DNA from: Devosia sp.
Lineage (GTDB): Bacteria > Pseudomonadota > Alphaproteobacteria > Rhizobiales > Devosiaceae
Assembly (NCBI RefSeq): GCF_028290625.1
Contig: NZ_JAQGJM010000038.1
Coordinates: 186,001-250,000, forward strand
Direction of reading: 5' to 3'
DNA: 64,000 bases
Numbering within the stretch: position 1 is the first letter of the stretch; each line of letters starts with the position of its first letter. Under the pieces are notes generated by a model, which ran no database searches, had not been told where the DNA came from, and worked only from the letters and a program-made list of their open reading frames with translations. Shown here piece by piece: positions 1-64,000 of the stretch. The translations under genes and the position numbers were made by a program.

Positions 1-399
1 GTTCCAGCGCACTTTGACGAACAGGCCGCCCAGCCCGATGGCGACAGCCCCGAGGCCCAGGCTGACCGAGGCGATGAAAGTGGCGATCATGTGGGCGGGC
101 GGGACCACCCTGGTGCCGCCGATGACGATGATGGCCGACATCAGCACGACTGCAAGGGCGGCCGCGCCGTAGCAGGCGAAATATTCGACCATGGAGGGGC
201 GCAGTTCGGCCCAGCCATCGACCTGGATGGCCTCTTCGGACTGCACGATGCGCAGCGCCAGGAACGCCGCATAGGCAAAAGCGACAACGCCGGCAGCGCG
301 TGCCAGTGGCAGGCTATCGAGGGCCGGAACATGTTTGAGAATGAGAAGGGAAACGATCACGATCAGTGGCACAGCCACTTCCTGCCAGCGCAAGGGCAC
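1..399 (-). CDS. Membrane protein of unknown function (3' end outside window)
   Basis: An open frame begins with GTG at 399 and runs without a stop to base 1, so only the first 133 codons are present. A good ribosome binding site (GGAGAG) sits six bases before the GTG and there is no in-frame ATG upstream. The visible part has three strongly hydrophobic stretches, at about residues 9-24, 35-50 and 75-95, with a fourth starting at about 105, so it is an inner-membrane protein. I recognise no family motif. It is transcribed in the same direction as sugE, but about 230 bases separate the two, so it probably has its own promoter. Confidence 0.6.
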   Translation of the reverse strand, partial: MPLRWQEVAVPLIVIVSLLILKHVPALDSLPLARAAGVVAFAYAAFLALRIVQSEEAIQVDGWAELRPSMVEYFACYGAAALAVVLMSAIIVIGGTRVVPPAHMIATFIASVSLGLGAVAIGLGGLFVKVRWN

Positions 400-587
400 T
401 ATCTGCTCTCCAAAAATGAGGGCCGGTGACGCGAACACGGCATTCCAATAGTCTGGAAGCTAACAAACTTTTTGAATCGGCCCACTAACATTTTCGGGAG
501 CGGCGCAGATGGCGCGGAACCCGTACTTTTTTGTCACACCTTGGTGGCGGAGGTTTTGATTCAACTGGCTCATGTGATGAGTCAACC

Positions 588-611
588 GCCGCCGGAATTG
601 AGTCCGGCGGC
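588..611 (-). other. GC-rich hairpin downstream of sugE
   Basis: The arms GCCGCCGG and CCGGCGGC form a perfect 8-bp stem with an 8-base loop, 16 bases past the sugE stop codon. No run of T follows on the minus strand, so it is not a classical intrinsic terminator, though it may stabilise the sugE 3' end. Nearby, 569-583 is an imperfect inverted repeat. Otherwise I see nothing in the 400-626 spacer. Confidence 0.35.
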
Positions 612-626
612 AGCGCTAAGTCATTG

Positions 627-941
627 TCAAGAAAACAGTTTCAGGCCGCCGATGCCGGCGATGATCAGGCCGATCGACACCAGGCGCGCCACCGTGGCCG
701 CATCGCCGAACAGCATCATACCAAGAATGGCGGTGCCGACCGTGCCGATGCCGGTCCACACGGCATAGCCGGTGCCGACGGGCAGGTCGCGCAGGGCAAT
801 GCCGAGCAGCACGACGCTGATTATCATCGCGGCGACGGTGAGGACTGTGGGGGTGAGGCGGCTGAAGCCGTCGGTATATTTGAGGCCGATCGCCCAGCCC
901 ATTTCAAACAGGCCGGCGATAACGAGATAGACCCAGGCCAT
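627..941 (-). CDS. sugE: Guanidinium exporter Gdx (SugE), small multidrug resistance family
   Basis: This 104-residue protein has four transmembrane helices, the standard length and topology of the SMR family, whose members work as dual-topology dimers in the inner membrane. The essential acidic residue is Glu13 in the motif [13 protein letters not shown], followed by GFSRLTP; this pattern is typical of the SugE/Gdx branch rather than the polyspecific EmrE branch. The Gdx branch exports guanidinium in exchange for protons. The leader carries a guanidine-II riboswitch, which independently supports the substrate. The start ATG at 941 has a CGGAG ribosome binding site at 949-953. No partner SMR gene is next to it, which fits the homodimeric Gdx type. 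Confidence 0.93.
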
Positions 942-954
942 TGGATTGCTCCGT

Positions 955-1003
955 GGTTTCGGGTCGTCCCGAGGAAGTGAAAACGCCTGGCCGTCCAGGC
1001 AAG
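955..1003 (-). promoter_or_regulatory. Guanidine-II (mini-ykkC) riboswitch upstream of sugE
   Basis: On the minus strand, just before sugE, lie two small hairpins with ACGR tetraloops, the hallmark of the mini-ykkC class. The first is GCCTGG-ACGG-CCAGGC (985-1000) and the second TCGGG-ACGA-CCCGA (959-972), with a 12-base linker. The second ends six bases before the CGGAG ribosome binding site, which fits control of translation initiation. The class is known to bind free guanidinium through its two ACGR loops and to turn on sugE-type exporters. An 11-base segment at 1018-1028 can pair with part of the second hairpin (see findings). Confidence 0.9.
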
Positions 1004-1240
1004 CTGTAGATAGTCACCCTCGGGACGATTGTGAAGAGGTGGTCGGGACCAGCAGATGGTCCCCATTTGCATGACCGCGCGACCCGGTTTTGACGATGCG
1101 ACAGCAAAGCCCGGACCGGTATTCATCAGGTAAAAAGGGTTATGCAGCAGCAATTTGCCCCGGCAACTTGACCGGGGCGGAATGCGCCTCCATCTATACG
1201 ATGCTGTCGGGGGGCAGACCGGGCTTGAGGGAGACTGGCG

Positions 1241-1900
1241 ATGGATGTGTTTGCAGCAGCGACCGCGCCATTTGCCGTGGCCATCGGGCTGACGCTGGCG
1301 ATTGCCCTGATCGAAATGCTCGGGCTGCTGATCGGAATCCACCCCTCCTCTGCGATCGATAGCGCCCTGCCCGATTTGCATGTCGATGTGGACGTGCCGC
1401 ATGTGGACATTGGCCATCTCGAGCTCAATCCGTTGAGCCAGACGCTGACTTGGCTGAGTTTCGGGCGGGTGCCGGCGCTGGTGGTGCTGATCCTGCTGGC
1501 GGCCAGTTTCGGGCTGATCGGGTTCGTGCTGCAGGAGTTTCTGCGGCAGAGTTTTGGCTTCACGCTCGATCCGTGGCTGGCCAGCATTCCGGCGGCGATT
1601 GGCGCGGTTTTCGCGACGCGGCATGGCGGGCGATTGCTCGGGCGGATCATGCCCAAGGAAGAAAGCGACGCGGTGAGCACGGCGGCGTTCGTCGGGCGGA
1701 TCGCCACGGTGTTTCGCGGCCAGGCGAGTGCCGGGCGGCCGGCCGAGGCCAAGCTCAGCGATATTCATGGCAAGACGCATTACCTGCTGGTGGAGCCTGA
1801 GGAAGCCGAACAGGTGTTTTCCGAGGGCTCCGAAGTCGTGATCATCCGCCAGGAGGGCAGCGTCTATCGCGCGATCACGCGGCTGAAACCGGCGGCCTGA
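1241..1900 (+). CDS. yqiJ: YqiJ-like OB-fold membrane protein
   Basis: A 219-residue protein with a hydrophobic N-terminus (about residues 8-32), a central membrane segment (about 75-100), a further hydrophobic stretch near 110-125, and a soluble C-terminal domain of about 75 residues (TAAFVGRIATVF to the end) that looks like the small beta-barrel (OB-like, NfeD/YqiJ type) domain. Proteins of this family lie next to flotillin genes, and a flotillin follows here at 2019. The pair is thought to act in membrane microdomain organisation; the molecular role is not settled. The ATG at 1241 follows a GAGGGAGA ribosome binding site. Confidence 0.75.
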   Translation: MDVFAAATAPFAVAIGLTLAIALIEMLGLLIGIHPSSAIDSALPDLHVDVDVPHVDIGHLELNPLSQTLTWLSFGRVPALVVLILLAASFGLIGFVLQEFLRQSFGFTLDPWLASIPAAIGAVFATRHGGRLLGRIMPKEESDAVSTAAFVGRIATVFRGQASAGRPAEAKLSDIHGKTHYLLVEPEEAEQVFSEGSEVVIIRQEGSVYRAITRLKPAA

Positions 1901-2018
1901 TGGCGAAAGTCAAATTACCCCTGCCGCCAAATGCTGGCGACACACTCCCGGTGCAGAATGCGCCACCACCACTTCAGACGACCACCGAACAGCCCTACCG
2001 ACCCCGGAGATCGCCTAC

Positions 2019-3740
2019 ATGTCCAGTTCCATCGTCGACATCCTGATCGTGCTTGCGGTTATCCTGATCGCGCTGTTTGCCATCGGCATCATCTTTTCGC
2101 GGCTATATCGCCGCTCGTCCAAGGAGGTGAGCTTCGTGCGCACCGGGTTTGGCGGGCAGAAGGTGATCATGAATGGCGGCGCGCTGGTGTTTCCGGTGCT
2201 GCATGAGCAGATCCCCGTCAATATGAACACGCTGCGGCTGGAAGTGCGGCGCGCAGCCGATCAGGCGCTGATCACCAAGGACCGGATGCGCGTCGATGTG
2301 CAGGCGGAATTCTATGTTCGGGTGCAGCCGGTGATCGAATCGATCGCCAATGCGGCGCAGACGCTGGGGCGGCGGACGATGGAGCCGGGTGCGCTCAAGG
2401 AACTGGTCGAAGGCAAGTTCGTCGATGCGCTGCGCGCGGTGGCGGCCGAGATGGGCATGGAGGAGTTGCACGAGCAGCGGGTGAACTTCGTGCAGAAGGT
2501 GCAGGCGGCGGTTTCGGAAGACATTCTGAAGAACGGGTTGGAACTGGAATCGGTATCGCTGACCGGGTTGGACCAGACCAATCGCGAATTCTTCAATCCG
2601 GACAACGCGTTCGACGCAGAAGGTCTATTGAAGCTGACGCAGGCGATCGAAGAGCGGCGCAAGATGCGCAACGATATCGAGCAGGAAACGCAGGTTCTGA
2701 TCGAGCGCAAGAATTTCGATGCGCAAGCGCAAAAATACCAGATCAACCGCGACCAGGAATTTGCCCGGCTGGAGCAGGAGCGCGAAATCCAGACGCGCGT
2801 GGCCGAACAGGGCTCGCTGATCAAGCAGCAGCAATCGGATCGCGAGCGCGAGTCGGAGCAGGCCCGGATTATGGCGGCGCAGCAGGTGCGGGAATCCGAC
2901 ATCGCCTCGAGCCAGATCGTGCAGGAGCGGGAGATCGCGACTGCGCTGGCGGTGGAAGCAGCGGCGGTCGACAAGGCCAAGCAGATCGCGCTGGCCGAGC
3001 AAGCGCGCGATATCGCGGTGGCGATCAAGAGCAAAGAAAAGTCGGTGGCCGATGCGGCGGCTGACCAGGCTCGAGCGCTGGCGGTGACGGCGGAAGAAGA
3101 GGTAACGACCGCCCGCGAGACGGCAGTCGCCGAGCGCCAGAAGGCCATCCAACTGATCGATGCACGCAAGGCGGCCGAGCAGGCGGCAATTTCGATCACT
3201 GTGGCGGCGGAAGCAGAGAAGTCGGCAGCGACGGATCGGGCCGGAGCGGTGCGGATCGGGGCGACGGCGGACGCCGAGAAGGTGCGCGTGGCGGCCAAGG
3301 GCTCGGCGGACTCCGAAATGCTGCGGGCCGGAGCGCTGGCGGCGATCTATAAGGTGGAGGCCGAGGGCAAGCGCAGCGTCAACGAGGCGAGCAATACGCT
3401 GAACGCGGAGCAGATCGCGATGCAGGTGCGGATCAGGCTGATCGAGGCCCTGCCCTCGATCATCGCAGAGTCGGTCAGGCCGATGCAGAATATCGAGGGG
3501 ATCAAGATCCTGCATGTCGATGGGCTGAATGGGTCGAGCCAGAATGGCGGCGGTGGCGGCGAGGGTGCGGGCGGCGGTGGGTTGGCGGATCAGGCGGTGG
3601 CGGCGGCGCTGAGATATCGCAGCCAGGCGCCGTTGATCGATGCGCTGATGGCCGAGCTTGGATTGAGTGGCGGAACGCTGGATGGATTGGCGAGTTCGGT
3701 GACCGGGATTTCGGTGCCCGAGCCAAAAGCCAAGAAGTAG
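2019..3740 (+). CDS. yqiK: Flotillin-family SPFH protein (YqiK-like)
   Basis: 573 residues. One N-terminal membrane helix (about residues 4-26) is followed by an SPFH/band-7 domain (about 33-200) beginning SKEVSFVRTGFGG. A long charged alanine/glutamate-rich coiled coil (about 205-475) comes next, then a C-terminal region with a glycine-rich hinge (about 508-523). This order matches YqiK/flotillin proteins, which form large oligomeric membrane scaffolds. It lies 118 bases after the yqiJ-like gene and is probably co-transcribed with it. The coiled coil contains many repeated Ala/Glu/Arg heptads and no catalytic motif. The name rests on architecture plus context. Confidence 0.88.
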   Translation: MSSSIVDILIVLAVILIALFAIGIIFSRLYRRSSKEVSFVRTGFGGQKVIMNGGALVFPVLHEQIPVNMNTLRLEVRRAADQALITKDRMRVDVQAEFYVRVQPVIESIANAAQTLGRRTMEPGALKELVEGKFVDALRAVAAEMGMEELHEQRVNFVQKVQAAVSEDILKNGLELESVSLTGLDQTNREFFNPDNAFDAEGLLKLTQAIEERRKMRNDIEQETQVLIERKNFDAQAQKYQINRDQEFARLEQEREIQTRVAEQGSLIKQQQSDRERESEQARIMAAQQVRESDIASSQIVQEREIATALAVEAAAVDKAKQIALAEQARDIAVAIKSKEKSVADAAADQARALAVTAEEEVTTARETAVAERQKAIQLIDARKAAEQAAISITVAAEAEKSAATDRAGAVRIGATADAEKVRVAAKGSADSEMLRAGALAAIYKVEAEGKRSVNEASNTLNAEQIAMQVRIRLIEALPSIIAESVRPMQNIEGIKILHVDGLNGSSQNGGGGGEGAGGGGLADQAVAAALRYRSQAPLIDALMAELGLSGGTLDGLASSVTGISVPEPKAKK

Positions 3741-3744
3741 CGCC

Positions 3745-4143
3745 ATGGATGCGGCGGTGGCGGCGGTGTTCGAGGGCTATCCGGCGGCAGTGCGTGAGCG
3801 GCTGTTGCGGTTGCGGGACGTGATCATCGAGACCGCGGCCAACACGGCCGGAGTGGGCGCGCTGGAGGAGACGCTGAAATGGGGTCAGGTGAGTTACCTG
3901 ACCCAACAGAGCGGCAGCGGGACGACGGTGCGGATCGATGTGGATAAGGCCAGCGGGCTGCCGGCGATTTATGTGAATTGCCAGACCAATCTGGTGGATG
4001 GGTATCGCGAGGTTTATCCCGAGGCGTTCGCGTATCAGGGGACGCGGGCGGTGGTGATTGGGGAGAAGCCGGACGAGGCGGCGCTTCGGCATGTGATTGC
4101 GCGGGCGCTGACCTATCACGCAAGGAAGAAGCGGGTGGCGTGA
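3745..4143 (+). CDS. DUF1801 domain protein
   Basis: A 132-residue soluble protein. The pattern LEETLKWGQVSYL in the first half and the later IYVNCQTNLVDGYREVYP are typical of the DUF1801 (YdhG-like) family, small alpha/beta proteins of unknown biochemical role. It starts four bases after the flotillin stop, and its stop codon overlaps the ATG of the next gene, so it looks like part of a read-through transcript. No catalytic residue can be assigned. Confidence 0.75.
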   Translation: MDAAVAAVFEGYPAAVRERLLRLRDVIIETAANTAGVGALEETLKWGQVSYLTQQSGSGTTVRIDVDKASGLPAIYVNCQTNLVDGYREVYPEAFAYQGTRAVVIGEKPDEAALRHVIARALTYHARKKRVA

Positions 4144-4475
4144 TGGCGGTGGAGGCAAGCTGCCACTGCGGCGCGGTACGCATCACGGCGGCTTATGCGC
4201 CCACCGACATCAACGATTGCCAGTGTGACCATTGCCAGAAGCGGGGCGTGCTCTGGGCGTATTACAGCCCCAGGGACGTCACGGTGACGGGGGCTAATTC
4301 ATTCTATGTGTGGGGCGACAAGCGCATCCGTTTTCACTTCTGCACGGTGTGCGGATGTACGACGCATTGGACGGCGGTCGATCCGACGCGGGATCGCATG
4401 GCCATCAATGCGCGGCTGCTGCCGCGTGAAGTGATGGCCGGCGCGACCATTCGGGAGTCGCCGGGACCGCGATGA
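4143..4475 (+). CDS. GFA-family zinc-binding protein (CENP-V/GFA fold)
   Basis: 110 residues from the ATG at 4143, which overlaps the previous stop (GTGATG). Cysteines are spaced as in the glutathione-dependent formaldehyde-activating (GFA) fold: CHCGAV near residue 7, CQCDHCQK near residue 27, and CTVCGC near residue 62, where two zinc ions are bound in characterised members. Despite the family name, most members are not proven to act on formaldehyde, so the substrate is unknown. Its 3' end converges on the DEAD-box helicase gene, leaving a 20-base gap with no visible terminator. Confidence 0.8.
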   Translation: MAVEASCHCGAVRITAAYAPTDINDCQCDHCQKRGVLWAYYSPRDVTVTGANSFYVWGDKRIRFHFCTVCGCTTHWTAVDPTRDRMAINARLLPREVMAGATIRESPGPR

Positions 4476-4495
4476 GCGGACCCGGCTGAGATTGC

Positions 4496-6433
4496 CTAGA
4501 CCTGCGGCTTGCGCTTTGCCTTGTGGTCCTTGGGCTTGAAGACCTTTTCCTTTTTCGGAGCAGCACCGGCGGCCTTGTCGGCGCTCCACTTTGGCTTGCC
4601 CTTATCCTTGGGACTGGGGCCACGCGGAGCGCGGGGCTTGTCGGTTTCGACGCGAGCCGGACGCGGCTGGTCGAAATCGGTGCGGACGGCGCCGTCGGTG
4701 GCGGCCGGATCGTAGCGCAGGGCGCGGTCGGCGCGTTCAGGACGCGGTGCGGCAGGGTCGTAGCGTTCGATCGGGCCTTCGGGGCGGCGCTGGGCGGCAG
4801 GCGGACGGGTGCGGCCTTCGGTGCGTTCGCCGGGGCCGTCGATGGCGGTGATGAAGACACCGCGTTCACCGGAGCCGTTTTTCTCGACCGATTTAGCGAA
4901 GGCATCGGCCTTGCCGGCGGCGACTTCGAAGTGGCTCTCGGTATCGAAAATGCGGATGGAGCCGATGGCGACCTTGGTGACATTGCCGGCCTTGCAGAGC
5001 ATGGGCAGCAGCCAGCGCGGCTCGGCCTTGTGCTTGCGGCCGACCGAGACCTTGAACCAGGTGCCGCCTTCGAACTTTTCACGGACGCGGGGATCGCTGT
5101 CGCCGGGCTTGCCGGGAGCGGCATTCTCGGTGACTTCCTCGGGGGTCGGGCGGGCGGCGAGCTGCTGGCGCAGGTAGGCGGCAGCGATGGCCTCCGGGGT
5201 GTAGCGCGACAGCAGTTCGGCGACGAAGGGTGCCTCCTCTTCGCCGATGGTGGCGGTGAGGGCGACGTCGGTCAGGATGGACTCGCGGTAGCGGGCATCG
5301 ATATCGGCGCTGGTCGGGGGCGCCATGTTGGTGACGTCGAGCTTGGCCAGCTTGAGGGTGCGCTGGACGGCATTGCGGCGGTGCATCGGCACGATCAGAA
5401 CGCAGGTGCCCTTGCGCCCTGCCCGGCCGGTGCGGCCCGAACGATGCAGGAGCGTATCGGGATTGGTCGGCATGTCGGCGTGGATGACGAGATCGAGGTT
5501 CGGCAGATCGATGCCGCGCGCGGCCACGTCGGTGGCGACGCAGATGCGGGCGCGGCCGTCGCGCATGGATTGCAGCGCGTTGGTGCGTTCGGTCTGGCTC
5601 AGCTCGCCCGAGAGGGTGACGACGTCGAAGCCGCGATTGTGCAGGCGCGAGGACAGGTGTTTGACGCCTTCACGGGTGGAGGCGAAGACCAGGGTGTTGG
5701 CGCTATCGAAATAGAGCAGCGTGTTGATGATGGCGTTTTCGCGCTCGGCGGCGGGGACCAGCATCAGCTTGTAGTCAATATCGGCATGCTGTTCGGCGGA
5801 ATTGGTGGCCGAGATGCGCAGGGCGTCGTTCTGGAAGGTTTTCGCCAGTTGGGCGATCTGCTTGGGAACGGTCGCGGAGAACAGCAGTGTGCGGCGGTCC
5901 TCGGGAGCGGCGTCGAGGATGAATTCGAGATCTTCGCGGAAGCCGAGGTCGAGCATTTCGTCGGCTTCGTCGAGGACGACGGCGCGCAGGGCGGACATAT
6001 CGAGCACGCCCTTGGTGATGTGGTCACGCAGGCGGCCCGGGGTGCCGACGACGATGTGGGCACCGCGTTCGAGCGCGCGGCGCTCGGTGCGCATGTCCAT
6101 GCCGCCAACGCAGGACGCGGTCTTGGCGCCGGCTTCGGCATAGAGCCAATCGAGTTCGCGCTGCACCTGCAGGGCGAGTTCGCGGGTCGGGGCGATGATC
6201 AGCGCCATGGGGGCGCCGAGTTCGGTGAAGCGTTCGGCATCGCCCAGCAGTGTGGGGGCGATGGCCATGCCAAAGGCAACGGTCTTGCCGGAGCCGGTCT
6301 GGGCGGAGACAAGGAGATCGCGGCCGGCGGCGTCATCGGCGATGACGGCCTCCTGCACGGCGGTCAGGGTTTCATAACCCTTGGCGGCAAGAGCGCGGGC
6401 GAGTGGGGCGAGGATAGTCTCGGGAAGTGACAA
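4496..6433 (-). CDS. DEAD-box ATP-dependent RNA helicase with DbpA-type RNA-binding domain
   Basis: 645 residues if started at the TTG at 6433, which has an AAAGA ribosome binding site; the frame stays open for 34 more codons but those read through repeat-like non-coding DNA. Motifs in order: AQTGSGKT (44-51), PTRELALQ (82-89), GTPGRL (about 130), DEAD (155-158), SAT (186-188), then the HRSGRTGRAGR motif of the second RecA domain. A DbpA-like RNA-binding domain follows (around EKFEGGTWFKVSVGRKHKAEP). The tail is very rich in Arg, Pro, Lys and Asp and probably disordered. Such enzymes unwind short RNA duplexes in ribosome assembly or mRNA decay; which one is not visible. Confidence 0.9.
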   Translation of the reverse strand: MSLPETILAPLARALAAKGYETLTAVQEAVIADDAAGRDLLVSAQTGSGKTVAFGMAIAPTLLGDAERFTELGAPMALIIAPTRELALQVQRELDWLYAEAGAKTASCVGGMDMRTERRALERGAHIVVGTPGRLRDHITKGVLDMSALRAVVLDEADEMLDLGFREDLEFILDAAPEDRRTLLFSATVPKQIAQLAKTFQNDALRISATNSAEQHADIDYKLMLVPAAERENAIINTLLYFDSANTLVFASTREGVKHLSSRLHNRGFDVVTLSGELSQTERTNALQSMRDGRARICVATDVAARGIDLPNLDLVIHADMPTNPDTLLHRSGRTGRAGRKGTCVLIVPMHRRNAVQRTLKLAKLDVTNMAPPTSADIDARYRESILTDVALTATIGEEEAPFVAELLSRYTPEAIAAAYLRQQLAARPTPEEVTENAAPGKPGDSDPRVREKFEGGTWFKVSVGRKHKAEPRWLLPMLCKAGNVTKVAIGSIRIFDTESHFEVAAGKADAFAKSVEKNGSGERGVFITAIDGPGERTEGRTRPPAAQRRPEGPIERYDPAAPRPERADRALRYDPAATDGAVRTDFDQPRPARVETDKPRAPRGPSPKDKGKPKWSADKAAGAAPKKEKVFKPKDHKAKRKPQV

Positions 6434-6537
6434 TGCAGATCTTTCAGGTGGGGTGAGAACCCCTACCCGGCCCTCCCCTTTGTCGTCGGGAGGCAGCGAA
6501 GGAGCTCTGGATTGGGTGCAGTATAGCACAAACAAGC

Positions 6538-6563
6538 AAAAAGGCCGCCCGGCGGGCGGCCTT
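6538..6563 (-). terminator. Intrinsic terminator of the ndk-tautomerase operon
   Basis: On the minus strand GGCCGCCC and GGGCGGCC form an 8-bp stem with a 3-base loop, followed by TTTTT. It lies 23 bases past the stop codon of the tautomerase gene. Confidence 0.85.
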
Positions 6564-6585
6564 CCAAGTCGCGATAGCGGACCGG

Positions 6586-6771
6586 TTAACGGTCGCTGAA
6601 GGGAACGCCGCCCTTGGACTTGCTGTCCCGGGGAGATTCAACGATCTGGACGGTGACGTTCTCGGCAGCGGTGCCGAAATTCTTCACCACCGCATCGGTG
6701 ATGTCTTTCATCAGTCCGCGCTTTTCAGCGGCAGTCCGGCCTTCGACGGCAAAGACGACGATCTCAGGCAT
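6586..6771 (-). CDS. 4-oxalocrotonate tautomerase family protein
   Basis: 61 residues, the normal size of a 4-oxalocrotonate tautomerase subunit. The residue after the initiator Met is proline ([13 protein letters not shown]), the catalytic base of this family once Met is removed. The sequence TAAEKRGLMKDITDAVVKNFG forms the expected helix. Members usually form hexamers and interconvert enol and keto acids; the substrate here is unknown. Its ATG overlaps the ndk stop codon (TAATG), so it is translated with ndk. That pairing hints at a general housekeeping role rather than aromatic catabolism, as no such genes are close. Confidence 0.85.
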   Translation of the reverse strand: MPEIVVFAVEGRTAAEKRGLMKDITDAVVKNFGTAAENVTVQIVESPRDSKSKGGVPFSDR

Positions 6772-7193
6772 TAGCCGACGATTTCGTCGTTGGTGAAGAA
6801 GAACTTGATCTCTTCGGCAGCGGTTTCGGGAGCGTCCGAGCCGTGAACCGAGTTTTCGCCGATCGAGATGGCGAATTCCTTGCGGATGGTGCCGTCAGCG
6901 GCGTTAGCCGGGTTGGTGGCGCCCATGACTTCACGGTTCTTGAGGATGGCGCCTTCGCCTTCCAGAACCTGCACAACGACGGGCGAGGCGATCATCTGCT
7001 CGACCAGTTCGCCGAAGAAGGGGCGATCCTTATGGACGGCATAGAAACCCTCGGCCTGAGCGCGGGTCATGTGGATCTTCTTGAGCGCGACGGGGCGCAG
7101 ACCGGCTTCCTCGAACTTGGCGAGAACCTTGCCGATCAAATTGCGGCGGACGACGTCGGGCTTCAGGATTGAAAAGGTGCGTTCGAGAGCCAT
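6771..7193 (-). CDS. ndk: Nucleoside diphosphate kinase
   Basis: 140 residues, full length. The enzyme transfers the gamma phosphate of ATP to nucleoside diphosphates through a phosphohistidine. The catalytic histidine is His117 in the motif NSVHGSD, and the N-terminal [10 protein letters not shown] motif is canonical. It is the first gene of a two-gene unit with the tautomerase, closed by the terminator at 6538-6563. The leader upstream (7194 onward) contains a palindromic repeat found again between rpsR and rplI. Confidence 0.97.
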
Positions 7194-7262
7194 TGAATTG
7201 GTCCTTGATTTTGGATTGGTCCGTGAGCCTTTTGAAATTCTACTCTGGCGGCCATCTGCAGC

Positions 7263-7323
7263 GGTTTTCTGCGCTTCCGGTGCTCACGTACAAACGTAAG
7301 CTGAGCTCCGGTTCTCGAAAACC
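7263..7323. repeat. 61-nt palindromic intergenic element, copy A
   Basis: The end arms are GGTTTTC (7263-7269) and GAAAACC (7317-7323). The same 61-nt element lies at 30355-30415 with end arms GGTTCGC and GCGAACC, so the two differing base pairs changed on both sides. Shared core blocks include CTCCGGTTCTCG and GGTGCTCACGTAC. It occupies the spacer between ndk and the divergent gene at 7537. The rest of that 343-base spacer shows no gene. Confidence 0.7.
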
Positions 7324-7536
7324 ACTGCATCTGACTCCCCAGAGCGAATTTCGAAGCGGCTCTTGGAAGTGTGGGGCCTTGTAGCGGCAGAGTTTGACAG
7401 AGGCAAGACTGGTGCTGCGCATGGCTCACCAGCGCGGCGATAGCTGCAATTTGTGTTCGATGGCGGCCTTGCCAAGATCGCGCCGACAATGGGATGCGTA
7501 TGGCCGTTCCATAGCTTCCTAATGATCGAGTCTTTC

Positions 7537-8355
7537 ATGAATGGTATCTTGAACGCCTTTCCGACGCGGCCGCTGCGCGTTGCCAAAAGCGGAATCGGTT
7601 CGCCCATGGGCAATGTGGTCCTGGCGCTGGTGATGTTTGCGCTGCTGCTGGGCGGAGCGATCTGGGTGGGACCAAACCTGGTGCGCGACTTCATCATCCA
7701 GGCCGACCCGGTGGAGGTGCCCGAGGCCGATATCCGCAATGGCGAATGCTCGACCTATCGGGGGATCGTGGAAAGCTGCGGCGCCGATATCGCCTATGAG
7801 ATCAAGGGCAAGCAGGTGCAGGCGTCGCTGCACTACCTGTTCCTCGATCCATCCAATGGCGATTATCAGGTGAGCGTCGTGCGTTCGGCCAGCCACCCGA
7901 GCATGGCCACGCTCAGCCTCGGGCTCGACATGCTGTGGAACCGGGCCATCGTGGCGGCGGCTGTTGGGCTGGGCTTGCTGGCGGCGGGGCTGGCGCTACT
8001 GACAAAGGCCTCACGCGGTGCTCGTTTCGAGCGGTCGCTGAAGGAGCCGATGCAGTTGGTGCCGCTGGCGGCGACGGTGAGCATGGCGCGCAAGCTGTTC
8101 TTCGGGTTGTTCGGGACCAGTTATGCGGTCAAGTACAGCGTGGACGGGAAGAAATACACCAATGCCCACACCACGTTCAGAGGGAAGAGCCGGCCGTTCG
8201 TGCTGGGCTATGCGGGCAAGAAGACGGTGTTGCTCGGCGTCGTGCCCCGCCAGGGCGGCATGCTGATCCTGCTCGACGCGGCGCTGACGCGAATGGACTT
8301 CACCGACGCAGAGCGCGAGGCGATTGGCGGGGCGATGGCGGCATTAGGCGCTTAA
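7537..8355 (+). CDS. Hypothetical two-helix membrane protein
   Basis: 272 residues from the ATG at 7537; an ATG 15 bases upstream and a longer in-frame extension are possible, and no start has a strong ribosome binding site. There is a transmembrane helix at about residues 27-47 (VVLALVMFALLLGGAIWVG) and a second at about 135-155, separated by a roughly 85-residue domain with two cysteines in the pattern GECSTYRGIVESCGA, likely periplasmic. The C-terminal cytoplasmic half begins with a basic stretch. I recognise no family. It ends tail to tail with the next gene, overlapping by four bases. Confidence 0.65.
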   Translation: MNGILNAFPTRPLRVAKSGIGSPMGNVVLALVMFALLLGGAIWVGPNLVRDFIIQADPVEVPEADIRNGECSTYRGIVESCGADIAYEIKGKQVQASLHYLFLDPSNGDYQVSVVRSASHPSMATLSLGLDMLWNRAIVAAAVGLGLLAAGLALLTKASRGARFERSLKEPMQLVPLAATVSMARKLFFGLFGTSYAVKYSVDGKKYTNAHTTFRGKSRPFVLGYAGKKTVLLGVVPRQGGMLILLDAALTRMDFTDAEREAIGGAMAALGA

Positions 8356-8732
8356 TCGCCAATATCGACGCGGCCACCGAATTGGGGCTGGCCATCGGCG
8401 CCCAACACCGTGATCTGCAAGGCGGTGGCCTCGGACGGGACCTGCACCGTCACGTCGACCGGAATGGCGACGATTTGCATGGTGCAGATTTCAGCGGTTT
8501 TGCTGGTGGGGATGGTGACGCTGAGGGCACCATCGGTGAGCGCACCAGTCTGTGGGGCCTCCGCGGCCTGACAGGCGCCGCCGTCGAAGGTCAGTTGCAG
8601 GTGGACCGCGTCGGGCGCCGTGCGGGTGGCGGAGGCGTCGGAGAAGGGCTGCAAATCTGGGGTGACGGGGCCATCGGCAAAGGCTGCGGTGGCGGTCAGG
8701 GCAAAAATTGCGGCAAGAGCGGCGCGACCCAT
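8352..8732 (-). CDS. Hypothetical secreted protein
   Basis: 126 residues starting at the ATG at 8732, preceded by a strong GGAGG ribosome binding site. The first 19 residues (MGRAALAAIFALTATAAFA) form a signal peptide with an AFA cleavage site, so the product is periplasmic. The mature protein of about 107 residues has two cysteines (GGACQ and AEICTMQ) that could form a disulfide, and beta-rich composition. No family is recognised. A longer frame upstream is non-coding. Confidence 0.7.
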   Translation of the reverse strand: MGRAALAAIFALTATAAFADGPVTPDLQPFSDASATRTAPDAVHLQLTFDGGACQAAEAPQTGALTDGALSVTIPTSKTAEICTMQIVAIPVDVTVQVPSEATALQITVLGADGQPQFGGRVDIGD

Positions 8733-8936
8733 GTAATCCTCCTTCTGATCGGTACTGGCGGATAGCATCGCGGTTTGGCAAAGGTGTGTCGAGCGGCTAG
8801 AAAGCCTTGCGGCCAGCACCTATGCGGCAAAGCCGGTTGCCAGCGAGCCGGCTTAACTCTATCCAGCACTCTGACATTGGCGCGCGTCTCGACGCTGCCG
8901 CCTCGACCCATTTCCTCGTTTTCAGATCGTGTCGCC

Positions 8937-10796
8937 ATGCTGACCATCAATAATCTCATTTATCGTATCCAGGGCCGCGAGTTGTTTGACGGTGCCTCGG
9001 TGACGCTGCCGACCGGCTCCAAAACCGGATTCGTGGGCAAGAACGGTACGGGCAAGACCACGCTGTTCCATCTGATCCAGGAACATCTGCAGCCCGACGC
9101 GGGCGGTATCGAGCTGGTGAAGAAGGCGCGTATCGGCGCGGTGGCGCAGGAAGCGCCGGCCGGCAATGAGAGCGTGCTGGAAGTGGTGATGGCCGCCGAC
9201 AAGGAGCGCACCGCACTGATGGCGGAGGCCGAGACCGCGACAGATCCGGAGCGGATCGGCGAAATCTACATGCGGCTGGCCGATATCGACGCGCATACCG
9301 CTGAAGCGCGGGCGTCGACGATTCTGAAGGGCCTTGGCTTCGAGCATGACCGGCAGAACGGGCCGACCCACGAGCTATCGGGCGGCTGGCGCATGCGCGT
9401 GGCGCTGGCCGGCGTGCTGTTCAGCCAGCCGGACCTGCTGCTGCTCGACGAGCCGACCAACTATCTGGATCTGGAAGGCACGCTGTGGCTGGAGAAGTAT
9501 CTCGCCACCTACCCCTACACCGTGTTCATGATCAGCCATGACCGCGACCTGCTGAACAAGTCGGTCTCCTCGATCATCCATCTCGAGCACAAGAAGCTGA
9601 CCTTCTACAAAGGCAATTACGACACGTTCGAAACGACGCGCCGCATGCAGATGGAGCTGAACAACAAGAGCCGCGACAAGGCGCTGGACCAGGTCGCGCA
9701 TCTGCAGAAGTTCGTCGATCGCTTCAAGGCCAAGGCATCCAAGGCCAAGCAGGCCCAGTCGCGCATGAAGATGATCGAAAAGCTGAAGCCACCAGCGGCG
9801 ATGTTCGACGAATTCTCGGCGCCGTTCACGTTCCAGCAGCCTAAGGCGGAAGCCTCGACGCCGATGATCTCGCTGGACGGGGTTTCGGCCGGCTATGGCG
9901 ACAAGACCATTTTGCGCAATATCAATATGCGCATCGACCCGGAAGACCGCATCGCCCTGATCGGCGTCAACGGCAACGGCAAGTCGACCTTCGCCAAGCT
10001 GCTGGCGGGCGATATCAAGCCGCTGGGCGGGACGTTCAACAAGGGCAAGAAGCTGGAAATCGCGCATTTCGCGCAGCACCAGATGGATAAGCTCAAGCCG
10101 GAATGGACGCCGTTCGAGCATTTGATCGAACTGATGCCGACGGACCCGGAAAGCAAGCGCCGCTCGCGCTTGAGCCAGATGGGGCTGACCAAATCGCGCA
10201 TGGACACGCCGGCCAAGAACCTCTCCGGTGGCGAGCGGGCGCGGCTGCTGATGGGACTGATTACGTTCAGCGGGCCGGGAATGATGATCCTCGACGAGCC
10301 GACCAACCATCTCGATATCGACAGCCGCGACGCGCTGGTGCATGCGCTCAATGACTATGAAGGTGCCGTGCTGATCATCAGCCACGATCGCCATCTGGTG
10401 GAAGCGACTTGCGATACGCTGTGGATCGCCGAGGGCGGCACGATCAAGGTGCTGGACGAGGATCTCGACAGCTATCAACGCAATATCGTGGGTGGCAAGG
10501 AGCCCAAGGGGTCCAAGGAAGACCGCAAGGCAGCCAAGCAGGAGGCCGCTGCCAAACGCGAAGCGATCGCCCCGATCAAGGCGAGCATTAAGGATGCGGA
10601 AACCAAGATTGCCCGTTTGAAGGTGGAAATCGGGAAAATCCAGAACCAGTTGGACGATCCGAAGATTTACAACGGGCCGGCCGACCGGTTGATCGCGCTG
10701 GGCAAGGACAAGGCGCGGTTTAGCGCTGACCTGGACACCACCGAAGAGCATTGGCTGGCGTTGAGCGCTGATCTGGAGAGTGCCGAGAGCGCATGA
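8937..10796 (+). CDS. ABC-F family ATPase (YheS/Uup-like)
   Basis: 619 residues with two ABC ATPase domains and no membrane segments, which defines ABC-F translation factors that act on the ribosome. Domain 1 has Walker A GKNGTGKT (34-41), signature LSGGWRMR and Walker B LLLLDEPTNYLD. An arm/linker region rich in Lys and Gln follows (about 220-300). Domain 2 has GVNGNGKS, LSGGERAR and MMILDEPTNHLD. A C-terminal Lys/Glu-rich coiled coil (about 525-615) is present. The LSGGWRMR signature is the YheS/ABCF3 style. The ATG at 8937 is chosen because the protein then begins exactly at the first ATPase domain. It overlaps the cupin gene by four bases. Confidence 0.92.
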   Translation: MLTINNLIYRIQGRELFDGASVTLPTGSKTGFVGKNGTGKTTLFHLIQEHLQPDAGGIELVKKARIGAVAQEAPAGNESVLEVVMAADKERTALMAEAETATDPERIGEIYMRLADIDAHTAEARASTILKGLGFEHDRQNGPTHELSGGWRMRVALAGVLFSQPDLLLLDEPTNYLDLEGTLWLEKYLATYPYTVFMISHDRDLLNKSVSSIIHLEHKKLTFYKGNYDTFETTRRMQMELNNKSRDKALDQVAHLQKFVDRFKAKASKAKQAQSRMKMIEKLKPPAAMFDEFSAPFTFQQPKAEASTPMISLDGVSAGYGDKTILRNINMRIDPEDRIALIGVNGNGKSTFAKLLAGDIKPLGGTFNKGKKLEIAHFAQHQMDKLKPEWTPFEHLIELMPTDPESKRRSRLSQMGLTKSRMDTPAKNLSGGERARLLMGLITFSGPGMMILDEPTNHLDIDSRDALVHALNDYEGAVLIISHDRHLVEATCDTLWIAEGGTIKVLDEDLDSYQRNIVGGKEPKGSKEDRKAAKQEAAAKREAIAPIKASIKDAETKIARLKVEIGKIQNQLDDPKIYNGPADRLIALGKDKARFSADLDTTEEHWLALSADLESAESA

Positions 10797-11224
10797 CGCA
10801 ACTCGCCGCCAAAGACGTGATCTTTACCTTGGGGATGAAGCGCCATCCCGAGGGCGGCTGGTATGCGGAGACGTTTGTGGACGGCGATGCGAGCGCCGGC
10901 AGGCCGCGGTCGACGGCGATCTATTATCTGCTGGAGGCTGGTGACGCCTCGCACTGGCATCGGGTCGATGCCGTCGAGGTGTGGCACTATTATGCCGGCG
11001 CGCCGCTGGCCCTGCGGATTTCGGACGGCAAAAGCGTCGACCTGCACATGCTGGGGTCCGACCTGGATGGCGGCGAGCGGCCGCAAGTGGTGGTGCCCAA
11101 ACAGGCCTGGCAGGCGGCAGTCAGCACGGGGGCGTTTACGCTGGTCGGCTGTACGGTGGCACCGGGATTTCAGTTTTCGGGGTTTGAACTGGCCGACAAG
11201 AACTGGGCTCCCGGCGGCGATTAA
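10793..11224 (+). CDS. Cupin (DUF985) family protein
   Basis: 143 residues. The sequence KRHPEGGWYAETF near residue 16 and SHWHRVDAVEVWHYYAGAPL near residue 53 are the landmarks of the DUF985/cupin_5 family, with histidines placed to bind a metal in the barrel. The biochemical role of the family is not established. It overlaps the ABC-F stop by four bases (ATGA), so the two are translated together; the functional link is unknown. Confidence 0.85.
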   Translation: MTQLAAKDVIFTLGMKRHPEGGWYAETFVDGDASAGRPRSTAIYYLLEAGDASHWHRVDAVEVWHYYAGAPLALRISDGKSVDLHMLGSDLDGGERPQVVVPKQAWQAAVSTGAFTLVGCTVAPGFQFSGFELADKNWAPGGD

Positions 11225-11303
11225 CTTGGCGGCGCGTCGTGAGTTGACAGTGACGCCGCGTTGCACTTTGGTGAACTCAGCAGCTTCGACCGAAAGTCAG
11301 TAC

Positions 11304-12197
11304 ATGCGCGCGTCACGCATCCGCCTGGTCCTCGTTCTCCTCGCGGTTATTCTGGGTGTCGGTTCGGTCGCTGCGCAGCCGACCAGCAAGGCGCAACGCG
11401 CCACGATCAACCGCTTCGCCGCCAATAATTCGCTATTCGTGCTGTATCACGAAATCGGGCACATGCTGGTGCATCAGCTCAACCTTCCCGTGCTGGGCAA
11501 GGAAGAGGACGCGGCCGACAACATGGCGACCTGGACGCTGCTGCGCAAAGGCACGCCGGAGGCCGACCAGGCGCTAGCGGACGCGGCTTATGGCTGGCTG
11601 CTGTCGGGCCAAGCCTATAACGAGACGATCGAAGATGAGGACCTGTACGGCAATCATAGCCTCGACCGGCAGAGGGCGTTCCAGATCGTCTGCCTGATGG
11701 TGGGCAGTAATGAAACGGCGTTCCAGCCGATCGCCAATGAATATGCCATCGACACCGACCGGCAGGGTACCTGCGCCGACGATTATTACACCATCAACCG
11801 GAGCCTGGAGGGTCTGCTCGGCTCGCGCGCCGGCAAGAATGGGCACGGCACCAAGGTTACCGTCATTTATCACGATGCGGGCGGGCAGCTGAAATCGGCG
11901 GCCGACGCTTTTCGCGCCAGCGGGGTATTCGACCAGGTGGCCGAGGAAGTTCGCGCCAATTACAGCATTTCCACTCCGCTCAAGTTCAATGCGGAGCGCT
12001 GTGGCGAGGCGAATGCATTCTACGATCCGAGCAATGACGAAGTGATCTTCTGCTACGAGCTGATGCAGGACTATATCGACCTGTATTCCGCCGACATTCC
12101 CGCCAGCGACGTTTCGGCTGATCCGCGCGCTACAGGTACCGGAAAATCGAAGAACGCACCGACATCGACCGGCACGAGCGTGTCGCAAAAGAACTAG
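11304..12197 (+). CDS. DUF4344 putative metallopeptidase, copy 1
   Basis: 297 residues. A signal peptide (about residues 1-25, ending VAAQ) directs export. The motif YHEIGHMLVHQL near residue 50 is a classic zinc HExxH motif, followed by LPVLGKEEDAADNMA, where Glu/Asp residues could supply the third ligand. This is the DUF4344 family pattern. Cysteines at VCLMVG, GTCADDYY, ERCGEAN and FCYEL could form two disulfides in the periplasm. The tail is low-complexity (Ser/Thr/Lys). The next gene is a clear paralogue, 41 bases downstream, so this is a tandem duplication. Substrate unknown. Confidence 0.85.
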   Translation: MRASRIRLVLVLLAVILGVGSVAAQPTSKAQRATINRFAANNSLFVLYHEIGHMLVHQLNLPVLGKEEDAADNMATWTLLRKGTPEADQALADAAYGWLLSGQAYNETIEDEDLYGNHSLDRQRAFQIVCLMVGSNETAFQPIANEYAIDTDRQGTCADDYYTINRSLEGLLGSRAGKNGHGTKVTVIYHDAGGQLKSAADAFRASGVFDQVAEEVRANYSISTPLKFNAERCGEANAFYDPSNDEVIFCYELMQDYIDLYSADIPASDVSADPRATGTGKSKNAPTSTGTSVSQKN

Positions 12198-12238
12198 ATT
12201 TCCGCGTTACGCGGGCCAGAAATACGGGGACTTGAGGG

Positions 12239-13168
12239 ATGGACTTGCTACGAACCGCTGCGGCGGCGTTGATTTGTTGCGCCATGTTGACTGCCACGGC
12301 CATCGCGCAGGATGACGCGGAACAGGTGGAGTCCGACGCGATGGACTTTGCCCTGCACGATGCCGAGTACACGATGTATCACGAGATCGGGCATCTGCTG
12401 GTCAACGAGCTGGACCTGCCGGTGCTGGGCAAGGAAGAAGACGCTGCCGATGCGCTGGCCGTCATCCTGATGCTCAACGATACGTCCGATCTCGAGGAGT
12501 CGGCGAACGCCTTGGTCGATAGCGCTGACGGCTGGTATTACAACGCGGTCAAGGCCAACCGGGCGACGGTAGAAGACCTGATGTATTACGACTCGCATAG
12601 CCTGGATATTCAGCGCGCCTATGCGATGGTCTGCATGATGGTGGGTGCGCAGCCCGAGGCGTTCAAGGAAACCGCCGACGGGTTCAACATGGATGCCGAC
12701 GGGCAGGAGCAGTGCTCCTACACCTATTCGGATGCTGATCGGGCCTGGAGCAAACTGCTGGAGCCGTTCCTGGCTGTCGAGGGTGGACCGGTGGGCGAGC
12801 CGATCACTGTCGTTTACGAGGACGCTGCGCCGGGATTCGAGCAGTACAAGGACGAGCTGGAGTCGCGCGCCATCCTGAACAACGCCGCGGCGCTAGTCTC
12901 GGCTAAATTCGTGCTGCCGCGGCCGATCACCTTCCTGGGCACCCAGTGCGATACAGCCAATGCCTGGTACAGCAACAGCGAGGCGCAGATCACCTATTGC
13001 TACGCGCTGACCGCCGATATGCACGACCTCTATGTCAACGACATCATCGGCTCGGGGAGCGATGAGGCCACAGGCGACGAGGAAGCCACCAGTGATGAGG
13101 AGGCCACAGGTGATGAGGAGGCAAGCGAGACCGATGACAGCGAGGAAGCGACGACTCAATATTGGTAG
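12239..13168 (+). CDS. DUF4344 putative metallopeptidase, copy 2 with acidic repeat tail
   Basis: 309 residues. A signal peptide (cleavage near AIAQ, residue 22) is followed by the same layout as the preceding gene: YHEIGHLLVNELDLPVLGKEEDAADALA, the cysteine blocks VCMMVGAQPEAF, EQCSYTY and TQCDTANAWY, and TYCYALTADMHDLY. It differs in ending with an acidic tail built from EEATGD/EEATSD units (about 275-297), absent from copy 1. A GGGGACTTGAGG stretch precedes the ATG at 12239. Both copies keep HExxH, so both may be active. The acidic tail might bind metal or cell-wall polycations; that is inference. Confidence 0.85.
   Translation: MDLLRTAAAALICCAMLTATAIAQDDAEQVESDAMDFALHDAEYTMYHEIGHLLVNELDLPVLGKEEDAADALAVILMLNDTSDLEESANALVDSADGWYYNAVKANRATVEDLMYYDSHSLDIQRAYAMVCMMVGAQPEAFKETADGFNMDADGQEQCSYTYSDADRAWSKLLEPFLAVEGGPVGEPITVVYEDAAPGFEQYKDELESRAILNNAAALVSAKFVLPRPITFLGTQCDTANAWYSNSEAQITYCYALTADMHDLYVNDIIGSGSDEATGDEEATSDEEATGDEEASETDDSEEATTQYW
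13061..13125 (+). repeat. Short tandem repeat encoding EEATGD-type acidic units
   Basis: An approximately 18-base unit (GAGGCCACAGGCGACGAG and variants) is repeated about three and a half times inside the second DUF4344 gene. Units are imperfect and stay in frame, so expansion or loss would change tail length without a frameshift. Confidence 0.7.
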
Positions 13169-13171
13169 GCG

Positions 13172-13618
13172 TCAGGCCTTCTTGACCCAGCGGCCGTCCG
13201 GCTCCTGCTGCCAGTAGGTCAAGGTATTGCCGGGCAGCAGGTTGCGCCAGGCGATGCGCGCTTCGCTGACGGCGTCCGGATCGTGGCCAGAGAACATATA
13301 GGCGATGCGCTGGTAGCCCTCGGCGGTCTGGGGCACGGCGCGATCGATGAAGAAACGGACGGCGGCGCCGTTGGGATTGTCATTGGCGGTCGTGATCAGG
13401 ATGGGCTGGAGCGGGTCGGTGTCCTCTCCGGCCAGGCCATGGGCAAGGAAGCTGTCGTCGCGATAGGTCCATAAATGCGCGTCCAGCGCTTCGGCGCGCT
13501 CGGTGCTGCCGACTTCGATTACGGCGCGCCAGCCGCGCTCCAGGGTCTTTTCCAGCAATTGCGGGATGACTGCCTCAAGGGGGCGTTGTTCGAGGTGATA
13601 GAAGAGAACGTCAGCCAT
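13172..13618 (-). CDS. holC: DNA polymerase III chi subunit
   Basis: 148 residues from the ATG at 13618 (MADVLFYHLEQRPLEAVIP); ten more codons are open upstream but run into the adjacent repeat. The sequence ADVLFYHL, the segment ERGWRAVIEVGSTERAEALDAHLWTY and the LITTANDNPNGAAVRFFID block are typical of HolC, which links the clamp loader to single-strand binding protein at the replication fork. It is separated by 161 bases from pepA, the gene immediately upstream on the same strand, an order common in alphaproteobacteria. Confidence 0.92.
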   Translation of the reverse strand: MADVLFYHLEQRPLEAVIPQLLEKTLERGWRAVIEVGSTERAEALDAHLWTYRDDSFLAHGLAGEDTDPLQPILITTANDNPNGAAVRFFIDRAVPQTAEGYQRIAYMFSGHDPDAVSEARIAWRNLLPGNTLTYWQQEPDGRWVKKA

Positions 13619-13641
13619 TTTCGTCTCGTGCCTCAAATGCG

Positions 13642-13723
13642 GGGTCATCCCCGCGCAGGCGGGGACATCTGTTGTCTTCCTAAGGCCAGTAAACGGAGGT
13701 TCCCGCCTGCGCGGGAATGACCC
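13642..13723. repeat. Imperfect palindromic intergenic repeat, copy 1
   Basis: The arms GGTCATCCCCGCGCAGGCGG (from 13643) and CCCGCCTGCGCGGGAATGACC (ending 13723) are near-complementary over about 24 bases, with a variable centre. The same element recurs at 41449-41525 and in decayed form at 36056-36126. It fills the pepA-holC spacer and could form a long hairpin in either transcript. Confidence 0.8.
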
Positions 13724-13779
13724 GGTGGGGAGGAGCCTCCGTGGGTGGTCGCACGGGGCGGGTCTATGCCTCCCCTGCC

Positions 13780-15270
13780 CTAGCCCTGATAATAGTCCCT
13801 GACCAGCCGATCGAGCAGCGCGACGCCGTAGCCGGAGGCCCAGGAGGTGTTGATCTCGTTGGCGCTGGTGCCAAAGGCTGTGCCGGCGATATCCAGATGG
13901 GCCCAGGGCACGCCGTTGACGAAGCGCTGCAGGAACTGGGCAGCCAGGATGGAGCCACCCGCGCGGCCGGCGGAGTTCTTGATATCGGCGAAGCGCGATT
14001 CAATGATCTTGTCATAGGCCGGCCCGAGCGGCATGCGCCAGAGCTTCTCGTTGGCGGAAAGACCCGCATTGAGCAATTGGCTCGACAGCTCGTCATTGTT
14101 GGAAAACAGCCCGCCATGGTCATGACCGAGCGCCACGATGATGGCGCCGGTGAGGGTGGCGAGATTGATCATGAAGCGGGGCTTGAAGCGGTCCTGCGTG
14201 TACCAGAGCGCGTCGGCCAGCACGAGGCGGCCTTCGGCATCGGTATTGATCACCTCGATGGTGGTGCCGCTCATGGCCTTGACGATATCGCCGGGACGCA
14301 CCGCATTGGCATCGGGCATATTTTCAACAAGGCCAATGACGCCGACGGCGTTGACGGGGGCTTTTCGCTTGGCCAGAGCCAGCATCAGGCCGGTGACGGC
14401 GGCCGCACCGCCCATGTCGCCCTTCATGTCTTCCATCGAACCGGCGGGCTTGATGGAAATGCCGCCTGTGTCGAAGACGACACCCTTGCCGACAAAGGCC
14501 AGCGGGGCCGCGCCCGACTGACCGCCGAGCCAGCGCATGACCACGAGGCGCGCCGGGCGGGACGAACCCTGAGCGACGCAGAGTAGCGAATTCATGCCGA
14601 GGCGCTGCATTTCCTCGGGTTCGAGGATTTCCACTTCGACGCCGAGCTTGACGAGTTCGGAAGCCTTGGCGGCGAATTCGAGCGGGCCGAGCACATTGGC
14701 GGGCTCGTTGATCAAGTCGCGGGCCAGCAGCGTGCCCTCGACGGTGGCGGCGCGGTCGGCAATGGCGGCATCGACGGCAGGCTGGTCATTGACCACGAGC
14801 GTGATGGTCAGCGTGGCCGGGGCGTCATCGGGCTTGGCGGATTTGTATTTGTCGAACTTGTAGTGGCGCAGGCGGAGGCCCGCGGCAAGTTCGGCGACGG
14901 CGGCGGGGGTCGCACCGGCGCCGTCGAGAATCACGGCCACGGTTTCGGCGCGCATCGGGCCGAGCTTGCCAAGCAGCGAGCCGCCGCGATCGGTCCACGC
15001 ATTGAGGGCAGCCCCCTCCCCGGCCTTGCCGGAGCCCAGCACCAGGAGGCGCGACGCCGCGACGCCATTGGGTGCCAGCAGATCCAGCGCCTGGCCCTGC
15101 CGGCCCTTGAAGCCAGCGGCATTGGCCACCGTCTGCCAATCCAACCCCGTGGCGGCCCAGATCGTCGCACCGGCGCCCACAGGCGGAACGCCCTCGGCGG
15201 CGTAGATAACGGTCAGGGCTGCGCCCGCGCCCGATTGGGCGGCGGTGTGGATAATGAGGTCTTGGGACAT
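13780..15270 (-). CDS. pepA: Leucyl aminopeptidase (M17)
   Basis: 496 residues from the ATG at 15270. The signature [14 protein letters not shown] and the metal-binding [34 protein letters not shown] block (here near residues 255-285) are complete, so the two-metal active site is intact. M17 enzymes form hexamers in the cytoplasm and remove N-terminal residues from peptides. The start at 15270 is preferred over one seven codons upstream because only the former has purines (AAAAAGG) at a reasonable distance. The gene is divergent from lptF. Confidence 0.95.
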
Positions 15271-15470
15271 GCAAACGGCCTTTTTGGGCATTAGTCGGGA
15301 GGCAGGGGCGTCGATAGAGCGCGGTGAGAATTGTTGGCTTTGCGGGCCGCGTCAATCCCGCAACACGGCAAAGGCAAATCCCTATTGGGGTCTTCGTATC
15401 CTTGTCTGAGGGGCCGAACTGAACGAATGATGCGCGGAGGGCCTAAGCAATTGGATTTAATAGCGAGCAG

Positions 15471-16544
15471 ATGAGACGACTGACCCGCTATCTGGCAAAA
15501 ATGTTTGCTGTCGATGCGCTGATCCTGTTCGCGGTGGTGTGTGGCCTGCTGTGGATGGTCAACTGCTTGCGCTCGTTCGACGTGGTGTCGGTCAAGGGCC
15601 AGGGCGTGCTGACGCTGGCCTATCAGGGCGTGCTCACCATGCCACCGCTGGCGCTGGTGTTCTTCCACGTCTGCGTCGGCATCGGCATGGCGCGGGCGAT
15701 GACGGCGCTCAAGACCAATCATGAACTGCATATCATTCATACCACGGACGGGCTGCGCAGCCTGTTCGGGGCGACCGCGACCGTGGCGGCAATCGGCGTG
15801 TTCTGCGTGCTGATGCTATCCAATTTCCTCGACCCCTGGTCGACGCGGGGGCTGAACCAGTTGACCGCCAGCGTGGCGGCGGACCTGGTGAGTTCGACCC
15901 TCAAGCCGCAGCGGTTTACGCAGGTGACGCCCGGGGTGGTGCTGCTGATCGGCGGGCGTGCCGGACAAGGCGAAATCACCGAATTCTTTGCCGACGACCG
16001 GCGCGATCCGGCGGTGCGGCGCACCTATATCGCCAAATCCGCACGGGTTTCGAGCGATGGCACGAACTACGTACTCGAGCTGCGCGACGGCACGCTGCAA
16101 TATTCGGAAAAGGACGGCCGGTTCTCGGAAATCTCGTTCGGGCGTTATGACCTGAACGTGGACCGGCTGTCGCAGCCGCTGGCGACGCCCGACCCACTGG
16201 CCGAGCGCGACAGCCTGCAATTGGTCAGCGATGCGCTGGCGAGCGGCGACTGGCCGGAGCCGGTGGTCGACAAGCTGCTCAAGCGGTTGAACGAGGCCCT
16301 CAGCGTCATCGGCGTCTGCGTGCTGGTGCTGGCACTATCGGGCTTTCCGAGCGGGCGGCGCGGCGGGCGGATTGCGTTGCCGATGGAGGTGACGGTGTTG
16401 CTGCTGGCCTTCGCCGAGCGCGGCATCAGCTCTTATAGTCCTCTCGGGCCCGCGACCGGGGCGCTGCTGATGATGGGGGTGGCGGCGATCATCATCTTCG
16501 TACGTGCCCGTCCGCGCCGCATCCAGTACGCGGTGATGGCATGA
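15471..16544 (+). CDS. lptF: LPS export ABC transporter permease LptF
   Basis: 357 residues of the YjgP/YjgQ family: transmembrane helices near residues 14-34, 54-75 and 98-118, a periplasmic beta-jellyroll-like domain (about 125-270), and three C-terminal helices (about 275-350). LptF and LptG form the membrane part of the machine that extracts lipopolysaccharide and pushes it onto the periplasmic bridge. It overlaps lptG by four bases (ATGA), and lptD follows, so the export and outer-membrane insertion parts are in one operon. The cytoplasmic ATPase gene lptB is not in the window. Confidence 0.92.
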   Translation: MRRLTRYLAKMFAVDALILFAVVCGLLWMVNCLRSFDVVSVKGQGVLTLAYQGVLTMPPLALVFFHVCVGIGMARAMTALKTNHELHIIHTTDGLRSLFGATATVAAIGVFCVLMLSNFLDPWSTRGLNQLTASVAADLVSSTLKPQRFTQVTPGVVLLIGGRAGQGEITEFFADDRRDPAVRRTYIAKSARVSSDGTNYVLELRDGTLQYSEKDGRFSEISFGRYDLNVDRLSQPLATPDPLAERDSLQLVSDALASGDWPEPVVDKLLKRLNEALSVIGVCVLVLALSGFPSGRRGGRIALPMEVTVLLLAFAERGISSYSPLGPATGALLMMGVAAIIIFVRARPRRIQYAVMA

Positions 16545-17611
16545 CCAGAATCGACTGGCTGGTGCTGAAGCGGGTGATGAGCCGGATCGCGGTGACGCTG
16601 GTGGTGTTCTACGGCATTATCGCGCTGGTGGAATCGCTAGATACTTGGCGCTTCAACTTCATCGCCCAGAACAGCGGCGTCGGCATGGCCATGCTAAGCG
16701 TGGTCGCCAGTGGCATGCGCTGGACCATCAAGACGCTGCCGGTGACGGTGCTGATGGGGGCGATTCTCGGGCTGATCGATCTCAAGGCCAAGCATGAGCT
16801 GACCATCATCAAGGCCAGCGGCATTTCGATCTGGCGAGTGGTGCGGGCGCCGACCGTGGCCCTGCTGATCGCCAGCTTCGGTATCGCGCTGGGGGTGGAG
16901 ACGGCCAGCACCCTGGTGGTTCGCGAGCTTGTGCCCACCCCGCCGGGCGAGGCGGCCCTGCTGACACCGCCGGGCGAAATCTGGCTTGAGCAGCGCAGCG
17001 GCGACCAGCATTACATCATGATGGCCACCGGTATGCAGCCGGGTGGCGCGGTGCTGGGCGGGGTGACGGTGTTTCAGATCGGGGGCACCTCCGGACGCCG
17101 AATCGAGGCCGAGCAGGCGCTGCTTCAGCCCGGCCACTGGGTTCTGCCAGTGGCGATTTTCCGTAGCCCGGACGCCCCGGCCCGAACGGTGGAAAACTAT
17201 GAGTTGCCCACCTCATCGACCGCGGCGGAGCTGGATTTGCGGCTATCCTCAACAGAAGACATGACGTTTTTCGAGCTGGCGGCGCTGCTGAAAGCGGGCG
17301 TTTCCGACAGCGCCATCAAGGCGGCGGCGACGATGCGGCTGATCAAGCTGCTGGCCATGCCGCTGGTGCTAACCGGTTCGCTGTTCATTGCATTTGCATT
17401 TACCGCAGGTTATCGAAGGTCCGATAAGTATGGTCGGGCGGTCCTCTATGGGATCGTGCTGGGTTTTGTCGTGTTCGTGATTACCGAGATGGCCGACCGG
17501 GCTGGGTCTGCCGGGGTTCTCGATCCGACATTCGCGGCAATCGGACCTGCATTTGTGGCCATTGTCATCGGCGTGACAGTGCTGCTCTACAAAGAAGACG
17601 GGCGTACGTGA
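16541..17611 (+). CDS. lptG: LPS export ABC transporter permease LptG
   Basis: 356 residues with the same architecture as LptF: helices at about 12-30, 45-65 and 100-118, a periplasmic domain, and helices at about 280-350. The segment LKAKHELTIIKASGIS near residue 82 is the coupling-helix region that contacts the ATPase. Its ATG overlaps the lptF stop and its own stop overlaps the GTG start of lptD (GTGA), so the three genes are translationally coupled. Confidence 0.92.
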   Translation: MTRIDWLVLKRVMSRIAVTLVVFYGIIALVESLDTWRFNFIAQNSGVGMAMLSVVASGMRWTIKTLPVTVLMGAILGLIDLKAKHELTIIKASGISIWRVVRAPTVALLIASFGIALGVETASTLVVRELVPTPPGEAALLTPPGEIWLEQRSGDQHYIMMATGMQPGGAVLGGVTVFQIGGTSGRRIEAEQALLQPGHWVLPVAIFRSPDAPARTVENYELPTSSTAAELDLRLSSTEDMTFFELAALLKAGVSDSAIKAAATMRLIKLLAMPLVLTGSLFIAFAFTAGYRRSDKYGRAVLYGIVLGFVVFVITEMADRAGSAGVLDPTFAAIGPAFVAIVIGVTVLLYKEDGRT

Positions 17612-19914
17612 GTAAACGGGGCTGGGGAAGCATCAAGAGTTCGTTGCGCCTGGCCGCTGCCAGTGCCGTGGCGCTGTGCATGCTCGGCAGCGTCGCGATG
17701 GCGCAACTGGTGCCCGCCGACTTCTTCAATGCGCCGATCGACCCATCTGCCCCCACCTCCGTGGAAGCCGACGACCTTCAGGTCGACGCGCCGACCAGCA
17801 TCATTACCGCCACCGGCGACGTGGTGCTCGGCTATGGCGGCTACATCATCAAGGGGCAGAAGCTGGTGTATAACCGCACCACCCGCGATGCCCATTTTAT
17901 CGGTGCCGTTACCATTACCGACCCGTCCGGCAACGTGCTGGAAACCGAAGATTTCGAGGTCAAGGACGGGATGAAGCGCGCTTTCATCACCGCCATGACT
18001 ATCACGACCTATGACGGCGCGCGGATTACCGCCGACAGCACCGACTACGACAAGGCCTTGCAGACCCTCCTGGATAACGCGACCTATTCGCCTTGCGGCG
18101 ATTGCATCGACGATGAAGGCCGCCGCGTCGGCTGGTCGATGAAGGCCAAGCGGATCACCTATAGTTCGGCAGACGGCTCGCTGGCGATGGACCAGCCGAG
18201 CCTGGCGCTGCTGGGCATTCCGGTGGCGTGGCTGCCCTATTTGTGGCTGCCGGACACCAGCCAAACGGCCCTCGCCAACGTGCGGATGCCGACCTACGAC
18301 TATAGCGATGCGATCGGCCACAAGGTGGCCGTGCCGATCAGCGCCTATTCCAGCAAATACACCGACGTCATCCTGACCCCGACCCTGCTGACGCGGCAGG
18401 GCCTGCTGATGGACGCCGAATGGGTGCAGCGGTTCGAGGCGGGCTCGTTCCGGATCAAGGGATCTGGCGTGTATCAGCTCGATCCGACGGCGTTCACCTT
18501 TGCGCCGTCGCAGCGCGAGTGGCGCGGCGCGATCCAGACCTCTGGTAATTTCGTGCCGGCAAAAGACTGGAAGGTCGGCTGGTCCTACACGGCGTTCAGC
18601 GATTTTGCGTATTTCGAGGACTACCGGATTTCGACGGCAGAAACCTCGGTCAACGAGGTCTATGCCACTCATTTGACGGACGACACCTACTTCGATGCGC
18701 GCCTGCAGCAGTTCAATGTGCTTGGCCAAGTCACGCGAGAGTCGCAGGATTTGCAGGGCAATGCGTTGCCGAAGGTGCGGTTCGAGCAGATGCTGGAGCT
18801 GGCGCCGGGCATGGGCCGGGTCGAGATCACCGGGCGGTTGCTGGGCGTTCGGCGCGAGTCGGACTACAGTACCAGCGCCAATGGCGTGCCCTATCAGTTC
18901 GGTTACGCGGGCAACAAGAACCATGCCGTGTTCCAGGCAGGTTGGCAGAACCAGTATATCGGCGGCGGTGGGTTCGTGGCGACGCCCTATCTCGGCGGAC
19001 GGCTCGACATCGCCAATTACGACAGCGCAAGCGCCATTGGTCCGGCTGACGCGACGCTGTGGAGCGCCACACCGATCGCCGCCATGGACGTACGGTTTCC
19101 GCTTGCGGCCAGCGATGGCTCGACGGTGCATCTGGTCGAGCCGATCGTGCAGGTAGTGTATCGCGGCACGGATAACGGACTGCCGGGGATCACCAACGAT
19201 GATTCCCAGAGCTTCATTTTCGACGACACGAACCTGTTCAGCTATAACCGGTTTTCCGGCATGGACAGGCAGGAGACTGGGCTGCGCGCCAATGTGGGCG
19301 GGCGCTACCAAGCCAATTTCGCCAATGGCAGCTATGTCGAGCTCGTCGCCGGGCAGTCGTTCCAATTGGCAGGCCCCAACGCCTATGCGGTCACCGACCC
19401 GACCCTGGTCGGCGTTGGATCGGGGCTGGACGTGTCGCCATCCTATGCGGTGCTCGGGGCCTATGGGTCGTTCGTCGAGGGGGTCACTGTCGGCGGCAAG
19501 GTGCAGGCCGATACCGGCGAAGGACGCGTCACCCGCGCCGAAGCAGGCGCAGATTACACCAATTCGGGTTATTCAGCCGGGGTGAAATATGCCTATATCG
19601 CGGCCAATCCGGCACTGGGCGTGCTGATCGACCAGCAGCAGATCGGCGCTTATGCGGGTGTGCCCTTAGCCGATTATTGGACGCTCACGGGCAATGCCTA
19701 TTGGGACATTACCTCGAACCAATTCTTGCAGGTCGGAGCGGGCCTCACCTATGATGACGGGTATCTGGTCATCGGCGGCACCGCGACGCGCACTGGCCCA
19801 ACTCATACGTCGCCGGATGACACGCGCTTTACCGCCAGCTTCTTTCTTAAAGCCCCAGCAGGGTTGAACCTCGGCTATTCCGGCGCTGTCGCCGTACCCG
19901 GATTTTCGCCGTAA
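17608..19914 (+). CDS. lptD: LPS-assembly protein LptD
   Basis: 768 residues from a GTG that overlaps the lptG stop. A signal peptide (about 1-32, ending AMAQ) is followed by an OstA-type beta-jellyroll (about 50-165; PTSVEADDLQVDAPTSIITATGD in essence) and a long C-terminal beta-barrel with aromatic-rich strands. LptD sits in the outer membrane and inserts LPS into its outer leaflet together with the lipoprotein LptE. Two cysteines (SPCGDCID) lie close together at the end of the jellyroll, the region where disulfides control LptD maturation in enteric bacteria, but no other cysteine is obvious in the barrel. Confidence 0.93.
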   Translation: MSKRGWGSIKSSLRLAAASAVALCMLGSVAMAQLVPADFFNAPIDPSAPTSVEADDLQVDAPTSIITATGDVVLGYGGYIIKGQKLVYNRTTRDAHFIGAVTITDPSGNVLETEDFEVKDGMKRAFITAMTITTYDGARITADSTDYDKALQTLLDNATYSPCGDCIDDEGRRVGWSMKAKRITYSSADGSLAMDQPSLALLGIPVAWLPYLWLPDTSQTALANVRMPTYDYSDAIGHKVAVPISAYSSKYTDVILTPTLLTRQGLLMDAEWVQRFEAGSFRIKGSGVYQLDPTAFTFAPSQREWRGAIQTSGNFVPAKDWKVGWSYTAFSDFAYFEDYRISTAETSVNEVYATHLTDDTYFDARLQQFNVLGQVTRESQDLQGNALPKVRFEQMLELAPGMGRVEITGRLLGVRRESDYSTSANGVPYQFGYAGNKNHAVFQAGWQNQYIGGGGFVATPYLGGRLDIANYDSASAIGPADATLWSATPIAAMDVRFPLAASDGSTVHLVEPIVQVVYRGTDNGLPGITNDDSQSFIFDDTNLFSYNRFSGMDRQETGLRANVGGRYQANFANGSYVELVAGQSFQLAGPNAYAVTDPTLVGVGSGLDVSPSYAVLGAYGSFVEGVTVGGKVQADTGEGRVTRAEAGADYTNSGYSAGVKYAYIAANPALGVLIDQQQIGAYAGVPLADYWTLTGNAYWDITSNQFLQVGAGLTYDDGYLVIGGTATRTGPTHTSPDDTRFTASFFLKAPAGLNLGYSGAVAVPGFSP

Positions 19915-19966
19915 TTTTCGGCAATTGACAGGGCGGGTTTCCCACCGCATTGAGAGTGGGACGACA

Positions 19967-20893
19967 ATGGACAGGCGGATGACGATGATGGCGAACAGTG
20001 TTTTGGGGCGCGTAGCTGGCGCCATGATCCTGGGACTGCTGGTCACCATGGCCGCGGCCATGCCGTCCTTTGCGGCAGTTATCGTCACCGTCAACGGAAC
20101 GCCCATCACCGACACGCAGGTGTCGCAGCGCGTCAAGCTGTTCTCGATGGAAGGCAATCGGACGGGCCAGCGCGGCGCCACCGACCAGTTGATCGATGAA
20201 GCCTTGCAGATGACCGAGGCCAAGCGCCTTGGCATCACTGTGTCCAATGCACAAATCGACAGCGCGCTGGTGGACGTGGCCCGCAACGTCAAGTTGAGCA
20301 AGGACAAGCTGGTTGAAATGCTGGAAGGCAACGGCGTCGGGATGGACACGTTGCGCGACCGGCTGCGGGCGGCAATCGCCTGGGGCGCGATCGCCGACCA
20401 GGCCATCACGCCGACCGTGCGGGTCTCCGACCTTGATCTCGACCAGCAGGCAGAGAGCAAGCTCGCCGACTACCAGAAGTTCGACTACATCCTCAAGGAA
20501 GTCATTTTCGTTGCTCCCGGTGGCCAGGGCGCCGGCGCCCGCACGGCGCAGGCCAACCGCTATCGCAGCGCGTTCACCGGCTGCGATAGCGCGGTGGACC
20601 TGTCGATGAGCTATACCGATGTCGCCGTGATCGACGTTGGCCGTCGCAATGCAACCCAGTTGCCAGAGGCCGTGGCCAAGGAACTGGCCGGGCTCAATGT
20701 TGGCGGCATCGGCAAGCCGCGCACCACCGATACCGGAGTGTCGATGCTGGCGATCTGCCAGAAGACGGAAGCCGAAGACCTCACCTTCATCAAGGGCCAG
20801 ATGCAGCAGGAAGCCGGCGGCGCGGCTCTGAGCGGCAAGGTTGCCGAATACCTGGCCAATCTGCGCAAGCAGGCCAAGATCATCTATAACTGA
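19967..20893 (+). CDS. SurA-like periplasmic chaperone
   Basis: 308 residues from the ATG at 19967, 52 bases after lptD. It has a signal peptide (cleavage near SFAA, about residue 35), then a SurA N-terminal chaperone region starting VIVTVNGTPITDTQVSQRVKLF. The second half (about 160-290) is where a parvulin domain should be, but it is short and the usual parvulin landmarks are weak, so isomerase activity is doubtful. The order lptD-surA-pdxA-rsmA is conserved across proteobacteria and supports a role in outer-membrane protein (including LptD) folding. A start four codons downstream (19979) is also possible. Confidence 0.85.
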   Translation: MDRRMTMMANSVLGRVAGAMILGLLVTMAAAMPSFAAVIVTVNGTPITDTQVSQRVKLFSMEGNRTGQRGATDQLIDEALQMTEAKRLGITVSNAQIDSALVDVARNVKLSKDKLVEMLEGNGVGMDTLRDRLRAAIAWGAIADQAITPTVRVSDLDLDQQAESKLADYQKFDYILKEVIFVAPGGQGAGARTAQANRYRSAFTGCDSAVDLSMSYTDVAVIDVGRRNATQLPEAVAKELAGLNVGGIGKPRTTDTGVSMLAICQKTEAEDLTFIKGQMQQEAGGAALSGKVAEYLANLRKQAKIIYN

Positions 20894-20932
20894 TCGACCG
20901 GCGCGTCCGATAAGGGCGCGCCACTGACACCC

Positions 20933-21952
20933 ATGAGGGCCGAATTGGACAAGCCGCTGGCCATCAGCATGGGCGAACCTGCGGGCGTGGGTCCTGACTT
21001 GATCCTGCAACTCTATGCGCGCCGGGCCGAGCTAGCGCTGCCGCCATTCTGCGTGTTTGGGCAGGCAGATTTCCTGCAGGCGCGGGCTCAACGGCTTGGC
21101 CTCGACATCCCCATGGAGGCGACGAGCGCCCAAGAGGCCGGATCGATCTTTGCGACCGCCCTGCCTGTGGTGCCGGTCGAAGGATTGCTGCCGGACCGTC
21201 CAGGCGAGGTCAGCCCGGTTTCTGCAAGCGCGGTGATCGGCTCGATCGAGGCGGCCGTGGCGGCGACGTTGACCGGTGCATGCCGCGGGCTAGTAACTGC
21301 CCCGATCCACAAGGGCGCGCTCTATCATGCCGGGTTTAAGCATCCCGGCCATACCGAGTTTCTGGCTGAGCTCTGCGCCCAGGGTGGCAAGGCGCGGCTG
21401 CCGGTGATGATGCTGGCGCATGGCGGGCTCCGGGCGGTGCCGGTGACGATCCACGTGCCGATCAAGGACGTACCGGGCCTGCTGACGCGCGAACTGATCG
21501 TGGAAACGGTGCGGGTGGTAGCCTATGACCTGAAGCTGCGCTTCGGGATCGCCGAGCCCAGGATCGCCGTGGCGGGGCTCAATCCGCATGCGGGAGAAGG
21601 CGGCGCCATCGGGCGCGAGGATCTGGAGATCGTCGCGCCGGCGGTGGCGCAATTGCAGTTCGAGGGCATTGCGGTCACCGGCCCCCTGCCCGCCGATACG
21701 CTGTTCTATCCGGCCTATTGGGCGAAATACGACGCGGTGGTGGCGATGTATCACGACCAAGCGCTGATCCCGATCAAGACGTTGGCGTTCGAGGACGCTG
21801 TCAATGTGACGCTGGGCCTGCCAATCGTGCGCACGTCGCCGGACCATGGCACGGCGTTCGACCTGGCGGGCACCGGCAAGGCCTCGCCGCGCAGCTTCAT
21901 CGCTGCAATCCAGATGGCCGACGCGATGACGCGCAACCAGGCAGAAGCATGA
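20933..21952 (+). CDS. pdxA: 4-hydroxythreonine-4-phosphate dehydrogenase
   Basis: 339 residues. N-terminal [15 protein letters not shown], a central [24 protein letters not shown] block with metal-binding histidines, and [41 protein letters not shown] C-terminal motifs (here near residues 270-315) are all present. The enzyme oxidises 4-phosphohydroxy-L-threonine in the DXP-dependent route to pyridoxal phosphate. It overlaps rsmA by four bases. The ATG at 20933 gives the standard length. Confidence 0.95.
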
Positions 21953-22797
21953 GCCAGATCGACGATCTACCACCGCTCCGCGAGGTCATCGCCGAGCATG
22001 GCCTACGCGCGAAAAAAGAACTGGGGCAGAACTTCCTGCTCGACATGAACCTGACGGCCCGCATCGCGCGGGTCAGCGGGTCGCTGGAGGGCGTGCGGGT
22101 TATCGAGGTGGGTCCGGGGCCAGGCGGGCTGACACGGGCGCTGCTGGCGGAGGGCGCGCGCGAGGTGATCGCCATCGAGCGCGATCCGCGGTGCCTGCCG
22201 GCCCTGGCGCAGATTGCCGAGGCCTGTCCCGGCCGGCTGACGGTCATTTCGGGTGATGCGCTGGAGACCGACTATCGGCTGCTGGCTGATGGACCGACGC
22301 GGATCATCGCCAACCTGCCCTACAATATCGCCACCCCCCTGCTCACCGGGTGGCTGACGACCGATCCTTGGCCCGCCTGGTTCGAGAGCCTGACGCTGAT
22401 GTTCCAGCGCGAAGTGGCGGAGCGGATTTGCGCCAAGGCCAATGACGACGCCTATGGGCGGCTGGGCGTGTTGGCCGGCTGGCGTACCGACGCACGGATT
22501 GCGTTTAATGTGGGCCGGCAGGCGTTCACGCCGCCGCCGAACGTGACCTCGGCCGTGGTGCATCTGGTGCCTAAGGCGATCGCTGGCGACGTCGCCGTGA
22601 AGGACCTGGAGCAGATTACCCGCGCGGCGTTCGGGCAGCGCCGCAAGATGGTGCGGCAGAGCCTCAAGGCGACCGGCGTGCCGGTGGAAGGATTGCTGAC
22701 CGTCGCCGGGCTCAAGGGCGACGAGCGGGCCGAGGAACTGCCGGTGGAGGCGTTCCTCAAGATGGCTAGGGCGCTGCCGGAACTGCGGCGCGGCTAA
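21949..22797 (+). CDS. rsmA: 16S rRNA dimethyladenosine transferase RsmA (KsgA)
   Basis: 282 residues. Motifs: [11 protein letters not shown] at the start, [14 protein letters not shown] (SAM-binding motif I), and [11 protein letters not shown] (the N-L-P-Y catalytic motif of adenine N6 methyltransferases). The enzyme dimethylates two adjacent adenines near the 3' end of 16S rRNA during small-subunit maturation. Its start overlaps the pdxA stop, and its last four bases overlap the 3' end of gmk on the other strand. Confidence 0.95.
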
Positions 22798-23435
22798 AGC
22801 AAATCGATCTGGTTCTGCAGGTCTTTGACGAAGTGGTCGAGCTGGGTCAGCCGTGGGCGGGCCAGGCGGGCGGCGGCGAGGATGGAGCGGACCTTTTGGG
22901 TCGACTGCTCGAGATCCTCGTTGATGATGATGTAGTCGTATTCGCTGTAGTGCTGCATTTCGAGCTTGGCATTGCGCAGGCGCTTTTCGATGGTGCCGGC
23001 GCTGTCCTGGGCGCGACGCTCTAGGCGGGCGCGCAGTTCTTTGATGGTGGGCGGTAGGATGAACACCGTCACCATGTCGGAACGGCTGCGCTCATAGAGC
23101 TGCAGCGTGCCCTGATAGTCGATATCGAACAGGATATCGTTGCCGGCGGCCAGTTGCTCTTCGACCTTGGCGCGAGGGGTGCCGTAGTAATTGTCGTGCA
23201 CCTTGGCCGATTCCAGCAGCTCGCCTTCGGCCTTCATGCTCTCGAAGGTGGGGACATCGACAAAGTAGTAATGCGTGCCCTCGACCTCGTCGGTGCGGCG
23301 AGCGCGGGTGGTGACGGACACCGACAAGCGGATGTTGGGGTCCTGCCCGAACAGCGAGCGTGAAATGGACGACTTGCCGGCGCCCGAGGGCGAGGCAATC
23401 ACCAGCATGACGCCACGGCGTTGAGACTCAATCAC
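22794..23435 (-). CDS. gmk: Guanylate kinase
   Basis: 213 residues from a GTG at 23435; an internal ATG nine codons later is less likely because it would leave almost nothing before the P-loop. The P-loop is SPSGAGKSS (15-23), followed by [21 protein letters not shown], the GMP-binding region with conserved arginines. It phosphorylates GMP to GDP. It is the last gene of the fab-mltG-gmk string on the minus strand. In many related genomes a yicC-type gene sits between mltG and gmk; here only 70 bases separate them. Confidence 0.94.
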
Positions 23436-23505
23436 GACACGACCCTATTGGAAATTCCGATTTGTGCGGCGTAGTTGCGCGATCGTGATGACATGGTCAA
23501 GACAG

Positions 23506-24618
23506 TTATTGGGGCGCCGTTTCGGTAGCGCCTTCGGCCTCGCTGGCTTCCAGTGCGGCCTTGGCGGCTTCAGCGTCAATCTGCGCCTGTTCGCGCTCGA
23601 TGGCGCGGAACTTGGCCACGTTGGCCTGGTGCTCCTTGTAGGTCGCGGCAAAGACGTGACCTTGGTCCGGCGTGGCGCCCTTGGCGACGAAATAGAGATA
23701 TTCGTGGCTATCGGGATTGGCCACGGCCTTGAGCGCATCGATGCCCGGATTGGCGATAGGCGTCGGCGGCAGGCCATCGATCTGGTAGGTATTATAGGGC
23801 GTTTTCGCCTCGATCTCGGAACGCTTCAGACCACGGCCCAGAACCGACTGGCCCTTGGTAATGCCATAAATGATGGTCGGATCGGACTGCAGGCGCATGC
23901 TCTGTTTGAGGCGATTGACGAAGACGGCGGCGACCTGCGGGCGCTCGGAGGCGACGCCGGTTTCCTTTTCGACGATCGAAGCCAGGACCACTAGTTGCTC
24001 GGGGGTCTGGAGCGGCAGGTCGGCATCGCGCCCTTCCCACACGGCGGCCAGTTCGGTCTTCATCGCCGCTTCCATGGCGTCGAGCACCGACTGGCGACTA
24101 TCGCCCGGATTATACTGGTAGGTGTTGGGCAGGATCGAGCCTTCAGCCGGCAGGCCGGTGATTTCGCCGATCAGGTTCTTGTCCTGGTTGAGGCGGTCAA
24201 CCACCTGCCAGGAGGTGAAGCCTTCCGGCACGGTGACGGCGTAGAGAATCGGCTTGCCGTGCAGCAGTTCGTTGAGAATGTCGGACATGCTGGCATTGGC
24301 GGGAATGCGGTATTCGCCGGGCTTGAGCGTGCCTTCGACATTGGAGACGCGGCGGCCGAAATCGAAGACGTAGCGGTTGGAAATCAGGCCAAGGCTTTCC
24401 ATACGCTCGGAGGTGGAGCCTAGCGTATCGCCGCTTTGCACGACGAAGGTGGTGCCGTCGGGGATGGCGCTATCGGCGTAGAACTGGGAGGCGATGAAGA
24501 CGAGCCCGCCTCCGACCACGAGCATGCCCAGCACGGCCAAGGTCAGGAACCCATTGAGGATTTCGATCAATCCGTTGCGGCGGCGGGGCCGCGAACGCTT
24601 GGCCTTGCGATCATTCAT
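23506..24618 (-). CDS. mltG: Endolytic murein transglycosylase MltG
   Basis: 370 residues. A basic cytoplasmic start (KAKRSRPRRR), one membrane helix (about 22-48), a LysM-like region, then the YceG domain with the catalytic glutamate in ASIVEKETG (about residue 220) and the LQSDPTIIYGI and TPYNTYQIDGLPPTPIANPG motifs typical of the family. MltG cleaves nascent glycan strands in the inner membrane and sets peptidoglycan chain length. The C-terminal 40 residues are an Ala/Glu-rich extension. It lies downstream of fabF after a possible terminator. Confidence 0.94.
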   Translation of the reverse strand: MNDRKAKRSRPRRRNGLIEILNGFLTLAVLGMLVVGGGLVFIASQFYADSAIPDGTTFVVQSGDTLGSTSERMESLGLISNRYVFDFGRRVSNVEGTLKPGEYRIPANASMSDILNELLHGKPILYAVTVPEGFTSWQVVDRLNQDKNLIGEITGLPAEGSILPNTYQYNPGDSRQSVLDAMEAAMKTELAAVWEGRDADLPLQTPEQLVVLASIVEKETGVASERPQVAAVFVNRLKQSMRLQSDPTIIYGITKGQSVLGRGLKRSEIEAKTPYNTYQIDGLPPTPIANPGIDALKAVANPDSHEYLYFVAKGATPDQGHVFAATYKEHQANVAKFRAIEREQAQIDAEAAKAALEASEAEGATETAPQ

Positions 24619-24632
24619 TGCTGCGTCACCCC

Positions 24633-24664
24633 AAAAGCCCGGTCATTGCTACGCCGGGTCTTTT
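24633..24664 (-). terminator. Possible terminator between fabF and mltG
   Basis: On the minus strand AAAAG.CCCGG pairs with CCGGG.CTTTT (one bulge) around an 11-base loop, ending in a short T run. It lies about 120 bases past fabF and immediately before mltG. It could separate fab expression from mltG-gmk, or only attenuate it. Confidence 0.5.
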
Positions 24665-24786
24665 CATCGTATTGGCGCCAAATCATGGCAAGGCCGGGCG
24701 CATTCTTCTCACGGCCCCAGGCAAAGACAAGCGGAAACACCGCGCCAACGGCGCGATGTGAACTGAAAACAACAGCGGATGAAGCG

Positions 24787-26055
24787 TCAGGCGACCTTGC
24801 GCATGACCAGGGTCGCGTTGGTGCCGCCAAAGCCGAAGGAATTGGACAGCGCGACGTTGATCTCTTTCTTGAGCGCCGTGTGGGGCACAAGATTGATCTC
24901 GGTCTCGACGGAGGGGTTGTCGAGATTGATGGTCGGCGGCGCGATATTGTCGCGCATGGCGAGCAGCGAGAAGATCGCTTCGACCGAGCCGGCGGCGCCG
25001 AGCAGATGGCCGATGGCCGATTTGGTCGAGCTCATGGCCGCGTTGGAGGCCGAGGCCCCCAGCATGCGCGTGACCGAGCCAAGTTCGATCTCGTCGCCAA
25101 GCGGCGTCGAAGTGCCGTGGGCGTTGATGTAGTCGATCTCGGATGGGGAGATGCCGGCGCGCTTGATGGCGGCCTGCATGCAGCGGAAACTGCCATCGCC
25201 ATCGGGAGACGGCGCGGTGATGTGATAGGCATCGCCGGACAGGCCATAGCCGATGATTTCGCCGTAGATCTTGGCGCCGCGGGCCTTGGCCCGCTCATAG
25301 TCCTCGAGCACCACGATACCGGCGCCCTCGCCCATGACGAAGCCGTCGCGGTCCTTGTCGTAAGGACGCGAGGCCTTTTCGGGGGCATTGTTGAAATTGG
25401 TCGACAGGGCACGCGCCGAGGCAAAGCCGGAGAGAGCCAGCCGGTTGATGCAGCTTTCGGCGCCGCCGGCGATCATCACGTCGGCATCGCCCAGGGCGAT
25501 CAGGCGCGAGGCATCGCCAATGGCGTGGGCACCGGTGGAGCAAGCCGTGACCACGGAATGATTGGGGCCCTTGAGCCCGAACCGGATCGAAACGTAACCG
25601 GACGCCAGATTGATCAGCCGGCCGGGAATGAAGAAGGGGCTGATCCGGCGCGGGCCTTTTTCATGCAGAATGATGGAGGCATCATAGATGCCGCCAATTC
25701 CGCCAATGCCCGAACCGATCAGAACGCCGGTGCGCTCCTGGTCTTCCTGGGTCTTGGGCTCGACACCCGCGTCCTGGATGGCCTGAGTGGCGGCTGCCAT
25801 GGCATAGACGATGAAGGGATCAACTTTACGCTGATCCTTCACGTCCATCCATTCGTCCGGGTTGTATTTTCCGTCCGCATAGTCGCCCAGCGGAAGCTGA
25901 GCGGCGATCTGGCAGGCTATGTCATCGACCTGGAAATTCTCAATGCGCCTGGCACCGGATTTCCCGGCGAGAATATTGGCCCAGGTAGTCTCGACACCAC
26001 ACCCTAGAGGGGTAACGAGGCCGATACCGGTGACGACGACACGGCGCAATTCCAT
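24787..26055 (-). CDS. fabF: Beta-ketoacyl-ACP synthase II
   Basis: 422 residues from the ATG at 26055. The nucleophile is Cys172 in VVTACSTGAHAIG; the two histidines are in NAHGTSTPLGDEIE and KSAIGHLLGAAGSVEA, so the Cys-His-His site is complete. GFGGTNATLV near the C-terminus is also canonical. The enzyme condenses acyl-ACP with malonyl-ACP during fatty acid elongation. It is 21 bases downstream of acpP, whose product is its carrier. Confidence 0.96.
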   Translation of the reverse strand: MELRRVVVTGIGLVTPLGCGVETTWANILAGKSGARRIENFQVDDIACQIAAQLPLGDYADGKYNPDEWMDVKDQRKVDPFIVYAMAAATQAIQDAGVEPKTQEDQERTGVLIGSGIGGIGGIYDASIILHEKGPRRISPFFIPGRLINLASGYVSIRFGLKGPNHSVVTACSTGAHAIGDASRLIALGDADVMIAGGAESCINRLALSGFASARALSTNFNNAPEKASRPYDKDRDGFVMGEGAGIVVLEDYERAKARGAKIYGEIIGYGLSGDAYHITAPSPDGDGSFRCMQAAIKRAGISPSEIDYINAHGTSTPLGDEIELGSVTRMLGASASNAAMSSTKSAIGHLLGAAGSVEAIFSLLAMRDNIAPPTINLDNPSVETEINLVPHTALKKEINVALSNSFGFGGTNATLVMRKVA

Positions 26056-26076
26056 GATCAATGGGCCTATCTAGGC

Positions 26077-26313
26077 TTAGCCGACAGCTTTGGTCAGGAA
26101 GGAGACTGCGTCACCAAAAGTCTGGATAGACTCGGCAGCGTCGTCAGGAATTTCGACCGAGAATTCTTCTTCGAACGCCATAACCAGTTCGACCTGGTCA
26201 AGGGAATCGGCGCCCAGATCGTCGATGAAGCTGGCCTTCTCGACAACCTTCTCGGCATCCACATTGAGGTGTTCCACAACGATCTTGCGGACCCGATCAG
26301 CGACATCGCTCAT
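26077..26313 (-). CDS. acpP: Acyl carrier protein
   Basis: 78 residues, acidic. Ser37 in the motif [12 protein letters not shown] is the site of 4'-phosphopantetheine attachment. It lies between fabG and fabF, as in most proteobacteria. The 197-base gap before it suggests its own promoter, in keeping with the high abundance of ACP. Confidence 0.98.
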
Positions 26314-26510
26314 ATTGACTTCCCTTTTCGAAATCGAGGTTTCGTTTCGCTTCTTATTGGCGTGGCGCTAAATCTTCAAGCGCCGTGTTGGCTTGCACCC
26401 AGGCAATCTAGGGGGCGCGGTGCGGGCTCGCAAGGTGGACCAAGGCTCCGTACACAGACAGATACAGCGGTCCGATCAAGCAATTACCTGCGTTATCAGT
26501 GGCTTGGCGA

Positions 26511-27248
26511 TCAGATCATAGCCATGCCGCCGTTGACGTTGAGGGTGTGACCCGTGATGTAGGCTGCCGCATCGCTGGCAAGGAATACTGCACAACCCGC
26601 CACTTCCTGGGCGGTTCCCAGACGGCCGGCGGGAATTGTGGACAGGATGGATTCGCGCTGTTTGTCATTCAGTTCATCGGTCATGGCCGACGCAATGAAG
26701 CCCGGCGCGATCGAATTGACGGTGATGCCGCGCGAGGCGACTTCGTGCGCCAAGGCCTTGTTCATGCCAATCAGGCCGGCCTTGGAGGCAGCGTAATTGC
26801 CCTGCCCCGGATTGCCCATGACGCCCGAGACCGATGAGATGCCGATGATGCGGCCATGACGCTGCTTCATCATTCCGCGCAGCACGGAGCGGGTCAGATG
26901 GAAGGCGGCGGTGAGGTTGACGGCGATGACGTCGTCCCACTCCTCGTCCTTCATGCGCATGAAGAGATTGTCGCGGGTCATGCCGGCGTTGTTGACCAGA
27001 ATATCGAGGCCACCCAAGGCGGCTTCGGCGGCGGGGACCAGGCGGTCCACCTCATCGAGCTTGGAGAGATTGCAGGGAAGAATCGGGCAATCGGCGCCGA
27101 TTTCCTTGGCAGTATCCTCTAGCGCCCCGACGCGGGTGCCGCTGAGGGCGACACGGGCGCCAGCAGCAGCTAAGGCCTTGGCGATCTCGCGGCCAATGCC
27201 GCCGCTGGCGCCGGTGACGAGGGCGCGTTTTCCAGTTAGATCAAACAT
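26511..27248 (-). CDS. fabG: 3-oxoacyl-ACP reductase
   Basis: 245 residues. NADPH-binding TGASGGIG near the N-terminus, NNAGMTRDNL, and the catalytic Ser-Tyr-Lys set with YAASK (about residues 151-155) are present. PGFIASAMTDELNDKQRE is a typical FabG segment. It reduces 3-oxoacyl-ACP in fatty acid elongation. It lies between fabD and acpP. Confidence 0.96.
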   Translation of the reverse strand: MFDLTGKRALVTGASGGIGREIAKALAAAGARVALSGTRVGALEDTAKEIGADCPILPCNLSKLDEVDRLVPAAEAALGGLDILVNNAGMTRDNLFMRMKDEEWDDVIAVNLTAAFHLTRSVLRGMMKQRHGRIIGISSVSGVMGNPGQGNYAASKAGLIGMNKALAHEVASRGITVNSIAPGFIASAMTDELNDKQRESILSTIPAGRLGTAQEVAGCAVFLASDAAAYITGHTLNVNGGMAMI

Positions 27249-27303
27249 TTAAGCGTCCTCGGCGAGAAATTGAATCGGGTCGTTCAGGTATTGAATCAGG
27301 TGC

Positions 27304-28254
27304 TTACGCGAGCAGTTCAGCGACAAAGGCATCGATGTCGGCCGGCGTGGTGACCGATGTGCCAATGGCTTCGGCATTGATACGCTTGGCCAGGCCGGTC
27401 AGCACCTTACCGGTGCCAAGCTCGGCCAGATGGGTGACGCCACCGGGGCCGGTGAGCCAGGTGACGGTCTCGGTCCAGCGTACGACGCCGGTAACCTGCT
27501 CGACCAGACGCTGGCGAATTTCGGCCGGATCGGTGATCGGCATAGCGAGCACGTTGGCGACCAGCGGGACAACGGGAGCGTTCATGGTGACTTCGGCGAG
27601 CGCCTGCGCCATGGCATCGGCGGCAGGCTGCATCAGCGAGCAATGGAACGGTGCACTGACGGGCAGCAGCAGGGCACGCTTGGCGCCCTTGGCCTTGGCC
27701 AGCTCGACGGCGCGTTCGATGGCGGCCACGGTGCCGGAGACGACGACTTGGCCCGGCGCATTGTCGTTGGCTACGTCGCACACTTCGCCTTGGGCAGCCT
27801 CGGCAGCAACTTCATGGGTGGTGGCCATATCGAGGCCGAGCAGTGCCGCCATGGCGCCATGGCCGACTGGCACGGCCTTCTGCATGGCTTGGCCACGGGT
27901 TTTGAGCAGGCGCGCGGTATCGGCAATGGTGAAGGTGCCGGCGGCGGCGAGCGCGGAATATTCGCCGAGCGAATGACCGGCAACGAACGCGGCGTGATCG
28001 GCGAGGCGAACGCCCTTGGACTCGAGCACGCGAATAATGGCGAGACTGACGGCCATCAGCGCAGGCTGGGCGTTTTCAGTCAGGCGCAGGATATCGTCGG
28101 GGCCTTCGAACATGATGGCGGAGAGGCGCTGGCCGAGCGCTTCGTCGACTTCCTGGAAGACGGCGCGGGCCTCGGGATAGGCGGCGGCGAGATCCTTGCC
28201 CATGCCGACGGCCTGGCTACCCTGGCCGGGAAAGGTGAATGCGCGCTTGGTCAT
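27304..28254 (-). CDS. fabD: Malonyl-CoA:ACP transacylase
   Basis: 316 residues. FPGQGSQAVGMG at the N-terminus and the nucleophile elbow AGHSLGEYSALAAAG (Ser about residue 95) are canonical; the partner histidine is in APFHCSLM. It loads malonate onto ACP. It is the first gene of the minus-strand fatty acid cluster. Confidence 0.96.
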   Translation of the reverse strand: MTKRAFTFPGQGSQAVGMGKDLAAAYPEARAVFQEVDEALGQRLSAIMFEGPDDILRLTENAQPALMAVSLAIIRVLESKGVRLADHAAFVAGHSLGEYSALAAAGTFTIADTARLLKTRGQAMQKAVPVGHGAMAALLGLDMATTHEVAAEAAQGEVCDVANDNAPGQVVVSGTVAAIERAVELAKAKGAKRALLLPVSAPFHCSLMQPAADAMAQALAEVTMNAPVVPLVANVLAMPITDPAEIRQRLVEQVTGVVRWTETVTWLTGPGGVTHLAELGTGKVLTGLAKRINAEAIGTSVTTPADIDAFVAELLA

Positions 28255-28400
28255 GATGAACCCCTCGTTTCGTCGCAGTATGACAACCCCTAATGGGATG
28301 TCCAGTTGCGCGGCGTTTGCCGGGAGTGTGCGGCAGAGTCAAGGCGGCAGGCCGCGGGGTGACGGGAGCGGCCTCGTGGCCGCCCCCATGGGCAACAGTG

Positions 28401-28769
28401 TTACTGAACGCCGAGCATCTGCTTGGTGGCGGTTTCGGCCATATCGGCGGCCTGCTTGATCTGCTCGTCGGTCAGGCCCTGAGCCTTGCCGGCATCTTCG
28501 GCGGCCTTGCGGGCAGCCGCAATGGTTTCCTGCTTCTGCGCATCGGTCATGGTGGCGGCCTGGGCCTGGATGGCCTTCATGGCATCGTCCGGCGTGGGCG
28601 CGGTGGCGGCGGGGGCCATTGCCGGGGCTTCGACAGCGGCGGGCGCCGCAGGAGCGGTGACGGCAGCAGGGGTTGCGGCAGCGGCGGGCGTCTCGGCATC
28701 GTTCTTGCCGCAAGCGGTCAGAGCCAGGGCGGACACGAGAACCAGGGGCAGAAGAAATTTGACGGTCAT
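28401..28769 (-). CDS. Small putative lipoprotein, Ala-rich
   Basis: 122 residues from the ATG at 28769. The N-terminus MTVKFLLPLVLVSALALTACGK is a lipoprotein signal with lipobox LTAC, so the mature chain starts at about Cys20 and is anchored to a membrane. A Pro/Ala-rich linker (about 25-60) is followed by a helical Ala/Gln/Lys domain with two repeats around QAQAATMTDAQKQETIAAARKA. No family is recognised. A GGGAAAA stretch serves as the ribosome binding site. Downstream is a GC hairpin (28368-28383) without a T run. Confidence 0.8.
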   Translation of the reverse strand: MTVKFLLPLVLVSALALTACGKNDAETPAAAATPAAVTAPAAPAAVEAPAMAPAATAPTPDDAMKAIQAQAATMTDAQKQETIAAARKAAEDAGKAQGLTDEQIKQAADMAETATKQMLGVQ

Positions 28770-28988
28770 GTAATATTTTCCCACATGTTTGGGCTTGAGA
28801 GTTTCAAGCCTAGCGGGGATAGCAGGCCGAATTGGGCGAAGATGTGTCGCCATCGTGTCGAACCCACGACAATTCACAGCGGCGTGATCGGATTGTTGCG
28901 CGAAGTGCTTGCCGGCAAGCGATGCGTTTACACCAGCACTGTAGAGGCGTAATTTGCGGGGGTGTCAGTTCTCAAAAGGGAGGAAGTC

Positions 28989-29369
28989 ATGCTCACAGAT
29001 CATCGTGCCTACGCAACTATCCCGGCTGCAGACATGAGCCGCGCAAAATCGTGGTATCACGACAAACTCGGGCTCACCCCGGCAATGGAAGACGAGATGG
29101 GCTGCATCTACAAGGTCGGCGGGGGCACCAGTTTCCTGCTGTATCCGACGCCCAATGCCGGCAAGGCGCCCAACACCCTGCTGTCCTTCGCCACCGATGA
29201 CGTGGAGGCCGAAGTGAAGGATTTGCGGCGTCACGGCGTTAAGTTCGAAGACTATGACATGCCCGGCCTCAAGACGGTCAACGGCATCGCCACCATGGGC
29301 CAGTACCATGCGGCCTGGTTCAAGGACTCCGAAGGCAATATCCTGGCCGTGGGTGACGAGCCGAACTGA
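28989..29369 (+). CDS. VOC (glyoxalase/bleomycin-resistance fold) family protein
   Basis: 126 residues. The ATG at 28989 is preceded by a strong GGGAGGAAG ribosome binding site, so the in-frame GTG nine codons upstream is unlikely. YATIPAADMSRAKSWYHDKLGLTP and the C-terminal WFKDSEGNILAVGDEP are typical of vicinal oxygen chelate proteins. The substrate cannot be told from sequence. It is a single-gene unit closed by the terminator at 29400-29426. Confidence 0.85.
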   Translation: MLTDHRAYATIPAADMSRAKSWYHDKLGLTPAMEDEMGCIYKVGGGTSFLLYPTPNAGKAPNTLLSFATDDVEAEVKDLRRHGVKFEDYDMPGLKTVNGIATMGQYHAAWFKDSEGNILAVGDEPN

Positions 29370-29399
29370 GCCAGCCTCCGGCGACACCAAGCAGAATAT

Positions 29400-29426
29400 G
29401 CCGCCGGGCCATCCGGCGGCGTTTTT
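29400..29426 (+). terminator. Intrinsic terminator after the VOC gene
   Basis: GCCGCCGG and CCGGCGGC pair in an 8-bp stem with a 5-base loop, followed by GTTTTT, 31 bases past the stop codon. It insulates the VOC gene from rpsF. Confidence 0.88.
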
Positions 29427-29648
29427 GCTTGATCTGACGCCCGTTTCGCCCTATTGCACCGCCAGCATTCGTTTGGCCGGGGGCTGAACGGAGGGTTTGC
29501 TATTGGCGAAAGCCGATGCAGATAGGGTGAAATTCCCGGCCTCCCGTGTTCCCGCTCTTTGCAAGACTGCTTTGATGCCCTTCCCGGCTTCAAGGAGGCT
29601 CCGCGCCAGCAAGTGCACATGTGTTGAACCACTGAGGAAGCCGCATTC

Positions 29649-30056
29649 ATGGCCCTTTACGAGCATATCTTCCTGGCGCGCCAGGACGTTTCCCAGCAGC
29701 AGGTCGAAGAACTGACCGCGTCGCTGACTGAAATCCTGACCGCCAATGGCGGCAAGGTTACCAAGAACGAATATTGGGGCCTCAAGGGCCTCTCCTACCG
29801 CATCCGCAAGAACCGCAAGGCTCACTATTCGCTGATGAACATCGACGCTCCATCGGCCGCAGTGGTCGAAATGGAACGCCAGATGCGCATCAATGAAGAC
29901 ATCCTGCGCTTCATGACCGTGCGTGTGGACGAGCTGGAAGAAGGCCCGTCGGCAATGATGCAGAAGCGCGATCGCGACGACCGCGATGGCGGTGGCCGTC
30001 CCGATCGTGGTGGCGACCGTTTTGGCGGCGGCGAACGCCGTCCGCGCCGTTTCTAA
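29649..30056 (+). CDS. rpsF: 30S ribosomal protein S6
   Basis: 135 residues. [41 protein letters not shown] and [19 protein letters not shown] are canonical S6 segments. The C-terminal 35 residues are rich in Arg, Asp and Gly, as in other alphaproteobacteria. It pairs with S18 on the small subunit platform and is followed by rpsR. The 220-base leader after the terminator at 29426 contains no gene; I cannot identify a specific S6:S18 autoregulatory fold in it. Confidence 0.97.
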
Positions 30057-30073
30057 GATAAGGACTAACAGCT

Positions 30074-30328
30074 ATGGCAATTCGTGACCTAACTACCGCC
30101 CAGGCCCGCCGTCCGTTCCAGCGCCGGCGCAAGACCTGCCCGTTCTCGGGCGAAGGCGCACCAAAGATCGACTACAAGGACGTGCGCCTGCTGAGCCGCT
30201 ACGTCTCCGAGCGCGGCAAAATCGTGCCAAGCCGCATCACTGCCGTTTCGGCGCTGAAGCAGCGTGAACTGGCTCGTGCGATCAAGCGTGCCCGCTTCAT
30301 CGGCATCATGCCGTACGCTATCCAGTAA
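30074..30328 (+). CDS. rpsR: 30S ribosomal protein S18
   Basis: 84 residues. [37 protein letters not shown] and [21 protein letters not shown] are canonical. It is 17 bases after rpsF. In many Hyphomicrobiales a DUF2232 membrane-protein gene lies between rpsR and rplI; here there is instead a 232-base non-coding spacer carrying a repeat and a predicted structured RNA. Confidence 0.97.
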
Positions 30329-30354
30329 GTTCGCGGGGCTGGCGATCTAGCGGC

Positions 30355-30415
30355 GGTTCGCTGCGCCTCCGGTGCTCACGTACTTAAGTACGCTCCGCTC
30401 CGGTTCTCGCGAACC
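30355..30415. repeat. 61-nt palindromic intergenic element, copy B
   Basis: Same length and core as the element at 7263-7323. The end arms are GGTTCGC (30355-30361) and GCGAACC (30409-30415), and the centre holds the perfect palindrome CGTACTTAAGTACG. It begins 26 bases after rpsR, in the transcribed spacer. Confidence 0.75.
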
Positions 30416-30432
30416 ACCACTATCTCATCCAG

Positions 30433-30500
30433 CCCAACGACTTTCTGATCGGCCTACTGCCTCGCGCAGTGGCCCGTGCCCTTCGGGGCACATCGTTGGG
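30433..30500 (+). ncRNA. Candidate structured RNA (three-way junction) in the rpsR-rplI spacer
   Basis: An outer stem CCCAACGA (30433-30440) with TCGTTGGG (30493-30500) encloses two hairpins. One is GGCC-t-ACTGC, loop CTCGC, GCAGT-GGCC (30451-30474). The other is GTGCCC-TTCG-GGGCAC (30476-30491) with a UUCG tetraloop. Single unpaired bases separate the helices on the 3' side, as in a compact three-way junction. Two more hairpins follow before rplI (30504-30516 and 30526-30539). It may be a cis-acting leader of rplI or a processed small RNA; I recognise no named family. Confidence 0.5.
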
Positions 30501-30560
30501 GTTCCGGATGGTCCGGGGCTCCTAACCACCCAAGGGTGGGACAGCCAAAGGAATATTCCC

Positions 30561-31133
30561 ATGAAAGTTATTCTGCTCGAGCGCATCGCGCGCACCGGTT
30601 CGATCGGCGACGAAGTCACCGTCAAGGACGGCTTTGCCCGTAACTTCCTGCTGCCTCAGGGCAAGGCGCTTCGCGCCACGGAAGGCAATCGCGCCAAGTT
30701 TGCCGTCGAACGCGTCAATATCGAAAAGCGCAATGACGAACGCCGCAACGCGGCAGCCGGCATTGCCGAAGGCCTCAATGGCCGCACCGTCATCATCATC
30801 CGCCAGGCCGGCGAAACCGGCCAGCTTTACGGTTCGGTCGCATCGCGCGACATCGTGGAAGCCCTGGGCGCCGATGGCTTTGTCATCCAGCGTTCGCAGG
30901 TCGACCTGATGGACCCGATCAAGTCGGTCGGCGTTCACACCGTGTCGCTGCACCTGCACTCGGAAGTGGCCGTCACGATCCGCGTCAACGTGGCCCGCTC
31001 GACCGATGAAGCGACCCGCCAGGATAGCGGCGAAGACCTCACCGTCACCGTCTATGAAGAAGACGAAGCCGGCGATTTCGCCGCCGGCCAGAAGGACGCC
31101 CAGCAGGACGACCGCTTCGACGACGAAGTCTGA
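30561..31133 (+). CDS. rplI: 50S ribosomal protein L9
   Basis: 190 residues from the ATG at 30561; a longer open frame upstream runs through the repeat and structured spacer and is not coding. [32 protein letters not shown] is the canonical N-terminal domain, then the long connecting helix and a C-terminal domain ending near [17 protein letters not shown]. An acidic tail of about 40 residues (Asp/Glu/Gln-rich) extends past the usual end, as in related alphaproteobacteria. A terminator follows. Confidence 0.96.
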
Positions 31134-31154
31134 TTTTTGGGACTTTAGATTTGG

Positions 31155-31182
31155 AAAGGCCGGGCGCAAGCCCGGCCTTTTT
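31155..31182. terminator. Bidirectional terminator between rplI and the epoxide hydrolase gene
   Basis: AAAGGCCGGGC and GCCCGGCCTTT form an 11-bp stem with a GCAA tetraloop and flanking A and T runs, between two convergent genes. It can end transcripts from both sides. Confidence 0.9.
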
Positions 31183-31198
31183 CGTTTTGCGCCCAGCC

Positions 31199-32341
31199 TT
31201 AGAGGCCGGCAAAGAACTCGCGCACTTCACCCATCCAAAGGCCGGGCACTTCCAGCACTGCATAATGGCCGCCTTCGTCCAGTTCGGTCCAACGCAGGAT
31301 GGTGTTGGACTGTTCGCCAAAGCGGCGGATCGGCACTTCGTCATAGCCGAACACGGCCACGCCGGTGGGAACGCCCGAATTCGCCTTGGGGCTCCAGGCC
31401 TCGGGATCATGGGCGTTTTCGTAGTAGAGCCGCATCGAGGAAGCTGCCGTTCCGGTGAACCAGTAGACCAGCGCATTGGTGAGGAACGCGTCGGCATCGA
31501 CCGCTTCGGGCCGATCGCCGAAGCTGGTGAACAGGTCGCTGATCCAGGCCAGCAGGCCAATGGGCGAATCCGAGACGGCATAGGCCAGGGACTGTGGACG
31601 GCTGGACTGGACGGCGTTGAAGCCAAAATGCTCGGCCATGAAACGTTGCAGCCGCCGCATCCGGGCCAGTTCACGCTCGTTGAACGTGGCGATGACCTCC
31701 GGCTCGATCGGCCCCATCGGGATGAAGCCCATGGTGGCGGCGTTCAGCTGAATGCCAGTCACCTTCTCGGGCGCGATGCGGCCGATTTCAGGGCCGATTA
31801 TCGCCCCCGCGTCGCCCCCTTGGATGCCGAAGCGGGCGTAATCCAGGCGGCTCATCAGCTCGATCAGCGCGCGCGCGATGCGGCCATTGTTCCAGCCAGC
31901 TTCCTTAGTGGGGCCGGAAAAACCAAAGCCCGGCAACGATGGGATTACGACGTCGAAAGCATTTTCGGCCTTGCCGCCATGAGCGACCGGATCAGTCAGC
32001 GGCCCGATGACGCCGAGGAACTCGACGAACGAGCCCGGCCAGCCATGGATCAGCAGCAGCGGAGTGGCGTTGGCCTCGGCCGATTTGACGTGGATGAAAT
32101 GCAGGTTCTGGCCATCGACGGTCGTGGTGAACTGGGGGTGCCGGTTGATCGCGGCTTCCTGAGCGCGCCAATCGAACCCGTTGCGGAGGCGTGCGAGCAT
32201 GGTTTGCACATAGGAGAGCGCCGGCCCCTGCTCCCACCCGTCCGTGGTGACGGAGGGAAGCACAGTCTGGGCCAAACGCGCGTTGAGATCGTCAAGGGCA
32301 GCATCCGAGACGGCAATTTTGAACGGGGTAATGGTGGACAT
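31199..32341 (-). CDS. Epoxide hydrolase family protein (alpha/beta hydrolase)
   Basis: 380 residues. An N-terminal EHN domain (FKIAVSDAALDDLNARL, about 7-110) precedes an alpha/beta hydrolase fold with the oxyanion motif HGWPGSFVEFL, the nucleophile elbow GGDAGAII (aspartate nucleophile) and the catalytic histidine in DEGGHYAVLE. This architecture is that of microsomal-type epoxide hydrolases; sulfur-linked lactone or other substrates are also possible. An AraC-type regulator gene lies about 100 bases upstream in the same direction and may control it. Confidence 0.9.
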   Translation of the reverse strand: MSTITPFKIAVSDAALDDLNARLAQTVLPSVTTDGWEQGPALSYVQTMLARLRNGFDWRAQEAAINRHPQFTTTVDGQNLHFIHVKSAEANATPLLLIHGWPGSFVEFLGVIGPLTDPVAHGGKAENAFDVVIPSLPGFGFSGPTKEAGWNNGRIARALIELMSRLDYARFGIQGGDAGAIIGPEIGRIAPEKVTGIQLNAATMGFIPMGPIEPEVIATFNERELARMRRLQRFMAEHFGFNAVQSSRPQSLAYAVSDSPIGLLAWISDLFTSFGDRPEAVDADAFLTNALVYWFTGTAASSMRLYYENAHDPEAWSPKANSGVPTGVAVFGYDEVPIRRFGEQSNTILRWTELDEGGHYAVLEVPGLWMGEVREFFAGL

Positions 32342-32439
32342 TCTCGTTCTCCTGATTGGGTTTAGGTGAGATCGAACTCACTTGACCCCCTCGTTCTAGC
32401 CAGCGCGGCCGGATCAGGATTGAAGAAATCCGACAGTTT

Positions 32440-33114
32440 TCAGGGTGGCGTGCCCGCGGCGATGGCACGCGGCGTCTGGCCCATGATGGCCTTGAGCGAC
32501 CGGATCATGTGGGGCTGGTCGGCATAGCCGAGAGCGAAAGCGACATCGGCCGCAGCTTGGCCGGCTTGCAGCAGCGACATGGCCTTGCGAGCGCGCTCGA
32601 TCTGGGTGAAGCCCTTGTAGGTCAGGCCGGTTGTGCGCAGGAAGTGACGCTGCAAGGTCCGTTCCGACATGGCCATCGCCCTGCCCTGAACGACAGATGA
32701 TACCGCGCCATTGGTCTCGACGATCTCGGCGCGGGCCAGCCGTTCGATAAAGCCATCCACATTGGCGAAATTAGGAATTTCCACCACGTCGGTGCCGATC
32801 CAGAAGCGGTCCTGGCCGATCATCGGCATCAGCACGCCTTCGTCGCGCATTCGCTCACCGGGCATCAGGGGCATGAAACTGTCCGGATTGAAGGAGATGG
32901 CGAGAATTTCATCGCCGGGCTCGGCGACATAGGTCACTGGCCTGGTGGTCAGCCCTGTGCGCAGAACCATGAGCCGATCGCGGCGCTTGAGGACAGCGAT
33001 GTCCCAGCAGCCGTCGGGCAGGATCGCCATCTGGCTAGCCTCGGTAAACGTGATGAGGCTGACGTCGCGAACCAGGGGCGACTCCAGGCCGGTGGCATGC
33101 GTGACAATGGGCAT
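32440..33114 (-). CDS. AraC-family transcriptional regulator
   Basis: 224 residues. A C-terminal AraC DNA-binding domain of about 100 residues shows MSERTLQRHFLRTTGLTYKGFTQIERARKAMSLL, QAAADVAFALGYADQPHMIRSLKAIMGQTP, i.e. both helix-turn-helix units and the usual end. The N-terminal half is a DUF6597-like sensory region with PDGCWDIAVL. It lies upstream of the epoxide hydrolase gene on the same strand, so it probably regulates that gene; this is inferred from position. The 275 bases between it and dnaB hold no gene and must contain both promoters. Confidence 0.88.
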   Translation of the reverse strand: MPIVTHATGLESPLVRDVSLITFTEASQMAILPDGCWDIAVLKRRDRLMVLRTGLTTRPVTYVAEPGDEILAISFNPDSFMPLMPGERMRDEGVLMPMIGQDRFWIGTDVVEIPNFANVDGFIERLARAEIVETNGAVSSVVQGRAMAMSERTLQRHFLRTTGLTYKGFTQIERARKAMSLLQAGQAAADVAFALGYADQPHMIRSLKAIMGQTPRAIAAGTPP

Positions 33115-33389
33115 GGTCGGCGCGCTATCCCTGTTGCGGGCGCAGTATCATCGGCGTTCGGCGGCGGGCTGTCCACTGTCCGCGCGCAAGGTGCCCGAGC
33201 CGGTCTTGGGAAACAGGCGCGACTCGGTCATTTTGCTGCCTTGAGCATATGCAAAACAAAATGCGAACATTCCCCGTTGTCCACACAGTTCACAGGCGCG
33301 GTTCGCACAACGTTAACTGTGCAGCAGGTAGGTCGAGACTCGTGATCAACCCCCGTGGTTAAGAAACGTTAATATTTACCCCGAGGCAC

Positions 33390-34877
33390 ATGATGGCTGA
33401 AATTGCACGGCTTCATCCCGCGGAGGACAAGTCCTTCCGCCTCGCCCCGCACAATGTGGAGGCAGAGCAGGCGCTGCTGGGCGCCGTCCTCGTCAATAAC
33501 GAAGCGTTCTACCGGGTCTCCGACTTTCTCGAGCCCATCCATTTCTACGAGCCGATTCACCGTGAAATCTATGAGGTGATTGGCAAGTTCGTGCGCGCCG
33601 GCAAGTCGGCCGATCCGATTACCATCAAGACCCATCTGCCGGAAAACCTGCTCGCCGACATGACCATGGCGCAGTATCTGGCGCGCCTGGCCGCCGAGGC
33701 CACCACGGTGCTGAACGCGGCCGACTATGGCCGCATGATCCATGATCTGGCGCTCCGGCGCTCGCTGATCCTGATCGGCGAGGAAATGGTGTCGACGGCC
33801 TATGAGTCCGAAGTCGACGTCACGCCTGAAAAGCAGATCGAAGAGGTCGAAGGCGCGCTGTTCCAACTGGCGGAAAAGGGTCGCTACGACGGCGGCTTCC
33901 AGCCGTTCAATGCAGCGCTGAAAGACGCGATCCAGATGGCCGGCGAGGCCTATGGGCGCGATGGTTCGCTCTCGGGTACCGCAACGGGACTGAGCGATCT
34001 GGACCGGCTGATGGGCGGCTTGCAGCGAAGCGACTTGATCATCCTCGCCGCGCGCCCTGCCATGGGCAAGACGGCGCTGGTGACCAATATCGCCTTCCAC
34101 GTCGCCAAGGAGTGGAAGGGCGACGTGACGCCCGACGGGCATCGCAAGACCGTCAACGGCGGCATTGTGGGCTTTTTCAGCCTGGAAATGAGTTCCGAGC
34201 AGCTCGCCACGCGTATTCTGGCCGAGCAGGCGCAGATTTCCTCATCCGACATTCGACGCGGCAATATTCACGAAAGCCAGTTCGCCAAGCTGGTGGATAC
34301 GTCCAACCTGATGGCGCAGATACCACTCTATATCGATGACACCGGCGGCATCAGCGTGGCCCAATTGGCGGCGCGGGCGCGGCGGCTGAAGCGGCAGAAG
34401 GGGCTCGACCTGCTGGTCGTGGACTATCTGCAACTGCTGTCGGGATCGAGCAAGGCGTCCAGCCAGAACCGCGTGCAGGAACTGACCGAAATTACCACTA
34501 CGCTCAAGGCGCTGGCCAAGGAGCTGGAAGTGCCGATCATTGCGCTCAGCCAGCTGTCGCGCCAGGTCGAAAATCGCGACGACAAGCATCCGCAACTGGC
34601 GGATCTGCGCGAATCGGGCTCTATCGAGCAGGACGCCGACGTGGTGATGTTTGTTTACCGGGAAGAGTATTATCTCAAGAACAAGGAGCCCAAGGAGGGC
34701 TCGCCCGAGCATTTGACGTGGCAGGGGGAAATGGACAAGGTGCACGGCAAGGCCGAAGTGATCATCGGCAAACAGCGCCACGGTCCTACCGGTACGGTGC
34801 AGTTGTCCTTCGAGGCGCAATTCACGCGCTTCGGCAATCTGGCACGCGCCGACTATCTGCCTGAGCGCATGGAGTAA
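33390..34877 (+). CDS. dnaB: Replicative DNA helicase DnaB
   Basis: 495 residues. The N-terminal DnaB domain (PHNVEAEQALLGAVLVNNEAFYRV) is followed by a RecA-like domain with Walker A ARPAMGKT, FFSLEMSSEQLATR, VVDYLQLL and LSQLSRQVENR motifs, and ESGSIEQDADVVMFVYR near the end. The hexamer unwinds DNA at the fork. Two adjacent ATG codons (33390 and 33393) follow GAGG; the second has the better spacing. No intein is present, which is worth stating because DnaB is a frequent intein site. Confidence 0.97.
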   Translation: MMAEIARLHPAEDKSFRLAPHNVEAEQALLGAVLVNNEAFYRVSDFLEPIHFYEPIHREIYEVIGKFVRAGKSADPITIKTHLPENLLADMTMAQYLARLAAEATTVLNAADYGRMIHDLALRRSLILIGEEMVSTAYESEVDVTPEKQIEEVEGALFQLAEKGRYDGGFQPFNAALKDAIQMAGEAYGRDGSLSGTATGLSDLDRLMGGLQRSDLIILAARPAMGKTALVTNIAFHVAKEWKGDVTPDGHRKTVNGGIVGFFSLEMSSEQLATRILAEQAQISSSDIRRGNIHESQFAKLVDTSNLMAQIPLYIDDTGGISVAQLAARARRLKRQKGLDLLVVDYLQLLSGSSKASSQNRVQELTEITTTLKALAKELEVPIIALSQLSRQVENRDDKHPQLADLRESGSIEQDADVVMFVYREEYYLKNKEPKEGSPEHLTWQGEMDKVHGKAEVIIGKQRHGPTGTVQLSFEAQFTRFGNLARADYLPERME

Positions 34878-34878
34878 T

Positions 34879-36003
34879 ATGAGCGTCACGTCTGGCCTGG
34901 GGGGCCTGCTCAGCATCGATCTGGGGGCATTGGCCCGCAATTGGCGTGCGCTCGACAAGGTCAGCGCAGGCGCGCTCACGGGTGCGGTGGTCAAGGCCGA
35001 CGCCTATGGCACCGGCATCGCTCCGTCGAGCAAGGCGCTCTATGCGGCGGGGGCGCGGTTTTTCTTTGTGGCCACGCCGGACGAGGCCATTGCGGTGCGC
35101 AGCGCCCTGCCCGATGCGCATATTTTCGTGCTGGGCGGGCTCTATCCCGGCGCGGCCAATCTCTATGTGCGGCAGAATCTGATGCCCGTCATCGGCTCGA
35201 TGCCGATGCTGGAGGAATGGCTGGCCAAGTGCCTGGAGCGCAACGAGGCCTATGCGTCGGCCTTCCATTTCGATACCGGCATGAACCGGCTGGGCTTCCG
35301 CCTCAACGAGGCGAGCCTCGTGAAGCAGCGCATCGAAACGCTGGGCTATGCACCGCAGATGATCATGAGCCATCTCGCGTGTGCAGATCAGCCCAATCAT
35401 GAAAAGAACCGCACGCAACTGGCGCTGTTCGGCTCGGTGATGGCGCAGTTTCCCGGCATTCCGGCGTCGCTGGCCAATTCGGCCGGGCTGATGACCGGGC
35501 GCGATTATCATTTCCAGATGGTGCGGCCGGGGATCGCGCTCTATGGCGGGCGCGCTGTCGTCGGGCGCAAGAACCCGATGGCGCCGGTGGTGACGCTGCA
35601 TGTGCCGATCCTGCAGGTCAAGGAAGCGCGCACCGGCGAAACGGTGGGCTATGGAGCCAATTACACGCTGGCGCGTGATAGCCGGCTGGCGATCATCGCC
35701 TATGGCTATGCCGATGGTTTCCTGCGGTCGGCCTCGGGCTCGAACACGCGGCCGGGCGCCAAGGTGGTGGTGAACGGGCGGCTTTGCCCTGTGCTGGGCC
35801 GGATATCGATGGATACCAGCATTATCGACGTGACCGAACTGGGCGACAACCTGCCCAAACCCGGCGAGGGTGTTGAAGTGCTAGGACCGGCACTGAGCGT
35901 TGACGACCAGGCCGACGCGGCTGGCACGATCGGGTATGAAATTCTGACCTCGCTCAAGGGGCGCTATACGCGCAATTATGTCGGGGACGGCAATCTTGGG
36001 TAA
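34879..36003 (+). CDS. alr: Alanine racemase
   Basis: 374 residues. Lys39 in VVKADAYGTG carries pyridoxal phosphate, and the second catalytic base is the tyrosine in ETVGYGANYT. MDTSIIDVT and the substrate-binding HFDTGMNRLGF are present. It makes D-alanine for peptidoglycan. It starts one base after the dnaB stop, so the two are co-transcribed. Confidence 0.95.
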   Translation: MSVTSGLGGLLSIDLGALARNWRALDKVSAGALTGAVVKADAYGTGIAPSSKALYAAGARFFFVATPDEAIAVRSALPDAHIFVLGGLYPGAANLYVRQNLMPVIGSMPMLEEWLAKCLERNEAYASAFHFDTGMNRLGFRLNEASLVKQRIETLGYAPQMIMSHLACADQPNHEKNRTQLALFGSVMAQFPGIPASLANSAGLMTGRDYHFQMVRPGIALYGGRAVVGRKNPMAPVVTLHVPILQVKEARTGETVGYGANYTLARDSRLAIIAYGYADGFLRSASGSNTRPGAKVVVNGRLCPVLGRISMDTSIIDVTELGDNLPKPGEGVEVLGPALSVDDQADAAGTIGYEILTSLKGRYTRNYVGDGNLG

Positions 36004-36055
36004 TGTTCGCTATTTGTTCTTGATAGTGCGCACGCGATATGCATTAATCGGCCTC

Positions 36056-36126
36056 GTCATTCCCGCATAGGCGGACATCCACTCGCGTCGCCAGCGGTGG
36101 GCGGGTTTCAGCTTTTGCGGGAATGG
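36056..36126. repeat. Decayed copy of the imperfect palindromic repeat
   Basis: GTCATTCCCGCATAGGCGGA at 36056 and TTTTGCGGGAATGGC ending 36127 resemble the outer arms of the repeats at 13642 and 41449, but the inner arms have diverged. It fills the alr-radA spacer. Confidence 0.6.
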
Positions 36127-36169
36127 CACCAGCACTCTCGCCTTCTCGCTGCATGCGTCAGGAAGACAA

Positions 36170-37573
36170 TTGGCCAAATCCCGCTCCTCCTTCGTCTGCC
36201 AGGCCTGCGGCGGCGTCACCACCCGCTGGCAGGGACGCTGCGATGCCTGCGGGGATTGGAACACCATTGTCGAGGAGCTGACCGATAGTGGTGTCGGCGC
36301 GGGACCGAAATCGGCCAAGGCGGGCGGCAAGGCGGCCAATCTGGTGCCGCTTTCGGGGGAAACCGAGAGCGCGGCGCGGGTGGTCAGCGGCATTGCCGAG
36401 CTGGACCGGGTGACTGGTGGTGGCTTCGTGATGGGGTCGGCGCTGCTCTTTGCGGGCGATCCGGGCATTGGCAAATCGACGCTGCTTCTTCAGGCCGCGG
36501 CGGCTTTGGCCAATCGCGGCAAGCGCGTGGTCTATGTGTCGGGCGAAGAGGCTGTCGCGCAGGTACGGCTGCGGGCCCAGCGGCTGGGACTAAGTGAAGC
36601 AGAAGTGCTGCTGGCTGCCGAGACCAATGTGGAGATCATTCTCGCCACGCTGGAGAGCGGCCCGCCGCCCGATCTGGTGATCATCGATTCGATCCAGACA
36701 CTGTGGACCGACCGGGTGGACAGCGCGCCGGGGACCGTGACGCAGGTGCGCACCTCGGCGCAGGCGCTGACGCGGTTCGCCAAGAAGAGCGGCGCAGCGG
36801 TGGTGCTGGTCGGGCACGTCACCAAGGACGGGCAGATCGCCGGTCCGCGCGTGGTCGAGCACATGGTCGATGCGGTGCTGTATTTCGAGGGCGATTCGAG
36901 CCACACGTTCCGAATTCTGCGCGGCGTCAAGAATCGCTATGGCGCCACTGACGAGATCGGCGTGTTCGAAATGACGGCCCTGGGGCTGGCCCAGGTGGCC
37001 AATCCATCGGCGCTGTTCCTCGACCAGCGCGACGAAGGCGCGGCCGGCTCGGCAGTGTTCGCCGGTATGGAGGGCACGCGCCCGCTGCTGATCGAAATCC
37101 AGGCGCTGGTCGCCCCCTCCCCGCTCGGCACGCCAAGGCGGGCGGTCGTCGGCTGGGACTCTTCGCGGCTGTCGATGGTGTTGGCAGTGCTGGAGACCCG
37201 CTGCGGCGTGCGCATCGGTGCTAATGATATCTATCTCAATGTCGCCGGCGGGCTGAAGATCAACGAACCGGCGGCGGACCTCGCGGTGGCGGCGGCGTTG
37301 ATTTCCTCGCTGACCGGCTCGCCCCTGCCCTCGGAATCGGTGTATTTTGGCGAAATCTCGCTCGCTGGCGGCATTCGCCCGGTGGTGCATGGTTCGCTGC
37401 GGCTGCGCGAGGCGCATAAGCTGGGGTTCAAATCGGTATCGACCGGACGGCTCAGCGCGGCGGACCGTAATAGCGGGCTGGAGGTGTCGGAGTTCACGAA
37501 CCTGGCGGACCTGGTAGGGCGGATCGCGGCCAAGGGCCAGAAGCCGGCGGCGAAGGTGGACGAATGGGCCTGA
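36170..37573 (+). CDS. radA: DNA repair protein RadA
   Basis: 467 residues from a TTG start with an AGGAAG ribosome binding site six bases away; no ATG gives the zinc finger in frame. The zinc finger cysteines are C10, C13, C24 and C27. Walker A is GDPGIGKST (96-104), the RadA-specific KNRFG motif appears as KNRYG, and a Lon-like C-terminal domain follows (from about 290). RadA drives branch migration of recombination intermediates. It sits between alr and cvpA, as in many related genomes. Confidence 0.95.
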   Translation: MAKSRSSFVCQACGGVTTRWQGRCDACGDWNTIVEELTDSGVGAGPKSAKAGGKAANLVPLSGETESAARVVSGIAELDRVTGGGFVMGSALLFAGDPGIGKSTLLLQAAAALANRGKRVVYVSGEEAVAQVRLRAQRLGLSEAEVLLAAETNVEIILATLESGPPPDLVIIDSIQTLWTDRVDSAPGTVTQVRTSAQALTRFAKKSGAAVVLVGHVTKDGQIAGPRVVEHMVDAVLYFEGDSSHTFRILRGVKNRYGATDEIGVFEMTALGLAQVANPSALFLDQRDEGAAGSAVFAGMEGTRPLLIEIQALVAPSPLGTPRRAVVGWDSSRLSMVLAVLETRCGVRIGANDIYLNVAGGLKINEPAADLAVAAALISSLTGSPLPSESVYFGEISLAGGIRPVVHGSLRLREAHKLGFKSVSTGRLSAADRNSGLEVSEFTNLADLVGRIAAKGQKPAAKVDEWA

Positions 37574-37706
37574 CTGCGACTCCTCTGCATGCTTTCTGGG
37601 AACATTGGCCGTGCACGGCCCGCGCGCCCTTGGCAGCGGCGGCTAAAGCGGCTAAACGAAGCGCCATATGGGGCTCTGGGCCTCTTCTGGAGCTGGCGAA
37701 ACCATC

Positions 37707-38357
37707 ATGCTGACTGCATTCGACGTTGGTATCGGAGTGCTTGTGCTGATCTCGGCGATCCTCGCCACGGCGCGGGGACTGACGCGCGAAGTGCTCTCAT
37801 TGGTGACATGGGCCGGCTCGGCCGCCATCGCCATCTATATGTGGAAGTATCACCCGGAAATCGCGCAGGGCTATATTGCCGATCCGACGGTTGCCGATAT
37901 CGCCACCGTGGTGGTCAGTTTCATCGTTGCGCTGATCGTGCTGCATCTGCTGACCATGCGGATCGCCGATTTCGTGGTGGACAGCAAGATCGGGCCGATC
38001 GACCGCACGCTCGGCTTCGTGTTCGGCGTGTTGCGCGGGCTGCTGGTCGCCATCGTGGTCACGATTTTCGGCACCTGGCTGCTGGGTTCGAACCTGCCGC
38101 CCTGGGCCAAGGAATCGCAGTCGCTGCCGCACCTGACCCAGATGGGCAATTCGCTGATCGCCATGCTGCCGCCGGACCTGGAAAAGCAGGTCACGGAAAT
38201 CCTCAAGGGTGGTACCGGCCTGACGGAAGATCCCACGGATCCAACCGGCGCGGCAGCCGAAGGCACCGACGAAACCGAAGATTCCAGCGTTCCGCCCGAC
38301 GCGGGGACAACCGTTCCCGCCCCGGCAGCGCCGGTCGCACCGGCCACTACTCTTTGA
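37707..38357 (+). CDS. cvpA: CvpA family membrane protein
   Basis: 216 residues from the ATG at 37707. Four membrane helices span roughly residues 5-25, 32-50, 65-88 and 105-128, with ARGLTREVLSLVTWAGSAAIA typical of CvpA. The last 70 residues are a Pro/Ala/Thr/Asp-rich soluble tail. It lies directly upstream of purF, a linkage conserved from enterics to alphaproteobacteria; the function of CvpA remains unclear. Confidence 0.9.
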   Translation: MLTAFDVGIGVLVLISAILATARGLTREVLSLVTWAGSAAIAIYMWKYHPEIAQGYIADPTVADIATVVVSFIVALIVLHLLTMRIADFVVDSKIGPIDRTLGFVFGVLRGLLVAIVVTIFGTWLLGSNLPPWAKESQSLPHLTQMGNSLIAMLPPDLEKQVTEILKGGTGLTEDPTDPTGAAAEGTDETEDSSVPPDAGTTVPAPAAPVAPATTL

Positions 38358-38513
38358 TCATATTGCGGTGAGGGCCTCTTCCTCGCCACATCACGGACCA
38401 GAAGCCCGCTATTATGGGCCCGACGATAGACCGATCTGGCAAGGCATGGGGATGCCGGATCATCGCGCCGCCGCTGGCGGCGCGCCAGTTTCTGCAGTTG
38501 AGGCAGCATTGGA

Positions 38514-40016
38514 ATGGAGAGCCCGGTGAACCATCCGAGCGACGACACTTTCGATATCGATGGCGACACGCTGCATGAAGAGTGCGGCGTGTTTGGCATT
38601 TTGGGGCATAGCGACGCCTCGACCCTGACGGCGCTGGGCCTGCATGCGCTGCAGCATCGCGGCCAGGAAGCGGCGGGCATAGTCAGTTTTGACGGCCGAC
38701 AATTCTATACCGAAAAGCGCATGGGACTGGTTGGTGACCACTATACCGACCCGGCCCTCCTGGCCAAGCTGCCCGGCACGATGGCCATCGGGCATACGCG
38801 CTATTCCACCACTGGCGAAGTGGCACTACGCAATGTGCAACCGCTGTTTGCGGAACTGGAAGCTGGCGGCATCGCCATTGCGCATAACGGCAACTTCACC
38901 AATGGCCTGACGCTGCGCCGGCAGATCATCGCCACCGGCGCCATCTGCCAATCGACCTCCGACACCGAGGTTGTGCTGCACCTGATCGCCCGCTCGCGCC
39001 ATAGCTCGACCACCGATCGCTTCATCGACGCGCTGCGGCAGATGGAAGGCGGCTATGCCATGTTGGCCGTAACCCGCACCAAGCTGATTGCGGCACGCGA
39101 CCCGATCGGCATAAGGCCGCTGGTGATGGGCGAGCTCGACGGCAAGCCAATTTTCTGTTCGGAAACCTGTGCGCTGGACATTATCGGCGCCAAATATGTG
39201 CGGGACGTCGAGAACGGCGAGGTCGTAATCTGCGAGCTGCAGCCGGACGGCTCGATCACCATCGAAGCCCGCAAGCCGGTGCGGCCCGAGCCGGAACGGC
39301 CATGCCTGTTCGAGTACGTGTATTTCGCACGCCCCGATTCGGTGGTGGCCGGACGCAGCGTCTATACGGCGCGCAAGCGCATGGGCATCAACCTCGCCAA
39401 GGAAGCGCCGGTCGAGGCCGACGTGGTGGTGCCGGTGCCCGACGGCGGCACGCCGGCGGCCATCGGCTATGCGCAGGCGAGCGGCATTCCGTTCGAGCTG
39501 GGCATCATCCGCAACCATTATGTGGGGCGTACCTTCATCGAGCCGACGCAGTCGATCCGAGCTTTCGGCGTGAAGCTGAAGCATTCGGCCAATCGTGCCG
39601 AAATCGATGGCAAACGGGTCGTGCTGATCGACGATTCGATCGTGCGCGGCACGACTTCGGTCAAGATCGTGCAGATGATGCGCGACGCTGGAGCGACCGA
39701 GGTGCATATCCGCGTCGCCAGCCCGATGATCCGATATTCGGACTATTACGGCATCGACACGCCAGACCCGGAGAAGCTGCTGGCCAATCAATACAAGGAC
39801 CTGGAGGCGATGTGTCGCTTCATCGGCGCCGATTCGCTGGCCTTCCTGTCGATCGATGGGTTGTATGATGCCGTCGGCGGCGAGCCGCGCAATAACCTGG
39901 CGCCGCAGTTCACCGATCATTATTTTACCGGCGACTATCCGACGCAGTTGACCGATCTCAACGGTCGGGCCAAGAACGAGCCGAAACAAATTTCCCTGCT
40001 TCGAGAGGCCGGTTAG
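38514..40016 (+). CDS. purF: Amidophosphoribosyltransferase
   Basis: 500 residues. The N-terminal nucleophile is Cys24 in HEECGVFGI, exposed after propeptide removal, in a class II glutaminase domain; the phosphoribosyltransferase domain carries VVLIDDSIVRGTTSVK, the PRPP loop. It catalyses the first step of purine synthesis. A GTG four codons downstream (38526) has a better spaced GGAGAG ribosome binding site and could be the true start. The SDR gene follows with a one-base overlap. A perfect GC hairpin at 38464-38484 lies in the leader. Confidence 0.96.
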   Translation: MESPVNHPSDDTFDIDGDTLHEECGVFGILGHSDASTLTALGLHALQHRGQEAAGIVSFDGRQFYTEKRMGLVGDHYTDPALLAKLPGTMAIGHTRYSTTGEVALRNVQPLFAELEAGGIAIAHNGNFTNGLTLRRQIIATGAICQSTSDTEVVLHLIARSRHSSTTDRFIDALRQMEGGYAMLAVTRTKLIAARDPIGIRPLVMGELDGKPIFCSETCALDIIGAKYVRDVENGEVVICELQPDGSITIEARKPVRPEPERPCLFEYVYFARPDSVVAGRSVYTARKRMGINLAKEAPVEADVVVPVPDGGTPAAIGYAQASGIPFELGIIRNHYVGRTFIEPTQSIRAFGVKLKHSANRAEIDGKRVVLIDDSIVRGTTSVKIVQMMRDAGATEVHIRVASPMIRYSDYYGIDTPDPEKLLANQYKDLEAMCRFIGADSLAFLSIDGLYDAVGGEPRNNLAPQFTDHYFTGDYPTQLTDLNGRAKNEPKQISLLREAG

Positions 40017-40750
40017 TGGCTGATACGCAAGATCTTGCCGGCAAAGTCGTCCTCGTCACCGGGGCGTCGCGCGGAATTGGTTACGCCAGCGCGCGTGAGG
40101 CCGCGCGTCGCGGCGCGCATGTGGTGGCGGTTGCCCGCACGGTCGGGGGCCTCGAGGAACTCGACGACGAAATCCAGGATCTGGGCTCGTCGGCAACGCT
40201 GGTGCCGCTCGACCTGCGCGATGGCGACGCCATCGACCGGCTGGGTGCGGCGATCTTCGAACGCTGGGGTGCGCTCGATGGGTTGATCGCCAATGCGGGC
40301 ATGTTGGGCACGCTGTCGCCCCTGCCCCACGTGGCGCCGGAGGAATTCGAGAAGGTGATGGCGGTCAATGTGACGGCCAACTATCGGCTGCTGCGTTCGA
40401 CCGATCTGCTGCTGCGCCAGGCTGATGCCGGGCGCGCGGTGTTCGTGTCCTCATCGTCGGCCAAGTCGGCGCGGCCCTATTGGGGTCTTTATGCGGCGAG
40501 CAAGGCGGCTGTCGACGCCATGGTCAAATCCTATGCAGGCGAGGTCGAGCAGACCAGCGTGCGGGCCAATGTGTTCTATCCCGGCGCCGTGCGCACAGCG
40601 ATGCGGGCCAGGGCGATGCCGGGGGAAGACCCCGATACGCTGCCGCAGCCGCGCGAAATTGCCGGTGCGCTGGTGGATATGGTCTCGCCGAACCTGACGC
40701 AGAACGGGCAGATTTACGACGTGGCGCAAAAGGGCTTCGTGGCGCTTTGA
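40016..40750 (+). CDS. SDR family oxidoreductase
   Basis: 244 residues from a GTG overlapping the purF stop by one base. The Rossmann motif TGASRGIG, NAG (LIANAGML) and the catalytic YAASK are present. Placement directly after purF is common in this order; the substrate is unknown. It is probably translationally coupled to purF. Confidence 0.88.
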   Translation: MADTQDLAGKVVLVTGASRGIGYASAREAARRGAHVVAVARTVGGLEELDDEIQDLGSSATLVPLDLRDGDAIDRLGAAIFERWGALDGLIANAGMLGTLSPLPHVAPEEFEKVMAVNVTANYRLLRSTDLLLRQADAGRAVFVSSSSAKSARPYWGLYAASKAAVDAMVKSYAGEVEQTSVRANVFYPGAVRTAMRARAMPGEDPDTLPQPREIAGALVDMVSPNLTQNGQIYDVAQKGFVAL

Positions 40751-40769
40751 GCCGTCGCGGGAGCGCTGA

Positions 40770-41375
40770 ATGAGCCTGGTTCGTCCTTTCGCTGCGGCTG
40801 ACCTCGATAGCCTTTATGCGATCTCGCTGGCGACCGGCGATTCTGGCCGCGATGCATCGCCACTGCATCAGGACGGGCGGCTGATCGGGCATATTTATTC
40901 GGCGCCCTACGCGATGCTCGCGCCGGAACTGGCTTTCGTGGCCGAGGATGATCAGGGCGTGGCCGGCTACGTCGTCGGCGCGGCGGATACGCGGACGTTC
41001 GACCAGCAGCTTGAGCGGGACTGGTGGCCGGCGCTGCGCGGGCAATATCCCGATCCGTCGGGCTCGGCACCGGATAGCTGGAATGCCGACCAGAAGCGCA
41101 GTTTCGCCATTCATCATCCGAGCACGACACCGGATGCGGTTGTTGGCCCCTTCCCCGCGCATATGCATATGAACCTGCTGCCGCGGCTGCAGGGGACCGG
41201 GATGGGCCGCAAGCTGTTCGAGCGCTGGATCGAGCAGGCGCGGGCGGTGGGCGTTCCGGGCGTGCATGTCGGTGTCAGCCCGCTCAATGCGCGCGGCATG
41301 GGCTTCTGGCAGGCGATGGGCTTTGAGCGGATAGCGACGCAGAGCGGCGTCTGGCTGGGACAGAAGGTCCGGTAG
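40770..41375 (+). CDS. GNAT family N-acetyltransferase
   Basis: 201 residues. The acetyl-CoA binding motif is LQGTGMGRKLFERW (about 132-146), followed by VHVGVSPLNARGMGFWQAMGFERI, typical of GNAT enzymes. The layout resembles the acetyltransferase domain associated with O-GlcNAcase-type proteins, but that is a loose similarity. Substrate unknown. It lies 19 bases after the SDR gene and is probably the last gene of the purF operon. Confidence 0.85.
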   Translation: MSLVRPFAAADLDSLYAISLATGDSGRDASPLHQDGRLIGHIYSAPYAMLAPELAFVAEDDQGVAGYVVGAADTRTFDQQLERDWWPALRGQYPDPSGSAPDSWNADQKRSFAIHHPSTTPDAVVGPFPAHMHMNLLPRLQGTGMGRKLFERWIEQARAVGVPGVHVGVSPLNARGMGFWQAMGFERIATQSGVWLGQKVR

Positions 41376-41448
41376 TGGAGCCGTGGCGGCTGCATGGCCT
41401 CCAGCGGCCTTCCGGATCCATTAGCTCTCGAACAAGCCCACCCACGAA

Positions 41449-41525
41449 GTCATTCCCGCGCAGGCGGGAACCTCATTTTCTGCCTTACCACCCCAAACGG
41501 AGGTCCCCGCCTGCGCGGGGATGAC
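41449..41525. repeat. Imperfect palindromic intergenic repeat, copy 2
   Basis: The arms GTCATTCCCGCGCAGGCGGG (from 41449) and CCCCGCCTGCGCGGGGATGAC (ending 41525) are near-complementary, 77 bases end to end, and match the element at 13642-13723. It lies between the convergent GNAT and CNNM-type genes. Confidence 0.82.
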
Positions 41526-41614
41526 TATATGGTGGGCGATAGCTTGGTGGGGACGACGGCTCCGGAGTTGATGATCCGGCGGGCAAAGCCCGCGAGGTAC
41601 TGAAGCGCGTTGGC

Positions 41615-42892
41615 CTAGTCCAGCCGCGCCATTAGCACCTTGTCGATGCGGCGGCCGTCGAGGTCGACGACTTCGAATTTCCAGCCGCCATGCTCGAAGG
41701 TTTCGCCCTCGGCGGGCAGGCGGTTGATGATCGACAGGACATAACCGGCGACGGTTTCGAACTTGGCGTCCTTGGGGATGGCGACGCCGAGGCGGTCGGC
41801 GAATTCGTCGACGGGCATCCAGCCGGCAACGAGGTACGAACCATCCTCGCGGCGGACCACGGCCGGGTCATCGCCGGTTTCTTCCTGGAACACGCCAGTG
41901 ATGACTTCGAGGATATCGCCCGAGGTGACGATGCCTTCGAAGTGGCCGTACTCGTCGACCACCAAGGCCATGTGGACGGTGGAATTGCGGATGGCGCGGA
42001 CGACGTCGAGCGCATCGGCATGATCCATCACGACGGGCACCGGCTGCACGAATTTGCGGATTTCCAACGGCTGGCCATTGGCGAAGGTGGAAATCAGATC
42101 GGTGATGGCGACGACGCCAATGATCGAGTCGGCATCCCCGTCCTGCACCAGGAGGCGCGAGCGATGGGTGCCGACGATGGTGCGGCGGATTTCGTCGGGA
42201 GCGTCGGCAAGATCGATCACCTCGACGTCCAGACGCGGGGTCATCAGGCCGCGCGCGGAGCGGTCAGCCAGGCGCATGACGCCGGAGATCATCGAATGCT
42301 CGTCGCTTTCGATGACGCCGGCCGTGGTGGCCTCGGCGATGATGGTCTTGACCTCTTCCTCGGTCACCGTCTCCTCGGACTCGCCGCGCTGGCCCAGAAT
42401 GGTCAGCACGGCCTTGCCAGAGATATCGAGGACCCAGACGATGGGCGAGCCGACCTGGGCCAGCAATTGCATGGTCGGCGCGACGCGGGCAGCGACCCGC
42501 TCGGGATCGCGCAGGGCGATCTGCTTGGGCACCAATTCGCCCAGGATCAGCGACAGATAAGTGATGACCACCACCACGATCACCACGCCGAGCACATCGG
42601 CGACATTGGGCGCGACGCCGACGGTTTCGAGCCAATCGGTAAGGCGCAGGCCCAAAGTAGCGCCGGAGAACGCGCCGGAGAGCACGCCAACCAGGGTGAT
42701 GCCGATCTGCACGGAGGAGAGAAACTTGCCGGGGTCTTCGGCAAGGCGGATGGCGATGGCGGCGCCCTTATTGCCTTGATCGGCAAAGACGCGCAGACGC
42801 GCAGGACGGGCAGACACGACCGCCAATTCGGACATCGACAACGCACCGTTGATGATGGTCAGAACGACGACAATCAGGATTTCTACGAACAA
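41615..42892 (-). CDS. CNNM/CorC-type membrane transporter (hemolysin family)
   Basis: 425 residues. A DUF21 membrane domain with four helices (about 1-150, MFVEILIVVVLTIINGALSMSELAVVSARPARL), a pair of CBS domains (about 205-325) and a CorC_HlyC C-terminal domain (about 340-420, DDPAVVRREDGSYLVAGWMPVDEF). Members are linked to magnesium and cobalt export; the name hemolysin is historical. The frame starts with TTG at 42892 with no strong ribosome binding site; an internal start would cut the first helix, so I keep this one with caution. Confidence 0.88.
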   Translation of the reverse strand: MFVEILIVVVLTIINGALSMSELAVVSARPARLRVFADQGNKGAAIAIRLAEDPGKFLSSVQIGITLVGVLSGAFSGATLGLRLTDWLETVGVAPNVADVLGVVIVVVVITYLSLILGELVPKQIALRDPERVAARVAPTMQLLAQVGSPIVWVLDISGKAVLTILGQRGESEETVTEEEVKTIIAEATTAGVIESDEHSMISGVMRLADRSARGLMTPRLDVEVIDLADAPDEIRRTIVGTHRSRLLVQDGDADSIIGVVAITDLISTFANGQPLEIRKFVQPVPVVMDHADALDVVRAIRNSTVHMALVVDEYGHFEGIVTSGDILEVITGVFQEETGDDPAVVRREDGSYLVAGWMPVDEFADRLGVAIPKDAKFETVAGYVLSIINRLPAEGETFEHGGWKFEVVDLDGRRIDKVLMARLD

Positions 42893-43049
42893 GATGGTTT
42901 CACAATATGCGGCCCCGCACTCAGCATCGGGTCGCTTAGGACGAGGTAGTTATAGTGGCAATCGACAGGATAACGCCATGGGCTTGGAGAATTTGTATGT
43001 GGGGTATGGGCTTGGGGCACTGGTGACGACAGCGCTGAGTGGCCAACCG

Positions 43050-43086
43050 TCCCCCACCCCTGTCCCCTCCCCGCGAGGGGGAGGGA
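43050..43086. repeat. GC-rich REP-like hairpin
   Basis: CCCTCCCC, a GCGA tetraloop and GGGGAGGG form a perfect hairpin in the der 3' flank. Such CCCTCCCCGCGAGGGGGAGG elements recur in alphaproteobacterial spacers. A loosely related stretch lies at 6465-6500 before the helicase gene. Confidence 0.5.
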
Positions 43087-43139
43087 GACCCTCTCGATCA
43101 GTCGTCGTAACCACTGGCTTCGAGCAAGCGCAGGCCTTG

Positions 43140-44591
43140 CTAGCCCAGCCTGCGCTTGGACACGTCGTCGTAGGGGTTCTTGCTGCCCGCGCGGACCCAG
43201 AGACGGATGGGAGCACCCTGGATGTCGAAGGCTTCGCGCAGGCCATTGGTTAGATAGCGCAGGTAAGCCGTCGGCAACGCGTCGGGGCGCGAGGCGAAGA
43301 GGATGAAGCTGGGCGGCCGGGTCTTGGCCTGGGTCATGTAGCGAATCTTGAGGCGACGCCCCGAGACGGCCGGGGGCGGATGCCCCTCGACCATGCCGGC
43401 GAGCCAGCGATTGAGCCGCGCGGTCGAGACATGGGAATTCCACGAACGCTCGATCTTGAAGATCGCGTCCATCAGCTTGTCGATATTCTTGCCGGTGAGG
43501 CCAGAGAGTGTGACTAGCGGGACGCCGCGAATCTGCGGCAGGAGGCGCGTGCAGGCTTCCTTGAGGGCGGCCAAGGCGGCGTTCTTGTCCTCGATCAGAT
43601 CCCATTTGTTGACGGCGATGACGAGCGCCCTCCCCTCGCGTTCGACCAGATCGGCCAGCGCCAAATCCTGCTTTTCGAACGGGATGGTGGCATCGAGCAT
43701 CAGCACGACGACTTCGGCATATTGAATGGAGCGCAGGCTATCGCCGACGGCAAGCTTTTCCAACTTTTCCTGGACGCGCGCGCGACGGCGAATGCCCGCG
43801 GTATCGACCAGATTGATGACGCGGCCTTCCCATTCCCACGGCACAAGAATGCTGTCGCGGGTAATGCCGGCTTCGGGGCCGACCAGCACGCGGTCTTCGC
43901 CGACCATGCGATTGATCAGGGTGGACTTGCCGGCATTGGGACGCCCGACGATGGCAACGTTGAGGTAGCGCTTAGGATTCCAGCGCAGCGTGGCCTCGTC
44001 CCCCTCGCCTTCCAGCATGTCCTCGGTGATATCGACATCGATCTCGGGCATGTCCTCGAGATCGGCGATGGCCTTGGCATCCTGCACCAGAGCCGCGGCG
44101 TCGATGGCCTGCGAGACGATGGAATAGAGCTCGGACATGCCCAGGCCGTGTTCGGCGGACAGCGCGATGGGCTCGCCGAAACCAAGCTTGAAGGCTTCGA
44201 CCAGGCCCGATTCGGCGGCCTTGCTTTCGGCCTTGTTGCCGACGAGATGCACCACCTTGCCGGCTTTGCGCAGCACTTGGGCAAAGCGCTGATCGAGCGG
44301 CACCACGCCGGCGCGGGCATCGATCATGAACAGGATGACGTCGGCTTCCTTGATCGCCAGCTCGGTCTGCTGGCGCATGCGGTCTTCGAGGCTGCCGTCG
44401 GTGACGTCCTCATAGCCCGCAGTATCGAGAATGCGGAAGGTCAGGTCGGCAATGTGGCCTTCGGCCTCGCGGCGGTCGCGGGTGACGCCGGGGGTGTCAT
44501 CCACCAGCGCGATCTTGCGACCGACGAGGCGGTTGAACAGCGTGGACTTGCCGACATTGGGGCGACCGACAATAGCAACGGTGACGGTCAT
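43140..44591 (-). CDS. der: Ribosome-associated GTPase Der (EngA)
   Basis: 483 residues with two tandem GTPase domains. G1 motifs are GRPNVGKST (about 8-16) and GRPNAGKST (about 217-225); DTAG occurs in both (DTAGYEDVT and DTAGIRRR), with NKAES and NKWD as G4. A KH-like domain follows (about 380-470). Der is needed for assembly of the large ribosomal subunit. It lies 36 bases downstream of a YfgM-like gene. Confidence 0.96.
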   Translation of the reverse strand: MTVTVAIVGRPNVGKSTLFNRLVGRKIALVDDTPGVTRDRREAEGHIADLTFRILDTAGYEDVTDGSLEDRMRQQTELAIKEADVILFMIDARAGVVPLDQRFAQVLRKAGKVVHLVGNKAESKAAESGLVEAFKLGFGEPIALSAEHGLGMSELYSIVSQAIDAAALVQDAKAIADLEDMPEIDVDITEDMLEGEGDEATLRWNPKRYLNVAIVGRPNAGKSTLINRMVGEDRVLVGPEAGITRDSILVPWEWEGRVINLVDTAGIRRRARVQEKLEKLAVGDSLRSIQYAEVVVLMLDATIPFEKQDLALADLVEREGRALVIAVNKWDLIEDKNAALAALKEACTRLLPQIRGVPLVTLSGLTGKNIDKLMDAIFKIERSWNSHVSTARLNRWLAGMVEGHPPPAVSGRRLKIRYMTQAKTRPPSFILFASRPDALPTAYLRYLTNGLREAFDIQGAPIRLWVRAGSKNPYDDVSKRRLG

Positions 44592-44627
44592 GGTAGAGAT
44601 ATCCGATCAGAGGGAAGGCGGCCGGCC

Positions 44628-45584
44628 CTATTCGAGGGTCGGCTCAGCCTCCGCAGGGGCAGCAGGCGTGGTGGCATCGGCGGCGGGCGCGGGTGTTGCG
44701 GCAGGCGCAGGTGTGGAGGCGGGAGCAGCCGGCGCGGATGCCGAAGGATCGATCGAGGGCGCGGCCGGAGCAGGCGCCGGTGCCACGGCCGCCGGTGCGG
44801 CAGGAGCCGGGGTCACTGCGGGCACCGTGGGTGTCGGTGCGGTCGGCGTGACCGTAATGTCATTGCCGACGATATCCTGGACGGCCGAGGCGGCGTCTTC
44901 GGCCGCCTGATCGACCGGCGCGGGCGCAATATCGCCGGCCGACGTCAGGGCCGCGATGTAATAGCCCATGCGGTTGCGCACGGTGCTTTGGCTCATCGGG
45001 TCATCGATGACGGCCTGGAAGCTGGCCTGGGCATCGGTAAACTTGCCGGCCTTGTACTGGGCCAGGCCCATTGCCTCGCGGGCGGCATTGCGCAGGGGAT
45101 TGCCTTCGGTGGCGATGGTTTCGACGCGCTGCTGCACATCGGCCAGCGTGCCGGCATCGACCATCAAAGTACCGCCCAGCACCAAAGCGAGCTCGCGCAG
45201 GCGCTGGTTGGAAAGGCCGACGGCCAGCGCATCATACGCGGCTACCGCCTCGGTCACCTTGCCATCCTTGGCGAGCAGACCGGCCTGCTTGAATTGGGCC
45301 AGCATCGGATAGCTGCCCGAGCCATCGGCGACCAGCGCATCGAGCTGGGTCTGCGCCGCAGCCATATCGCCGCCGTCGGCGAGGTCGAACGCAGCATAAA
45401 GCTCGTCCGACGACTTGGCGGCATTGTTGGCGTGATACCAGGTCCAGCCCTCATTGGCGGCGACGCCGACCACGACGAGGACCGCGGCCCCAATGACATA
45501 GGGCGCGAACCGGCGCCAGAACGAGCGCATCCGGTCGGAGCGCAGTTCCTCGTCGACTTCGCGAAAAATATTATCCTGAGACAT
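44628..45584 (-). CDS. YfgM-like membrane-anchored tetratricopeptide protein
   Basis: 318 residues from the ATG at 45584. A cytoplasmic N-terminus (MSQDNIFREVDEELRSDRMRSFWRRFAPY) precedes one membrane helix (about 30-50), then a periplasmic TPR-like helical domain (about 60-215). The last 95 residues are almost only Ala, Pro, Thr and Val. This matches YfgM, a partner of the Sec translocon and periplasmic chaperones. In many proteobacteria the order is yfgM-bamB-der; here der follows directly, so bamB is missing from this locus. Confidence 0.85.
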   Translation of the reverse strand: MSQDNIFREVDEELRSDRMRSFWRRFAPYVIGAAVLVVVGVAANEGWTWYHANNAAKSSDELYAAFDLADGGDMAAAQTQLDALVADGSGSYPMLAQFKQAGLLAKDGKVTEAVAAYDALAVGLSNQRLRELALVLGGTLMVDAGTLADVQQRVETIATEGNPLRNAAREAMGLAQYKAGKFTDAQASFQAVIDDPMSQSTVRNRMGYYIAALTSAGDIAPAPVDQAAEDAASAVQDIVGNDITVTPTAPTPTVPAVTPAPAAPAAVAPAPAPAAPSIDPSASAPAAPASTPAPAATPAPAADATTPAAPAEAEPTLE

Positions 45585-45722
45585 GGCGTGCCTGATGGTC
45601 TTGAGCCGAATTGCGCGCACGTTTAGCACGTGGCTTCCATATTGCAAATGCAGCGGTTCCCGGTGCTTGCAGAGTTGGACCGGCATACACGCTAAAGCGA
45701 GCGGTTCGGCGCCATGGCGCGT

Positions 45723-46382
45723 TCAGAACAGTAGGCGGGTCGGGCTTGGCTGGTCATTGTCGACCGCGCGTGTGCCGCGAAGGAGCCATTCGCCGCGCAA
45801 TTTGTGGCGCCCTGTCCCGTGAATGCTGTGGATCATACAGAACCGATCGACGCGCCACGCGAATGGCTTCGTCAGATGCTGCTCGGGCAGGACCGCGATG
45901 CTGTAGAATAGCGTCATGTGCGGGGTGCCGGGCGCTTCTTCGGCGGGAATACCGCTCTGCATCAAGGCCGTGCAAATCACCGAGTAGAGCGCCTTCAGTT
46001 CGGCCTCGCCTGCGCTGCAGCGCAGGACGGTGGCCCGCTTGGGGCCGTTGTCCCAAGTCAGGAAGCGATCGACGACGACCTCGAACGGCGCAAAGTCGAC
46101 GGCGGCGGCGGCGGTGATCGCACGATCAACGATATCGGGCGGGACGGTTGCGTAGGCGCCGACGCCATTCAGCGAAACATGCAGATTATCAGCGTTCAGC
46201 GGAGCGCCGTCGTGTTGTGATGCCACTGTTGCGGCGAGCCGAGATATAGCCGTCGCCTCCCCGGCGGGCGGGCGGATAGCGAAGAAAAACTTGTTTGGCC
46301 GCCGGCGCGCCTTCTCCCGTGAGGGCATTGGCTGGCCGGAAGGCGCATCGAACATACAGAGCTGGCGCGGGTCGTATCGCAC
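45723..46382 (-). CDS. 2H phosphoesterase (2'-5' RNA ligase-like) protein
   Basis: 219 residues from a GTG at 46382; an ATG nine codons inside is an alternative. Two HxSx/HxTx motifs define the family: HVSL (68-71) and HMTL (155-158), so the active site is complete. Members are called 2'-5' RNA ligases or LigT, but many are cyclic phosphodiesterases; the substrate here is unknown. The N-terminal 30 residues are basic. A GAAC-N7-GAAC sequence, the alphaproteobacterial LexA box, lies 9-23 bases upstream of the start, suggesting DNA-damage control. Confidence 0.88.
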   Translation of the reverse strand: MRYDPRQLCMFDAPSGQPMPSREKARRRPNKFFFAIRPPAGEATAISRLAATVASQHDGAPLNADNLHVSLNGVGAYATVPPDIVDRAITAAAAVDFAPFEVVVDRFLTWDNGPKRATVLRCSAGEAELKALYSVICTALMQSGIPAEEAPGTPHMTLFYSIAVLPEQHLTKPFAWRVDRFCMIHSIHGTGRHKLRGEWLLRGTRAVDNDQPSPTRLLF

Positions 46383-46390
46383 TTGCGTTT

Positions 46391-46405
46391 GTTCCTGTTA
46401 TGTTC
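46391..46405 (-). promoter_or_regulatory. Candidate LexA (SOS) box
   Basis: On the minus strand the sequence reads GAACATAACAGGAAC, an exact match to the GAAC-N7-GAAC form of LexA site used by alphaproteobacteria. It sits immediately upstream of the 2H phosphoesterase gene. An 8-base consensus can occur about twice by chance in 64 kb, so the position carries most of the weight. Confidence 0.5.
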
Positions 46406-46549
46406 TAGTTAACATAGCAGTCGGAACCGTCGAGTCAACTCTTTTGGCGCTGGTCCGGCGGCACGTGGACCGGCCTGCACCAATGCCCCCTTGCTCATGG
46501 GCATGCCGACCACCAAGTGTGTAGCGTTCACACGAGAAAGGTTTTGGAT

Positions 46550-46972
46550 ATGAGCGACTTCAATAATCAAGTCATCGCCGACTTCAACGCCAATGGCGGC
46601 AAGCCCGGAGGCTATTTTGCGGGGGCCCCTGTGCTCCTGCTGCATGCCATCGGAGCCAAGTCAGGCGCTGAGCGAACACAGCCCCTGATGTTCCTGCCCG
46701 AGGGCGACGGGACTTGGTATGTATTCGCTTCCTATGGTGGCGGGCCAAAGGACCCGGCCTGGTTCCACAATGTGGTGGCGCATCCGGAGCTGGATATTTC
46801 CGTTGGCGATGGCACGACGATCGCGCGCATTCCGGTTCGTGCCCACGTGCTTGAGGGCACTGAACGCGACACGATCTACGCCAAACAGGCTGGCCTTTTT
46901 CCGCAATTCGCCACCTATGCCGAGACCACAACCCGCGACATCATTCCGGTCATCAAGCTGACGCGGCGCTGA
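46550..46972 (+). CDS. Deazaflavin-dependent nitroreductase family protein
   Basis: 140 residues from the ATG at 46550. PVLLLHAIGAKSGAERTQPLMFLPEGDGTWYVFASYGGGPKDPAWFHNVVAHPE is close to the DDN (F420-dependent nitroreductase) family consensus, a split-barrel flavin/deazaflavin fold. Whether this organism makes F420 cannot be seen here, and some members use FMN or heme. It is a single-gene unit, divergent from the 2H phosphoesterase gene across a 167-base spacer. Confidence 0.85.
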   Translation: MSDFNNQVIADFNANGGKPGGYFAGAPVLLLHAIGAKSGAERTQPLMFLPEGDGTWYVFASYGGGPKDPAWFHNVVAHPELDISVGDGTTIARIPVRAHVLEGTERDTIYAKQAGLFPQFATYAETTTRDIIPVIKLTRR

Positions 46973-47027
46973 CGGTCAGCGACGCGCGGCGTGTTCGGCA
47001 AAAGCGTGAGCATGAGTCGAAGGCCAT

Positions 47028-47723
47028 TTAGCCTTCTTCAAGGCTAGACTTGATCGCGGCGCCCTTGTTCAGGAGATGTTGCCGTAACAGGGCGCCAAGG
47101 CGCGGGGCATCGCGCAGGATAAGCGCCGACAGAATATCCTCATGTTCCTCGACGGCGGCTTGCCAGCGTTCGGGCTGCAGGTTCGCCTGGTAGCGGTAGC
47201 GCAGGATCTTGGCGTTGAGGCTGGCGTAGAGCGAGACGAGAACGGCATTGCCGGTGGCGGCCGCCAGGCCGATGTGGATTTTCTGGTTGAGTTCAAAATA
47301 CGGCGCCATTTCCTGACGCAGGAAATGGGCGAACATCTGGTGATGCCAAGCCCGTATCTTTGTAATGGTTTGCTCGTCGCTGTTGATGGCGGCTTGCTCA
47401 CCGATCATGGTCTCGAGGTGAGCCATGACGGAAAGCGTCGCCTCGAAATCCGCGATCGAGAGGGTAGTGACCACTACGCCGCGATTGGGCAATAGCGTCA
47501 GCAGACCCTCCGCCGCCAGCACCTTGAAAGCCTCACGCAATGGCGTGCGTGAAATGCCGAAGCGCTCGCATAATAGCCGTTCGTTGAGCCGTTCCTTGGG
47601 CTTGAACCGGCCTTCCATGATGGCGGTGCGCAATAGCGCCAAAACCTCGGAATGCAGGTTTTGCCGTGGAATGTGGGTTTCGCCCTGCGAAGCATCGACG
47701 AGTTGCTGGCCGGCTTCGAGCAT
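47028..47723 (-). CDS. GntR-family regulator, FCD type (first of two)
   Basis: 231 residues if started at the ATG at 47723; ATG codons at 47801 and 47819 are also in frame, but a conserved operator-like sequence overlaps the latter and neither has a ribosome binding site. The winged helix-turn-helix spans about residues 24-90 (LNERLLCERFGISRTPLREAFKVLAAEGLLTLLPNRGVVV), followed by an all-helical FCD ligand-binding domain with metal-site histidines (HHQMFAHFL, QKIHIGLA, EEHEDIL). It is divergent from the aminotransferase gene and probably controls it. Confidence 0.88.
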   Translation of the reverse strand: MLEAGQQLVDASQGETHIPRQNLHSEVLALLRTAIMEGRFKPKERLNERLLCERFGISRTPLREAFKVLAAEGLLTLLPNRGVVVTTLSIADFEATLSVMAHLETMIGEQAAINSDEQTITKIRAWHHQMFAHFLRQEMAPYFELNQKIHIGLAAATGNAVLVSLYASLNAKILRYRYQANLQPERWQAAVEEHEDILSALILRDAPRLGALLRQHLLNKGAAIKSSLEEG

Positions 47724-47802
47724 CTGATCGCCGAGCTCCTTCCCATACTGAGTCCTCGGTAACCCGCCGACCCGGCGATGTCCATTTCGCCTTTTGTTCA
47801 TA

Positions 47803-47818
47803 TTGCATTCAAAATTCA
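47803..47818. promoter_or_regulatory. Operator-like sequence in front of the first GntR gene
   Basis: TTGCATTCAAAATTCA matches 15 of 16 bases of the sequence at 51099-51114 in front of the CoA-transferase gene. It lies in the divergent spacer between the GntR and aminotransferase genes, a usual place for an autoregulatory FCD-GntR operator. Confidence 0.6.
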
Positions 47819-47897
47819 TTTCTGTGTAGATGGCCCTCGCCGATAGAGACGATCATCTCGACCGATCGAAACCCGAACGACGTTGGAGAGTGGCCAA

Positions 47898-49088
47898 ATG
47901 AATGCAATAGCGAACGCGAAGCCCTATTTCCCGGGCTGGCAGCTCCTGCAGATACCCGGGCCATCCAATGTGCCGGCAAAAGTGCTGGCGGCCATGGCGC
48001 AGCCGACGATCGACCATCGCGGCGAGGCTTTTGCGGCTTTTGCCAAGACGCTGCTTGACGATCTCAAGCCGATTTTCGGCACAAAAGACGATATCGTCAT
48101 CTTCCCCTCCTCGGGGACCGGCGCCTGGGAGGCCGCCCTCGTCAATGTGACCTCGCCGGGCGATACCGTGCTGATGGCCGAGACCGGCCATTTCGCCACG
48201 CTATGGTTCAAACTCGCCAGGCAGCTCGGCCTCAACGCCGAACTGCTGCCGGGCGACTGGCGCAAGGCTGCCGATCCCCAGGCGATCGGCGCGCGGCTGC
48301 GGGAGGACAAGGTCCACACCATCAAAGCCGTCTGCGTCGTGCACAACGAAACCTCGACCGGGGCGACGAGCGACATCGCCGCCGTGCGCGCCGCCATCGA
48401 TGCCGCCGGACACCCGGCTTTGCTTCTGGTGGACACAATCAGTTCGCTCGGCTCGGTCGACTACCACCAGGACGACTGGGGCGTGGACGTCACCATCGCC
48501 GGGTCGCAGAAGGGCCTGATGTTGCCACCCGGCCTGGGCTTCAACGCCTATCGCGCCAAGGCCAAAGCGGCGGCCGAAACCGCGCGCATGCCACGGTCCT
48601 ATTTCGATTGGGAGGCGATGCGCGCGGCGCCGCTGACCGGGCAGTTCCCCTATACGCCGGCCACCAACCTGCTGTTCGCCCTGCGCGCCGCGCTGGATCT
48701 ACTGGCGCAGGAAGGCATGGACAACGTGTTCCACCGCCACGCCCGCCATGCTCGCGCTACGCGCGCCGCGGTCGAGGCCTGGGGCCTCGAAGTGCTCTGC
48801 GTCGAGCCCGAGCATCAATCCAATGTGCTGACCGCAGTGGTGATGCCAGAAGGCGTCAGCGCCGATGGCTTCCGGGCGCTGATGGTCAACCGGTTCAACA
48901 TGTCGCTGGGCAACGGTCTCTCCAAACTCAAGGACCGCGTGTTTCGCATCGGCCACCTCGGCGACTTCAACGACATGATGCTGATCGCCACGCTCGGCGG
49001 CGTACAGATGGGCCTGATCGCCTATGGGGTCAAACCGCAGACGAGCGGCGTCGAAGCGGCCATGGCGGTGCTGGCCGAGGCACTGTAG
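47898..49088 (+). CDS. Class V aminotransferase (serine/alanine-glyoxylate type)
   Basis: 396 residues from the ATG at 47898, seven bases after GGAGAG. The N-terminal LLQIPGPSNVPAKVLAAM, the cofactor-binding SSGTGAWEAAL and the pyridoxal phosphate lysine Lys205 in AGSQKGLMLPPGL are typical of serine-glyoxylate and alanine-glyoxylate aminotransferases. These convert glyoxylate to glycine. The neighbours (GntR, crotonase, CoA transferase) suggest a degradative route that yields an amino or keto acid; the exact substrate is open. It converges on the crotonase gene with no gap. Confidence 0.88.
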   Translation: MNAIANAKPYFPGWQLLQIPGPSNVPAKVLAAMAQPTIDHRGEAFAAFAKTLLDDLKPIFGTKDDIVIFPSSGTGAWEAALVNVTSPGDTVLMAETGHFATLWFKLARQLGLNAELLPGDWRKAADPQAIGARLREDKVHTIKAVCVVHNETSTGATSDIAAVRAAIDAAGHPALLLVDTISSLGSVDYHQDDWGVDVTIAGSQKGLMLPPGLGFNAYRAKAKAAAETARMPRSYFDWEAMRAAPLTGQFPYTPATNLLFALRAALDLLAQEGMDNVFHRHARHARATRAAVEAWGLEVLCVEPEHQSNVLTAVVMPEGVSADGFRALMVNRFNMSLGNGLSKLKDRVFRIGHLGDFNDMMLIATLGGVQMGLIAYGVKPQTSGVEAAMAVLAEAL

Positions 49089-49856
49089 TCAGCGTCCGGT
49101 CCAAACCGGTGCGCGCTTGTCGATGAAAGCGCGCACGCCCTCCTTGAAGTCGGCACTGCCATAAACCCGACGGATCATGTCGGTATCGTCACCACCACGG
49201 GCTGCGAGGCGGATCGCTTCGCGAGCGGCAGCGATCGATAGCGGGGCATTGGCGACGAGAGCGGTCAGAAGTTCGGCGGCGCGAAAGTCGATGACGTCGG
49301 GTTCGACCACCTCGAGCGCGAAACCGGTGGTGACGGCCTGTACGGGCTGCAGAATTTGGGCCAGCAACAGCATGGCCCGCACTGCCCCAAGGCCAAAACT
49401 GTCAACCAAGCGGGCAACATTGCGCGCCGACAGGCAATTGCCGACGGTGCGGGCAATGGGCACGCCGAAGCGCGCGCGGGTGGACACCAGCCGCAGGTCG
49501 CAGGCCGCGGCGATCACCAGGCCTCCGCCCATGGCGGCGCCGTCGATGATGGCCACGGTGGGCACCGGCAGGGCCTCAATCTGGGCGATGCCGGCCTCGA
49601 TGCGCTGCTCGTAGGCAAGGCCATCCTCGGCGCCGGCGAAATCGAGAAATTCCCGAATATCGGTGCCGGCTACGAAGGCCTTGCCCTTGCCCCGGAATGC
49701 GACGGCGCGCAGGCTCGGCGTTGCGGCGATTTTGGTGCAAGCCTCCGCCAGTTGCGCGTACATCGCAAAAGTCATGGCGTTGTAGGCTTCGGGATGATCG
49801 AACAGCACCGTCGCCACGGCGCCCTCGATCGAGAGCGTGACCCGGCCCTCGCTCAT
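49089..49856 (-). CDS. Enoyl-CoA hydratase/isomerase family (crotonase) protein
   Basis: 255 residues. GKGKAFVAGTDIREF is the first oxyanion-hole region and DGAAMGGGLVIAAACDLRL the second, so the crotonase CoA-binding fold is intact. The usual catalytic glutamate in the FGxPE motif of hydratases is absent: the sequence reads FGVPIARTVGNCLS. It may therefore not be a standard hydratase. Its ATG overlaps the CoA-transferase stop by four bases, so it likely acts on the CoA thioester made by that enzyme. Confidence 0.88.
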   Translation of the reverse strand: MSEGRVTLSIEGAVATVLFDHPEAYNAMTFAMYAQLAEACTKIAATPSLRAVAFRGKGKAFVAGTDIREFLDFAGAEDGLAYEQRIEAGIAQIEALPVPTVAIIDGAAMGGGLVIAAACDLRLVSTRARFGVPIARTVGNCLSARNVARLVDSFGLGAVRAMLLLAQILQPVQAVTTGFALEVVEPDVIDFRAAELLTALVANAPLSIAAAREAIRLAARGGDDTDMIRRVYGSADFKEGVRAFIDKRAPVWTGR

Positions 49857-51076
49857 TTGGCTTGTCCAGAGGCCATCGCCGCCCGTTCCGGGGCGATGCC
49901 CAGCTCCGCGAAAATCTCCGCATTGTGCTCGCCCAAGCGGGGTGGATGGCGCCGGACCTGCTGCGGCGTGCCGCCCAACTTGACCGGGAAGCCGATATTG
50001 CGCACGCGGCCTTCCACCGGATGATCGATTTCCATCACCGCGTGGCGCGCTTCCACGTGCGGATTATTGAGCGCTTCGCTGTAATCGTTGATCGGGCCAG
50101 CCGGAATGCCAACGGCAAGCAGGCGCTCGACCCATTCGTCCTTGCCTGCCTGGGCGAAGGTGGATTCGAGATCGGCGATCAGCGCCTCGCGATTGGCCAG
50201 GCGATCGGCATTGGTCTTGTAGTGGGGATTATTGGGCAGGTCGGGCCGGGCGATCGCCTCGCAGAGCCGCAGCCACAGCCGGTCATTGTTGGCGCCGAAG
50301 ACGAAGTAGCCGTCGGCACAGCGTACCGCCTGATAGGGCGCGGCCATGCGATTGCCGGTGCCGATACGCTGGGGGATGCGGCCTGTGCCCCAGAATTCGG
50401 AAATGTCCCAGATGGCGAAGGCCAGCCCGGCCTCGAAGAGCGAGGCATCGATATGCTGCCCCTGCCCGCTGGCCTGGCGGCCGATATAGGCCGAGAGGAT
50501 GGCGTAGACCGCGAACAGCGAGCAGCCGATATCGGTGACCGGCACGCCGGACTTGGCCGGAGGGCCACCGGGATGGCCGGTGATGCTCATCACCCCCGCC
50601 GCCGCCTGGGCGATCAGATCGAACCCCGGACGGTCGGCCCAGGGCCCTGTCTGGCCGAAGCCGGAAATGCTGGCATAGATGATCCTGGGATTGATCGCCT
50701 TGATGGTGGGATAGTCGATGCCCAGCTTCTTCATCACGCCGGGGCGGTAGTTCTCGACGATGACGTCGGCGGCCTCGGCGAGCTTGTAGAACACCTCGCG
50801 GCCCTCGGGCCTCTTCAGGTCTAGCGTGATCGAACGCTTATTGCGGTTCATGTTGAGGAACCCCAGGCTGTCGTCGCCCTTGAGCTTGAACCCCATGGCG
50901 CGTCGCGTCTGGTCGCCCCCCTCGGGCGGCTCGACCTTGATGACGTCGGCGCCCAGATCGCCCAGCAGCATGCAGCAGAACGGGCCCGCCATCACCTGGC
51001 TGACATCGAGCACCCGCATGCCGGCAAGCGGCAGAGGCAAAGCGGACGCAGTCGCATCGGTGTCCGAGGCAATCAT
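49853..51076 (-). CDS. CaiB/BaiF family III CoA transferase
   Basis: 407 residues. The catalytic aspartate is Asp153 in DRPGFDLIAQA; GADVIKVEPPEGGDQTR and NYRPGVMKKLGIDY are family landmarks. Such enzymes move CoA between carboxylic acids. The gene is followed by, and overlaps, the crotonase gene. A perfect inverted repeat (51091-51116) sits 15 bases upstream of its start, and a GntR regulator gene precedes it. The acid activated is unknown; small dicarboxylic acids are plausible. Confidence 0.92.
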   Translation of the reverse strand: MIASDTDATASALPLPLAGMRVLDVSQVMAGPFCCMLLGDLGADVIKVEPPEGGDQTRRAMGFKLKGDDSLGFLNMNRNKRSITLDLKRPEGREVFYKLAEAADVIVENYRPGVMKKLGIDYPTIKAINPRIIYASISGFGQTGPWADRPGFDLIAQAAAGVMSITGHPGGPPAKSGVPVTDIGCSLFAVYAILSAYIGRQASGQGQHIDASLFEAGLAFAIWDISEFWGTGRIPQRIGTGNRMAAPYQAVRCADGYFVFGANNDRLWLRLCEAIARPDLPNNPHYKTNADRLANREALIADLESTFAQAGKDEWVERLLAVGIPAGPINDYSEALNNPHVEARHAVMEIDHPVEGRVRNIGFPVKLGGTPQQVRRHPPRLGEHNAEIFAELGIAPERAAMASGQAK

Positions 51077-51090
51077 GGCAAGTCTCCGAA

Positions 51091-51116
51091 TCTGAATTTT
51101 GCATTCATAATTCAGA
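51091..51116. promoter_or_regulatory. Operator: perfect inverted repeat upstream of the CoA-transferase gene
   Basis: TCTGAATT (51091-51098) and AATTCAGA (51109-51116) are exact inverted repeats with a 10-base spacer. The centre TTGCATTCATAATTCA also occurs, with one mismatch, at 47803-47818. It lies between the second GntR gene and the CoA-transferase gene. Confidence 0.7.
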
Positions 51117-51175
51117 CGCGAAAAGATTGCAACGCCGGAGTGCGGGCTGTCGAAAAAGACTGCGGCGAAGGGAAG

Positions 51176-51844
51176 CTAGGCCTGCTGGCGTACCAGGGTA
51201 TCGCGGGCGACGTCGGAGGCCGTGCCCAAGAGATGGGTTCGCAGGAGCGCCGCCAATTGCGCGCCATCGCGCCGTTCGATGGCGTCGAGGATGGAACGGT
51301 GGTCGTCGACGGCTCGGCTCCATTGCTCCGCCGACTTGCGGGTGACGAAGCGCACTGCATGGATGCGCACCAGGATTTGCTCATACATCGTGGTCAGGGC
51401 ACCATTGGCGGCCACGGCGAACAGATACTGATGGATTTCCCGATTGAGCCGCAGATAGTCTTTCTCATTGCCCGCAGCGTGGCAGGCAAACATCTCTTCA
51501 TGCAGCTTGCGGAACTTGGCGATATCCTTGTCGGTCAGCCGCGCGGTCGCGAGTTCACCAGCCAGCGCCTCCAGCGCTGCCATGATCGGGAACAATTCGT
51601 CGATCTCAGCCTGGGTGATTTGCGCCACATAGGCACCGCGGCGCGGCAGAAGCTGGATCAGTCCCTCGGAGGCCAGCACCTTGAGGGCTTCGCGCAATGG
51701 CGTCCGCGAAATGCCGAAGCGCTCGCACAGTTCGGGTTCGCGTACCTTGCTGCCGGGCGCCAGATCGCCGGCGACGATCATGTCGCGCAGCGCATCGCTC
51801 ACATTGTGGTGCAATGCCCCCTGTTGCAGCAGCGTCGATGCCAA
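51176..51844 (-). CDS. GntR-family regulator, FCD type (second of two)
   Basis: 222 residues from a TTG at 51844 that has a good GGAGAA ribosome binding site; an ATG at 51898 has none. The winged helix (about residues 10-75, PELCERFGISRTPLREALKVLASEGLIQLLPRRGAYV) is followed by an FCD domain with the histidines of the metal site (KLHEEMFACH, LNREIHQYLF, VDDHRSIL). It is divergent from the ring-opening amidohydrolase operon and upstream of the CoA-transferase unit on its own strand, so it could control both. It resembles the GntR at 47028 in the recognition helix (ERFGISRTPLREA). Confidence 0.9.
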   Translation of the reverse strand: MASTLLQQGALHHNVSDALRDMIVAGDLAPGSKVREPELCERFGISRTPLREALKVLASEGLIQLLPRRGAYVAQITQAEIDELFPIMAALEALAGELATARLTDKDIAKFRKLHEEMFACHAAGNEKDYLRLNREIHQYLFAVAANGALTTMYEQILVRIHAVRFVTRKSAEQWSRAVDDHRSILDAIERRDGAQLAALLRTHLLGTASDVARDTLVRQQA

Positions 51845-52018
51845 GGCGGTTCTCCGGTCGAAAATCACCGCCCTTCTGGCATAAAACCGCGCTCCCATAC
51901 AAGTCGGCCACCCCGACCGTCCGGTTTGCGTGATCCGCGCCACGGGTCCGAATTGCGACGAAAGACGTAATCGACGCTCTTGCGCTTCAGCAAAACATGT
52001 CGCTACTATCAAGAGATC

Positions 52019-52040
52019 AGACCTCTGTCCCCTAAGGTCT
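52019..52040. promoter_or_regulatory. Candidate operator upstream of the ring-opening amidohydrolase
   Basis: AGACCT (52019-52024) and AGGTCT (52035-52040) are perfect inverted repeats with a 10-base spacer, ending 24 bases before the TTG start. The spacer length equals that of the repeat at 51091-51116, but the arms differ, so another regulator or a diverged site is possible. Confidence 0.45.
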
Positions 52041-52064
52041 AATGACATTGCTTTGGAGGCTTCT

Positions 52065-53159
52065 TTGCGCGCAGACGTAGTGCGGTTCGCCCTGCCCGAT
52101 CCCGGCGATGTGTCCGGCCTCCGCCAAGCCATCGACAGCGGGCAGATCGATCCCAAGACCATCGTGGCCGTGATCGGCAAGACCCACGGCAATGGCCTCG
52201 TGAACGATTATACGCGCGGCTATCTCACCCTGTCGTTGGCCCTGCTGATCGCCGAGAAAACTGGCGATACACCCGAGGCCGTGCGCGCTCGCGTCCCCTT
52301 CGTATTCTCCGGCGGCGTCGAAGGCGTGCTGTCGCCGCACTATAGCGTCTTCACCGCCGTTCCGGACGAAACGGCGCCCACTGGCGGCAAGTCGCTGGCC
52401 ATCGGCGTCGCCTTCACCCCCGATTTCCGGCCCCACGATATTGGCCGTCAGCGCCAGATCGACCTCACGGCCGCCGCTGTCGAACAAGCCATGGCCGCGG
52501 CGAAAGTCGACCGCGCCGACGTGCATTTCGTGCAAACCAAGGGACCGGCGTTCACTCTGGCCGAGATCATCGCCGATCGGGATGCGGGCACGCCGCCCGT
52601 CACCGACAATCCCGGCAAACTGATGGGCTATGGCCGTGCGGGTTCGGCCCTCGGCGTGGCCAAGGCACTCGGCGAGTCGGCAGGGCTTGAAAGCGCCCTG
52701 CTCAATGATTTCAGTCAGTTCTCCTCCGTCGCCAGTTGCTCGGCCGGCGTCGAAGTGCGCGGCAACGAGGTGATCGTCATCGGCATGAGTTCGGCCTGGT
52801 CCGGTCCGCTCGCCATCGCGCATGCCGCCATGAATGATGCGCTCGACACAGCCGGCATTTATCGCGCGCTCGCCGACCTCGGACTCCCCGCCAACCCGCA
52901 AGTCAGTGCGGCGGATGCGAAACGCCTGCGTGCCGGTTTCGTCAAATGCGAGGCTTCGCGCGACGGCAAGATCCGCGGCCGCGGCCACACCATGCTCAAT
53001 GACGGCGATATCGACCCGCAGCGCCACATCCGCGCCGCCGTCGGCGCCATCGTCGCCAGCGTGGTCAACGACACGGCTCTCTTCGTGTCCGGCGGCGCCG
53101 AACACCAGGGCCCCGATGGTGGCGGCATGATCGCCCTGATCGCCGAACGCAACGCCTGA
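52065..53159 (+). CDS. Ring-opening amidohydrolase of the barbiturase/cyanuric acid amidohydrolase family
   Basis: 364 residues from a TTG with a GGAGG ribosome binding site five bases away. The length and the threefold architecture match this family. Each repeat supplies a Lys-Ser pair: K39 (VIGKTHGNG) with S82 (FVFSGGVEG), K159 (VQTKGP) with S226 (SVASCSAGVE), and K294 (FVKCEAS) with S342 (FVSGGAEHQGPDGGG). Known members open barbituric or cyanuric acid rings. No triazine gene is nearby and an FAD monooxygenase follows, so a barbiturate-like pyrimidine is more likely than cyanurate, but the sequence does not settle it. First gene of a five-gene operon. Confidence 0.9.
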   Translation: MRADVVRFALPDPGDVSGLRQAIDSGQIDPKTIVAVIGKTHGNGLVNDYTRGYLTLSLALLIAEKTGDTPEAVRARVPFVFSGGVEGVLSPHYSVFTAVPDETAPTGGKSLAIGVAFTPDFRPHDIGRQRQIDLTAAAVEQAMAAAKVDRADVHFVQTKGPAFTLAEIIADRDAGTPPVTDNPGKLMGYGRAGSALGVAKALGESAGLESALLNDFSQFSSVASCSAGVEVRGNEVIVIGMSSAWSGPLAIAHAAMNDALDTAGIYRALADLGLPANPQVSAADAKRLRAGFVKCEASRDGKIRGRGHTMLNDGDIDPQRHIRAAVGAIVASVVNDTALFVSGGAEHQGPDGGGMIALIAERNA

Positions 53160-53181
53160 TCGGCCAATAGAGACAGTTGAG

Positions 53182-54387
53182 ATGACCACCGGAACCAAGC
53201 CGAAAATTGTCGTGGTGGGGGCCGGGATCGCCGGCAGCCTTGCCGTCTCTGGCCTCGCCGAGCGTAGCGATATCGAGCTGATCTGCCTGGAACGCGCGGC
53301 TGAAACGGGCCAGATCGATGCCGGGACTGGTCTGAATATCGGCCCCAACGCCATCAAGGCGCTGGCGGCGATCATGCCCGAACGGGCGCGAACGCTGATC
53401 GACAACTCGCTGCCGTGGAAGCAGTGGACGGTGGAGCTGACCGACGGTACTCCACTGATGAATCTCGATCTGGGGACGGTCGCGGACAATGCCGGCATCC
53501 GCATCCGCTGGGCCGAGCTCTATGCTTTGCTGCGCCGGCCCATTGCCCGCCATATCCGCTTCGGCACCGAACTCACCAGCATCAGCCACGGCGACGAGGG
53601 CCTGTTCGTTGACGTGCAGGACGCGTCCGGCGCCCCCGGCAAGCGCATCTGCGGTATCGACCTGATCATCGCCGCCGATGGCCGCTATTCGGTGGCGCGC
53701 CAGACCCAATGGGGCCAGGAGCCGCCGAACTTTCTCGGCGTTTGCCTCTACCGCCTGCTGGTGCCGGCCGGCATCGATTGCCCGATCGACGACTACGGCC
53801 AGTGGTTCAACGGCCCCAACCGGCTGTTGGCCTTCCGCGTGCCGGGCGATTTCGTCTACATCGCCGGCTCGTTCCCCATTCCGGCAGACAGCCCTATCCC
53901 CGAGACCGCCAAGCTGGGCCCTGCCCTGCGCGGCCTCTACACCCCGCAGAACGGCTCGCTGACCGCGCACACCAAATTCCTCGTCGACGCAGTCGAAACC
54001 TATGCGGATCGCATCCACTGGGCGCGACTTCAGGATGGCACTGTGCAATTCGCCGGGCCGCCTGGCGTGTTGCTACTCGGCGACGCCGCCCACCCCATGG
54101 TGCCGACGCTTGGCCAAGGCGCCACCCAGTCTGTCGAGGATGCTTGCGTGCTGGTGGACGAGGTACGCCGGGCGCTGGATCGCGGTGAACCGCTGGACCT
54201 GGTGCCGGCGCGCGTCGAAGCGCGACGGCGCGAGCGGGTGGAATTCGTGGTCAGCCTGTCGCGTGCCGCAACCGATACCATGCTGGAGGGCGCCGACCCC
54301 GTGGCCGGCACGCTCAAGAAAACGCAACCGGCATTCCTCAGCCAGCTCGAGCGGCTTTACCGCGATGTGCCGGAGCCGCTGGCATGA
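53182..54387 (+). CDS. FAD-dependent monooxygenase (aromatic hydroxylase type)
   Basis: 401 residues. The FAD dinucleotide motif is VVGAGIAGSL (G13, G15, G18), the DG motif is IIAADGRYSVAR, and the GD motif is LLLGDAAHPMVPTLGQGATQSVEDA, which together define group A flavoprotein monooxygenases. These hydroxylate aromatic or heteroaromatic rings with NAD(P)H and oxygen. It lies 22 bases after the ring-opening amidohydrolase gene, so it probably prepares the ring for opening. It overlaps the amidase gene by four bases. Confidence 0.9.
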   Translation: MTTGTKPKIVVVGAGIAGSLAVSGLAERSDIELICLERAAETGQIDAGTGLNIGPNAIKALAAIMPERARTLIDNSLPWKQWTVELTDGTPLMNLDLGTVADNAGIRIRWAELYALLRRPIARHIRFGTELTSISHGDEGLFVDVQDASGAPGKRICGIDLIIAADGRYSVARQTQWGQEPPNFLGVCLYRLLVPAGIDCPIDDYGQWFNGPNRLLAFRVPGDFVYIAGSFPIPADSPIPETAKLGPALRGLYTPQNGSLTAHTKFLVDAVETYADRIHWARLQDGTVQFAGPPGVLLLGDAAHPMVPTLGQGATQSVEDACVLVDEVRRALDRGEPLDLVPARVEARRRERVEFVVSLSRAATDTMLEGADPVAGTLKKTQPAFLSQLERLYRDVPEPLA

Positions 54388-55787
54388 GCAACCTGGCCGA
54401 CCTCGCCGACCTGACGGCAGGCGAACTGGTCGCCGGTTATGGCACGGGCACCTTCACCCCGGTCGAGGCGCTAGCGGCAGTTCATGCCCGCATCGCTGCC
54501 GTCAATGCCGATATCAATGCGGTGATTGCCGAAGATCGCGCCGCCGCGCTCCAGGCTGCACGATCTTCGGCCGAACGTTGGGCCAGCCACAACTCACTGT
54601 CAGCACTTGATGGCGTCCCCCTAACCATCAAGGACAATCTGCATGCGGCCGGGCTGCCCGCCACCTGGGGCAGTCGGCTTTACCACGATTTCGTCCCGCA
54701 GGCAGATGAGCCGCCGGTCGAGCGCCTGCGCAAGGCCGGTGCCATCATCATCGGCAAAACCAACGTCCCTGAATTCACCCTGCAGGGTTACACCGACAAT
54801 CAGCTATTCGGCGTCACGCAGAACCCGCTGGCTCCGGGCATGACCCCCGGCGGCTCCACCGGTGGCGGCGCCGCAGCGGTCGCGGCCGGCATTGGCCCCC
54901 TTGCGCTGGGCACCGATGGTGGTGGTTCGCTACGCCGACCTGCCGCGCATTGTGGCCTCTTCGCCATCAAGCCGTCGATCGGCCAAGTGGCGCGTGCTGG
55001 CGGCTTTGCGCAGATCCTCGCCGATTTCGAAGTCGTCGGCCCAATCGCCAGAACGCCCACGGACCTGCGCACCGCATTCGACGTACTCTCCGGCTTCGAC
55101 CAGCGCGATCAGCGATCTTTTGCCACCCTCGCCGCCGACGAGCCGTTCTCACAGGCGCCGCGCATCGGCTATTTCAACGCGCTCGGCAGTGCGCCGGTCG
55201 ATCCGCGCATTACTCGCGCCTCGGACAATTTCGCCACCGCGCTCGCCGCCGCCGGCGGCCGCATCGCAGATATTCCCGCCCCGTTCGATCTCGACCGCGT
55301 CAACGGGGCTTGGGGCACCGTGGCCGCCACTGGCCTTGCTTGGCATCTGTCCCAATACCCCCAGGCCGAGGCGCTGATCGGCGACAATGCCCGCGCCACA
55401 GCCGAACGCGGCCGCGCCCTCTCCGCCATCGATTACCTCCACGCCTGGGACGCTTGCATGCAGATCCGCGTCGAAGCGGCTCGCTTGTTCGACACCTTCG
55501 ATCTGCTGCTCTGCCCCACCACGGCGGCCCTCGCCTGGCCGGCCGCCGAGCCATTCCCGCCACTCATCGACGGCCGCCCGGCCGGGCCGCGCGGGCATGC
55601 GATCTTCACCGCCTGGATGAATGTCGCCGGGCTTTGCGCGCTGTCCATCCCCGTTGCCACCACGCCCGATGCGGGCGGTATCGGCATGCAGCTGGTGGCG
55701 GCGCCGGGGCGCGACCGCGCCCTTCTCCATTTTCTCGCAACCCTTCCGGCAGCGGCAATGGCGCCGCGCCGAACCATCCAAGGATAG
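54384..55787 (+). CDS. Amidase signature family hydrolase
   Basis: 467 residues. The Ser-cisSer-Lys triad is visible as Lys83 (VPLTIKDN), Ser158 (PGGSTGGG) and Ser182 (TDGGGSLRRPA). Relatives include ureidomalonase and the biuret-type enzyme AtzE, which work after ring opening by the upstream enzyme family, so hydrolysis of a ureido acid is a fair inference. No AtzG-like small subunit is seen. Translation is coupled to the monooxygenase gene by a four-base overlap. Confidence 0.88.
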   Translation: MSNLADLADLTAGELVAGYGTGTFTPVEALAAVHARIAAVNADINAVIAEDRAAALQAARSSAERWASHNSLSALDGVPLTIKDNLHAAGLPATWGSRLYHDFVPQADEPPVERLRKAGAIIIGKTNVPEFTLQGYTDNQLFGVTQNPLAPGMTPGGSTGGGAAAVAAGIGPLALGTDGGGSLRRPAAHCGLFAIKPSIGQVARAGGFAQILADFEVVGPIARTPTDLRTAFDVLSGFDQRDQRSFATLAADEPFSQAPRIGYFNALGSAPVDPRITRASDNFATALAAAGGRIADIPAPFDLDRVNGAWGTVAATGLAWHLSQYPQAEALIGDNARATAERGRALSAIDYLHAWDACMQIRVEAARLFDTFDLLLCPTTAALAWPAAEPFPPLIDGRPAGPRGHAIFTAWMNVAGLCALSIPVATTPDAGGIGMQLVAAPGRDRALLHFLATLPAAAMAPRRTIQG

Positions 55788-55793
55788 CCTTCC

Positions 55794-56537
55794 ATGAGCG
55801 AATTCACCGGCAAGACGGTCATCGTAACGGGCGCGGGCGACGGCATCGGCCGGGCCACGGCGCGTCTCTTCGCTGCGGGCGGCGCCAATGTCGTGCTCGT
55901 TGATATCAAGGGCGCCGAAGCCGCGGCAGATGAGCTGGCCGAAGCGGGCGGCAAGGCGATCGCCGTCACCATGGACGTGCGCGACGTCGCTGCCTGGACA
56001 GACCTTGTCGCCCAGACCATCACGCAGTTCGGCACCGTGGACGCGCTGGTCAATAATGCCGGCATCGCGGTGCCGAACGATACCGCCGTCAATGTCACCG
56101 AAGAGTCCTGGGACCGGGTGATGGATATCAACGCCAAGGGCGTGTGGCTGGGCATGCGCGCTGTTCTGCCGATCATGCTGGCCAAGAAGGAAGGCAAAAT
56201 CTGCAACGTAGCCTCTACCGCCGCCCACATCGGCCTGCGCAATGCCGCCGCCTATTGCGCCTCCAAGGGCGCGGTGCTGGCGCTGACGCGGCAGGCCGGC
56301 GTGCAGTATGCCTCGCAGAACATCCAGATCAATTCGGTCTCACCCGGCACCACGATGACCGGCATCCAGAAGGAAGTCACCGACGAGCAGCGCGCCGCCT
56401 TCCTGCCGCTGACGCCAATCGGCCGCTTCGCCCAGTCCGAGGAAGTCGCCCGTACCATCGTGTTCCTCTGTGGCGAGGGCTCCTCGTTCATGACCGGCGC
56501 CGATCTCAGCGTCGATGGCGGCATGGTGGCGCTGTGA
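55794..56537 (+). CDS. SDR family NAD(P)-dependent oxidoreductase
   Basis: 247 residues. TGAGDGIGRATARLF, NNAGIAVPNDT, and the catalytic YCASK are present, so it is an active classical SDR. It lies six bases after the amidase and overlaps the epimerase gene by four bases. Its substrate in the pathway is unknown; oxidation of a hydroxy acid or of a sugar freed from a nucleoside are options. Confidence 0.88.
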   Translation: MSEFTGKTVIVTGAGDGIGRATARLFAAGGANVVLVDIKGAEAAADELAEAGGKAIAVTMDVRDVAAWTDLVAQTITQFGTVDALVNNAGIAVPNDTAVNVTEESWDRVMDINAKGVWLGMRAVLPIMLAKKEGKICNVASTAAHIGLRNAAAYCASKGAVLALTRQAGVQYASQNIQINSVSPGTTMTGIQKEVTDEQRAAFLPLTPIGRFAQSEEVARTIVFLCGEGSSFMTGADLSVDGGMVAL

Positions 56538-57439
56538 AGATTCTCGTCACCGGTGGCGCTGGCCTCGTCGGCATGACGCTGCGCCAGACGCTGCAGCGCG
56601 CCGGCCACCAGGTCACGGCGATCGACGTCACTGATTTCGGCCGCGGCGACACCAGCCTCACGATCATGGGGCTGGACGATGCAGGCCCGCTCGATGCGCT
56701 CGTGACCCAGAACGGCATCGAGGCGATCATCCATTGCGGCGGCATTTCCGGGCCGATGCTGGCCGCTGGCAAGCCGATGCTGCTGGTCGATGTCAACATC
56801 ACCGCGACCGCGCGGCTGCTCGATATCGCGCGGCGGCACGGCATGAAGCGCTTCGTGTTCTGCTCGTCGGTCTCGGCCTATGGCGATGTCGGCCCCGGCA
56901 CGATCACCGAGACCACGCCGCTGCATCCAACCTCGGTCTATGGCGCCTCCAAGGTTGCCGGCGAGGCGCTAGTCGACGGCTTTGCCACCGAATACGGCCT
57001 CGACGGCATCAGCCTGCGCATTGCGCGCGTCTATGGGCCGTACCGGCGGGCCAACTGCTATCTCGGCGATATCATCCGCAACACCGAGAAGGGCCTGCCG
57101 ACCGAAATCCCCTGCGAGGACGATTTCAAATATCACTATATCCATGTCGACGATGTCGCCGATGCACTGCTGACGGTGCTCGAGGCCAAGAGCCTGCCGT
57201 CGCGTGCCTATAACGTCTCTAACCTCGAAATGACTATGCCGCAGATTGCCGAGATTGCGCGGCGGACCATTGCGGGGGCGCGGGTCAATCTGGTGGCCGG
57301 GGCCGATGACGTGCCGGATGTGCAGAGCGCCTTCGATATCACCAAGATCGACCGCGAACTCGGCTGGCGCCCGCGCCTCGATCTCGCTGCTGGCCTGCTC
57401 GCCTATCGCGACGCAATCCGCTCCGGCAACGCCGCCTGA
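56534..57439 (+). CDS. NAD-dependent epimerase/dehydratase family protein
   Basis: 301 residues from a GTG that overlaps the SDR stop (GTGA). The extended-SDR motif TGGAGLVG (residues 6-13), SSVSAYGD and YGASKVAGE are present, and YHYIHVDDVADALL matches sugar-nucleotide epimerase-type proteins. Uronate and other sugar dehydrogenases share this fold. It is the last gene of the operon, followed by a strong terminator. Confidence 0.88.
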   Translation: MKILVTGGAGLVGMTLRQTLQRAGHQVTAIDVTDFGRGDTSLTIMGLDDAGPLDALVTQNGIEAIIHCGGISGPMLAAGKPMLLVDVNITATARLLDIARRHGMKRFVFCSSVSAYGDVGPGTITETTPLHPTSVYGASKVAGEALVDGFATEYGLDGISLRIARVYGPYRRANCYLGDIIRNTEKGLPTEIPCEDDFKYHYIHVDDVADALLTVLEAKSLPSRAYNVSNLEMTMPQIAEIARRTIAGARVNLVAGADDVPDVQSAFDITKIDRELGWRPRLDLAAGLLAYRDAIRSGNAA

Positions 57440-57457
57440 TATCGCCGCATCAAACCC

Positions 57458-57493
57458 AAAAAGGCCGCGCTCCAAACCGGAGCGCGGCCTTTT
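57458..57493. terminator. Bidirectional terminator between convergent operons
   Basis: GGCCGCGCTCC and GGAGCGCGGCC form an 11-bp stem around a 5-base loop, flanked by AAAAA and TTTT on the two sides. It separates the catabolic operon from the importer operon and can act on both strands. Confidence 0.93.
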
Positions 57494-57513
57494 CGTCGGG
57501 GAGTTAAAACCCC

Positions 57514-58434
57514 CTAGCCGATATCGAAGCGCCAGGCGCTGTGGCGGCTGCGGGCACGCGTCGTGCGCCATCCCACTAGCACCAGCGCCAGCACCGTCAC
57601 CACATAGGGGATGAGCTGCAGCAATTGGGGGGCAAGCCCGGTCACTTGCGGCAGGCGCACGGACAGTGCTGTGGCGGTGCCGAACAGGATGGCCACCATT
57701 GCGGTCAGATACGGATTGCCGCGGGCGAAGAAGATGGCCGCCAGCGCGATCAGGCCGCGCTCATTGGTCATCTTGTTGGCGAAGAGCGAAACATAGGCGA
57801 GCGACAGGTAAGCGCCGGCAAAACCGCAGAACAGTCCGGACAGCAGCATGGCCTGGAACTTGACCCAGTCCACATTGATGCCGGCTGCGGCCGCCGCTTC
57901 GGGCGCTTCGCCGACGACCCGCAGCTGCAGGCCCCATTTGGTCTGGTACAGCGTCCAGGCGACGATCGGTACGAAAACATAGGCGACATAGACCAGGATG
58001 GTGTGGCCGCTGAAGATTTCGCCGATGATCGGGATGTTCTCGATAACCGGGAGATGGATGACCGGGAAGGTGGGGATGCGGTCGGAGGTGAACACCCCGT
58101 CCTGCCCCAGCACGCCCTTGAGCAGCAGCGCCGTCAGGCCATAGGCGAGAAAGGTCACGGCCGTGCCGGCGATGAAGATATGGGCGCGGAACTTGATGTT
58201 GAACATCGCCATCAGCGCGGCCAGCAGCATCGAGGCCAGGATCGCCGCCAGCAGCGCCAATTCCAGGCTGCCGGTGAAATAGGCGGTGGCGACGGCGGTG
58301 AACGCCGCCACGATCATGAAGCCATCGAGCGCGATATTGAGCATGCCGGCCTGATAGGTCAGCAGCCCCCCCATGGCGGCGAAGACCAACGGGGTCGAAA
58401 TGCGGACGGCGGAATTGAGGATTTCCAGATCCAT
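57514..58434 (-). CDS. Nucleoside-type ABC transporter permease, second subunit
   Basis: 306 residues, about nine membrane helices. LNIALDGFMIVAAFTAV near residue 32 and the coupling segment GLQLRVVGEAPEAAAAAGINV near residue 165 are typical of the branched-chain-type permeases found in BMP (basic membrane protein) nucleoside importers. It starts one base after the other permease and is last in the operon. Confidence 0.9.
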   Translation of the reverse strand: MDLEILNSAVRISTPLVFAAMGGLLTYQAGMLNIALDGFMIVAAFTAVATAYFTGSLELALLAAILASMLLAALMAMFNIKFRAHIFIAGTAVTFLAYGLTALLLKGVLGQDGVFTSDRIPTFPVIHLPVIENIPIIGEIFSGHTILVYVAYVFVPIVAWTLYQTKWGLQLRVVGEAPEAAAAAGINVDWVKFQAMLLSGLFCGFAGAYLSLAYVSLFANKMTNERGLIALAAIFFARGNPYLTAMVAILFGTATALSVRLPQVTGLAPQLLQLIPYVVTVLALVLVGWRTTRARSRHSAWRFDIG

Positions 58435-58435
58435 T

Positions 58436-59557
58436 TCAGGCCTCCGTTGGGGTGGCGTTGACGGGCTCGACGGCGTCGGGCGATTTCGGCGGTGGCTCCG
58501 GGAACAGGCGCAGGATCAGCCAATCCCAGGAGAACTGCGCCGCCAGCACCAGCACGGTAATGAACTGCAGCACCTGCACCAGGTATTTGCTCAGCCCGGT
58601 CATCATCTGCAGCACGCCGCTGCCGCCATTGAGGGCACCGAACAGGAAGGCCGCGACGATGACACCGATCGGGTTGAAGTTGGCCAGCATTGCCACCGCG
58701 ATACCATCGAAGCCATAGCCGGGGGAAAAATTGTCGTAGAAGGCGCCATACTGGCCGAGCACCTGCTCGGCACCGGCGAGGCCTGCAATACCGCCGCTCA
58801 GGATCATCACCCAGATTGCGCGGCGCGGCACATTGATCCCGCCATAATAGGCGAAGCGCGGACTGAGCCCCATGATCTTCCACTCAAAGCCGCGCACGGT
58901 GCGCACATTGATGATGGCGAAGATGATGCAGCACGCCAGCGCGATGAAGATGCCGGCATTAACCTGCGAATAGACCGAAAAGGTCGGCAGCGCCGCGCTG
59001 GGCGCAATATCGGGCAGCTTGTTGGTCGGCCCCGGCGCCTTGAAGACGTGGGTGGCGAAGAACCCGGTCAGCAACAGCGCGATCGGATTGAGCATCAGGC
59101 AGACGACGAGCTCGTTGACGCCGAGATAGACGCGCAGCAAAGCCGGGATGGCTGACCACAATCCCCCGCCGACAAAGCCGGCTAGGATCGCCAGCGGCAA
59201 GTGCAGGAACCACGGCATCGGAAAGGCATAACCAACCACGCCGGCAAACAGAGCGCCAACCAGCATCTGGCCCTCGGCGCCGATATTCCATAGCCCCGCG
59301 CGGAACGAGATGGCGACGGCCAGCCCGGTGAATAGCAGCGGCGTCATCATCTGCAGCGTCACCAGCAGGTTGGGCACGCCGACTAGGCTGCCTGAAATCA
59401 GCAGCCCATAGACCTCGATCGGATTCTCGCCCAGGGCCAACACCAGCAGGCCGCCGACGATGGTGGCGATCAACACAGCGACGATGGGCTGGACAGCTGG
59501 GCGGCAGAAATTGAGTACGGCCATACCCGGACCCGAACCTGTGGTTTCAAACGACAT
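58436..59557 (-). CDS. Nucleoside-type ABC transporter permease, first subunit
   Basis: 373 residues from the ATG at 59557, with an AAGGAGA ribosome binding site. About nine or ten helices; AISFRAGLWNIGAEGQMLVGALFAG and the coupling region WKIMGLSPRFAYYGGINVPR are characteristic of the larger permease of BMP-type nucleoside transporters. It overlaps the ATPase gene by 11 bases. The Pro-rich C-terminus is cytoplasmic. Confidence 0.9.
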   Translation of the reverse strand: MSFETTGSGPGMAVLNFCRPAVQPIVAVLIATIVGGLLVLALGENPIEVYGLLISGSLVGVPNLLVTLQMMTPLLFTGLAVAISFRAGLWNIGAEGQMLVGALFAGVVGYAFPMPWFLHLPLAILAGFVGGGLWSAIPALLRVYLGVNELVVCLMLNPIALLLTGFFATHVFKAPGPTNKLPDIAPSAALPTFSVYSQVNAGIFIALACCIIFAIINVRTVRGFEWKIMGLSPRFAYYGGINVPRRAIWVMILSGGIAGLAGAEQVLGQYGAFYDNFSPGYGFDGIAVAMLANFNPIGVIVAAFLFGALNGGSGVLQMMTGLSKYLVQVLQFITVLVLAAQFSWDWLILRLFPEPPPKSPDAVEPVNATPTEA

Positions 59558-61112
59558 GCTGGGTCTCCTTCGGGAGCGCGCCGACGCTGGCCGGCTCTTC
59601 GTCCAGGCCGCCCATATAGCGGCCCACTTCCTCGGCATCGGTATCGGCGGCCTTGAGGTTGGCGACGATGCGGCCACGATAAATGACCAAGACGCGGTCG
59701 GAGATCGACAGCACCTCGTCGAGATCGGCCGAGACCACAAACACCGCCCTGCCCGCATCGCGCATCTCCACCAGCGTGCGGTGGATCGCCTCGATGGCGC
59801 CGATATCGACGCCCTGTGACGGTTGTTCGGCAATGATCAGGCGAGCATCGCGGGTCAACTCACGAGCGATCTGCACCTTCTGCTGATTGCCACCCGAGAG
59901 CGATCCGGCGGCCTTATCGGGCGTGGCGCCACGGACGTCGAAACGGGCGATCAGTTCGGCGGCGCGCTGCTTGGCGCGGGTGGCCGCAAAGAACGGACCG
60001 GCTTTGAACTTGCCCAAATGGCCGACGGTCATGTTCTCCCAGATCGAGCTTTCGAGCGACAGTCCGAGGTCGCCACGATCGGCTGGAATATAGGCCAGTC
60101 CGGCCTCGCGATTGCCGCGCGGATTGGGCCGCAGCGGCGTGCCGCAGATCTGCACCTGCCCACCGACGGGGCGGCGCAACCCGGCAATGCACTCGACCAG
60201 TTCATCCTGGCCATTGCCCTGGACCCCGGCCAGTCCGACGATTTCGCCAGCGCTGACGCTCAGCGAAAGATTGTCTACCGCCGTCTCGCCGCGCTCACCC
60301 AGAGCCGTCAGGCCCTTGACGTCGAGCAGCAGTTCGCCGGTCGGCTTGGCCTCATTCTTGGCCACGCGCAGCAGCACTGAACGGCCCACCATCAGGCTGG
60401 CGATCTCCTGCGCAGTCACATTCTTGTTGTCGATGGTCGATAGGATACGACCCTGACGCATCACCGAAATGCGGTCGGAGACGGCCAGCACTTCGCGCAG
60501 CTTGTGCGTGATGAAAATGATCGAGTGCCCGCTATCGGCCAGCGAGCGCATGGTGGCGAACAGCTCTCGCGTTTCCTGGGGCGTCAGGACCGCGGTTGGT
60601 TCGTCGAGGATCAGGATTTCGGCCTCGCGATAGAGCGCCTTGAGGATTTCGACGCGCTGGCGCAAGCCGACCGGCAGCGTGGCGATGATCGCTCTTGGAT
60701 CGAGATTAAGCCCAAAGCGTTCGCTGATCGCCTTGGTCTCGCGCTCGGCGCGGATGCGGTCGAGCCGGCCGAAGGATTTGAGCGGTTCGGAGCCGAGAAT
60801 GATGTTCTCGGCCACAGTGAAGGACGGCGCCAGTTTGAAATGCTGGTGCACCATGCCGATACCCAGGGCGATGGCTTCCTTGGGATTGGCGAAACGAACC
60901 GGCTCGCCGCGCAGGTCGATGTCGCCATCGGTGCGGGGCAGCAAGCCGTAGAGAATGTTCATCAGGGTCGACTTGCCCGCGCCGTTCTCGCCGACCAGGG
61001 CATGTATCTCGCCGCGGCGGATATCCATGCTCGCCGAGTGGATGGCGGTGAAATTGCCGAAGCGCTTGACGATATTGCGCATGCTGACGACGGGCACTGA
61101 AGCGTCGGGCAT
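59547..61112 (-). CDS. Nucleoside-type ABC transporter ATPase (two fused domains)
   Basis: 521 residues with two ATPase domains. Domain 1 has GENGAGKST (about 41-49), the unusual signature LPVGLRQRVEILKAL and LILDEPTAVLTP. Domain 2 has a degenerate Walker A, GVQGNGQDEL, where the lysine is missing, with signature LSGGNQQKVQIAREL and LIIAEQPSQGVDIGA. This asymmetric pattern is normal for BMP-type and sugar importers, which therefore hydrolyse ATP mainly at one site. Confidence 0.93.
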   Translation of the reverse strand: MPDASVPVVSMRNIVKRFGNFTAIHSASMDIRRGEIHALVGENGAGKSTLMNILYGLLPRTDGDIDLRGEPVRFANPKEAIALGIGMVHQHFKLAPSFTVAENIILGSEPLKSFGRLDRIRAERETKAISERFGLNLDPRAIIATLPVGLRQRVEILKALYREAEILILDEPTAVLTPQETRELFATMRSLADSGHSIIFITHKLREVLAVSDRISVMRQGRILSTIDNKNVTAQEIASLMVGRSVLLRVAKNEAKPTGELLLDVKGLTALGERGETAVDNLSLSVSAGEIVGLAGVQGNGQDELVECIAGLRRPVGGQVQICGTPLRPNPRGNREAGLAYIPADRGDLGLSLESSIWENMTVGHLGKFKAGPFFAATRAKQRAAELIARFDVRGATPDKAAGSLSGGNQQKVQIARELTRDARLIIAEQPSQGVDIGAIEAIHRTLVEMRDAGRAVFVVSADLDEVLSISDRVLVIYRGRIVANLKAADTDAEEVGRYMGGLDEEPASVGALPKETQHVV

Positions 61113-61179
61113 AGTCTTGTCCTTTGCCTAGCCGGATTGGAGCTGCGACGGCGTTGCCGCAGCTCCGGGAGTGTCGACT

Positions 61180-62244
61180 TTACTGTGCCAGCGTCGTGGC
61201 AGTCGCGATCGACGGCGGCGTCGCGATCGGGGGCGTGCCCATCTCGGCCTGGCCAGCCTTGAGCTCGAAGTAGTTCGGCACCACGATCTCGCCCGACAGC
61301 AGCTTGGCCTTGAGCGTATCGACCTCGGCCAGCACGGCGTCGGAGATCAGGCCCTTGTTGTTGTCGTCCATGGCGGCGGAAACCCCGTCTTCAGCCAGAC
61401 CATACATCTTGACCTGATTGCCGGCGAAGGTGTTGTCGCTGACCGACTTGATCATATCGAAAGCCTGGGTGTCGACGCGCTTGACCATCGAGGTCAGCAC
61501 GCTACCGGGCGCCAGATAATTCTGGTTGCTGTCCACGCCGATGGCGAAGGTGCCGGTGCTCTTGGCGGCTTCGATGACGCCGACGCTGGTCGGGCCGGCA
61601 ACGGCGAAGTTGATGTCGGCGCCCTGGTTGATATTGGAGAGGGTGAATTCCTTGCCACCTGCGGGGTCGGTGAACGAGCCGGTATAGGTCTCGATCACCT
61701 TGATGTCCGGATTGGCCATCATCGCCCCGTAATAGTAGCCGATGAAGAAGCGGTGGATGATCGGGATGTCCTTGCCGCCCACGAAGCCGATGGTGCCGGT
61801 CTTGGTGGTCTTGGCAGCGATGTAGCCGACGAGAAACGAGCCTTCCCAATCCTTGGTCACCGTGCTGACGACGTTGGGGCCGAGCGGCTCGGGACCGACG
61901 TCGACGAGGCCGAACTTCTGGTCCGGGAACGCGGCGGCGACGGCTTTCATCGGCTCGATCATGTCGAAGGAAGAGCCGATGATGATATCGAAGCCCTGAC
62001 CGGCGGCGCGAGCCAGCGCGGACTGGAATTCGGAAATTGCGCGCGGCTGGATGACGACGTAGTCGGCGCCGAGCTCGGTTTTAGCGCGCTCCATGCCTTC
62101 TACCATCATGTCGTTGAACGACTTGTCACCCAGACCGGATTCGGAGGTGATCATGGCGACCTTGGGGGCGGCGAAAGCCGGAACCACCACGGTCGTCAAA
62201 AGCGAAAGCACTACCAGGCCAGTCTTCAGAAAATTTCCAGACAT
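61180..62244 (-). CDS. BMP family (PnrA-like) substrate-binding protein
   Basis: 354 residues from the ATG at 62244, seven bases after AGGAG. A signal peptide (about 1-26, cleavage AFA) directs it to the periplasm; there is no lipobox, so it is soluble. KVAMITSESGLGDKSFNDMMVEGMERAK, GSSFDMIEPMKAVAAAFPDQKFGLVD, GYIAAKTTKTGTIGFVGGKDIPIIHRFFIGYYYGA and GVDSNQNYLAPGSVLTSMVKRVD are BMP landmarks. Characterised members bind purine nucleosides and related compounds. Confidence 0.92.
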   Translation of the reverse strand: MSGNFLKTGLVVLSLLTTVVVPAFAAPKVAMITSESGLGDKSFNDMMVEGMERAKTELGADYVVIQPRAISEFQSALARAAGQGFDIIIGSSFDMIEPMKAVAAAFPDQKFGLVDVGPEPLGPNVVSTVTKDWEGSFLVGYIAAKTTKTGTIGFVGGKDIPIIHRFFIGYYYGAMMANPDIKVIETYTGSFTDPAGGKEFTLSNINQGADINFAVAGPTSVGVIEAAKSTGTFAIGVDSNQNYLAPGSVLTSMVKRVDTQAFDMIKSVSDNTFAGNQVKMYGLAEDGVSAAMDDNNKGLISDAVLAEVDTLKAKLLSGEIVVPNYFELKAGQAEMGTPPIATPPSIATATTLAQ

Positions 62245-62306
62245 CGTTTTCTCCTGTTGCGTTCCATTTCGACAGGCATCGCTCTGACGGCGATTGTCCT
62301 GTTTAT

Positions 62307-63125
62307 TCAAGCTGCTGGGGGATCTTGCACCGTCCGCGCCACAGCCATGAATTCCCTCACTTTGCTCGGGATGAAGCGGCCTACTGCGCTCCCCGAGTCT
62401 TTCATCGACGTGGACACCATGGCCCCGTCGGCCTTGCTCGCCACTTCGGCGAAATTGGATGCGGTTACCCCGCCCCCGATCAGGATCGGGATGTCGGCGT
62501 ACTTGGCGCGAGCACGCGCCACCATGTCCAAGGTCTGCGGATAGGATTTGCCGGTGAGCACCAGCCCATCGGCACCGCCGAGGCGGACGGCGAATTCGAC
62601 ATCCTCTTCGAAGCCACCAGTGGCGATCGGCGTGCCGGTACGATCATGCACGTCGGCGAAGATCGCGACCTGCCCCGCATTCCAGGAGGTCCGCGCCTTG
62701 ATGGCATTGTGGGCCTGGGCTGTTTCCATGCCGAACGGGGTCATCATCGCGCCGACATAGATCTTGATGCGCACGAAATCGGCGCCCGAGGCCGAGGCGA
62801 TGGCGAACATTGCCTCCGCATCGTTTTCCAGCAGGTTCAGGCCGGTCGGTTTGCCGAATTTATTGCGAATTTCGGCGGTGACCCGCGTCATCCACGCCAC
62901 CTGCACGGCGGTCGCCGACATGTCGACCGGGATATCGCCCAGGTTCTGCACCATCAGCACGTCGACGCCGTTCTCGGCCAGGATGCCGGCCTCCTCGAGG
63001 CCCGCCTCCAGCACCGAGGCGAAACTTTCGCCCCGGTAGTTGGCGCCGCCGGCCAAGGCCGGCAGCTGCACCATGCCCACGACCGGCTTGCGGCCGGCGC
63101 GAACGAGTGAGAGCAGCTCGCTCAT
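62307..63125 (-). CDS. BtpA/SgcQ family TIM-barrel protein
   Basis: 272 residues from the ATG at 63125, overlapping the stop of the SIS gene (TGATG); a GTG one codon earlier is possible. KPVVGMVQLPALAGG, ENGVDVLMVQNLGDIPVD, FVRIKIYVGAMMTPFG and ADGLVLTGKSYPQTLD identify the BtpA/SgcQ family, a TIM-barrel group of uncertain chemistry that often accompanies sugar or nucleoside uptake genes. The name BtpA comes from a photosystem I biogenesis factor and does not describe this protein. Confidence 0.9.
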   Translation of the reverse strand: MSELLSLVRAGRKPVVGMVQLPALAGGANYRGESFASVLEAGLEEAGILAENGVDVLMVQNLGDIPVDMSATAVQVAWMTRVTAEIRNKFGKPTGLNLLENDAEAMFAIASASGADFVRIKIYVGAMMTPFGMETAQAHNAIKARTSWNAGQVAIFADVHDRTGTPIATGGFEEDVEFAVRLGGADGLVLTGKSYPQTLDMVARARAKYADIPILIGGGVTASNFAEVASKADGAMVSTSMKDSGSAVGRFIPSKVREFMAVARTVQDPPAA

Positions 63126-64000
63126 CACACCTTCTCCGTCTGGCTGGTCTTGGCTTCCTGCGAGTTGAAGATCTGGCGAAAATTGACTTCCTGACGCTTC
63201 TTGTTGTCGAAGCCCAAGAAGGCAATCTTCTGCACGGTCGAGATTTCGCAGGACAGGTATTCGAACGGCAGCTTGTAGACGAAGGGTGTCAGCGTCTCGG
63301 GAATGCCCTTGGGCATGGGGAAGTAGATGTCGCTGGCCTTCTGCGCGACCGCGTCACCCTCTTCGCCGACGATGATGATGCGCGAGCCCATTTCACGGGC
63401 GGCTTCGGCCTGCTCGAGACCACGGTCATAACCAGCGCCCGGGGGCAGGATAATGAAAGTGTCGGTCTTTTCGCCGGTCATGAAATAGTGCTCGTGCGCC
63501 CATTCCTCGAGCTGCGACAGATGCGCCGGGCGGGTGAGGCCTTCGAACCACTTGGCCATGGCGAAATAGGCGGTCGAATAGTTCGGGCCGCCGCCCAGGA
63601 TCACGGTCGCACGGTCGGGGGTGAAGGTCGGCGCGAGCTTGCGGGCCAGAGCCAGCGTGCCGGCATCCGATGCGGCCATCGCCTTGGCGGTGGCATGCAG
63701 TTCGGCGACCAGTTTGGCCGACTGGGCAGCGTTCAGGTTGCCCAGGCGCTCGCCGATGGCAATGGCGGCGACGAACAAGCCGAGCATGCTGGCGGTATAG
63801 GTGATCGAGCCCGGGGTCACGACGCGCGTGCCGTCTGGCAGTTCCTTGATATTGGGGGTGGCGTTGACCTTGATCAGCGTCTCGGCGGTCTGGGCCAGCT
63901 TGTTATCGGCGCTGACGGTCACGGCGAAAGTCCAGGCGCCACGGTCCCGAGCCAGGCGGACACCTTCGATGGTGCGCGACACGGTGCCAGAATTGGAGAC
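63125..64000 (-). CDS. SIS-domain protein (N-terminus outside window)
   Basis: The frame is open to the end of the window, so at least 292 codons are present and the start is missing. The edge reads VSNSGTVSRTIEGVRLARDRGA, the sugar-phosphate binding S-x-S-G loop of SIS domains, and a second SIS domain follows (about residues 140-260, with LSQLEEWAHEHYFMTGEKTDTFIILPPG). Double SIS proteins isomerise or deaminate sugar phosphates or act as sensors. It is the first visible gene of the importer operon, overlapping the BtpA gene. Confidence 0.88.
   Translation of the reverse strand, partial: VSNSGTVSRTIEGVRLARDRGAWTFAVTVSADNKLAQTAETLIKVNATPNIKELPDGTRVVTPGSITYTASMLGLFVAAIAIGERLGNLNAAQSAKLVAELHATAKAMAASDAGTLALARKLAPTFTPDRATVILGGGPNYSTAYFAMAKWFEGLTRPAHLSQLEEWAHEHYFMTGEKTDTFIILPPGAGYDRGLEQAEAAREMGSRIIIVGEEGDAVAQKASDIYFPMPKGIPETLTPFVYKLPFEYLSCEISTVQKIAFLGFDNKKRQEVNFRQIFNSQEAKTSQTEKV

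Follow-up and report, generated by a model that had tools for sequence, protein, structure and literature searches.

A clade of AtzD/barbiturase-family amidohydrolases marked by Gln-321 travels with an FAD monooxygenase and may take part in the breakdown of a sugar-joined ring

According to passages of PMC3758960, two activities are proven for AtzD/barbiturase-family enzymes, and a member that was tested showed neither. What ring, then, is opened by the family member encoded in the 64,000-nucleotide stretch analysed here (the window), where an FAD monooxygenase, an amidase and two further genes follow it on the same strand? We tentatively prefer, at rather less than an even chance, the reading that the locus catabolises a pyrimidine-type or urate-like ring joined to a sugar, with the monooxygenase hydroxylating C5 and the Gln-321 amidohydrolase opening the ring. 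The genes of the locus are listed below.

47898..49088, + strand: class V aminotransferase, BhcA-like (PF00266; BhcA model, 424 of 650 bits)
49089..49856, - strand: enoyl-CoA hydratase/crotonase-family enzyme (PF00378; NF004796, 309 bits against a cut-off of 272)
49853..51076, - strand: class III CoA-transferase (PF02515, 460 bits)
51176..51844, - strand: divergent GntR-family regulator, start uncertain (family by eye; open reading frame and homologs in relatives)
52065..53159, + strand: AtzD/barbiturase-family ring-opening amidohydrolase, Gln-321 class, 364 aa, TTG start (PF09663, NF052395, tree, residue signature)
53182..54387, + strand: FAD monooxygenase, HpxO-like fold (PF01494, 43 bits; model; Foldseek)
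54384..55787, + strand: amidase-signature hydrolase, presumed ureide splitter after ring opening (PF01425, 296 bits)
55794..56537, + strand: short-chain dehydrogenase, SDR (PF13561, PF00106; conserved place in 9 of 80 loci)
56534..57439, + strand: NAD-dependent epimerase/dehydratase-type protein (extended SDR), GTG start (PF01370, 167 bits)
57514..58434, - strand: ABC permease 2 (by eye: translation and conserved place)
58436..59559, - strand: ABC permease 1 (by eye: translation)
59547..61112, - strand: ABC ATPase (by eye: translation and conserved place)
61180..62310, - strand: BMP/PnrA-like solute-binding protein (PF02608, 208 bits; alignment with PnrA and BmpD)
62307..63128, - strand: BtpA/SgcQ-family protein, phosphate-binding TIM-barrel fold (PF03437; model pLDDT 84)
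63125..64000, - strand: SIS-domain protein, 387 aa, continuing beyond the window end (PF01380)

Profile matches placed the five open reading frames of 52065-57439 (+) in the families named by the original prediction, on one strand and tightly spaced, with intergenic distances of +22, -4 (overlap), +6 and -4 bp (overlap) in operon order. The start proposed at 52019 was out of frame and is replaced by TTG 52065, which is preceded by GGAGG; a start codon occurs at the equivalent site in 10 of 12 window-type relatives, as ATG in 8. The comparison drew on 80 loci seeded with the monooxygenase, among which 13 window-type loci (L020-L028, L030, L031, L033 and L037) were grouped by us from the gene-content table. 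The identical five-gene order recurred in 9 of the 80 named loci and is thus not due to chance. Spacing and conserved order are what argue for a single transcription unit, since promoter- and terminator-like sites at the operon were no more frequent than in shuffled sequence. The amidase scored under the cut-off for all 25 NCBIfam models listed for it, and the epimerase-type protein reached 90 of the 325 bits of the D-erythronate dehydrogenase model. The conserved unit extends beyond the five-gene operon; the class V aminotransferase was found at 10 of the 13 window-type loci, and the CoA-transferase also at L020, L027, L028 and L031, with 73-94% identity. Past the window end, a PfkB-type kinase gene and then a GntR-like gene follow the SIS gene.

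The first enzyme belongs to the AtzD/barbiturase superfamily (PF09663, 417.7 bits, cut-off 25; TIGR02714, 401 bits, cut-off 153.1), and its alignment with AtzD (48.5% identity) confirmed the three predicted Lys-Ser pairs and showed that Arg-54 was kept. It might be an ordinary cyanuric acid hydrolase whose neighbours are accidental: it exceeded the cut-off of the cyanuric acid hydrolase model NF052395 (439 against 360 bits; scored for the window protein and two paralogs), and its nearest solved relatives are cyanuric acid hydrolases. It shares with AtzD and TrzD the family, the length, Arg-195, Arg-325, Gly-345 and Gly-346. However, a phylogenetic tree placed it in a 69-row clade of its own (support 100/100), outside which fell barbiturase as well as AtzD, TrzD and the Moorella enzyme, the three proven cyanuric acid hydrolases included, the deeper forks being weaker. 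Passages of PMC3758960 give the cyanuric acid hydrolase signature as Arg195-Thr321-Arg325-Gly345-Gly346. Four of these five positions are kept in the window enzyme, whereas all 69 clade rows have Gln in place of the Thr-321 seen in AtzD, TrzD and the Moorella enzyme; Arg-195, Arg-325, Gly-345 and Gly-346 were retained in all 69 and Arg-54 in 68. The alignment used 82 of 83 rows, leaving out a partial row of 165 aa from L030. The 69 Gln rows represent 64 distinct ones (five being second copies of one doubly fetched genome), and the 11 Glu rows represent 10 (one duplicate copy). Residue numbers are anchored on motifs, the published AtzD numbering being off by one or two from the deposited protein.

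The surroundings also speak against a cyanuric acid hydrolase with accidental neighbours. The neighbours are conserved, a distinct Thr-321 paralog is encoded on contig C13 of the same genome, and none of 10 scanned neighbouring proteins passed a biuret- or allophanate-hydrolase cut-off. Unlike in the AtzD/TrzD systems, the partner is an FAD monooxygenase and the atzE-G-H-F set was not recognised in the adjoining genes. We consider this explanation improbable. A grouping with cyanuric acid enzymes, which the original prediction had named as evidence against itself, thus holds for the closest solved relatives and the NCBIfam name, but not for the tree or residue 321, and that name covers at least one protein whose signature differs. 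The predicted absence of uracil dehydrogenase and triazine genes was borne out among the genes examined beside the operon, but the same genome carries two further AtzD-family genes, one of them with the cyanuric acid hydrolase signature.

The window enzyme shares the family and catalytic residues with barbiturase (5hwe), after which an amidase is likewise expected. In contrast, all four residues of the barbiturase signature Asn195-His321-Lys325-Val345 are missing, their places being taken by Arg, Gln, Arg and Gly. Both a plain cyanuric acid enzyme and a plain barbiturate enzyme are disfavoured by the residue signature and the tree. In solved family enzymes, the ring carbonyls are held by the three arginines, as described in parts of PMC3758960 and PMC4051656, and the conservation of these arginines in the clade makes a trioxo ring the likely substrate. 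Since barbiturase's Val-345 is missing, there may be room for a polar group. His replaces the Glu of GKTEG in the window subclade, which may therefore differ from the remaining clade.

A survey of the neighbourhood, put forward in the original prediction as a check on this amidohydrolase clade, revealed a consistent partnership. An AtzD-family gene was present in 65 of the 80 monooxygenase loci and directly adjoined the monooxygenase gene on the same strand in 39; the other 15, three of which are contigs shorter than 6 kb, had none at the threshold used, which counts against the preferred reading. Among 151 related genomes, all seven Gln-type enzymes adjoined the monooxygenase, compared with none of the 14 other AtzD-family enzymes. 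The monooxygenase searches had cut-offs of 1e-40 and 1e-60 and scored few candidates per genome, so that absences are not proof. The 14 include a poorly aligned row of unsure class from genome G054, which had no monooxygenase match. One genome (G277) counts against the preferred reading, having the monooxygenase with only a Thr-type AtzD-family enzyme, on a different contig. The Gln-321 clade and its partner monooxygenase are spread over Alpha-, Beta- and Gammaproteobacteria. That a clade defined by one residue keeps to a single partner enzyme suggests a third natural substrate for the AtzD/barbiturase family. The result would bear on the role of AtzD-family enzymes before industrial triazines, and it points out the amidohydrolase and the FAD monooxygenase as the pair for assay. 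Several clusters have second AtzD-family enzymes nearby, which we also counted against the preferred reading.

Alternatively, the flavin enzyme could stand in for uracil dehydrogenase in an oxidative uracil/barbiturate route served by the operon: barbiturate would be converted through ureidomalonate to malonate and urea, and the malonate would subsequently be activated by the CoA-transferase. The enzyme classes are in the right order, and the operon is flanked by the CoA-transferase and the crotonase. A ring-opening amidohydrolase followed by an amidase is shared with the Rhodococcus oxidative pyrimidine pathway, made up of uracil dehydrogenase, barbiturase and ureidomalonase in the passages of PMC3758960 that describe it, whereas the window type adds the flavin monooxygenase, the SDR, the epimerase and the sugar genes. 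The missing barbiturase signature counts against this route. So does a molybdenum-hydroxylase large-subunit match in 30 of the 80 monooxygenase loci (25 with at least 36% identity). Attack by a flavin hydroperoxide would be expected at the electron-rich C5 rather than at C6, and uracil C6 is not a usual site of flavin hydroxylation. With a molybdenum hydroxylase at these loci and C5 as the expected site, the original proposal that the flavin monooxygenase replaces the ring-oxidation step was not upheld, and we judge the uracil/barbiturate route unlikely.

The predicted model of the monooxygenase (pLDDT 94.5) found its best Foldseek match in 3rp7, HpxO with FAD and uric acid (E 1.1e-28, TM 0.79); numerous further class A flavin monooxygenases matched as well. 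HpxO, an FAD-dependent urate hydroxylase, differs in sequence (21% identity) and in its partner genes, and the monooxygenase reached 74 bits against the cut-off of 500 for the HpxO NCBIfam equivalog. By analogy, C5 hydroxylation of a urate-like ring is likely to be the feature in common with HpxO. This fold match, together with PuuE-like genes at 7 of the 80 loci (one scoring 420.8 against a cut-off of 424.6) and the class V aminotransferase, would also fit a variant urate route, in which the monooxygenase would form 5-hydroxyisourate and the amidohydrolase would substitute for hydroxyisourate hydrolase. Nevertheless, contig C3 of the same genome encodes a hydroxyisourate hydrolase and a urate oxidase of the PuuD type, along with a PuuE-type allantoinase and a xanthine dehydrogenase (both assigned by eye) and a further BMP transporter. 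The urate route, to which we give a low probability, was set aside for this genome because a standard purine cluster lies elsewhere and the locus is thus not the sole source of urate enzymes.

By sequence profile, 6-hydroxynicotinate 3-monooxygenase is nearer to the monooxygenase than HpxO is, and it is also the nearest solved sequence, which counts against the preferred reading. It favours instead a pyridine-type route like nicotinate breakdown, in which a trihydroxypyridine, as a cyclic imide, would be opened by the amidohydrolase and the amidase would free ammonia; a molybdenum hydroxylase at many loci would suit it as well. However, 12 of the 80 loci carry AtzH/HpxZ, a family linked to ureide breakdown in parts of PMC6219798, and this points indirectly to a ureide, which is in line with the preferred reading but is not obtainable from a pyridine; none of those 12 is among the 13 window-type loci. 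We regard a pyridine substrate as very unlikely.

The original suggestion of a sugar part agrees with the distribution of BtpA, whose gene adjoins the BMP transporter, SIS and PfkB genes. Window-type BtpA occurred in six of the 151 genomes, exactly the six with the window-type operon (Fisher 7e-11, uncorrected for kinship); among the BMP, BtpA, SIS and PfkB genes, the co-occurrence was computed for BtpA alone. BtpA and the operon are on different contigs in genome G081. The nearest folds to the BtpA model are thiamin-P synthase, TrpA, TrpF and HisF, pointing to a phosphosugar-type barrel. The DKSFN, F.VAG, GVD..Q and LTSMVKR motifs of the BMP protein align with PnrA by eye, and the SIS protein scored 65-68 bits with GlmS-type models, under cut-off. 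Fructoselysine-type systems combine a kinase with an SIS deglycase. Their PfkB-type kinase with a GlmS-like SIS protein resembles the arrangement here, but their models gave only 26 and 28 bits, far under the cut-offs, and BtpA is extra in the window. The sugar link may be optional, since at L021, L030 and L033 the fetched flank of the five genes contained neither BMP nor BtpA. Cultured carriers include Devosia subaequoris DSM 23447 and, for the type lacking the sugar genes, Rhizobium lusitanum.

Consistent with the original statement that the set matches no described pathway, no description of this conserved gene set was found. Among the open-access papers listed, judged by titles, abstract openings and passages, none described an FAD monooxygenase as the partner of an AtzD-family enzyme, and a search for papers with four of the five module terms found none.

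For the preferred reading, a sugar-joined ring hydroxylated at C5, we infer the following order of steps, with both gene groups acting on one compound. The compound would be taken up through the BMP-type ABC transporter; its sugar would be phosphorylated by the PfkB kinase and then detached by the BtpA barrel and the SIS protein. The FAD monooxygenase would act on a barbiturate- or 6-aminouracil-type ring, hydroxylating its electron-rich C5 in the way that HpxO hydroxylates urate, and the Gln-321 amidohydrolase would convert the resulting 2,4,6-trioxo ring (5-hydroxybarbiturate/dialurate-like) into an acylurea, which the amidase would split. The carbon and sugar remnants could be handled by the SDR, the epimerase-type enzyme, the CoA-transferase, the crotonase and the aminotransferase. 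Such a route would assign the BtpA family a role, open to testing, in breaking down sugar-linked rings. As substrates, riboflavin, pterin, pseudouridine and vicine/convicine were weighed on chemical grounds, and the data single out none of them.

A more specific and doubtful proposal is a pathway for a pyrimidine bearing the sugar on an exocyclic nitrogen, such as ring-opened guanosine-type or riboflavin-precursor-type compounds. After phosphorylation of the sugar by PfkB, BtpA would act as an Amadori-type isomerase like TrpF/HisA, and the ketosamine phosphate would be hydrolysed by the SIS protein. Once freed, the ring would undergo C5 hydroxylation and then opening by AtzD/barbiturase-family enzymes that form a third specificity class, marked by Gln-321. 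If true, this would be the first function for the BtpA/SgcQ family. The literature on BtpA/SgcQ, among the matches listed, mostly concerned an unrelated Brucella protein.

The locus in the window (C7:186001-250000, on contig C7 of a 4.96-Mb genome) is a conserved, catabolic one, of which no description was found in the literature searched. The five-gene operon and its flanking genes are given below, the family names of regulators, permeases and the ATPase being assigned by eye.

52065-53159, plus strand, AtzD-family amidohydrolase
53182-54387, plus strand, FAD monooxygenase
54384-55787, plus strand, amidase
55794-56537, plus strand, SDR
56534-57439, plus strand, epimerase-type enzyme
divergent from the operon, GntR-like regulator (named by eye)
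divergent from the operon, CoA-transferase and crotonase
beyond the divergent regulator, CoA-transferase and crotonase, BhcA-like class V aminotransferase
converging on the operon from the opposite side, BMP-type ABC transporter, together with genes for BtpA and a SIS protein
past the window end, after the SIS gene, PfkB-type kinase and GntR-like gene

The genus is probably Devosia: genomes of this genus have amidohydrolases identical to ones encoded on named Devosia contigs, and the monooxygenase was 94% identical to its counterpart in Devosia sp. RYN_494, the nearest named locus.

The amidohydrolase clade makes up a third class, by sequence, within the AtzD/barbiturase family. An 86-row family tree placed the window enzyme inside a 69-row clade (support 100/100), outside which lay AtzD, TrzD, the Moorella enzyme and barbiturase 5hwe; the forks separating the clade, the proven enzymes and barbiturase had lower support, and the root was unsure owing to one very long branch, the paralog on contig C36 of the same genome. 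At the five specificity positions described in PMC3758960, the residues are R-T-R-G-G in cyanuric acid enzymes and N-H-K-V-S/A in barbiturase. Every one of the 69 clade rows (64 distinct, second copies removed) carried R-Q-R-G-G, with Gln at position 321, and 68 of the 69 retained Arg-54; Glu occupied position 321 in 11 further rows (10 distinct) outside this Gln clade. Within the window subclade, the Glu of the GKTEG motif was replaced by His in 16 rows and by Pro in two, the latter change also occurring in two rows outside it. Whether the enzyme groups with proven cyanuric acid enzymes, an outcome that would count against the original prediction, received a split answer: the separate clade and the different residue 321 set it apart, whereas the NCBIfam score, above the cut-off for cyanuric acid hydrolase, and the closest solved relatives, which were cyanuric acid hydrolases, pointed the other way. 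The NCBIfam equivalog NF052395 names 52065-53159 a cyanuric acid amidohydrolase, its residue 321 being unlike that of the three proven enzymes aligned; from the sequences compared, this model may reach too far.

A collection scan with the monooxygenase as query yielded loci in which Bradyrhizobium is overrepresented and which are not independent; an AtzD-family gene was present in 65 of these 80 (the best 80 of 105 relatives), on the same strand in 58 and directly adjoining on the same strand in 39. At the scan threshold, 15 of the 80 had none, three of them being contigs <6 kb. The reverse search, starting from AtzD-family genes in 151 related genomes, gave 21 such genes, seven of them Gln-type: 7/7 Gln-type genes adjoined the monooxygenase, as did 0/14 of the others, one of which lay 2.7 kb from it in the same cluster (genome G071). 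Two of the 25 AtzD-family genes found at E 1e-50 in a class-wide set of 385 genomes were Gln-type, and both genomes also had the monooxygenase, adjoining in the window and 3.4 kb away in genome G352. Genome G277 possessed the monooxygenase, its only AtzD-family enzyme being Thr-type and on a different contig.

Counted as matches at E 1e-12 anywhere in a locus, amidase occurred in 44 of the 80 loci, VOC in 44, molybdenum hydroxylase in 30 (25 at an identity of at least 36%) and AtzH/HpxZ in 12. The 13 loci that we grouped as window-type contained SDR (13/13), epimerase (12/13) and aminotransferase (10/13), with VOC and AtzH each in 0/13 by the same count; the exact five-gene order was present in 9 of the 80. 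The Bradyrhizobium context comprised molybdenum-hydroxylase genes, amidohydrolase, monooxygenase, a VOC-type protein and often amidase, and that of Beta- and Gammaproteobacteria amidohydrolase, amidase, monooxygenase, a VOC-type protein, an NMT1-type ABC transporter and often AtzH/HpxZ. The VOC-type protein was recognized by eye (L063:11209-11757 and 43 other loci), and the copy examined had a match in neither Pfam nor NCBIfam. For the AtzH/HpxZ copy examined, the top NCBIfam name was oxalurate catabolism protein, and AtzH is described as probably decarboxylating 1,3-dicarboxyurea, made by ureide deamination (PMC6219798); by this indirect argument, the ring that is opened in the relatives probably includes a urea unit. 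Seven of the 80 loci (L021, L022, L024, L026, L030, L033 and L037), all carrying window-type operon genes, had an ECF-type transporter component that by eye resembled YkoE and in the L037 copy matched Pfam PF09819.

Flavin hydroxylases act on electron-rich carbons, and rings of the barbiturate, 6-aminouracil and urate types have such a carbon at C5. For the model of the monooxygenase (pLDDT 94.5), the top fold match was HpxO with urate, followed by tropone and 6-hydroxynicotinate monooxygenases; sequence profiles instead favoured 6-hydroxynicotinate monooxygenase. In a scheme that we infer from separate parts, the monooxygenase would hydroxylate C5 of a barbiturate-, 6-aminouracil- or urate-type ring, and the amidohydrolase would act on a 5-hydroxylated trioxo ring. 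Such a ring would fit the amidohydrolase, since the three arginines that bind three carbonyls are present in this enzyme and the Val-345 of barbiturase is missing.

For the substrate, the best current guess is a pyrimidine- or urate-like ring linked to a sugar. Window-type BtpA, searched at E 1e-40, was found in 6 of the 151 genomes, exactly those carrying the window-type operon (Fisher 7e-11 and 5e-10, statistics that ignore kinship); in one genome, G081, BtpA and operon lay on separate contigs, and the seventh monooxygenase genome, G071, had another gene context, not of window type. The closest folds to the BtpA model (pLDDT 84) were phosphate-binding barrels, for example thiamin-phosphate synthase, TrpA, TrpF and HisF. 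The SIS protein resembled the isomerase part of GlmS and, weakly, fructoselysine-6-phosphate deglycase, and the BMP binding protein aligned to PnrA and BmpD, with their motifs retained by eye. Loci L021, L030 and L033 contained the five genes with neither BMP nor BtpA in the fetched flank, and with an ECF-type permease gene nearby.

A urate route for this genome was set aside given the urate oxidase and hydroxyisourate hydrolase on its contig C3, which also carried, by eye and similarity, other purine genes as well as an additional BMP transporter.

Among other AtzD-family copies of the genome, the contig C13 paralog had Thr-321, and the third, on contig C36 (L006:9415-10533, minus strand), had Gly-321, Thr replacing one dyad Ser, Ser-195 and Lys-325. 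The latter recalls Group V of PMC3758960, whose sole tested member is described there as having neither known activity. An extra AtzD-family enzyme was also seen within several monooxygenase loci, mostly alongside a Gln-type copy; ten distinct ones carried Glu-321 (L019/L068, L021, L022, L024, L033, L035, L039, L077, L081 and L092), and that of G352 Thr-321. A gene near the C36 paralog resembled, by eye, an Asp/Glu or hydantoin racemase.
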